Positions 1 to 28,928 are shown, numbered from the stretch's first letter. The stretch: DNA of 28,928 bases from a virus (IMGVR_UViG_3300020175_000031:1-28928), one strand, 5' to 3'. Notes: generated from the sequence alone by a model not told the origin. Numbers and translations: made by a program.

Positions 1-71
1 AATAAATTTTTATATTTTATCGGTTTCATATCTTTTAAGGTTATAGATGCGTTTTTTCTTTTTGTTTTCAT
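1..71 (-). CDS. Partial small ORF at left window edge
   Basis: An ATG at 71 opens a frame that runs off the window without a stop (23 codons visible). The visible N-terminus is very basic (MKTKRKNASITLKDMKPIKY). It starts 2 bases after the stop of the upstream 33-residue membrane ORF, which fits the tight packing of this region. I do not recognise it, and with so few codons it could be spurious. Confidence 0.35.
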   Translation of the reverse strand, partial: MKTKRKNASITLKDMKPIKYKNL

Positions 72-73
72 AA

Positions 74-175
74 TTATATAAATAGGTTAATTAATAAGAT
101 AAGGCAAACGCCAATAACAAAGGCGAATAAACCAAATGCAAAAATGTTTGATAATATATTTAATATTTTTCTCAT
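74..175 (-). CDS. 33-residue predicted membrane protein
   Basis: This short ORF has a basic N-terminus (MRKILN) followed by a long hydrophobic stretch (about residues 11-32, rich in F, L, V, I) that would span the inner membrane once. Its ATG overlaps the stop of the upstream 99-residue gene as ATGA, the coupling pattern used throughout this window, which supports it as a real gene. The function is unknown. A single-span phage peptide like this could be holin-like or a host-takeover membrane peptide, but nothing in the sequence decides this. Confidence 0.5.
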   Translation of the reverse strand: MRKILNILSNIFAFGLFAFVIGVCLILLINLFI

Positions 176-471
176 ATTTTTAAAGTATAATTTAACTTAT
201 TATTTGCCTCAAACATATCAACGGCAAACATTAAAATTTCGCTTTCGTTAGTTCTTGAATTATCCTTATTGGATGAAGGTTTTTTTAACCATTCTAATAA
301 AATACTTAATTCATCAGTTAAATGACTACTTTTAACCCTTATTATTGAACCAGTAGAAATAATATCATAATTTATAATATTATTAATAGCTTTAATTTTA
401 AGGTTAATGTGTGCAATTTCTACAAAACCATTTTCTAGTTTTTCAATTTTGTTTAATTTTAATTCATTCAT
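172..471 (-). CDS. Hypothetical protein, 99 residues
   Basis: I do not recognise this protein. It has no signal peptide, Cys cluster or obvious catalytic motif, and its composition (K, N, I, E, S) is typical of small soluble phage proteins. It is the first gene after the 475-base non-coding gap and its stop is coupled by ATGA to the next membrane ORF. The ATG at 471 is the first in frame after the gap. It probably belongs to an accessory transcript that continues past the left edge. Confidence 0.6.
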   Translation of the reverse strand: MNELKLNKIEKLENGFVEIAHINLKIKAINNIINYDIISTGSIIRVKSSHLTDELSILLEWLKKPSSNKDNSRTNESEILMFAVDMFEANNKLNYTLKI

Positions 472-620
472 AATTCTTAATTTAAATTATAAGTGTTTTG
501 ATTTGTCTACGAGTAGGTGCCACTTTTTTACACCTTTTTTTAATTTATAGCATTAATGCTGTTTTGCTTTTGTTGACGCCGTTTTGACCTTTGCTCACTA
601 AGTCAACCACAATAACAAGA

Positions 621-628
621 CAAATATA
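621..628 (-). promoter_or_regulatory. Weak candidate promoter -7 box
   Basis: Read on the minus strand the sequence is TATATTTG, which fits the Bacteroidota -7 consensus TAnnTTTG. The only TTTG upstream is 12 bases away instead of about 19-20, so the promoter is incomplete by consensus. It would give the gene starting at 471 a leader of about 145 bases. Confidence 0.25.
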
Positions 629-738
629 TAAAATAATTCACAAAGAACGTTAATAAGTATTAATTTATATTAATTCTAAATAAGAATATTAATTTGCTTT
701 ACTGCTTTATTTGTTTTTAGCTTTGCAGGTTATCGAAT

Positions 739-767
739 AAAAAACCCCCTGTAAAATTTACAGAGGG
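739..767 (-). terminator. Rho-independent terminator closing the nine-gene accessory operon
   Basis: On the minus strand a hairpin with arms CCCTCTGTAAA and TTTACAGGGGG (one mismatch, AT-rich loop) is followed directly by TTTTTT. It lies downstream of the last small gene (stop at 947) and downstream of the repeat cluster. Plus-strand reading gives no T-tract, so it acts on the minus strand. Confidence 0.75.
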
Positions 768-780
768 CAAACAAAACAAA

Positions 781-960
781 CTATTAAATTTATGTATTGA
801 ATTTATAATCTACTCTATTAAATTCATGTATTGAATTTGGCGATGCCTTGAGTATTGCTGGATAGTGTATTGAATTGATCTATCCGTATTGAATTGCTTA
901 GTATAAACTTCTTGACCTACTTCTTTTATCTCAAACTTTAGAACTCTCATCTATTAAATT
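781..960. repeat. TATTGAATT / TATTAAATT repeat cluster
   Basis: Seven copies of TATTRAATT start at 782, 795, 816, 829, 868, 887 and 952. Two 24-bp units (781-804 and 815-838) differ by one base and are 34 bases apart. The copy at 868 sits in the loop of a perfect GGATAG/CTATCC stem (860-885). The cluster lies between the end of the operon and its terminator. The same motif recurs before a second terminator at 11727-11780. The function is unknown: it could be an RNA element, a protein-binding array or a replication element. Confidence 0.75.
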
Positions 961-1183
961 TACTTTTCTCTATTGGTAAGTTAAGAACAGAGACAAGATA
1001 CTTTGGAGATACTAATATCTTAACCTCTTGAGTTTCTTTATTCCATGAGTATTTACTTATCATAAAGTTTGGCACCCATATTAAATTATCATCTTCATCA
1101 ACTAAAAGCTTTGCTCTCTTTGTAGCTTTCCTGAGTCGTTTAAATTTAAACACTGCTAACTCTCTTATAAAATAATGTCTCAT
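947..1183 (-). CDS. Hypothetical basic protein, 78 residues
   Basis: This is the last gene of the nine-gene cluster. The N-terminal third is strongly basic (KFKRLRKATKRAK, about residues 13-25), suggesting nucleic-acid contact. A more hydrophobic half follows. I recognise no family. Its ATG overlaps the preceding stop by ATGA, so translation is probably coupled. The stop codon lies inside the first copy of the downstream repeat cluster. Confidence 0.6.
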   Translation of the reverse strand: MRHYFIRELAVFKFKRLRKATKRAKLLVDEDDNLIWVPNFMISKYSWNKETQEVKILVSPKYLVSVLNLPIEKSKFNR

Positions 1184-1371
1184 ACTTTACTTTTTCTGTA
1201 TTCTGATTCTAGTTGTTGCCTATGCAATTCATTCTTTGCTTTAAGAGTTTCGTTCTCTTCTCTTATTGTCTTGAGTAGTTTTGTAAGGTGTGTGATTTGG
1301 TTTTCAAACATATTAACAGTATCTCTAAGATGTCTGATTTCAATTCTGTTTAAATCTTCTAAGTGTGTCAT
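1180..1371 (-). CDS. Small coiled-coil protein, 63 residues
   Basis: Nearly the whole protein is one amphipathic helix with leucines and other hydrophobics at heptad spacing (about residues 4-57, for example LRDTVNMFENQITHLTKLL), so it is probably a dimeric coiled coil. There is no catalytic motif. Both ends overlap neighbours by ATGA. It may be an adaptor or inhibitor that binds a host protein, but this is inference only. Confidence 0.6.
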   Translation of the reverse strand: MTHLEDLNRIEIRHLRDTVNMFENQITHLTKLLKTIREENETLKAKNELHRQQLESEYRKSKV

Positions 1372-1565
1372 ATTTTTATATCTATTCTGTTATTTAATAA
1401 TTCTATTATGGCATAAATTTGCTCTTCTTTTTCTTCTTGCGTTTCAGCAATTTCTTTTACTCTAATCCAAAAATGATTAGATTGCTTTGGCATAAATATA
1501 TCTCTTATTAAATTGCCAAACTTTCGCATTGGGCGTACTGTTTTATATACTCTATTTACTTTCAT
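1368..1565 (-). CDS. Hypothetical protein, 65 residues
   Basis: The N-terminus is basic (MKVNRVYKTVRPMRKFG) and the C-terminal half is an acidic predicted helix (ETQEEKEEQIYAIIELLNN). No known family was recognised. It is coupled by ATGA to the downstream coiled-coil gene, and its start lies inside the last 14 bases of the upstream 39-residue ORF, in another frame. Confidence 0.6.
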   Translation of the reverse strand: MKVNRVYKTVRPMRKFGNLIRDIFMPKQSNHFWIRVKEIAETQEEKEEQIYAIIELLNNRIDIKI

Positions 1566-1671
1566 TTTCTATTAGTTTTTTAATATTATTAATTATGTTA
1601 AAAGTATTCTCCCCTAAAGACATTCCGTCTATAATAAATTCTATTTCTTTTATTAATTCTTGTTTATTCAT
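1552..1671 (-). CDS. Hypothetical protein, 39 residues
   Basis: This short ATG-started ORF fills the space between the zinc-ribbon gene and the 65-residue gene. It reads as a helical acidic protein beginning MNKQELIKEIEFIIDG. It overlaps the next gene by 14 bases and starts 1 base after the upstream stop, consistent with the compact operon. The function is unknown. Support is positional, with reasonable composition. Confidence 0.5.
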   Translation of the reverse strand: MNKQELIKEIEFIIDGMSLGENTFNIINNIKKLIENESK

Positions 1672-1672
1672 A

Positions 1673-1810
1673 TTATTTGTTTTTGAATTGGTTTGCTAGT
1701 GAATAAAATTTATAAGTTTCATAAGGCATCTTATACCCTTTGCAATTATAACAAAATAACTGCTTCGCTTTCTGTTCTATTATTGTCGAACATTTGTTAC
1801 ACTTTCTCAT
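1673..1810 (-). CDS. 45-residue zinc-ribbon protein
   Basis: The protein contains CNKC (residues 4-7) and CYNC (residues 20-23), a CxxC-x12-CxxC pattern expected to bind one zinc ion as a minimal ribbon. The rest is basic and aromatic (KGYKMPYETYKFY). Small phage zinc ribbons often bind nucleic acids or host RNA polymerase; which applies here cannot be told. Its ATG overlaps the upstream stop by ATGA. Confidence 0.6.
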   Translation of the reverse strand: MRKCNKCSTIIEQKAKQLFCYNCKGYKMPYETYKFYSLANQFKNK

Positions 1811-1995
1811 TTGATATTTATTTGATGTTGTGTGCCGTTAAAATTTATACAATATTCTTCATCAAACTCAAAACATTCTTTGGTTTCAGCGTTAAAAAGC
1901 ATTAAGTTTTGTGATATTAATTGTAAAAAATATTGGTGTTGTTTGGGTGTTGAATTATTGTAAAAGTCAATAACTTCTTTGTATTGTGTTTTCAT
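1807..1995 (-). CDS. Hypothetical protein, 62 residues
   Basis: This is a small soluble protein with a helical N-terminal half (MKTQYKEVIDFYNNS...) and an acidic middle (ETKECFEFDEEYC). No family was recognised. It overlaps both neighbours by ATGA. Two cysteines (about residues 41 and 49) are present but form no metal-binding pattern. Confidence 0.55.
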   Translation of the reverse strand: MKTQYKEVIDFYNNSTPKQHQYFLQLISQNLMLFNAETKECFEFDEEYCINFNGTQHQINIK

Positions 1996-2162
1996 ATCTT
2001 ATAGGTTTTGTTTGAATCCATAATGTAGTTAGCATAAACAGTAGCTTGGTTATGCAATTCATCGTTCTTGTCTTCCAAGAACTTCATGTAATGGTTTTGC
2101 CATTGAATTTCGTATTGCATCTCTTTTATTTCTTTTTCTAACTCGATTATTATGTCTTCCAT
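1992..2162 (-). CDS. Hypothetical helical protein, 56 residues
   Basis: The N-terminal half is an acidic amphipathic helix with coiled-coil character (MEDIIIELEKEIKEMQYEIQ). The C-terminal half is more polar. The start shares one base with the upstream stop (TAATG) and the stop is coupled by ATGA to the next gene. Both junctions strongly support it. The function is unknown. Confidence 0.6.
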   Translation of the reverse strand: MEDIIIELEKEIKEMQYEIQWQNHYMKFLEDKNDELHNQATVYANYIMDSNKTYKI

Positions 2163-2314
2163 TATTGTTTAACTTCTTCTTCTATTATTTTGCCTTCTAA
2201 ATCTACAACAGTGTAGCCATGACTTCTTAATAGGTTAATTGATTTTTCTATTTGATTTACTCTTTTTCTGTAATGATCAAATATCTCATTCTCAAATGCG
2301 TTTACTTTACTCAT
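2162..2314 (-). CDS. Hypothetical protein, 50 residues
   Basis: The sequence begins MSKVNAFENEIFDHYRKRVN, with an amphipathic helix through about residue 30. A short beta-like stretch (SHGYTVVDLEGKIIEEE) follows. Small phage proteins of this shape are common, but I cannot name a family. It ends with TAATG overlap onto the next start and begins 2 bases after the upstream stop. Confidence 0.55.
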   Translation of the reverse strand: MSKVNAFENEIFDHYRKRVNQIEKSINLLRSHGYTVVDLEGKIIEEEVKQ

Positions 2315-2316
2315 AA

Positions 2317-2436
2317 TTATTTATTTGTTTTAAATTGTTTTCTTAATAAATCCATTACTAGATTCTGATTAGATTTCTGTATCCAATCGTTGTTAAGCTT
2401 AAAATGTTTTGGGATAATCTTTTTCTTTTGTTTCAT
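2317..2436 (-). CDS. Hypothetical basic protein, 39 residues, first gene of the small-gene operon
   Basis: This very basic ORF (MKQKKKIIPKHFKLNNDW...) directly follows the promoter at 2459-2490, which gives it a leader of about 17 bases. The function is unknown. Its position as first gene and its spacing to the next start (2 bases) support it despite its length. Confidence 0.5.
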   Translation of the reverse strand: MKQKKKIIPKHFKLNNDWIQKSNQNLVMDLLRKQFKTNK

Positions 2437-2451
2437 TGTTTTCTTTATTAG

Positions 2452-2460
2452 TTATACACA
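2452..2460 (+). other. DnaA-box-like 9-mer
   Basis: TTATACACA fits the relaxed DnaA box TTATNCACA and overlaps the -7 element of the small-gene operon promoter. A phage DnaA domain IV-like protein is encoded at 5614-6030, so binding here is conceivable. A single 9-mer in AT-rich DNA can also occur by chance. Confidence 0.25.
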
Positions 2461-2490
2461 AACTTAGTTAATTATTTCCAACTGACCAAA
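2459..2490 (-). promoter_or_regulatory. Promoter of the nine-gene small operon
   Basis: On the minus strand TTTG (2490-2487), a 20-base spacer and TAAGTTTG (2466-2459) match the Bacteroidota -33/-7 promoter exactly. It lies between a terminator (2500-2524) and the first small gene (ATG at 2436). The spacer contains GTCAGTTGGA, also found in the promoter at 2829-2860. Confidence 0.7.
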
Positions 2491-2499
2491 TCTTTTTTT

Positions 2500-2524
2500 A
2501 AAAAAGGGAGGTTTTACTCTCCCT
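2500..2524 (-). terminator. Rho-independent terminator after the 84-residue gene
   Basis: On the minus strand AGGGAG and CTCCCT pair around an 8-base loop and are followed by TTTTTT. It begins 7 bases after the stop of the upstream gene and just before the next promoter, so that gene is an independent transcription unit. Confidence 0.75.
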
Positions 2525-2530
2525 GACTTC

Positions 2531-2785
2531 TTATAGATAGTGTTCTGGGTATCGATAATGATAAGTATTGTATAAATACAAAGCTTCTTTTATCGATTCA
2601 ACTGGGGTTTGTGATAAAATGTCACCACCAAAATAAAGAACTGAACTTTGATTTTGTCTGGTGCTAGTTATAACGTACTTTCCTGAATCAAAATCCCAAA
2701 CTCCTTTGTTTAAATCTATTTTAAAATGACCTTGAGATTCTAGTTGTTTTTTAGAGTTAACTTTCTCTAGTTTTAATTTTTCCAT
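2531..2785 (-). CDS. Hypothetical protein, 84 residues, single-gene transcript
   Basis: I do not recognise the family. It has a lysine-rich N-terminus (MEKLKLEKVNSKKQ), then a mixed region with several aromatic residues, ending in YNTYHYRYPEHYL. I chose the ATG at 2785 instead of a TTG at 2818. The TTG would lie almost on the predicted transcription start of the promoter at 2829-2860, while the ATG leaves a leader of about 37 bases. A terminator follows directly, so the gene appears to be expressed alone. Confidence 0.6.
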   Translation of the reverse strand: MEKLKLEKVNSKKQLESQGHFKIDLNKGVWDFDSGKYVITSTRQNQSSVLYFGGDILSQTPVESIKEALYLYNTYHYRYPEHYL

Positions 2786-2828
2786 GTTTTCAATTTTATG
2801 GGTTAAACAATATTTCAATGAACTGTGT

Positions 2829-2860
2829 TCAATATAGTAATTAATTCTCCAACTGACAAA
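2829..2860 (-). promoter_or_regulatory. Promoter of the 84-residue gene
   Basis: On the minus strand TTTG (2860-2857), a 20-base spacer and TATATTGA (2836-2829, a weaker -7 box). The spacer (TCAGTTGGAGAATTAATTAC) is nearly the same as in the promoter at 2459-2490, so the two promoters look duplicated or co-regulated. Confidence 0.55.
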
Positions 2861-2892
2861 TAAATGTAGAAATATAACAAATTAAATAGTTT

Positions 2893-2910
2893 TTGTTACA
2901 AATGTAACAA
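2893..2910. promoter_or_regulatory. 18-bp palindrome, candidate operator
   Basis: TTGTTACA-AA-TGTAACAA is a perfect inverted repeat with 8-bp arms, located in the gap between the nuclease-like gene and the 84-residue gene. Its minus-strand centre reads TACATTTG, a -7-like box. A similar TACATTTGTAA core occurs before the gene at 13717. It has no T-tract, so it is not a terminator. Confidence 0.5.
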
Positions 2911-2914
2911 TTTA

Positions 2915-3412
2915 CTAAAAAACTTTGTCTATCTCTAATAAATCTGACTTTTCTATTACGAAACTTTCAACTCTTGTCATTCTTATATTAGATTTATTGA
3001 ATACCATTTCGTTAGTAGCAAACCCTTCAAATCTATATCTAGGGTATATGCAACTAAACAGAGCGAAGAGATCGCATTCACTTTTAGCATAGCTAGGTAT
3101 CATTAATGGGTGTTTATGATTTCTATTAACTTTTACGTCTATTGTCTTACTTTTATAAACTGCATCATAATAATCTGTGCCATTAGATTTAGATGTATTG
3201 TGTATCTTAAAATCTGGATATAGATTCAATTCTCTACAAAAGATAAACTCAGCACCAAAACCAACTATATTTAAATCTACTCCACTTTTTTCATTTACAG
3301 TACCTTTGCCATCCCAACCTGTATTAACCTTGTTGTTCTGTCTTTGACTTGCAACTAATTCAACAATTTGTTGTTCTGTTTTGTCTAGTATGTAAACATT
3401 TCCTATCTTCAT
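2915..3412 (-). CDS. PD-(D/E)XK nuclease-like protein, 165 residues
   Basis: A conserved-looking core has an early Glu in GFGAEFIFCREL (about residues 52-63), then NGTDYYDAVY (about 77-86), then TIDVKVN (about 90-96). The order Glu ... Asp ... D-x-K is that of PD-(D/E)XK restriction-endonuclease-like folds, with the Lys in DVK as the expected catalytic lysine. It follows the terminase large subunit with a 3-base gap, so it may act in packaging, DNA processing or host DNA degradation. The fold assignment is by motif only, and no exact family is recognised. Confidence 0.55.
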   Translation of the reverse strand: MKIGNVYILDKTEQQIVELVASQRQNNKVNTGWDGKGTVNEKSGVDLNIVGFGAEFIFCRELNLYPDFKIHNTSKSNGTDYYDAVYKSKTIDVKVNRNHKHPLMIPSYAKSECDLFALFSCIYPRYRFEGFATNEMVFNKSNIRMTRVESFVIEKSDLLEIDKVF

Positions 3413-3415
3413 TTT

Positions 3416-4630
3416 TTATTTAACAAAGTAACTGCCATGTGGAACAGATCGAGTTAATACATATTGAATTAAATATCTCGATGCGTCAATACCATGATTG
3501 AATTTATCAATAGGAATTGCACCGTTTAATTTCCAAGTATAGTTATTAAATTCACGAATTAGATTCACAGATTTATCTTCTATTATTATCTGATAATCTT
3601 GCATCAAAGAGATTCCTGCCAAGATACTACCTTTCTTTTTTATGGTGGGTATTACATTCAGTCCTTTAGATTTTATGGCACTCAAAAGACGAGGTTCAGA
3701 ATTGTCCATTACAATTAAATTGCCACCTGCGTGTCTCCTATTCAATTCATATATTTGACTTGTACTTAATCCTGCCTTATAGTAATGTTCTTTTAACCAT
3801 ATAATCTTTCTTTCTTTATCTATTGCACCTTCTACTAAAACTGAGGGATCAACTGAAAACCCTATGTCCATACCAAATATTGAATCTATTTCATTATTAA
3901 ATTTACCTATGTTCCAGTGAGTAAAGATAACGCCTTCAGCAGATTTCAACCAACCTCCCATAATCTGATGCTTATATTTCTCTGGTCGTCTAACCTTCAT
4001 TACATCTATTTGCTTAACAAACGATTTAGACAAGTGATCTAAGTTGTCAAGATATGTAGTATGTATGTAAGTAATGTTTTCTTTTGTGCCATTAAATCCA
4101 TCTGGAACTCCTCTGTTTTGAAAGAACCTTTGGTATATCCAATTCTCTTTTGTAGTAGGGTTTAGAATTAATATACATCTATTCTTTACAAGCTTTGATC
4201 TAATACTAAAATCAATTTTATCAAAACTCTCTTCGTCTGTTAACTCTTCTGCTTCATCTAATACAAAAGAACTTACACCCTGTATAGATTTAAGCTTTGC
4301 AGTTTGATCTCCACTTGAAGTTCTAATACCACTGAAGTATATTGAACTGCCTGTTAAATTGTTTATGATCTCTGTCTTATTTACAGTGAACTGATCGAGT
4401 ATTCCCATGAGTTCTAACTTCTCTATAAACTCAGGAATAATAGACATACCTGCTGAAGTCATTGTATAACGAGTAAATAGTATCCTGTGTCCTTTTTCGT
4501 ATGTTAAAAGCACTAAGAATGTGTTTGTAGCAAATGATTTTCCAGAACCTCTACCCCCAGTTATTACAAAGTAACGACTTTTAGAGTTAAACAAAGCTTG
4601 ATACTTTTTATTAAGATTAAGCTTCTTCAT
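3416..4630 (-). CDS. terL: Terminase large subunit (packaging ATPase/nuclease)
   Basis: This is the motor that pumps DNA into the prohead and cuts it. Visible features are a Walker A GGRGSGKS (residues 25-32), a Walker B-like FVLDEAEE near residue 120, an ATPase coupling motif LILNPT near 154, and a C-terminal RNase H-like nuclease with GMDIGFSVDPS near 243 and IVMDNSEP near 296. The 404-residue length and overall pattern fit the PBSX-type (Terminase_3) group. It starts 1 base after the stop of the upstream 106-residue gene. Confidence 0.93.
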   Translation of the reverse strand: MKKLNLNKKYQALFNSKSRYFVITGGRGSGKSFATNTFLVLLTYEKGHRILFTRYTMTSAGMSIIPEFIEKLELMGILDQFTVNKTEIINNLTGSSIYFSGIRTSSGDQTAKLKSIQGVSSFVLDEAEELTDEESFDKIDFSIRSKLVKNRCILILNPTTKENWIYQRFFQNRGVPDGFNGTKENITYIHTTYLDNLDHLSKSFVKQIDVMKVRRPEKYKHQIMGGWLKSAEGVIFTHWNIGKFNNEIDSIFGMDIGFSVDPSVLVEGAIDKERKIIWLKEHYYKAGLSTSQIYELNRRHAGGNLIVMDNSEPRLLSAIKSKGLNVIPTIKKKGSILAGISLMQDYQIIIEDKSVNLIREFNNYTWKLNGAIPIDKFNHGIDASRYLIQYVLTRSVPHGSYFVK

Positions 4631-4631
4631 T

Positions 4632-4952
4632 TTAATCTATATTGTTTTTTGATTTATAATCAGTTATTCTTTTTAATATATACTTATCTCTTTGCATACC
4701 TTTTAACAATAATCTTTGTTCCCAATATTCTTCATCTCTTATGTTATTCCAGTCGTTAACAGTTAAGTTGTAGCTTTCGGAAAACTTAGACATTTTCCAA
4801 TATGTAGGACATTTTTTTAATATCCATAAATACAAACCTCTGTATGTTATATTGTCAATAGATTTATATTCATATAAAAGCTGTGAATAAAACTTTTTAT
4901 GCACATCTTCTAAACTAACTATTTCAAATACTCTCTTCTTTTTTTTCATCAT
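4632..4952 (-). CDS. Hypothetical protein between TerS and TerL, 106 residues
   Basis: This is a basic, aromatic-rich soluble protein (MMKKKKRVFEIV..., RGLYLWILKKCPTYWKMSKF) with no recognised domain. It overlaps the end of the upstream small-terminase candidate by 29 bases and is followed directly by terL, so it is translated within the packaging operon. A packaging accessory role is possible. Two adjacent ATGs are available (4952 and 4949). Confidence 0.65.
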   Translation of the reverse strand: MMKKKKRVFEIVSLEDVHKKFYSQLLYEYKSIDNITYRGLYLWILKKCPTYWKMSKFSESYNLTVNDWNNIRDEEYWEQRLLLKGMQRDKYILKRITDYKSKNNID

Positions 4953-5304
4953 CCTTAATCTCTTCAGATTCTATTTCTATTGTTTTTTCTTTGTCTCCAA
5001 AGTTAATAATAGGGATGTTGACTTCTGTTTTCACATTAAGTTCTTTTAACTCTTTTGGTTTACCATACTTGTATTCCCAAAGTAATCTCATGTGAGGAAA
5101 ACTCTCTTTGCTTTGTTTAGCAAGTTCAAGCCAAGCTTTCTCTTCACTACCAAATACTTTTTTCATTGCACCCAAAGCATAGTTACCTAGCTTTTTCTCT
5201 CTTGCCTTTGGTGGTCGACCTTGTCCTCTGTAAACACCTTTTAAAGCACCGTTGTTTGCTCTTCCGTCTTTTTTCTTTTTGTTTTCATTATCTACTCCTT
5301 CCAT
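4924..5304 (-). CDS. terS: Probable terminase small subunit
   Basis: The protein is 126 residues. It has a basic Gly/Arg-rich N-terminal segment (RANNGALKGVYRGQGRPPK), then a helical region (GNYALGAMKKVFGSEEKAWLELAKQS), the segment LLWEYKYGKPKE and a strongly acidic C-terminus. This arrangement is seen in small terminase-like proteins of Bacteroidota phages, which recognise phage DNA and bring it to TerL. Its position two genes upstream of terL supports this. It overlaps both neighbours. Small terminases diverge strongly, so the call is moderate. Confidence 0.6.
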   Translation of the reverse strand: MEGVDNENKKKKDGRANNGALKGVYRGQGRPPKAREKKLGNYALGAMKKVFGSEEKAWLELAKQSKESFPHMRLLWEYKYGKPKELKELNVKTEVNIPIINFGDKEKTIEIESEEIKDDEKKEESI

Positions 5305-5630
5305 AAACCTTTATTAATTAGTTGGCATATAATAGAGTAATTACCTAAGTCCTGATATGTATCTAACAAAGTTTCGTTATTTCCTTTACGATTCTTAATT
5401 ATTAGATTTTTCCATCTACTTATTTTATCATTCATTCTAAACCATAAACCATGTAATGCAAAATCTTTGCCCTCTCTAGTTTCTAAGTTTGCACCAGTGC
5501 TTATATTACTAATGCCATAATCTAATTGTTTTTTAGCAAAGAGTTCAAATTGCTCTTCAACTATATCCTCATAACTCTTATATAAGTTAGGACATTCTTT
5601 TAATAATAACTTTCTATACTTGTTCTGCAT
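5292..5630 (-). CDS. DUF1599 / nucleotide modification associated domain 1 protein
   Basis: The 112-residue protein carries the pattern KKQLDYGISNIST (about residues 34-46), FRMNDKISRWKNL (about 64-76) and ETLLDTYQDLGNYSIICQLI (about 86-105). This resembles the DUF1599 (Nmad1) family, helical proteins with a MazG-like look, tied by comparative genomics to nucleotide or base modification. No dedicated modification enzyme is visible nearby, so its role here is open. It overlaps the TerS candidate by 13 bases and the DnaA-like gene by 17 bases. Confidence 0.7.
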   Translation of the reverse strand: MQNKYRKLLLKECPNLYKSYEDIVEEQFELFAKKQLDYGISNISTGANLETREGKDFALHGLWFRMNDKISRWKNLIIKNRKGNNETLLDTYQDLGNYSIICQLINKGLWKE

Positions 5631-6030
5631 ATTCTAATTGATCTGGCATATTACTTATAACCATTGTTAGTTCGTCAATGTCTTTTGTGCCTAATGTATT
5701 AAGTTTACTTTTAATATATTCTTTTTTAGTTTTGTCATCCATTTCGTCAATCTCTACAATAAGTTGCTTTAACCAAATTGATAAAATTCTATTATACTTT
5801 CTATGTGTATCAAAAGTATTTATTGAATATATAAGTGTAGCATGATTTATTTTCCAACCGTTAGTATTATAAAACTTAACGATTTCATGTAAAGGCATCT
5901 TTTTGTAATTAAACAATACATGATTTAATAATGATCTAACTTCAACATATTCTCTTTTCCTTGTTGATTTAAATACATCAAGTCCAGATAGTGAACTTAT
6001 TTTGTTTGATATTTGCTTTTGTGTTATCAT
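5614..6030 (-). CDS. DnaA domain IV-like DNA-binding protein
   Basis: Residues about 23-72 (STRKREYVEVRSLLNHVLF..., KINHATLIYSINTF) match the C-terminal DNA-binding domain of DnaA, which recognises DnaA boxes with a helix-turn-helix and a basic loop. HATLIYS stands for the usual HATVIHA signature. There is no AAA+ domain, so at 138 residues it cannot act as a full initiator. It may bind origin or promoter DNA, or compete with host DnaA. The start at 6030 is coupled to the upstream stop by ATGA. Confidence 0.75.
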   Translation of the reverse strand: MITQKQISNKISSLSGLDVFKSTRKREYVEVRSLLNHVLFNYKKMPLHEIVKFYNTNGWKINHATLIYSINTFDTHRKYNRILSIWLKQLIVEIDEMDDKTKKEYIKSKLNTLGTKDIDELTMVISNMPDQLEYAEQV

Positions 6031-6218
6031 GGTAAATAATTTTGTTGAATCTTATAATCCTCTAAAGCATGAAGCATTGCACTGCAACACTCATAATGCT
6101 CTTCGTTTTCATATTGTTCAATTAATAATGGTATTTCTTTTTCTGTTATTACTTTTTTCTTTAGACAAAGTAGAGTGTCTTGATAACAATCTAAATAATC
6201 TAAATACTGTTCTTCCAT
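6027..6218 (-). CDS. Hypothetical acidic protein, 63 residues
   Basis: This is a small acidic protein with four cysteines (CYQD..., LCLKKK, ECCSAM) but no CxxC metal site, and helical character throughout. It starts immediately after the stop of the exonuclease gene and couples to the DnaA-like gene by ATGA. No family is recognised. A reverse-strand ORF over the same bases is a shadow. Confidence 0.6.
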   Translation of the reverse strand: MEEQYLDYLDCYQDTLLCLKKKVITEKEIPLLIEQYENEEHYECCSAMLHALEDYKIQQNYLP

Positions 6219-6992
6219 TTACAAAGTGTCTTCTACTAAGTAGTTTTCTAAATCAAATTCATTCTTAATATAGTTTTCATATACTTTAATTGCATACTCA
6301 ACTTTTTGCTCACCACTAAAATAGAAATTTTCGCTGACATTAAAAATGCCTATTTCATTTGTTGGTGATTTGTCGATTACAATATACTTAAAATCTTTAT
6401 AACTTTTGCCAAACAGATTACAATAAATGTAACACTGACTATCATAATTATATTTATTAGCACTATATCTAAATGCCGAACAAATCTGAGTTGTCTTTAA
6501 ATCTATTAAGTGTTCACCTAAAACATCTGCCTTACCTCTAAAAGGATAACCCATTAAATTGTTTACCATAGGCACTTCAAACTTACTGTTCTCTATAAGT
6601 TCACTTGCAGGTTTACAATTATAGAATCTATCTCTTAATCTTAATGCCTTGTCTCTATCTTTAACAGTAAACACATCCCACCTTTCAGCTTTGGCTAATT
6701 TATATTCTTTGTTTGCCTTTGTCTTAACATCTAAGAATAGGCACTCATTAAATTTATCCTCTTCTAATATACTTGCATGGAATAAATAACCTTGAGCCAA
6801 TGCATCAGATTCAGTAGGCAGGTTTATTTGATTTAAATATTCTAATGGTGATTTAAGCAGTTGACTTATTGCACTACTTGATAAACAAGCTTTTGCTAAG
6901 TAGCCATAATAGAAACTATCTTCTATTGCTTTTTGTGTGAGCTCATGTCTATCATGCATCTCATTGTCTAGTGTGATAATTGGTTCTTTCAT
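6219..6992 (-). CDS. RecE/DUF3799-like exonuclease (PD-(D/E)XK)
   Basis: This is probably the 5'-3' exonuclease partner of the phage annealing protein. Motifs seen are LSSSAISQLLKSPLEY near the N-terminus, GYLFHASILE (GxxxH, typical of the family), RGKADVLG and LIDLKTT (the PD-(D/E)XK Asp and D-x-K residues), then YNYDSQCYIYC (QxxxY). The size (257 residues) fits the RecE C-terminal nuclease or DUF3799 type. I chose ATG 6992, 1 base after the lipoprotein stop, because the longer frame starts with TTG and runs inside that gene. Confidence 0.8.
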   Translation of the reverse strand: MKEPIITLDNEMHDRHELTQKAIEDSFYYGYLAKACLSSSAISQLLKSPLEYLNQINLPTESDALAQGYLFHASILEEDKFNECLFLDVKTKANKEYKLAKAERWDVFTVKDRDKALRLRDRFYNCKPASELIENSKFEVPMVNNLMGYPFRGKADVLGEHLIDLKTTQICSAFRYSANKYNYDSQCYIYCNLFGKSYKDFKYIVIDKSPTNEIGIFNVSENFYFSGEQKVEYAIKVYENYIKNEFDLENYLVEDTL

Positions 6993-6993
6993 A

Positions 6994-7236
6994 TTAATTA
7001 CAGTTTGAGTTATATTGATATGATAAACTATATTCCCAGCATCCACCAACTATGTAGTAACTATAAACTTCGTTGTTATAACCGTCTCTACATAGGTAAA
7101 CATACCTAACGGTTCTATCTCCGTAGTCAACATGATAAGGTTCGTTAAAAGGTGCCGAAGGATAATTACCAAGATCGCAGTTGTCTTCACAACTCAATAA
7201 TGTAAATAAGATTAATGTGTAAAATATTGTTTTCAT
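6994..7236 (-). CDS. Small phage-encoded lipoprotein
   Basis: Residues 1-16 form a signal peptide ending in the lipobox LLSC with the lipidated Cys at 16 (MKTIFYTLILFTLLSC). The mature protein is about 65 residues, acidic and Tyr-rich, with four more cysteines that could form disulphides after export. In this host group it should sit in the inner or outer membrane. Phage lipoproteins made early often block superinfection, which is a possible role here but not shown. It has its own good promoter at 7257-7286. Confidence 0.75.
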   Translation of the reverse strand: MKTIFYTLILFTLLSCEDNCDLGNYPSAPFNEPYHVDYGDRTVRYVYLCRDGYNNEVYSYYIVGGCWEYSLSYQYNSNCN

Positions 7237-7256
7237 ATCTCTTTGTTATTCACGCA

Positions 7257-7286
7257 CAAAGTTAATAAAACAATTTAATTACACAA
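7257..7286 (-). promoter_or_regulatory. Promoter of the lipoprotein gene
   Basis: On the minus strand TTG (7286-7284), a 19-base spacer and TAACTTTG (7264-7257) match the Bacteroidota consensus. It lies 20 bases upstream of the lipoprotein ATG and would also drive the exonuclease, DnaA-like and packaging genes. Confidence 0.7.
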
Positions 7287-7290
7287 GCTA

Positions 7291-7437
7291 TTACATAAAA
7301 TTCTTTTTCCAAACGTCTAATCCAACTGCATACCTCTGTTTAGTGTCTGGGTATTCTAAGATCATTTTAGCATTATTCATGAATCTTGCCATGAAATTAG
7401 CTTTCTCTTCGTACTTCTTTGGTTTTAGAAATGGCAT
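7291..7437 (-). CDS. Conserved small phage protein, 48 residues
   Basis: Starting at ATG 7437, the protein has MPFLKPKKYEEKANFMARFM, then EYPDTKQRYAVGLDVW. The MP-x-PKK-x-(E/D)K...FM and YPD-x-KQR-x-AV pattern recurs in small proteins of many phages, but I know of no assigned function. It begins 4 bases after the upstream stop. A gap with the lipoprotein promoter follows. The recognisable motif makes it a gene despite its length. Confidence 0.7.
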   Translation of the reverse strand: MPFLKPKKYEEKANFMARFMNNAKMILEYPDTKQRYAVGLDVWKKNFM

Positions 7438-7441
7438 ATTA

Positions 7442-7843
7442 TTATTTTTTATATTCTATGTAAACTCTCTCTAGTTTCTTATGTAAATTGTTCTTAAAAC
7501 AAGAAGAACAACTTGTTAAATTCATTTGCTGATGAAAAACCCTGTTGTATATTACAAGTAATTCTTGTTGAGTTTCTGAAGTTACAGTTGACTTTGCTTC
7601 AGTATAATATTTATCTAAAATATTAAATTCATCTTCCGTTAAACACTCTGGTTTATAGTAAGGGAATAAGTAATTTAAGGTGGCTTTTCGCTCCTCACAC
7701 CCACAATCTTCACCAAGTGCCCATTTAGCTATCTTTGCTATGCCAGTAGCTTCTAACACTTGTTCGACTGTATCGCCTAATCCCTTAGCTTTTATACTTT
7801 TTGTACTCTTCTTTGCTTTCTTGTCTGATTTTTTCTTTTGCAT
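7442..7843 (-). CDS. Conserved Bacteroidota-phage protein with Cys pairs, 133 residues
   Basis: A Lys/Ser-rich N-terminus is followed by KGLGDTVEQVLEATGI (about residues 20-35), WALGEDCGCEERK, and a C-terminal CSSCF. The GLGDTVE...TGI...AG/GEDCGC.ERK pattern is one I associate with a conserved hypothetical protein of flavobacterial phages. The cysteine pairs CxC and CxxC may bind metal together. The first 59 bases overlap the end of the sigma-like gene, a large overlap for this window, so a later non-ATG start is possible. Confidence 0.65.
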   Translation of the reverse strand: MQKKKSDKKAKKSTKSIKAKGLGDTVEQVLEATGIAKIAKWALGEDCGCEERKATLNYLFPYYKPECLTEDEFNILDKYYTEAKSTVTSETQQELLVIYNRVFHQQMNLTSCSSCFKNNLHKKLERVYIEYKK

Positions 7844-8351
7844 TTGTTAATGTATTAAATATTGAACTTAAACTTATTTTAGTTTCTTTGCTTATATCTC
7901 TCATACTCATATTTGTACTTAGATATAATTTAGTTAGCTTCTTATCGTACCAATACCAGTCATCTATAATTTCATCAATCTTATCGTATAAAGCTTCTAA
8001 ATCTACTTTCTTATTATAATTCTTATTGATCTCGTCTTCATTGTAAGCAATATTATTTATTATATAATTATACTTCTCTTGATCAATATCAGTAAACACT
8101 TTAATGTTTTTTCTTTTATAACTAGAGCATTTACTATAATATAAATTTCTTAATGTGATGTATATATAAAATGTGTTGATCTCTTTTTCATTATACATTA
8201 TACGATTTACATCTTTGGTGTAATCATACATTCTAAGATACATCTCTTGAACTAACTCATTTGCATCATTATTGTTTAGTTTAAAGCTTTTTGCCATCTT
8301 AATCCATTCATTATGCTTATTAGCTAATATGTCTAATATATTAGAGTTCAT
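7785..8351 (-). CDS. Sigma-70-like transcription factor
   Basis: This is a 188-residue ECF-sized protein. The N-terminal part (WIKMAKSFKLNNNDANELVQEMYLRMYDY) resembles sigma region 2 and its helix that contacts the RNA polymerase coiled coil and the -10 DNA. The C-terminal part (KLTKLYLSTNMSMRDISKETKISLSSIFNTLTNAKEKI) resembles the region 4 helix-turn-helix. It could redirect host polymerase to phage late promoters. I chose ATG 8351 because the longer reading begins with TTG; the ATG leaves an 11-base overlap with the upstream gene. Confidence 0.65.
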   Translation of the reverse strand: MNSNILDILANKHNEWIKMAKSFKLNNNDANELVQEMYLRMYDYTKDVNRIMYNEKEINTFYIYITLRNLYYSKCSSYKRKNIKVFTDIDQEKYNYIINNIAYNEDEINKNYNKKVDLEALYDKIDEIIDDWYWYDKKLTKLYLSTNMSMRDISKETKISLSSIFNTLTNAKEKIRQESKEEYKKYKS

Positions 8352-8631
8352 CTTGTAAAATAATGTCTCTAAGTTTATCAAAACAATTAATTACATAATA
8401 ATTGCCTTTCCATTCAGATTGGAACTTAACTTCGTCTGGTGTTAATTTTTGTTGTGCTTTCGGTTTATCTCCGTCTTTTATTTCTACTAAGTAGTTTAGA
8501 TTATTATAACCTACAATAATATCTGGAGCACCTTTACCTAATTGGTGAGTGTGGAGGACAGAGCATCCTATCCCCCTTAGCTTGGAAACTATTTCTTTTT
8601 GGTTGGCATCTACTCTTGCTCTAATTCGCAT
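8341..8631 (-). CDS. VRR-NUC-like nuclease / resolvase-like protein
   Basis: This is a 96-residue single-domain nuclease with GAPDIIVGYNNLNYLVEIKDG (about residues 34-54), the PD...E-x-K catalytic pattern, followed by QKLTPDEVKFQSEWKGNYYVI, typical of VRR-NUC-like phage proteins. Such enzymes cleave branched DNA or Holliday junctions and would resolve replication intermediates before packaging. The start lies 22 bases inside the primase-helicase gene end. Confidence 0.75.
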   Translation of the reverse strand: MRIRARVDANQKEIVSKLRGIGCSVLHTHQLGKGAPDIIVGYNNLNYLVEIKDGDKPKAQQKLTPDEVKFQSEWKGNYYVINCFDKLRDIILQDEL

Positions 8632-10337
8632 CTAATACTATCTAATCTATCAAAGGGTGTTTGATTATTAAAATAGTATCTGTTAGATTTTCTTTGGTAA
8701 GTTATGCCTTCAACATCTTGTGGATAACCTACTAATTTCTGTTTCTTTATTTTTTGACTGCCAAATATAACTTCAGTATTACTAAAATCTAATGCTCTAT
8801 GTGGTCGCCACACAAACAATAAATTGTCGCATTTATCAGCAAATGTTCCACCACCTTTGACTCTATTAACGTCTGGTTTATTATACCTTCCGTTGTCATC
8901 TTTTTGTGGTGTAACTTGGTGTGCAACTAAATGAACAGAGATTTTATTCTCTACTGCAAACCTTTTTAACTCACTCATAAATCTACTTATGTACAAATCC
9001 TCTCTTTCTCCTCTGTGCATCCTGTGTTGTACTGTATTGTATGGATCAATAATTAAAGAACGAATACCTTTTGTCTTAACTAAAAACTTAGCTCTTTCAA
9101 AGATGTCCTCTAATTTATAACTTTTTTTTGGATATATTATAAAAAAGTGTTTTTTCATAAACTCCATACCTTGCTTAAACTCAGCTTCACTCATATAATT
9201 ATTCTGATAAAAAGGATCAGAACTTTTGCCTATGTAACATTCTATTAAGTCATGGAAAAAATCATTTATAGGCATATTCTCTGGACTAAACACCGCAAAC
9301 TTCCATCCTTCATGAAATGCCTTTAAAACTGATAGTTGATTTAAGAACATACTTTTACCTTCATTTTGATAACCTGTCCAAATATTAACCTCTCCGTTTC
9401 TCCATGTCCACGCTCTATCTATACAATCTATATGAGTTGTTGAACCTCTTTCTTGACCGTTCTTATAACCGTCTAGCATACTATCGTAAATATCACTAAT
9501 ATCAAATATGCCTTCAACCTTAGGCACTCTAGCATTTTTAAATCTAAACCTTAAAGATTCTACTCCTTCCTCAATTAATAATTCATTAGCATCTTTATAT
9601 GGGTTTGTGTCTATTAATCTTATTTTTTCTGCACCAATTCTTCTTATAAGTTCCTCTTCTAAATACCTACCATTTTCATCATTATCAGTACACAAATAAA
9701 CTGCTTCTGCATTATCAAATACTTCATAACAATTTGTAATACATTCTAATTTCTTGTCTAAGTTTTTATCTTTTACATTTGGTGCACCCATGTTTACAGA
9801 AGTGTGCCAAGTAAAACCTGCAACTTCCCAACTTAAAGAATCAAATTCACCTTCACATAATATTACAAAATCTTGATTTACAACACGATCATAATTAAAT
9901 ATAATTGGCTCACCATTTTTTGATTGTGTAAATGTTTTGTTTTGTATTCCTCTAGTTTTATAGTTTACTAATTCATTGTTTTTTAAATATGGGAATACAA
10001 CACTTTTACCATCTTTTGTTGTTGTAATCTTATTGTTTTCTATAACCTCATTAGTTATACCTCTACTGTTAAGAAACTCGATTGCACTTGAATTTATTTT
10101 CTGTAAGTTGTTTGTGGTAGGTTTAGTGTATATTTTTTCTTTAATCATATTATTATTAGGGTTTACTGAACCGTTCCAACTACAATGGTGGCAATGATAT
10201 AAGCCATCATCTAAATTTATAGAAAGCGAAGTATCACTTTTATTTTTTCTAGTATGGCTACATTTTGGGCACTTTACTTTCTGTTGAGAGTATTTGCCTT
10301 TAGGTACGATTCCAATTTTTACAAAGTTTTCTTGCAT
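8610..10337 (-). CDS. Primase-helicase (gp4/Twinkle-like)
   Basis: The replicative enzyme is 575 residues. It has an N-terminal zinc ribbon with C23, C26, C49 and C52 (CPKC...CHHC). A TOPRIM domain follows with LCEGEFDSLS near residue 157 and CTDNDENG near 216. A C-terminal RecA/DnaB-type ATPase carries Walker A GYQNEGKSM near 321 and LIIDPYNTV near 430. It would unwind DNA at the fork and probably lay down primers. It is preceded by the three 16-bp repeats at 10362-10416, so its expression or the nearby origin may be controlled there. Confidence 0.88.
   Translation of the reverse strand: MQENFVKIGIVPKGKYSQQKVKCPKCSHTRKNKSDTSLSINLDDGLYHCHHCSWNGSVNPNNNMIKEKIYTKPTTNNLQKINSSAIEFLNSRGITNEVIENNKITTTKDGKSVVFPYLKNNELVNYKTRGIQNKTFTQSKNGEPIIFNYDRVVNQDFVILCEGEFDSLSWEVAGFTWHTSVNMGAPNVKDKNLDKKLECITNCYEVFDNAEAVYLCTDNDENGRYLEEELIRRIGAEKIRLIDTNPYKDANELLIEEGVESLRFRFKNARVPKVEGIFDISDIYDSMLDGYKNGQERGSTTHIDCIDRAWTWRNGEVNIWTGYQNEGKSMFLNQLSVLKAFHEGWKFAVFSPENMPINDFFHDLIECYIGKSSDPFYQNNYMSEAEFKQGMEFMKKHFFIIYPKKSYKLEDIFERAKFLVKTKGIRSLIIDPYNTVQHRMHRGEREDLYISRFMSELKRFAVENKISVHLVAHQVTPQKDDNGRYNKPDVNRVKGGGTFADKCDNLLFVWRPHRALDFSNTEVIFGSQKIKKQKLVGYPQDVEGITYQRKSNRYYFNNQTPFDRLDSIRCELEQE
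8719..8727 (-). other. Perfect DnaA-box sequence inside the primase-helicase gene
   Basis: The minus strand reads TTATCCACA, the consensus DnaA box. It lies in coding sequence (VGYPQDVE region), so chance plus codon constraint is a sufficient explanation. It is noted because the phage encodes a DnaA domain IV-like protein. Confidence 0.2.
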
Positions 10338-10361
10338 AGTTCAATTTTAAATGTATATTTT

Positions 10362-10416
10362 ATAATACACTATGTATATAATACACTATGTATTAGTTAT
10401 ATAATACACTATGTAT
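10362..10416. repeat. Three exact 16-bp iteron-like repeats
   Basis: ATAATACACTATGTAT occurs exactly at 10362-10377, 10378-10393 and 10401-10416 (periods 16 and 23). Each copy contains a small dyad ATACA-CTA-TGTAT. The array fills the gap between the winged-helix gene and the primase-helicase gene. It is a likely binding array, either a replication origin (iterons) or an operator for the winged-helix protein. Confidence 0.8.
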
Positions 10417-10721
10417 TACATACAACTGACATTCTTGGCACTTGGAGAGATGTAAATCTTACGCTCTTTGCCGTCATTTCCTAAGCTTTTTGTAACTCTT
10501 TTGATGTATTCTTTGTTTTCTAAGTTTTTTAATATTCTGTATAGTGTTCTATCGTTTAAGTTTAATGCCATGCACAAATTTTCATTTGAAGCATAACAAT
10601 AACCTTTTTTAATTGACAACGAATCTATATAGGACAATACAGTAGCTTCTGATATTGATAAATTTGTATTCATAAATGCTAAATTAATGTTAACGTATTT
10701 CTTGTTTTTTCTTTGTGTCAT
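10416..10721 (-). CDS. Winged helix-turn-helix DNA-binding protein
   Basis: The 101-residue protein is built as a helix-turn-helix with a wing. ISEATVLSYIDSLS (about residues 23-36) is followed by YASNENLCMALNLNDRTLYRILKNLENKEYIKRV (about 43-76), where LNDRTLYRILKNL is the recognition helix. It resembles the HTH_36-type domain of replication and plasmid initiators. It lies directly upstream of the iteron-like repeats and the primase-helicase, and its stop codon overlaps the last repeat, so it is the obvious candidate to bind them. Confidence 0.75.
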   Translation of the reverse strand: MTQRKNKKYVNINLAFMNTNLSISEATVLSYIDSLSIKKGYCYASNENLCMALNLNDRTLYRILKNLENKEYIKRVTKSLGNDGKERKIYISPSAKNVSCM

Positions 10722-10736
10722 AATGTAAGATAATAA

Positions 10737-10764
10737 TCCCCCAAAACAATTAAGTAGTGGGGGA
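10737..10764 (-). terminator. Hairpin with weak U-tract, possible terminator or attenuator
   Basis: On the minus strand TCCCCCA pairs with TGGGGGA around a 14-base AT-rich loop, followed by TTATTATC. The stem is strong but the T-tract is interrupted. It separates the SSB-like gene from the winged-helix gene and may only attenuate transcription. Confidence 0.45.
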
Positions 10765-10772
10765 ATGATTAA

Positions 10773-11033
10773 TTAAAATGGTAAATCCTGTGTCGGTAGT
10801 GGTGCTTTTGGTACTTCTTGTACCTTAGTTTCTGGAACATATTCATCAATCCACACCGAATGTGTTTTACCATACTGATCAACTTGCTTTTTGTTTCCAA
10901 TAGACAGCTTTAAAAAACGCTTACCATTGTATTCAATCCAAGAATCTCTTGTTTTCTCTTCACTAATTGTAAAGTTAATTAAGTCGTAGCTTCCAACTTT
11001 TTTTCCGCTACCTACATACTTTTTGTCATTCAT
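10773..11033 (-). CDS. SSB-tailed protein, probable ssDNA-binding accessory
   Basis: The 86-residue protein ends in PLPTQDLPF, like the C-terminal tip DDIPF/DDLPF that bacterial SSB uses to recruit partners. The body (YVGSGKKVGSYDLINFTIS..., KRFLKLSIGNKKQVDQYGKTHSVWIDEYVP) looks like a small beta barrel. I associate this pattern with proteins encoded beside ERF recombinases in Bacteroidota phages. It starts 14 bases after the ERF gene. An ssDNA-binding role is inferred from the tail and context. Confidence 0.6.
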   Translation of the reverse strand: MNDKKYVGSGKKVGSYDLINFTISEEKTRDSWIEYNGKRFLKLSIGNKKQVDQYGKTHSVWIDEYVPETKVQEVPKAPLPTQDLPF

Positions 11034-11047
11034 AATTTTAATTTAAT

Positions 11048-11611
11048 TTAGGTTAATAATAATTTTTCTACTTTCTTACTTACTTTATATTTTTTTCTAA
11101 TATCGGTGATAGTAAAACCTTTTTTTGTAATGGCATCTTTTGCCTTATCAAACTTGTCTCCTTTTTCTTCTAGCCAATCTTTATTTGGCTCTAAGACAGC
11201 CGTAGAGACGTTTTTAGATACCTTAGAGTGATTATTAGTGGCATCTGCATCTTTTGTATCGTCTATTAAAAATAAACCGTTTAAAGCATACTTTCTAGCA
11301 TAACTACTTGATGCTCCATAACACTGAGCTACATCCATTCCTTTACGATTTAAGTTAATTCCTGCTTGAGCTCTTACAGTGATCTTGTCAACACCATCAG
11401 TGATCTCTGCAACTGCATTAACAAATAATGGCTCTGGAGCAATAGAATCAGAAATAGTAAGTAATAATTCTTCTTTGGCAAGTAATGGTTTTACTGCTTC
11501 TAAAATGTCTTCACAACTTCTGTAATTGTAATTACCAAAGTTATTCCTTTGATTTTTAGGTGCTTTCAAACTCCCTTGAATACGCACCAACTTCTTTGTT
11601 AGATTTTTCAT
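11048..11611 (-). CDS. erf: ERF-family single-strand annealing protein
   Basis: The protein (187 residues) has the ERF signatures near the N-terminus (QGSLKAPKNQRNNFGNYNYRSCEDILEAVKPLL) and YGASSSYARKYALNGLFLIDDTKDAD at about residues 98-123. It should anneal complementary strands made by the phage exonuclease (6219-6992) during recombination or genome circularisation. The C-terminal 60 residues are a linker and a small helical domain. The promoter at 11616-11646 ends 5 bases before the ATG, so the mRNA may be nearly leaderless. Confidence 0.88.
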   Translation of the reverse strand: MKNLTKKLVRIQGSLKAPKNQRNNFGNYNYRSCEDILEAVKPLLAKEELLLTISDSIAPEPLFVNAVAEITDGVDKITVRAQAGINLNRKGMDVAQCYGASSSYARKYALNGLFLIDDTKDADATNNHSKVSKNVSTAVLEPNKDWLEEKGDKFDKAKDAITKKGFTITDIRKKYKVSKKVEKLLLT

Positions 11612-11615
11612 GTAA

Positions 11616-11646
11616 CAAACCTAAACATAAAATATGTCATGTGCAA
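11616..11646 (-). promoter_or_regulatory. Promoter of the recombination-replication operon
   Basis: On the minus strand TTG (11646-11644), a 20-base spacer and TAGGTTTG (11623-11616) match the Bacteroidota consensus. It lies just after the terminator at 11657-11689. Transcription should start at or within a few bases of the erf ATG at 11611. Confidence 0.7.
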
Positions 11647-11656
11647 GTCAAAAGAC

Positions 11657-11689
11657 AAAAAAAAGGAGCAACATCTTGTCACCCCTTTT
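11657..11689 (-). terminator. Rho-independent terminator after the lysis cassette
   Basis: On the minus strand GGGGTGACA and TGTTGCTCC form a 9-bp stem with three wobble pairs and an AGA loop, followed by eight T. It closes the transcript that carries the holin and endolysin genes, downstream of the TATTRAATT repeats. Confidence 0.8.
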
Positions 11690-11722
11690 CATTGAAAACA
11701 AAGAAAATCAACAGAATATCGC

Positions 11723-11781
11723 ACCCTATTGAATTGACAAAGATATAAAAATACCTATTAAATTCATAGGGTATTGAATTT
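11723..11781. repeat. Second TATTRAATT cluster, before the lysis terminator
   Basis: Three copies start at 11727, 11756 and 11772. ACCCTATTGAATT (11723-11735) and AATTCATAGGGT (11762-11773 region) form an imperfect inverted repeat. A smaller CCTAT/ATAGG stem encloses the middle copy. The string CTATTAAATTCAT followed by GTATTGAATTT also occurs at 815-838, apart from a 3-base insertion. Confidence 0.7.
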
Positions 11782-11786
11782 ATTTA

Positions 11787-12245
11787 TTATCCTTTAAATA
11801 TACTAGTAGATTTTTCTGCGGTACGACCACCAAAATAAGCTAACACAACTGCCATCATTACCTTTTCAAATGTATCATTCCATGTAGCTCCAATGTGAAA
11901 TGGAACACTCTCTATACTGTCTAATATGCCAGCTAAACTAAATACAACTATACACCATACTAAAACTAATGGACGTACATTCTTACTAAGCCATGAATCG
12001 CTGATTGAATCAGCTTTCCACCTACTTGTAATAGATTCTATTTCTTTATTTTGCTGATCATAAATCATTTGCTGTAGCTTTATCTTGTCTTCATTAGGTA
12101 TTTTAGATTTACCTATTTCAGCTAAAGCTTCTTGTGGAGAACTAACACCACTTAATACTTTTCCTAGTGTTGGATTTATCATTGATGCTGCACCAAATAA
12201 TAATTTACCAACCGTAGTTTCTTTAAATTTCTTTTTATCAGACAT
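11787..12245 (-). CDS. Holin (3TM / GTA-type)
   Basis: The 152-residue protein has the family signature ITSRWKADSISDSWLSKNVRPL (about residues 72-93). A strong membrane helix follows (VLVWCIVVFSLAGIL, about 94-108), then a second near residues 128-140 (VMMAVVLAYFGG). A weakly hydrophobic N-terminal segment (VGKLLFGAASMI) may be the third. It would permeabilise the inner membrane so that the endolysin reaches the wall. It overlaps the endolysin gene by 8 bases and is the last gene before the terminator. Confidence 0.8.
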   Translation of the reverse strand: MSDKKKFKETTVGKLLFGAASMINPTLGKVLSGVSSPQEALAEIGKSKIPNEDKIKLQQMIYDQQNKEIESITSRWKADSISDSWLSKNVRPLVLVWCIVVFSLAGILDSIESVPFHIGATWNDTFEKVMMAVVLAYFGGRTAEKSTSIFKG

Positions 12246-12708
12246 TGCTTATATCTTTATATTTAGTTTTACCATCTTCCTTATATGCTAATAAACACCT
12301 TTTTCTATTAGAATCACTATCTACGTAACTAACATGAACCCAATCAGGTTCAGTATCTGTACCAAACTCCCAAATAAGTTGATCAAAATCAAGGTTATCT
12401 TTAATATAGTAATACATATAAGAATTAGAAACGTAACCATAAACATCATCAATATCAATAGCTCTACCTTGACAATGCTGACTTCTGCTACTTCCGCCAA
12501 TCGCTTTATTAAGTTCTTCACATCTAAAAAATGAATTAATTTTTATTGGACCATTAACAGCTTGTCTAAGCGGTTCAAACACCTTCTCTGCAATTAACTC
12601 CATATTTTGTAGTTCATAGTCATTAGGCACATTTTCTATACCTAATCTAAGTGCTGTGACACTTCTAGTGCCTTCTTTATAAGTTATGTGTTTACTAATT
12701 TTTTTCAT
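12238..12708 (-). CDS. M15-family peptidase endolysin
   Basis: The 156-residue peptidase has INSFFRCEELNKAIGGSSRSQHCQGRAIDI and WVHVS. Expected zinc ligands are H78 (SQHCQG), D85 (AIDI) and H125 (WVHV), the pattern of D-Ala-D-Ala carboxypeptidase-like M15 phage lysins that cut peptidoglycan cross-links. It has no signal peptide, so it depends on the holin. Its start shares one base with the upstream stop (TAATG) and its stop overlaps the holin start. Confidence 0.88.
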   Translation of the reverse strand: MKKISKHITYKEGTRSVTALRLGIENVPNDYELQNMELIAEKVFEPLRQAVNGPIKINSFFRCEELNKAIGGSSRSQHCQGRAIDIDDVYGYVSNSYMYYYIKDNLDFDQLIWEFGTDTEPDWVHVSYVDSDSNRKRCLLAYKEDGKTKYKDISNV

Positions 12709-13046
12709 TAATTAGTACTTGCTCTTCTAGTTCTACTAATTTTATTTATAGTATTTTGTATTTCTAAACGAGTAGTTTTTATTTGTAAAGATATGTCAGC
12801 AACATATTGCATTCTTACTCTACCTGTTTTGTCCATAATAACAATTACAGGTACAGCCATAATAGATTTCTGTACATCTTTAGGTTGATCTTTTAAATAA
12901 CTGAATTTTACAGTAGCTCCTGTAATGTCACTTAAATCATAATTATTCTTTTTGTTCCACTCTGCATTAATTTGCAAGACAGTTACGTCTTGACTATATA
13001 CAGATGCCGCAACCAATACACATATCGCACATAATAATTTTTTCAT
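12708..13046 (-). CDS. Secreted thioredoxin-fold protein lacking CXXC
   Basis: The first 18 residues form a signal peptide (MKKLLCAICVLVAASVYS, cleavage near SQD). The mature part follows a thioredoxin layout: a strand VTVLQINAEW, the active-site position occupied by NKKNN instead of CGPC, and the cis-proline loop with its strand (MAVPVIVIMDKTGRV). Without the cysteines it cannot be a redox enzyme, so a periplasmic binding or chaperone role near the lysis genes is more likely. It couples by ATGA to the upstream membrane gene and by TAATG to the endolysin. Confidence 0.65.
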   Translation of the reverse strand: MKKLLCAICVLVAASVYSQDVTVLQINAEWNKKNNYDLSDITGATVKFSYLKDQPKDVQKSIMAVPVIVIMDKTGRVRMQYVADISLQIKTTRLEIQNTINKISRTRRASTN

Positions 13047-13321
13047 TTACTGATTATTTCAAATAGCTTGTCGTCTATTTTCTTTAAAGCATCAGAGTTT
13101 TCTTCTACTTTAGTGCCAGTATTCATAATAGTTTCTCTAATTAACTGATCTTTTAAATCATACTCAGTTCTACTAATTTCTGGTTCTGGCAATAATTTAG
13201 CTTCTTCAATATCCGCTTGTAAAGCAAACCACATACCTATAAGAGCAGATAATCCAACTCCTATAGCTATAAGTGTTTTAATACTAATTTCAAACTTACT
13301 ATCCTCACTTATTTCTTTCAT
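13043..13321 (-). CDS. Single-pass membrane protein in the lysis cassette, 92 residues
   Basis: A polar N-terminus (MKEISEDSKFEIS) leads into one membrane helix (LIAIGVGLSALIGMWFAL, about residues 17-34). A 58-residue mostly helical, charged domain then follows, likely in the periplasm. I chose ATG 13321 because it overlaps the upstream stop by ATGA; a longer reading would begin with GTG inside the upstream gene. The topology would suit an inner-membrane spanin-like or lysis-regulating subunit, but there is no diagnostic motif. Confidence 0.65.
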   Translation of the reverse strand: MKEISEDSKFEISIKTLIAIGVGLSALIGMWFALQADIEEAKLLPEPEISRTEYDLKDQLIRETIMNTGTKVEENSDALKKIDDKLFEIISK

Positions 13322-13458
13322 AATTTCTTTGTCTTTTGAATAGTATAAGTTATCGTGCAGATTAATAATATAATTTTTAGCCACACTTCTACTTCAGTTA
13401 ATGATATAAAAAAAGCAACTGAATTAAAAAAGTATATTTTTAAATCTGCAAAACCCAT
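13318..13458 (-). CDS. 46-residue membrane peptide, holin-like
   Basis: This is an ATG-started ORF from 13458. An amphipathic N-terminal half (MGFADLKIYFFNSVAFFISL) is followed by a membrane helix (VWLKIILLICTITYTI) and a basic end (QKTKKL). The last bases overlap the next gene's ATG as ATGA. This shape resembles small phage membrane peptides found beside lysis genes, and it could be a holin or antiholin acting with the 3TM protein. The length alone would make it doubtful, but the hydrophobic profile and the coupling support it. Confidence 0.65.
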   Translation of the reverse strand: MGFADLKIYFFNSVAFFISLTEVEVWLKIILLICTITYTIQKTKKL

Positions 13459-13462
13459 AGTA

Positions 13463-13717
13463 TTATTTCTCTTCTGGTATCTCTTCGTAAGAACCGTCTT
13501 CTAAATTAACTGAAATCTTACCATATTGTTCCTCAAGCTCTTTCTTTAGTTCTATTTGAGATTCTTCTAGTTTTTTTAACTCATCTAGTTGAGCTTCTTT
13601 TGACTTCTCTAGGTTAATCTTTTGAATAGAAATTGCACCCATATTAGAAACAACTTGATTAATTTTAGCTTGACTTTCTTGTAATGATTTTAATTGTTCT
13701 TCTGTAATTTTTGACAT
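13463..13717 (-). CDS. Coiled-coil protein, 84 residues
   Basis: This is almost entirely an amphipathic helix (KITEEQLKSLQESQAKINQV, then QLDELKKLEESQIELKKELE) with a C-terminal motif EEQYGKISVNLEDGSY. The EEQ-x-YGK-x-S-x-N-x-EDG ending is one I associate with conserved small proteins in flavobacterial and marine phages; no function is known to me. It is the first gene after a short gap holding a TACATTTG promoter-like box and may start the lysis transcript. Confidence 0.7.
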   Translation of the reverse strand: MSKITEEQLKSLQESQAKINQVVSNMGAISIQKINLEKSKEAQLDELKKLEESQIELKKELEEQYGKISVNLEDGSYEEIPEEK

Positions 13718-13741
13718 TATATTAAATTTAAAGTTATATTA

Positions 13742-13749
13742 CAAATGTA
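13742..13749 (-). promoter_or_regulatory. Candidate promoter -7 box before the lysis cassette
   Basis: The minus strand reads TACATTTG 25 bases upstream of the ATG at 13717, in the only gap before the lysis genes. No TTG lies at 19-20 bases upstream (the nearest are 12 and 25), so it is either an activator-dependent promoter or not a promoter. The core TACATTTGTAA is shared with the palindrome at 2893-2910. Confidence 0.35.
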
Positions 13750-13757
13750 GTATTTTT

Positions 13758-14282
13758 TTAACAACTTCCAGTTGCAATTATTAATCCATTGTTTCCAACT
13801 TGCATCCATGAACCACTTGCCGATCCGCTAGTATTATATATAGCATAGTAACCAGCAGTTGCAACAGTTGTTCCAGTTTGTGTGGTATATGCTGTATATA
13901 TATTCAAAGAACTTGGCACTAAATTATTAGCATCATCATGATAATAAGTGTCAAACACAATAGCTATTGGACAAGCACTTTGATATGATGAACTGTTATA
14001 ATTATACATGAATGCAGTTCTAGGTGGGTTTTGATCGTATAAACTAAATTCAGACATACCCAATGGATTTTGCCCATCTGGTCGGTTAGTTATTGGATTT
14101 GCTAATGCAACTGCTGGATATGAATTACCAGAGCCACTTGTATTACCACCAGATAATCTTTGTATATCTGACATATAAATTGGTGATGTAATAGCAAAAC
14201 TTGATGTATAGCCAGCTCCAGTTCTTTCACGAGCTGTTTTAAGCATTGTAATTTCATCATTTGCTACATTAGGACAAGCCAT
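13758..14282 (-). CDS. Probable virion (tail-associated) protein, 174 residues
   Basis: The protein is rich in S, T, G, N and Y, with few charged residues, typical of beta-structured tail or decoration proteins. A segment NPLGMSEFSLYDQNPP (about residues 72-87) resembles the -MSEF-xYD- pattern seen in tail-region proteins of Bacteroidota phages. The C-terminal half has many short Thr/Ala/Gly strands. It follows the fibre genes by 9 bases. A receptor-binding or fibre-tip role is possible. Confidence 0.6.
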   Translation of the reverse strand: MACPNVANDEITMLKTARERTGAGYTSSFAITSPIYMSDIQRLSGGNTSGSGNSYPAVALANPITNRPDGQNPLGMSEFSLYDQNPPRTAFMYNYNSSSYQSACPIAIVFDTYYHDDANNLVPSSLNIYTAYTTQTGTTVATAGYYAIYNTSGSASGSWMQVGNNGLIIATGSC

Positions 14283-14291
14283 AATTTATAA

Positions 14292-14645
14292 TTATTCTGC
14301 TGGTGGTGGTGTAGGTTCTGGCGGTGCCCAAGGCATAGGAGCATCGTTATCTGTTGGAGTTATTTTTTCATTTATTTGTTTCAAAACAACCTCGTTTGGA
14401 TGATCCATATTGTAAATAGATTGTACCCAAGCAATAACCTCATCTTCTGTTAAATCAGCTAATGGTGTAAATTGATCTGGATTTGGATTGCCTATTGGTA
14501 TTGCACCATTAAATGTGCCAGATTCCTCAGAATCAGAATCAGTACCAGTATATTCAAATTGTACGTTAGTTACAACATCAGTTAATCCATCCAATGATGG
14601 TGCCATTTTCATAGCGGTAATTTTCCAAGTGTATGTTATATTCAT
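14292..14645 (-). CDS. Conserved marine-phage tail-region protein, 117 residues
   Basis: The protein starts MNITYTWKITAMKMAPSLDGL, continues with alternating hydrophobics typical of beta strands (VVTNVQFEYTGTDSD..., GTFNGAIPI), then an acidic helix (LTEDEVIAWVQSIY), and ends in a Pro-rich tail (APPEPTPPPAE). The N-terminal ITY(T/E)W pattern resembles small proteins that sit next to tail fibres in marine phages, possibly a fibre-attached or assembly protein. It starts 12 bases after the fibre gene. Confidence 0.65.
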   Translation of the reverse strand: MNITYTWKITAMKMAPSLDGLTDVVTNVQFEYTGTDSDSEESGTFNGAIPIGNPNPDQFTPLADLTEDEVIAWVQSIYNMDHPNEVVLKQINEKITPTDNDAPMPWAPPEPTPPPAE

Positions 14646-14657
14646 ATTGCAAATTTA

Positions 14658-17600
14658 TTAATTATTTTTTAATGTTTTTATCTCTTGTTTTAAATTATCA
14701 ATTTCGGTTTTTAAATCTTTTATAGCTTCTATAAATACACCAGCCATATTGCCATAAGCAACAGAATATTTATCATCATTATCTTTTGTAACTACTTCTG
14801 GCAACACCTCTAAAACCTCTTGAGCTATAACACCAACCTTAGTTGATTTATCTTTAATATCTTTTCTATTATAACTAACACCTCTAAGTTTTGTTACCTT
14901 TTCTAAAGCATTATCAATAGTTACAATATTCTCTTTTACTCTCCGATCAGAAAATGCAATTACATCACTTGTAGCTCTTATTGTACCGCCAACATCTAAA
15001 TGATAACTAGCATCAGTACCCCCTTTTAAAATTGCTACATAACCATTATCAGCTCTTGATTCCATTACATAACCGACACTATTCATATTATTATATAAAT
15101 AAAACCCATTGTTTCTACCAACTAGTTCCCAAGTATTGTTAGCACTTTGATCTTGAAATTGTATTATATTTCCATTGCCTGAACTTTGTTGTTTTAAATA
15201 TAAAACTCTTGATGAACTATTAGATTTTATAGTAGCCGCATTTCTAACATCAATGTTATATAAAACACTTGTAGCATTTGGATCAGCATAATATGTTGTA
15301 TCATCTTTGTCATAAAATATTGGTGCCCTTACATCTGTATCACTACTTAATCGAACTGTTGATAATACTTGATCACCATATACTCTAAATATATGATTTT
15401 CACCCCATTGACCTATGGTAACAAAATTATTATTACTGCCAGATGCTGTCCAATAATATCCTATATACCCAGCATTTTTAGTACTATGTGCTTTACCAAT
15501 AACAAGTATATTGGATTGACCACTTGTCATGTTTGCAGTTATACTCTCAATAGTATGAATATATGTTGAGGATGTAGGACAATTAATTGCTAATGCTGGG
15601 TTAACGGCAGTTCCAGTACTAGATGTTTGTAATCTACCTTGTACGTTTAAAGATATACCAGTTGCCGATGCATCTAAATAATAAGCAGTATTATCCGCAT
15701 CATAAAATATTGGTGCCCTTGATGAACCAGATGCAAAAGCATTACCAGCATTATCATTATACCATCTTCTTGTTCCTTTTCCACCAGCTGTACCAGCTGT
15801 ACCAGTTGTTGTCCAATGTTCTACATTACCATTGTTTTTATCAAACCTTACGTAACAACCATATCCAGAATTATATGCCCTACCATAATATTGTCCACTT
15901 ACGTTAATATTACCACCAATACCAGCACTATTGTAAGTAATTCCAGGTTCAGAAACCCAACTAGTTAATGCGCCACTATTGACAATATCGGTTGAACTAT
16001 GTTGATAGTTTATGTGTACTCTAGCGGTACCATGTCCGCCTTGTACAACTATTTTTCCAGCTGTTGAAATTGATGTTGTTGTACTAGCAAAATCCGCATA
16101 ATAACTAGTATTAGCATTATCATAAAAAATTGGTGATCTCATTTGATAATATGCGTAAGTAATTCTATCAGTATCAACCCTAAATGATTCAGTAGATGTA
16201 CCATTAAATACTTTAAATCTAGCCGCATTATAATAACCAAAGTAAAAATCATTGCTATTAAATGCATCAAAATGAAAATGACCACTTAATATCATTCTAC
16301 CATTTCCATTAGTTGTTGTTATATATGCGTTAGCATTTATATTACCAGCCGCAGTTATTGCATTTAAATTACTTGTTGCGTGTGGATCACTGTAATAAGC
16401 AGTATTATTGGCATCATAAACCCTAGTTGAATATAAATCTCTTGTTGTTGGTGAGCCAGTATTTGCACCATAAACTGGGATTCCTCTCCATCCAGAATAG
16501 TTGTCATTATTCCATTGGGTTTTATATGCTAAATCTCCAGTATGAGCGGAATATAATTGGAATGAATGATTTGCGGTTCTAGTACTTAATACTGATCCAT
16601 AAGTATAAACACCAGATGGTGAATTTGTATAACTACCTATTGCATTATATTGTGTTACTGTAAATTGACCAGAACTTGCAACTAAATTTTGCCAATCAGA
16701 TTGATTACCAGTTGAATTTATACAACCCACATTAGTGTTGTCGTTTCTTGCTGTAATTGATAATCTATTTATTACACTCGAATCATCTGCATGAATAAAA
16801 TAATTAGTGTTATTTGAATCATAAAATATTGGTGCCCTTACATCTGTATTGTTGTATAATGTACCTCTAGTATCTATAGAATAAGCTGGTGATCCACCGC
16901 CATACACACCCCAGTCACCTGCTGATCCAATCCCTATTCTACCATTGTTTTTAAACATCATATATGTAACACCACTATAACCAGAAATACCATTATGTGG
17001 GTTGTAATTAGTGTTTCCTAAACTTGTATCACTATAACCAATTTGCATATCTTCGCCAGTTCCACCACCACCAATTAACCATTGTCTGCCACTTAAACCA
17101 TTATAAGTAAATTGTATTGTTGGACCATGGTTAGCATTTGTTGTAGTAGTATGATTTAAATGTACACATGGATATTGACCAGTTACCGCTAATATAGGTC
17201 GTTTATTTGTATCTTGTAAACTATAAGGTAATGCGATACTGCTTTGACCAGCTATAATTTGAGAACCATAACTACCAGTTGTACCAGAAACATTAAAAGT
17301 ATATTGTTGTTGACTTCCGCCAGTACCATCATAATAAAAAGCTGTGTTATTTGAATCGTAGAATATTTGTGATCTAACATCTGTGTTTACAAGAAGATTG
17401 CTTCTTGTAATATTTACTTGACCATTTTGCAGTATGTTCATTGCTGTTTTAGAACCTGTTGCATAACTATTTGTTGTAGAAAAATACATTTTAGTACCAT
17501 AACTACCATCTGATCTTACATATATACCAGCTTGAGCATTAGCGCCACCACCAGAATCAGAAGCACCAAATGTTATAGCACCGCCAGCATGGTCAGTTGC

Positions 17601-20600
17601 TTCATCTGGATCAAGATGCAATGAACCAGTACCAGTACCTTGAGTTGTTTCATCCCAAACTTGACCTTCATTAATTACAAATTTACCAGTAATTGATGCG
17701 TTAGATGACATTCCTGATGTAAATACTCTTTGATTTTCCCAGTAAAGAATACCATCAGTTCTCATCTCTAAGAATTTTCCAACCACTCCGCTAATATGAA
17801 ATGCAATACCAGTAGTTGTTGTACTAAAAGATTCGGTCCAAAGTGCCGCAGTAGTATAATTGTTGTTTGTTTGACTTTTTCTAGCTTTTAAAAATGGTGA
17901 TACTGTTGTTCCAGTAAATGTTGTATTGTTTATAGGTGCATAATAACTTCCTTGTTCCCCATCTAATAAATCAGCATCTAAACCAGAACCAATACCATCA
18001 GTTGTTGAGGTCCAAACCTCTGCCCAAGCACTCCATGCACTAGCAGAATCGTTCATTCCTCTAACATACATTCCAGTACCAGTTCTTTCATGTGCTAACT
18101 GTAAACCAAAACCTGCACTTCCTTTATCATTCCCAATAGCTATCATTGTTCCATAATCAAATGGTGGTGGATTTGTTGAATTTGTTCGTGTGTTGTATAA
18201 GTTATAAAAACCTGATCTATCTATATTATCAAAATTTTGCGCACCTGATAGCATTATTGGATGTGCTTCAAAACTAGCATCAAAAAATATTTGACCAGTT
18301 GCAGTATCTGCAACATTACTTCTTAAAAATTCTGATGAATCAATATTATCTAATAAAGCCGCATTACTAGCTGTACCAGTTAAAGGACCTATAAAACTAG
18401 CCGCAGTTACTGAGCCAACAACATATAAATCATCTAAAAACTTAGATTCACCACCTATAAATAATTGTTCTGCTGTTGAATCCCATTTTATATTTGCATC
18501 ATCTGCAACAGTATTGCCAAAATAAAGATTAACATTATCAGCCATTTGAATTGACCTACCGAAAATAACTCTGCTATCACCACCATCAACTCTAAAATAT
18601 TCAACTAAACCGCCAGAACCATTATCCGATCTAAACGATATGTTTTTATCATCTGCTAATTGATCAATATATAAATCACCAGTTGCATTTCTAAAAAAAG
18701 TATCTGTTCCATTATGATATATCCAAGCATCACCACCAGTTCCATTACCTATTTCTAAGTAAACATCATCATTAAGTTTTAAATTGCCAGTCATTGTATC
18801 ACCAGCTTTTAGTACATTTAAACTAGCTGCTCCTGTTACACTACCAGTTAAATCACCAGTTACATCACCAGTTAAATCACCAGTTACGTTTCCAGTAACA
18901 TTGCCAGTTACATTACCAGTCAAATCACCAGTTACATTACCAGTTACATTTCCAGTAACATTACCAGTAACATTTCCAGTTAACGCACCTATTAAAGTTC
19001 CAGTTTGAAATGTTCCATTATTAGAGGGTGTGCCATCCGCAGAATAGCTACCCCAATTTAAATATCCATTTCTTGGCATCCAAAGTGAATTTGAAACTAC
19101 ACCACCCCAATGAAAGTTTAGATTTGGCGAATATTTATTATCTGTTTCAGTTGATCCTACATTACCACGTTCTAAAATAGATATTGCTGAGTTTTGCCAG
19201 TCATCATTATTTGTTGATCCCCCTAAAACAGTTTCAAAAGATGACATACCACCTAAAAAAGTTCCAGTTGTTCCATTAAAATTACTAGCACGCAAAGTGC
19301 CACTAAAATAACCATCTTTAAAAGCTAAAGCAGTACTAAACCCAATATCTGTATCGTTATGTGTTTCTGGATAAATATGCTTATTTAAATCTACATTAAA
19401 CACATGAGTACCACCAGCAAAAAATTTCATGTTATTATTGGTTGCTTTTAATGCTTCTGGAAAATTAATACTACCTTTAACAGTTGCATTACCACTAGTT
19501 TGTGCAACTTCAAATAGTTTAGCAATATCTGTTGTGTCGTAAACATGAAAAGCATTTGTTGCGCTAGCACCAATACCACCAGTACCGCTTACATTTGTAC
19601 CATCATTTCTGCCTAATACAATTTGAATATCTGATGATGTTGTTTGAAATTCAGCACCATAACTAAAAACTTTATTAGCTATTGTTTGACCTAAAGCAAA
19701 TTCAGCATTATTATTGCCAAAAGAACCAAGTTGTAAATCTTGAACAACTGACAAATCATTTAAAAATTTACTTGATCCATTTATAAATAATTGACTGGCT
19801 GTTGAATCGTATTTTATACTAGGTGATCCAGCACCAGAGCCAAATATTAATGGCACATTATCATTAAGCTGAGTTGTTACAGTTATAACATTTCTGTTAA
19901 TATTGCCATCTATTCTAAAGTATTCTGTAATATCACCAATACCATTATCTGATTTAAATATTATCTTTTTATCGTTGCTGTTATTTTGTATTATAAGTTC
20001 ACCATTTATATTATCAATATAGCCATCTGTGCCATCATGATATATTTCTAGGTCGCTATCAGTACCTAAAAAAACCTTTTGATCATCTGCCATTATAATA
20101 TCATTAGCACCAGATGTATTACCAACCCCTAAAACATTACTTAATGATTGTGCTGGAACTATATTATCATCAACATATTTTTTAGATGCTGCATGAGCAT
20201 CTGCTGTTGGTGTTTCTGGAATAGTTAATTGACCAACAAATGTACCAGTACTAGAAACATGAAAAGTACCATCTACATCTAGGGTATGAGTAGGTACTGC
20301 AAATGGATCAGTATTACCTATAATAACTTTTGGTTGATTTGTTCCAGTATTATGAATAGCTAAAACATTAACATAATTACTTCCTGAGTTTGCACTAAAA
20401 GTTAATGCACCTTTATTCTCACTTGCATCAATTATTCTTGAATATATACCAGAATAACTTTTTACACTAGTATTAGCATCATTACGACCTCTAAATTCTA
20501 CAACACCCAAAGTGTCATTATCTGCTGTTGCTCCAGCATTTCTATATAAAACTAAATCTGGTGCTGATGCCGCTGTTGTGTCTGTACCAACTAACAACAT

Positions 20601-21383
20601 ATTTTCTGCTGTTGAGCTTGATGTTGATTGTATTACTGGTGCTGTTGAGCTTGAAAAAATTGCTTGTGTTCCAGTAATATTACCAAATGTTACATTACTA
20701 TCAGTAGCAACAGCTTGACCAATAGCAATTTCGCCATTAGTTATCGTAACTCCAGTTCCCTCAGTAAAACTAGCTCTGGCTCTAGTTGTTGTAAAATATA
20801 AATTAGTTGATCCCTCACTTAAATCATCAGTATCATGGTTAGATAATGAGCTAACAGTTCCAGTAACATTACCTTCTAAATTAGCTACAAGAGTACCAAC
20901 TGTATATCCTGTACCTCCAGTATTAACTACCGTAGTAGGTTCAGTAGAAGTGCCTATAAATAGTTTAAACTTGTTATCGTCAGCATCGTTAAATAAACCT
21001 TTGTATTTAGTTACAGCAGATTCAACATACTGTCCAAAATAACCTATGTCTAAACTGTTGCCAGCATTATTTCTTGCTAGTTTTATTAATGGGTCCTCAG
21101 TAGCTAAATCCTCTACATCTAAATATGTAAGAGTACCGCTAACTGTAAGATTACCACTTACTATTAAATTGCCACCTATCTTAGCATCAGAATTAACATG
21201 AAGATCATATCCTATAGTTGGAGTTACACCAATTCCTATTTGTGTAGTAGATACAAAGAAAGGTGAATTATTACCAAAACCATCAGTTAATTGCTTAGCA
21301 CCAATAGTTATATTTCCATTATCGCTAAACTTAACGAGTGATTCGTAAGTATCTTTTATTTTAGTATTCGAAAGTGATGCCAT
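14658..21383 (-). CDS. Giant tail fibre with C-terminal S74 self-cleaving chaperone
   Basis: This protein of 2241 residues is likely the receptor-binding fibre. An N-terminal marine-phage-type region (SGNLTVSGTLTYLDVEDLAT..., HDTDDLSEGSTNLYFTTTRA) is followed by two copies of a YHDGTD...EYFR(I/V)DG module (about residues 431-505 and 866-945). The copies flank thirteen (N/D)(V/L)TG repeats (about 797-850). A DLLDG motif lies near 1140, and six R-x-xIFYD-x-NT-x-YY-type modules lie between about 1335 and 2040. The C-terminal 97 residues are an S74 intramolecular chaperone with FSDRRVKENI, where S2145 and K2150 form the expected dyad that cuts the chaperone off after trimer folding. The start shares a base with the upstream stop. 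Confidence 0.9.
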   Translation of the reverse strand: MASLSNTKIKDTYESLVKFSDNGNITIGAKQLTDGFGNNSPFFVSTTQIGIGVTPTIGYDLHVNSDAKIGGNLIVSGNLTVSGTLTYLDVEDLATEDPLIKLARNNAGNSLDIGYFGQYVESAVTKYKGLFNDADDNKFKLFIGTSTEPTTVVNTGGTGYTVGTLVANLEGNVTGTVSSLSNHDTDDLSEGSTNLYFTTTRARASFTEGTGVTITNGEIAIGQAVATDSNVTFGNITGTQAIFSSSTAPVIQSTSSSTAENMLLVGTDTTAASAPDLVLYRNAGATADNDTLGVVEFRGRNDANTSVKSYSGIYSRIIDASENKGALTFSANSGSNYVNVLAIHNTGTNQPKVIIGNTDPFAVPTHTLDVDGTFHVSSTGTFVGQLTIPETPTADAHAASKKYVDDNIVPAQSLSNVLGVGNTSGANDIIMADDQKVFLGTDSDLEIYHDGTDGYIDNINGELIIQNNSNDKKIIFKSDNGIGDITEYFRIDGNINRNVITVTTQLNDNVPLIFGSGAGSPSIKYDSTASQLFINGSSKFLNDLSVVQDLQLGSFGNNNAEFALGQTIANKVFSYGAEFQTTSSDIQIVLGRNDGTNVSGTGGIGASATNAFHVYDTTDIAKLFEVAQTSGNATVKGSINFPEALKATNNNMKFFAGGTHVFNVDLNKHIYPETHNDTDIGFSTALAFKDGYFSGTLRASNFNGTTGTFLGGMSSFETVLGGSTNNDDWQNSAISILERGNVGSTETDNKYSPNLNFHWGGVVSNSLWMPRNGYLNWGSYSADGTPSNNGTFQTGTLIGALTGNVTGNVTGNVTGNVTGDLTGNVTGNVTGNVTGDLTGDVTGDLTGSVTGAASLNVLKAGDTMTGNLKLNDDVYLEIGNGTGGDAWIYHNGTDTFFRNATGDLYIDQLADDKNISFRSDNGSGGLVEYFRVDGGDSRVIFGRSIQMADNVNLYFGNTVADDANIKWDSTAEQLFIGGESKFLDDLYVVGSVTAASFIGPLTGTASNAALLDNIDSSEFLRSNVADTATGQIFFDASFEAHPIMLSGAQNFDNIDRSGFYNLYNTRTNSTNPPPFDYGTMIAIGNDKGSAGFGLQLAHERTGTGMYVRGMNDSASAWSAWAEVWTSTTDGIGSGLDADLLDGEQGSYYAPINNTTFTGTTVSPFLKARKSQTNNNYTTAALWTESFSTTTTGIAFHISGVVGKFLEMRTDGILYWENQRVFTSGMSSNASITGKFVINEGQVWDETTQGTGTGSLHLDPDEATDHAGGAITFGASDSGGGANAQAGIYVRSDGSYGTKMYFSTTNSYATGSKTAMNILQNGQVNITRSNLLVNTDVRSQIFYDSNNTAFYYDGTGGSQQQYTFNVSGTTGSYGSQIIAGQSSIALPYSLQDTNKRPILAVTGQYPCVHLNHTTTTNANHGPTIQFTYNGLSGRQWLIGGGGTGEDMQIGYSDTSLGNTNYNPHNGISGYSGVTYMMFKNNGRIGIGSAGDWGVYGGGSPAYSIDTRGTLYNNTDVRAPIFYDSNNTNYFIHADDSSVINRLSITARNDNTNVGCINSTGNQSDWQNLVASSGQFTVTQYNAIGSYTNSPSGVYTYGSVLSTRTANHSFQLYSAHTGDLAYKTQWNNDNYSGWRGIPVYGANTGSPTTRDLYSTRVYDANNTAYYSDPHATSNLNAITAAGNINANAYITTTNGNGRMILSGHFHFDAFNSNDFYFGYYNAARFKVFNGTSTESFRVDTDRITYAYYQMRSPIFYDNANTSYYADFASTTTSISTAGKIVVQGGHGTARVHINYQHSSTDIVNSGALTSWVSEPGITYNSAGIGGNINVSGQYYGRAYNSGYGCYVRFDKNNGNVEHWTTTGTAGTAGGKGTRRWYNDNAGNAFASGSSRAPIFYDADNTAYYLDASATGISLNVQGRLQTSSTGTAVNPALAINCPTSSTYIHTIESITANMTSGQSNILVIGKAHSTKNAGYIGYYWTASGSNNNFVTIGQWGENHIFRVYGDQVLSTVRLSSDTDVRAPIFYDKDDTTYYADPNATSVLYNIDVRNAATIKSNSSSRVLYLKQQSSGNGNIIQFQDQSANNTWELVGRNNGFYLYNNMNSVGYVMESRADNGYVAILKGGTDASYHLDVGGTIRATSDVIAFSDRRVKENIVTIDNALEKVTKLRGVSYNRKDIKDKSTKVGVIAQEVLEVLPEVVTKDNDDKYSVAYGNMAGVFIEAIKDLKTEIDNLKQEIKTLKNN
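15272..17378 (-). repeat. Six IFYD-xNT-YY modules within the fibre gene
   Basis: Copies are near 17321-17390, 16789-16850, 16375-16435, 16087-16143, 15669-15723 and 15272-15335. The core reads RAPIFYDxxNTxYYxDP, for example RAPIFYDADNTAYYLD and RAPIFYDKDDTTYYAD. They are 290-530 bases apart, separating unlike beta-rich segments, so they look like recurring structural joints or short knots along the fibre. Confidence 0.75.
18837..18993 (-). repeat. 12-bp tandem repeat encoding TGNV/TGDL units
   Basis: About thirteen direct units of 12 bases encode (N/D)(V/L)TG tetrapeptides with only small third-base variation. Each unit keeps frame, so gain or loss by slippage would change fibre length without breaking it. 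Confidence 0.8.
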
Positions 21384-21490
21384 TATTCAAAACAAGTTGG
21401 TTGTGAATCGATATGTAATGTACTTTCGTTTGCTGTATCTCCAAAATTAGTGCTACAGTATATCTTTGCCCAATCTATTGTGTTTGCCAT
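21383..21490 (-). CDS. 35-residue ORF coupled to the fibre gene
   Basis: ATG 21490 gives MANTIDWAKIYCSTNFGDTA..., ending HIDSQPTCFE. The stop TAA shares its last A with the fibre ATG (TAATG), so translation of the 2241-residue fibre may depend on it. The IDWAKIYC...PTCF pattern resembles short ORFs seen before tail genes in Bacteroidota phages, in my recollection. It contains two cysteines. The function is unknown. Confidence 0.6.
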   Translation of the reverse strand: MANTIDWAKIYCSTNFGDTANESTLHIDSQPTCFE

Positions 21491-21569
21491 TCTCTTTCTT
21501 TTTTAAATACGTTAATAATTTTGTTACGTTAACCTTTTTAGGTTTGTAGTTCTTCTTTATATTACCCAT
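21453..21569 (-). CDS. 38-residue basic ORF, possible gene
   Basis: ATG 21569 gives a Lys-rich peptide (MGNIKKNYKPKKVNVTKLLT...). It overlaps the end of the connector gene by 13 bases and the 35-residue ORF by 38 bases in another frame. It fills an otherwise empty stretch in a window with few empty stretches. No family is recognised; support is by position only. Confidence 0.35.
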   Translation of the reverse strand: MGNIKKNYKPKKVNVTKLLTYLKKKENGKHNRLGKDIL

Positions 21570-22060
21570 CCATGAAACCCTGTATCTTTATCTGGGTAAA
21601 TATCTTGATTAGAATTACTGTAATACTCATTGAATTTAGCAGGTGCATTAAAACTCATATAATCTATAAACCTTTGTGCATAGTATTCTGCAAAATCTCT
21701 CTCCTTTTGAATTAAGAAATCTATCTCTTCTTTGCTTGCATTAGAGCTGTTTTCTGAGTTGTGCTTATATACCCCTCCATTTGATATAGAATAGGCAGCA
21801 AACGGCAAGTATTCTACCATAGCAAAGTGAATAAGCATTGGTTGTATGTAGTCATTAACTAAAGATAAGTAATCTCCAGTTAATGTACCAGCTAATATAT
21901 CAGCACTTATTTTGTCATATAAATCTGTACCTAAGTAATTTTGTATATGTATTTCTTGTGCTAGATCAATAAACTGTATAAATTTATCTGTATCTACATT
22001 TGAATTTAGTGCAGTGTTTTTTACTAAATCTGATCGTTTTATAAAGAGTGCTTTTGCCAT
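21557..22060 (-). CDS. DUF6712-like head-tail connector protein
   Basis: The 167-residue protein is mainly helical, with SDLVKNTALNSNVDTDKFIQFIDLAQEIHIQNYLGTDLYDKI near the start and FAMVEYLPFAAYSISNGGVY near residue 88. This matches the look of DUF6712, which I know as a protein beside portal and capsid genes in Bacteroidota phages and which probably acts as a head-completion or adaptor protein. The start overlaps the portal stop (TAATG), implying matched expression. Confidence 0.65.
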   Translation of the reverse strand: MAKALFIKRSDLVKNTALNSNVDTDKFIQFIDLAQEIHIQNYLGTDLYDKISADILAGTLTGDYLSLVNDYIQPMLIHFAMVEYLPFAAYSISNGGVYKHNSENSSNASKEEIDFLIQKERDFAEYYAQRFIDYMSFNAPAKFNEYYSNSNQDIYPDKDTGFHGWVI

Positions 22061-23310
22061 TATTCTTCTGTATTAATTTGTTCTTCTTCTATAACTTCAC
22101 CTTCTCCTTTTTTTATACCAGTTTCTTTTTCTACTTCAGCATCACTAATAGCATTAGTAAGATCAGTAAATTCTAAAGGTTGTAATGTTTTAAAGTATAT
22201 ATCTAATTCAATTCCGTTATACATTAATACCTTTTCTAATTCGTCTAGTATTGTCACTTGCATTGGTCGTATAACTGTGTTATCCATAAGTAATGAAGCT
22301 GTTTGTAATTCTTCAGCATTGTTTCCTAATCCAGTATTGTCTTTTATACCTACTAGCATAGGAGATACAATTCTGTGTGATACCATTACTTTTCTCATGG
22401 ATTCATCACTAAGAAATTTATACTGCTCATGTGCATCACTTAGTATAACTGGCTCGATACTTGCAGAGAGCTCTTTGCTGTCATTAAATGCCAATATAAA
22501 TCTACCAGCATTAGAAGAACCACTAAACTTTTCTTGTATGTTTTGTTCAATCAAAGATCGTTGCTCTTCTGTAGGAACACCATTATTAAAGTTTATAAGC
22601 ATACTTGGAGCCAAGCCATTTTGTATATTATTTATATGATAGTTCGCTATCTCTTCTTCTAATTCTGCATATTGTAAACCACCTTGATAATCTACAGGAG
22701 AATAGTAATAAAATCCAGCTCTATAAGGTTTAATGTATAATATCTCTAATCCTGATTTGCTAGTTCCAAATGCAGGTATTCTTTTAGGTTGTGTTTTGTA
22801 TGTAACTTCTGACCAATCTTTAGCATAGTAATAACCTTGTATTTCTCCTTTGCTGTTTGCTTTTTCTGCTCTTAACGTCTCTACAGGCATATGCTCTACT
22901 TGTACAATCTTTTTTCTATCCTTAGAATAGATTATTTGAATTGCAGCTTGTCCCATCATTTTATAATCATAACAAACTTTCTTCATGCAAGATTTAGTGA
23001 ATAGCTCTTTCATCTCTTCATAATCTTTACCTTTAGCATCTTCTTCAACAGCATCTAATCCTTTACCGTATATCATTTCTGCAATACCATTAATAGCAGC
23101 ATTGTTTGTGGCACTACCGTTATATCTGTCAATAAGATAATCAAAGTAATTGTTGTCCTCTCCATACTCTACCCAATCTCTATTATACTGTTCTACAATT
23201 TCTGGTCGTGTATAAGATGACATATTTACTATATGTATCTTACCTTTTTCTGCTTTTGGCAATGGTTTGTTATTGTATCTTCTTTTTGCCATTTTATTTA
23301 CTTTTTTCAT
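22060..23310 (-). CDS. Portal protein
   Basis: The 416-residue protein has portal-like order: a basic N-terminus, NYFDYLIDRYNGSATNNAAINGIAEMIYGKGL near residues 53-84, then VEHMPVETLRAEK near 136. Next are YHINNIQNGLAPSMLINFNNG, the helical stem and wing region ERQSLIEQNIQEKFSGSSNAGRF, and SHRIVSPMLVGIKDNTGLGNNAEEL near 310. The C-terminus is acidic. The dodecameric portal is the DNA gate of the head and binds TerL. Start 23310 is supported by ATGA overlap with the gene before it. Confidence 0.8.
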   Translation of the reverse strand: MKKVNKMAKRRYNNKPLPKAEKGKIHIVNMSSYTRPEIVEQYNRDWVEYGEDNNYFDYLIDRYNGSATNNAAINGIAEMIYGKGLDAVEEDAKGKDYEEMKELFTKSCMKKVCYDYKMMGQAAIQIIYSKDRKKIVQVEHMPVETLRAEKANSKGEIQGYYYAKDWSEVTYKTQPKRIPAFGTSKSGLEILYIKPYRAGFYYYSPVDYQGGLQYAELEEEIANYHINNIQNGLAPSMLINFNNGVPTEEQRSLIEQNIQEKFSGSSNAGRFILAFNDSKELSASIEPVILSDAHEQYKFLSDESMRKVMVSHRIVSPMLVGIKDNTGLGNNAEELQTASLLMDNTVIRPMQVTILDELEKVLMYNGIELDIYFKTLQPLEFTDLTNAISDAEVEKETGIKKGEGEVIEEEQINTEE

Positions 23311-23663
23311 ATTATTACAAAATCGTTATCGTATGTGTTTTCTGTAGTGTATTCTCCAGAATGTACATCAAAGGTATTAAAATTAGTTTGATCTGTACAA
23401 AAAATAGAACCTCTATATATTATCGTAGAGCCATTTTTTATTGCAAACGAATAGAATCTACCCTCTATCATTAAATTGTTTGACTGTGCGTCTAAAAATG
23501 CTCCTGTAACGGTCATATAGCCATTAGAGTTAGTAACAGATACTGTAATAGCAGTAGTTTTTCTTGTAGATTTGTCAGTAAGCTCAAAAGTAACAGAACT
23601 TTCTGCACTTCTAGGTATAACCTTAAAGCTTTGACTACTTGTTGATGTTGTTAGTATTACCAT
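23307..23663 (-). CDS. Hypothetical virion protein, 118 residues
   Basis: This small, beta-rich protein (Thr/Ser-rich strands, for example SSVTFELTDKSTRKTTAITVSV) has no signal peptide. It lies between the tube-gene terminator and the portal gene and is coupled to the portal by ATGA, so it is co-translated with virion genes. It could be a head decoration or connector protein. I cannot assign a family. Confidence 0.6.
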   Translation of the reverse strand: MVILTTSTSSQSFKVIPRSAESSVTFELTDKSTRKTTAITVSVTNSNGYMTVTGAFLDAQSNNLMIEGRFYSFAIKNGSTIIYRGSIFCTDQTNFNTFDVHSGEYTTENTYDNDFVII

Positions 23664-23699
23664 ATTATAAGTAACAACAAAAGCTTAATTTGTTTTCAC

Positions 23700-23726
23700 A
23701 AAAAAAGGGACACCGAAGCATCCCTT
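23700..23726 (-). terminator. UUCG-type terminator after the tail tube gene
   Basis: On the minus strand GGGATGC and GTGTCCC pair around a TTCG tetraloop closed by C-G, followed by seven T. The C(UUCG)G loop is an especially stable hairpin. It lies 26 bases after the tube gene stop. Confidence 0.8.
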
Positions 23727-23751
23727 AATTTAACCTAATTAAATTTAGTTA

Positions 23752-24300
23752 TTATGAATTAGTACCTACTGTTATAGTTGCAGTTGCACTAGACATTCCA
23801 GCGTAAGGATCAGCAGATGTAGGTGATGCTACAAAATTAGCTGGTTTTACTTCCATACCAGTTAATGTAAGTGTATAACCACTTAAATCTCCCATAGCAG
23901 CTCCAGTTACTATTGTTCCACCAGAAACATCAGCTCCATGTTGTAATCCCATTACAAATACGTTTCCGTTGTAATCTTCAACAGCAACATGAGGACGACC
24001 ATAAGCTAATAATTTTAGTTCTTTATTATCTTCTTTAGATAATTTGTGTAGTGTTAAATTTAATGTTTGTTCAAAGAACGTTGTTCCATTTTCTCTTGAT
24101 GAGGTAATATTTTGCTCAAAAGACGAGTTTCCTTTTACTTCATATTTGAAGGCAGTGAAAGTTCCAGAAAGATCGGTAATTTGATCGTCAGTTTCTGTAA
24201 CCGTACCTAAATCTCCAAAGTCAGTAAAATAAACTGCTTTAATCCCACCAACAACATCTTTACAAGGTTCTTTTCTACCTAATGATAAATCGCAAGCCAT
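23752..24300 (-). CDS. Probable tail tube protein
   Basis: The 182-residue protein opens with MACDLSLGRKEPCKDVVGGI and YFTDFGDLGT. It continues as alternating polar and hydrophobic strands and ends in a Thr/Ser-rich tail. The MACDLxxGRxEPCKDxVGG opening is one I associate with the protein following the capsid gene in Bacteroidota phages. A single beta sandwich of this size, produced in bulk, fits a major tail tube subunit or a second major structural protein. It is transcribed as its own unit between two terminators. Confidence 0.55.
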   Translation of the reverse strand: MACDLSLGRKEPCKDVVGGIKAVYFTDFGDLGTVTETDDQITDLSGTFTAFKYEVKGNSSFEQNITSSRENGTTFFEQTLNLTLHKLSKEDNKELKLLAYGRPHVAVEDYNGNVFVMGLQHGADVSGGTIVTGAAMGDLSGYTLTLTGMEVKPANFVASPTSADPYAGMSSATATITVGTNS

Positions 24301-24317
24301 AGTTTATTATTTTTTAT

Positions 24318-24354
24318 AAAAAAAGGGTAAGCAGATATTTACCTACCTACCCTT
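24318..24354 (-). terminator. Terminator after the major capsid gene
   Basis: On the minus strand AGGGTAGGTAG and CTGCTTACCCT form an 11-bp stem with two wobble pairs around GTAAATAT, followed by seven T. It lies 20 bases after the capsid stop. Confidence 0.8.
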
Positions 24355-24373
24355 GATTTTTGGTTAATTTAAT

Positions 24374-25342
24374 TTATGAAGAATAAAGAACTATCTCTGT
24401 TCCTAATCCATATTGTACTCCAGATGTAAATCTCATAACAACTCTTACGTTTTGAGAACCATCAAGGTCAGCCATGTCAATAACCTTTACTTCATTGTGG
24501 TCAGATAATAATCCAGTTCCAAAGAATAAGTTAGATTTTTGAGCAGCTACAGCGTAGTTGTCAGGTAAACCGTTTGCAACAAATAGATTCACACCATCAA
24601 AAGATAATGCTCCATTTTGCCACCACATAGTTCCTTGACCATTTACACCATTTGCTCCTATATCAGATACATTTTCTGTTCCAGCAGCATTTTTAAGTAT
24701 TCCAAATCCACCTAAAGCTCTAATGTAAGCTCTAGCAATGTTTTGAGATACATAGATGAATAAATCTTCTTTTCCGTATAAAGCAGAAGGAACAGCGTCA
24801 ACTATTTTTCCTAATTCTGCAATTACGTTTGAAGATGTTACAGTTGCACCAGCAACGTCAATAACGTCAGCATCAGCAGCAGCTAAAGTTGCAATACCGT
24901 CAAATTCACCAGCTTGAGCACCACCTAAGTTACCTTGCCAGATATTATTTTCTGTTTTTTCTGCAACTAATCCAGATACATGACCTATTAAGTAGTCACT
25001 GAATTTAGGAGGTAAGTTGTCAAATGCAGAATATCCCATTTGTACAGCTTCCCAATCTGATCTAAAATCTTGCTTGCAAAGTTGTAAGTTTACTTGGAAC
25101 TCTTCTGGTTGAAGAATTCTTTCAGTTAATGTAATAGTTGAAGTAGCAGAAAAATCACAACTACCATCAGCAATTAAATCGCTGCTTGTAGCTAGTTTTT
25201 TGATTACTTCTTTAAACTTTACATTCGGTTTGATTTCAATACCACCTCTATCAAGTGTAACACCTGATAATAAAGCAGCAGAAATGTACTTCCCAGCGAA
25301 TTCGCCAGCATAAGTACTTGTAATTGATGTAGTAGTAGCCAT
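24374..25342 (-). CDS. Major capsid protein
   Basis: The 322-residue protein shows N-terminal STYAGEFAGKYISAALLSGVTLDRGGI, then PNVKFKEVIKKL and STITLTERILQPEEFQVNLQLCKQDFRSDWEA. It also has FSDYLIGHVSGLVAEKTENNIWQG and ends with RFTSGVQYGLGTEIVLY. This is the HK97-fold-like major capsid protein I know from marine flavobacterial phages. Its codon use is biased towards Ala, Gly and Thr, unlike the Lys/Asn-rich early genes, as expected for a highly made protein. The protease, scaffold-like and terminator neighbours all agree. Confidence 0.8.
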   Translation of the reverse strand: MATTTSITSTYAGEFAGKYISAALLSGVTLDRGGIEIKPNVKFKEVIKKLATSSDLIADGSCDFSATSTITLTERILQPEEFQVNLQLCKQDFRSDWEAVQMGYSAFDNLPPKFSDYLIGHVSGLVAEKTENNIWQGNLGGAQAGEFDGIATLAAADADVIDVAGATVTSSNVIAELGKIVDAVPSALYGKEDLFIYVSQNIARAYIRALGGFGILKNAAGTENVSDIGANGVNGQGTMWWQNGALSFDGVNLFVANGLPDNYAVAAQKSNLFFGTGLLSDHNEVKVIDMADLDGSQNVRVVMRFTSGVQYGLGTEIVLYSS

Positions 25343-25366
25343 TTTTAATTAATTTTTAGTTTTAGT

Positions 25367-25897
25367 TTATTTTAAATTAGCAATTCTGTTCATTACTCTA
25401 TCTCTAGTGTTCATAACTCTGTTTTGACCAAAAGATTTAAAGCTTTGTTTTACTTCCCCTTCAGGGTTGTGTGCGATTGGTTCAGAAGCAGGTTCAGCAG
25501 ATAACTTTTCTATTTCTTTCTCCATAGATAGTTTTTCTTCACCGTAACCTAATTTCATTTCTTCAATCATGTTTTTTAGTTCAGAGATTTTAGAATCAAA
25601 CTCGTCTCTTCCAACGTATTTAGTTTCATCCATCTCAATTTCTTCAGAAACTTCCTCTATAACAGGAACTTCCTCTTGTAATTCTTCAGCAACAACTTCT
25701 TCAGTAGATGATTCCTCTTTAACTTGTTCTTGACAGGCAAGTTCAGTTAATTCTTGAGATAATGTTTCTTCTTCTTTAACTTGTTCCGAAAGATTTACTT
25801 CGTCTTTAACTTCGACTTCTTTTACTTCATCTTTTTTAACTAAGGATAGTTTTTCCATGATGTCGTTTAAAATCGAGGTAGCTTTAGTGTTTTCCAT
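25367..25897 (-). CDS. Scaffold-like acidic protein upstream of the capsid gene
   Basis: The 176-residue protein is dominated by Glu, Val and Ala repeats (KEEETLSQELTELACQEQVKEE..., EEVVAEELQEEVPVIEEV) and predicted coiled coil. The C-terminus is basic and may bind capsid protein (FKSFGQNRVMNTRDRVMNRI). Position between the protease and the capsid gene, with strong charge and helical content, is typical of capsid scaffolding proteins. The stop is 24 bases before the capsid start. Confidence 0.7.
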   Translation of the reverse strand: MENTKATSILNDIMEKLSLVKKDEVKEVEVKDEVNLSEQVKEEETLSQELTELACQEQVKEESSTEEVVAEELQEEVPVIEEVSEEIEMDETKYVGRDEFDSKISELKNMIEEMKLGYGEEKLSMEKEIEKLSAEPASEPIAHNPEGEVKQSFKSFGQNRVMNTRDRVMNRIANLK

Positions 25898-25960
25898 AAA
25901 TTTCGATTATTAAATTAATTTATTACTTAAATAACTGTATGTAAAAAGGTTGTTAGATTT

Positions 25961-26095
25961 TTATACTTTACCAACTCCTTGTGATCTATAAGTACCGTCA
26001 CAACACTTTCTTGAATATGTGCCATTCTTACAAAGACAACCTCTCTTTTTACTTGTAGGTACAGCGTTTCCTACTGTTTCATTTGTTTTTTTCAT
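25961..26095 (-). CDS. 44-residue Cys-rich protein
   Basis: ATG 26095 gives MKKTNETVGNAVPTSKKRGC, then LCKNGTYSRKCCDGTYRSQG and VGKV. The CLC...KCC cysteines are compactly spaced and could bind zinc or form disulphides. I recall similar RGCLC-x2-(G/N)TYS-x2-CC patterns in small ORFs of flavobacterial phages, with no known function. It starts 3 bases after the protease gene stop, and its clear motif supports it as real. Confidence 0.65.
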   Translation of the reverse strand: MKKTNETVGNAVPTSKKRGCLCKNGTYSRKCCDGTYRSQGVGKV

Positions 26096-26098
26096 AAC

Positions 26099-27106
26099 TT
26101 ACTGTTTAGGCACACAATTAGGCACTTTTCTACCATCTTTATCTTTCATTCCTACTTGCTCATATCCTGCTTGACATGGATCATCATCATTTAAATCTAG
26201 TTCTCCAAGTTCTCTTAATTTGCTTCTTGACCAACCTAAACCTGCTTTACCACCCCATAGTAAGTATGATATAGTTCCACAAGCTTTACTGTCTCCAGCA
26301 TCGTAATATGTTTCTGCTCGACTTAAATATGAATACATTCTTTTAATTGTTGACACACTCAATTTCTCACCTCTTGACAACTGCTGAGCTCTTATTTTTC
26401 CAACGCTAGTTGCACATTTATTGTTAACCTTTTTATTAAGTTCAATACCTCTTTTGGCATTATTTCTTACACCACTTCCGTAATCACTATATGTAGCAAA
26501 CTCATATTTGTTATCTAGTATTGAATTAGCAATCTCTAATAGTATCTCTCTAGCTTCTTCCTCATTGTTAATCTCATTTATTTTACTCATAGCTATTTTA
26601 TCTGTAAAATAACCTTCTATAGAGAATCCTTTTACTTTACCTGTTTTTACATAGTCGTTCCAAACATCATCATTATTTACTTTCATAGAAACCATCCATG
26701 TTCCTACTGGTAAATCCATACCATACTTTCTTGACTTGTCATGTACTTCATCTTCTATGATCCAAGATTCAACTACAGATAATCCATACAATTCAGCTTG
26801 ATGTTCTAGTGTAGATTTATTTTGATTACCTCTCATTAAGAATAATTGAGATGCTTGCCTAACTGTATCTTCACTAAAGAATATATAATACTCCTCTTCA
26901 CCGCTTCTTCTGTATATGTTTTTATTAGGCACAAGTGCAGCTCCCATTAATATCTTTTTCTCTTTATCTACCTCAGCAAGTTTTACCTCATGCTGTTTAG
27001 ATAATGCAATAAAATTTTCCTCTATTGCTGGTTCATCTACTATAGATATAGCTTCTATGCCAGATAATTCTTGTTCTTCGTCTATAATTAGTTCTACTAT
27101 TTTCAT
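26099..27106 (-). CDS. XkdF-like prohead protease with C-terminal conserved domain
   Basis: Residues 1-150 resemble the phage XkdF-type serine protease: GIEAISIVDEPAIEENFIAL near the start, NKSTLEHQAELYGLSVVESW near residue 97 (His of the catalytic set), VGTWMVSMKVNND and VKGFSIEGYF. Residues about 200-310 form a second conserved domain (NNAKRGIELNKKVNNKCATSVGKIRAQQL, CGTISYLLWGGKAGLGW). The last part (GYEQVGMKDKDGRKVPNCVP) looks like a short repeat tag. The protease would trim the scaffold and capsid proteins. The gene lies 19 bases after the tape measure gene. Confidence 0.65.
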   Translation of the reverse strand: MKIVELIIDEEQELSGIEAISIVDEPAIEENFIALSKQHEVKLAEVDKEKKILMGAALVPNKNIYRRSGEEEYYIFFSEDTVRQASQLFLMRGNQNKSTLEHQAELYGLSVVESWIIEDEVHDKSRKYGMDLPVGTWMVSMKVNNDDVWNDYVKTGKVKGFSIEGYFTDKIAMSKINEINNEEEAREILLEIANSILDNKYEFATYSDYGSGVRNNAKRGIELNKKVNNKCATSVGKIRAQQLSRGEKLSVSTIKRMYSYLSRAETYYDAGDSKACGTISYLLWGGKAGLGWSRSKLRELGELDLNDDDPCQAGYEQVGMKDKDGRKVPNCVPKQ

Positions 27107-27125
27107 ATTAAATCTATTTTATTAA

Positions 27126-28928
27126 TTAACCTATTGTTGCTGTTGTGTTTATTTTTCTGTCTAATTCCTGTGCTGATGATATGTCTCCACTTACAACATA
27201 AGCTCTCAATGCACCACCAAACTGATTGTTAACTGCACCAGCTAACTGACTTCCTATACCTTGTCCTACAACATTAAAGTCAGGTGCTTGAACTGTAGTT
27301 GGACCTGATCCAGAAACCGAACCGCTTGTCATACCAGCAACTTTAACAGACATAATTGCTTTTACATTAGCTAAACCTTGTGCTATAGCACTTGCTGCTG
27401 CGATTGCCGCTCTAACAGGAGAATCTATAGAAGGAACCATTTGACTCTCATAAGCTTTTTGTGCTGCTGAGTATGTTGATACTAAAGTTCCTGCAACAGC
27501 TAAACCTTTACCTGCACCTGTAGCTTTACCTGCTATTTGTGATGCAGCCATTAATCCTTTACCTATGTCGTCTAAAGCTTGTAATTTAGATTTTCTTTCT
27601 ATCTCAGTAATTTTTTCTCTTGCTTTAGCGTTTTTTTCCGCATTTTCTGTAGCTAAATTGTCATAATAATCTGTTATTACTTTTTCAGCTTCTTTTCTTT
27701 CTGTGACTTTTAGTTTTAATTCATCAAGACGAGCTATGTCTAGCTCTTTTTGTTTTGCCAATAGAGCACTTTGTTTTTCTTCTAATTCAACTACATCTTT
27801 TTCTTCAAACAAATCGTCTTCTGCTATATTAACTTGTTTTTGTAAAGATTTAACAGCGAACTTTTCTTTTATACTTTCTAACTTTTCTTGTGTTTTTGTC
27901 TCAGCTTCTGTTTTAAGTTTATCATAATAAGTATTAATCTCTAATCTAGCTTGGTTTTTAGCAACCTCACTGCCTTCCATCACATCAACTTTGGCAAGCT
28001 CTTGTTTTCTAAGTAGTTTTATTTTGTCTTCTTCAAACTGTTTATCTTTTGCGTCTTGTGCTAAATTTCTATCAAAGAATTTTTTCCTAACTCTTCCAAG
28101 TTCTTTAATTGCTTTTATTTCTTCATCAAAATTATCAACCGACAGTTCTGTGTATTCTTTTCGACTGTCTCTTTTCTTTTTGTCTTGTTCAACTTGTATG
28201 TCTGTAAAATCTAATAAAAGATCAATAGTTTCTTCTATCTGATCTCTTTCTTTTTTATTAGAATTTTCAACAGCAGCAATATCTTCATCTATTCTTTTTA
28301 ATCTTCTTTTGTGGTTTTTAGTAAACTTTGTATCGTTTCTCTCTGCATTAGAAAATCTATTTCTTTCAAAATATGTAGCTGTGCCATCTAATACTTTTTG
28401 TCTTAATAATTCATTTTCAGCTAATCTTTGATTGTTTCTTTCAATTTCGCTTTTTCTTTTATTTAATAAATCTCTTTTCTCAATTTCTTCATCTATATTT
28501 AACTGTAATAATTTAGCAGCTTCATCTTCTATTTTAGATTGTGCAGCTCTTGCCATAGCAAGTTTCATTATAGTTTTTCTTTGTATGTCGTTTACTTTTG
28601 CAGCACCATCTGTTTTGTTTTTTACATCATCTATTGTTAAACCTGCATCTTTTAAGTTTTTAATATACTCTGGAAACTCTTTGTTTAATTGTTTTACAGC
28701 GTCTGAATGTTCTTTATCAGATTTTGTAGAATCTTCAAGTGTTCTTATATACAATTTTAATTTACCTGTAGTATTACCTATACTTTCATTAATATCATCA
28801 AAGGCGTCTTTTAATTTATTGCCAAATCCAGTTATGTCTTTCATAAACTTCAATATGTCTGGACCAAATGCAATTAATAATTGTACTCCAATAAGAACAC
28901 CTCCCATTCCCCATAATGATCTCCCTAA
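27126..28928 (-). CDS. Tape measure protein, C-terminal part (partial)
   Basis: The frame is open through the right window edge, with an in-frame internal Met at 28907 preceded by LGRSLWG, so the gene is truncated. It contains a membrane-like segment (GGVLIGVQLLIAFGPDILKF) and long charged coiled coils over most of its length. The C-terminal Ala/Gly-rich module (GKGLAVAGTLVSTYSAAQKAY) has the sequence AYVVSGDISSAQELDRKI at its end. That closing sequence is typical of tape measure proteins of Bacteroidota siphophages. The protein sets tail length and helps DNA entry. Confidence 0.75.
   Translation of the reverse strand, partial: LGRSLWGMGGVLIGVQLLIAFGPDILKFMKDITGFGNKLKDAFDDINESIGNTTGKLKLYIRTLEDSTKSDKEHSDAVKQLNKEFPEYIKNLKDAGLTIDDVKNKTDGAAKVNDIQRKTIMKLAMARAAQSKIEDEAAKLLQLNIDEEIEKRDLLNKRKSEIERNNQRLAENELLRQKVLDGTATYFERNRFSNAERNDTKFTKNHKRRLKRIDEDIAAVENSNKKERDQIEETIDLLLDFTDIQVEQDKKKRDSRKEYTELSVDNFDEEIKAIKELGRVRKKFFDRNLAQDAKDKQFEEDKIKLLRKQELAKVDVMEGSEVAKNQARLEINTYYDKLKTEAETKTQEKLESIKEKFAVKSLQKQVNIAEDDLFEEKDVVELEEKQSALLAKQKELDIARLDELKLKVTERKEAEKVITDYYDNLATENAEKNAKAREKITEIERKSKLQALDDIGKGLMAASQIAGKATGAGKGLAVAGTLVSTYSAAQKAYESQMVPSIDSPVRAAIAAASAIAQGLANVKAIMSVKVAGMTSGSVSGSGPTTVQAPDFNVVGQGIGSQLAGAVNNQFGGALRAYVVSGDISSAQELDRKINTTATIG

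Follow-up and report, generated by a model that had tools for sequence, protein, structure and literature searches.

The window analysed here comes from the IMG/VR virus collection and has 28,928 bases and 31% G+C; in it, ORFs were called mechanically and terminators and promoters were located by pattern. Essentially all of the genes called lie on the minus strand, so that the motif TATTRAATT, which occurs 20 times on the plus strand and not once on the minus strand, takes the form AATTYAATA in the transcripts. We refer to this motif as M1, and to its two clusters as array A (11727-11780), before the gene for an Erf-type protein, and array B (782-960), beyond the terminase genes.

Array A (minus strand) consists of three sites, at 11727, 11756 and 11772, placed right after the stop codon of the holin gene (11787-12245, minus strand; phrog_3427, 4.7e-17), the last gene of the late block. 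Its middle copy lies in the loop of a weak CCTAT/ATAGG hairpin that is followed by a U-rich stretch. Beyond the array lie an intrinsic terminator (11660-11690, minus strand), conserved in relatives, and a promoter of host type, that is, of Bacteroidota form (11616-11646, minus strand; TTG-N20-TAGGTTTG), as read from the sequence. This predicted promoter ends 4 nt before the start codon of the Erf-type single-strand annealing protein (11048-11611, minus strand; PF04404, 1.7e-33), the first gene after array A, and serves the recombination/replication operon. A reading of array A itself as a Bacteroidota promoter, based on TAnnTTTG boxes between the copies, was rejected, array B being devoid of such boxes.

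Array B (minus strand) holds seven copies of TATTRAATT (plus strand), at 782, 795, 816, 829, 868, 887 and 952, downstream of the gene for the large terminase (TerL; 3416-4630, minus strand), a position it also occupies in the M1-bearing relatives examined. An intrinsic terminator with an 11-pair stem and a T tail (744-768, minus strand) stands directly beyond it. The preliminary description had placed both clusters between the last gene of an operon and its terminator; the terminators are indeed found just beyond both, but five of the seven copies of array B are coding. Four of them (816, 829, 868 and 887) lie in a 46-aa ORF (810-950, minus strand; MRVLKFEIKEVGQEVYTKQFNTDRSIQYTIQQYSRHRQIQYMNLIE) that is conserved in nine genomes of the comparison. 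The fifth, at 952-960, is contained in the 3′ end of a 78-aa ORF (947-1183, minus strand), leaving only 782 and 795 as non-coding copies. The copies within the 46-aa ORF occupy different reading frames, indicating that conservation acts on the nucleotides, and the spacing of 19-39-13-21-13 is identical in relatives such as L003.

All ten copies are positioned as first described. In 1000 dinucleotide shuffles of the window, TATTRAATT had a mean of 2.7 copies on the plus strand (maximum 8) and 2.2 on the minus strand, and the densest shuffled cluster held two copies, in 180-nt and 54-nt windows alike, as against the seven and three observed, a density that was reached in none of the 1000 shuffles. 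The paired form of the motif reported for both clusters is present in both, with a spacing of 13 nt in array B (CTATTAAATTNATGTATTGAATTT) versus 16 nt in array A (CTATTAAATTCATAGGGTATTGAATTT).

Conservation and placement of the arrays in related phages

Relatives were found by TerL and Erf searches in IMG/VR and include whole or near-whole genomes, most of about 27-38 kb. Loci from this collection carry both arrays at equivalent places, and in 1.7 Mb of related loci, which overlap and are redundant, M1 occurs 1058 times in sense and 77 times in antisense. Array-bearing genomes usually have two to six M1 clusters (one in G006 and G010), and array A is missing in G006, G010, G013, G015 and G016, although the terminator persists at the boundary. 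A logo built from a de-duplicated set of 80 arrays, after exclusion of a few that are 8-nt simple repeats, reads TRTRAATTYAATA plus G or C, with a short G or C run following TRTRAATTYAATA in more than half of the copies. An array comprises two to nine asymmetric sites of about 14 nt, spaced by 11-31 nt with a peak at 17.

The array-bearing genomes are all uncultured metagenomic contigs starting at various places, and arrays were not found in the cultured relatives P12024L, Tenacibaculum phage JQ and Riemerella phage PJL1; the TerL of Nonlabens phage P12024L is 53% identical to that of the window. From the promoter form and these relatives, we infer a host group of Bacteroidota type. A search of 28 records, some of which are incomplete, gave no match to integrase (PF00589), HTH_3 (PF01381) or resolvase (PF00239); this result suggests a lytic lifestyle and argues against a classical repressor. 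When viral_contigs was scanned for three copies in tandem, most loci among the matches listed encode this TerL. A host-wide motif of the Chi or KOPS kind was discarded: among the matches listed for the cellular genomes of genome_contigs, 19 chosen as being of Bacteroidota type are simple tandem repeats or short-period runs.

We then related the arrays to terminators and promoters. For 67 distinct arrays with enough flanking sequence, an intrinsic terminator was located at the array end or up to 170 nt past it in 36, compared with 1-2 of 67 in shuffled sequence; a terminator precedes the array in 4 of 67 and ends inside it in none. Of 63 arrays, 35 (4 in shuffled sequence) have a sigmaA-like promoter no more than 350 nt downstream, at a median distance of 167 nt, and 4 have one upstream. 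Placement before terminators, the absence of which from relatives had been named in advance as grounds for rejection, is therefore conserved. Likewise supported is the proposal that the copies make up a functional family in transcript sense that does not resemble ordinary promoters or operators. Array placement may in part be a matter of available non-coding space.

Such a placement could point to an element acting in the RNA, in which AAUUYAAUA in the nascent 3′ UTR would be the target of a phage RNA-binding protein with a role in the control of termination (readthrough or enhancement) or in the protection of 3′ ends. We regard this as possible but doubtful. The copies are strictly sense and directly upstream of terminators, and in 14 of the 67 arrays the terminator hairpin overlaps the last motif copy, as in G013 (CCCCC-TTTGTGAATTCAATA-GGGGG-TTTTTTT) and G018 (GGGGG..GTTTAATATTAT-CCCCC); the T/C tolerance and the irregular 11-31 nt spacing would also suit single-stranded RNA. 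However, neighboring G/C runs form 60 complementary and 51 non-complementary pairs, so that no general hairpin rule emerges, and a reading of the motif as a hairpin or inverted repeat (AAATTCA-N5-TGAATTT, or CCC..GGG around the motif) was rejected for the same lack of preferential complementarity. Moreover, the arrays have no Rfam covariance-model match, and no RNA-binding candidate was found. Lambda nut sites, too, are signals in the sense RNA that stand ahead of terminators and are read by factors specific to the phage; in contrast to these, the arrays display no boxA/boxB structure, and the hairpin test on neighboring copies failed.

A further point against an RNA element comes from about 14 loci in which a minus-strand gene, reading like a nucleotide pyrophosphohydrolase, contains the array in antisense within its 5′ part, the orientation of the genome being kept. 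These arrays stand just before divergent promoters, and in 10-11 of the 14 loci no plus-strand terminator was found between 1 kb before and 450 nt after the array; here, the array alone could form the boundary.

Copies of M1 also occur singly within genes. When synonymous codons were shuffled within each gene (100 shuffles), the 61 sense copies observed exceeded the expected 36.5 ± 5.0 and were reached in no shuffle, while the 6 antisense copies fell below the expected 13.7 ± 3.3, with one shuffle in 100 as low; for the sister-clade motif TTAAACGCA, 25 copies were observed where 1.4 were expected (0 of 100 shuffles). Because genomes of one clade are related, these in-gene counts are not independent events. 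Neither M1 nor TTAAACGCA was enriched in the genomes of the other clade by the same procedure. An origin of the motif by chance or codon usage in an AT-rich genome, in which some in-gene copies are expected from the protein sequence, is thus extremely improbable in view of the shuffle, synonymous-shuffle and conservation tests, and is already refuted for the clusters.

Exchange of the motif between clades and candidate readers

Genomes that lack M1 arrays and share the same structural and terminase genes bear other sense-only arrays. Five of them (G009, G019, G022, G025 and G026) carry a motif, M2, of the form YYTTAAACGCAGTRGGG, with 10-18 forward and 0-1 reverse occurrences per genome of the 8-mer TAAACGCA. 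In G018, TerL is followed by M3, which consists of TGTTTAAYATTAT and a run of G or C, and G024 has a few copies of a form similar to M3; no arrays were recognized in P12024L, G021, G027 and G028. These sister clades retain the polarity of the arrays and their place after TerL and at the ends of genes, with a changed sequence, as would be expected of a co-evolving reader. Strict polarity, overlap with coding sequence, the clade-wise change of motif, the excess of sense copies within genes and the host-type promoter downstream are points that go beyond the preliminary description.

We compared gene trees with motif type. M1 and M2-M4 fall fully apart in the trees of the portal protein, its neighbor, TerL, SSB and a 63-aa protein, and almost fully in the sigma-factor tree; the trees of the capsid protein, the holin and a DnaA-C-like protein mix the motif types. 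In the comparison of M1 with other phages, the AUC was 1.00 for the portal protein, its neighbor and TerL, and 0.98 for a protein resembling the small terminase (TerS). These separations narrow down the candidate reader without naming one.

The TerS-like protein (4924-5304, minus strand) is assigned by position and has a basic N terminus with the sequence RGQGRPPK; profile searches gave no family match for it, and its structure model was of too low confidence for use. If it read the arrays, these would be small-terminase binding sites giving the direction of DNA packaging. In the M1 phages examined, the terminase genes have an array downstream of them, the orientation follows the genome even within the minus-strand gene, and, unlike the capsid, holin and DnaA-C-like trees, those of the portal protein, its neighbor and TerL split off the M1 phages fully and that of the TerS-like protein almost fully. 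Yet the sigma factor, SSB and the 63-aa protein separate the motif types as well, it would be odd for packaging to have several operon-end arrays in one genome, separated by as much as about 11 kb, together with single sites scattered elsewhere, and the bias toward terminators and promoters would be left unexplained, making this explanation unlikely.

Another candidate reader is a phage ECF-like sigma factor (7785-8381, minus strand; phrog_1740, 5.5e-5), whose predicted fold best matches ECF sigma factors, with none below E 1e-3. The arrays might then serve as promoter elements or as pause sites of −10-like type recognized in the non-template strand, a mode of reading that would demand sense polarity, and the factor is encoded in all array-bearing near-complete genomes. 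It is, however, also encoded in the array-less P12024L, G021, G027 and G028, and tandem promoters right before terminators make little sense; we consider such sites quite improbable. The ECF-like sigma factor and the TerS-like protein are candidates only. Two other proteins were dismissed as readers: the DnaA-C-like protein (5614-6030), which was not detected in the array-bearing G001, G002, G004 and G016 and whose tree mixes motif types, and the 44-aa protein c118, which tracks the arrays (25/25 versus 0/4) but has a tree that also mixes them.

The preliminary description had also raised replication sites, a suggestion that the comparison weakens. As iterons for an HTH_36 initiator-like protein, the arrays would be direct repeats in a single orientation, as iterons are, and the presence of M1 matches that of the HTH_36/primase-helicase module. 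In the TerL tree, however, the M1 phages require one to two label changes, so that the motif could have arisen just once, and the match with the module is therefore phylogenetically confounded. The HTH_36 gene has adjoining palindromic repeats of its own, AT-rich and located between it and the primase-helicase gene (ATACATAGTGTATTAT three times in the window, ACTTAGTA four times in G005), and phages with another replication module bear analogous arrays with different motifs. Iterons would further be expected as a unique array at or in the initiator gene, whereas genomes usually have two to six arrays. Taken together, a role as iterons is very unlikely.

A possible polar boundary between transcription units

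Based on polarity, placement, the excess of sense copies within genes and the change of motif, we propose, with a probability of roughly 0.4, that the arrays are polar operon-boundary elements that halt or gate RNA polymerase between transcription units. In this reading, an array, oriented in the main direction of transcription, follows the final gene of one unit, and the next unit's intrinsic terminator and host-type promoter come behind it. A putative phage-encoded, sequence-specific factor would bind the array, most likely on the DNA itself or on the polymerase as it moves along, and would halt or pause RNA polymerase coming from upstream, with the intrinsic terminator, where present, completing the stop. 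Upstream transcripts would thereby be kept from entering the next unit or occluding its promoter, and single sense copies within genes would be sites of this type too, though weaker ones. The genomes in which array A is missing at a boundary with a terminator speak against this proposal. Since nearly all genes run in one direction, polarity relative to transcription is inseparable from polarity relative to the genome, and the genome orientation kept in the 14 or so minus-strand-gene loci fits packaging or replication polarity equally well. The broader proposal, that lytic phages of Bacteroidota type possess a transcription-boundary system in which a putative factor reads polar arrays and clades have swapped the recognition sequence and kept the sites, is more tentative.

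The closest formal parallel may be the stoperators of cluster A mycobacteriophages (L5, Bxb1, TipsytheTRex), asymmetric sites of 13-14 bp, 20-30 per genome, that are oriented with transcription, mostly intergenic and of clade-varying motif, and whose reader is an immunity repressor, the phages being temperate or derived from temperate ones (PMC9283540, PMC6550527). The arrays match these in site size, number, polarity and variation of the motif between clades, and may by analogy work like them. They differ in that PF00589, PF00239 and PF01381 were not found here (28 records; the L5 repressor family was outside this search), that the sites are clustered into operon-end arrays beside terminators, and that the reader is only putative. 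Given this difference in lysogeny context and arrangement, we do not class the arrays as stoperators. The SP-beta repeated elements (SPBRE), whose reader MrpR/YopR is a DNA-binding protein of the phage, are likewise short elements repeated across a phage genome, in that case of a temperate phage with a repressor; to our knowledge, an association of array and terminator has not been reported for them.

The nearest unexplained case in lytic phages is that of the T1-like phages TLS, T1 and Rtp, which have many copies of 21-nt intergenic direct repeats in the direction of transcription, of unknown function, located in TLS about 76 nt upstream of start codons (PMC11447400). The arrays resemble these in copy number, direction and occurrence in apparently lytic phages, and differ from the TLS repeats in being tandem and at 3′ ends before terminators. 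Our results suggest a clade-specific transcription stop or boundary signal that was previously undescribed. If this is true, polar boundaries of transcription with sequence specificity would not depend on prophage repressors, and would belong to the lytic program in a large uncultured phage group, with a specificity that can evolve. Because the sister clades amount to natural experiments, with the same sites and different motifs, this would also bear on the role of sense-oriented intergenic repeats in lytic phages such as T1 and TLS.

Putative replication origin and ECF-like sigma factor

Three copies of the palindromic repeat ATACATAGTGTATTAT lie at 10361-10412 (minus strand) of the window, flanked on one side by the gene for the HTH_36 replication-initiator-like protein and on the other by a primase-helicase gene, and the equivalent site in relatives holds other palindromic repeats, such as ACTTAGTA, present four times in the related phage genome G005. 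From this arrangement, the site is likely a replication origin. The window also encodes an ECF-like sigma factor (7785-8381, minus strand); almost every phage of this family carries such a gene, array-bearing or array-less alike.

Repeats outside the arrays

Immediately 5′ of a host-type promoter in two motif-bearing loci (L104 and L209) and in the genomes G022 and G026, we found TTAACATT recurring about every 11 nt (TTAACATTGGCTTAACATTGGGTAACATT), which looks like an upstream activating element. Repeated TAACTGGT units (LTGNVTGNVTGN) occur at about 18842-18958 of the window, within a tail-fibre-like gene of 2241 aa; over 37-54 nt, this part of the gene is 91-97% identical to tail fibre or structural genes from one Roseobacter phage and one Synechococcus phage. 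In several Mucilaginibacter species (contigs L277, L281, L305 and L307), the octamer AATTCAAT forms perfect tandem repeats of 9-12 units, which are simple repeats with no relation to the phage arrays.

Genes overlapping or interrupting the arrays

A minus-strand gene, assigned by eye as nucleotide pyrophosphohydrolase-like (L104, 10491-10904; L209, 10337-10750; L234, 4554-4967; and others), overlaps antisense motif copies that make up its N-terminal linker, giving repeated PIKFT/GIEL-like peptides. Elsewhere, complete gene cassettes with their own promoter sit inside an array (L015, 4357-4998; L025, 10242-11158; L049, 13082-13746), each bearing the same motif pair on both flanks, in L025 in the form AATTCAATA-TATG-AATTTAATA. 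Judging from these cassettes, the arrays look as if they were recombination points for acquiring genes.
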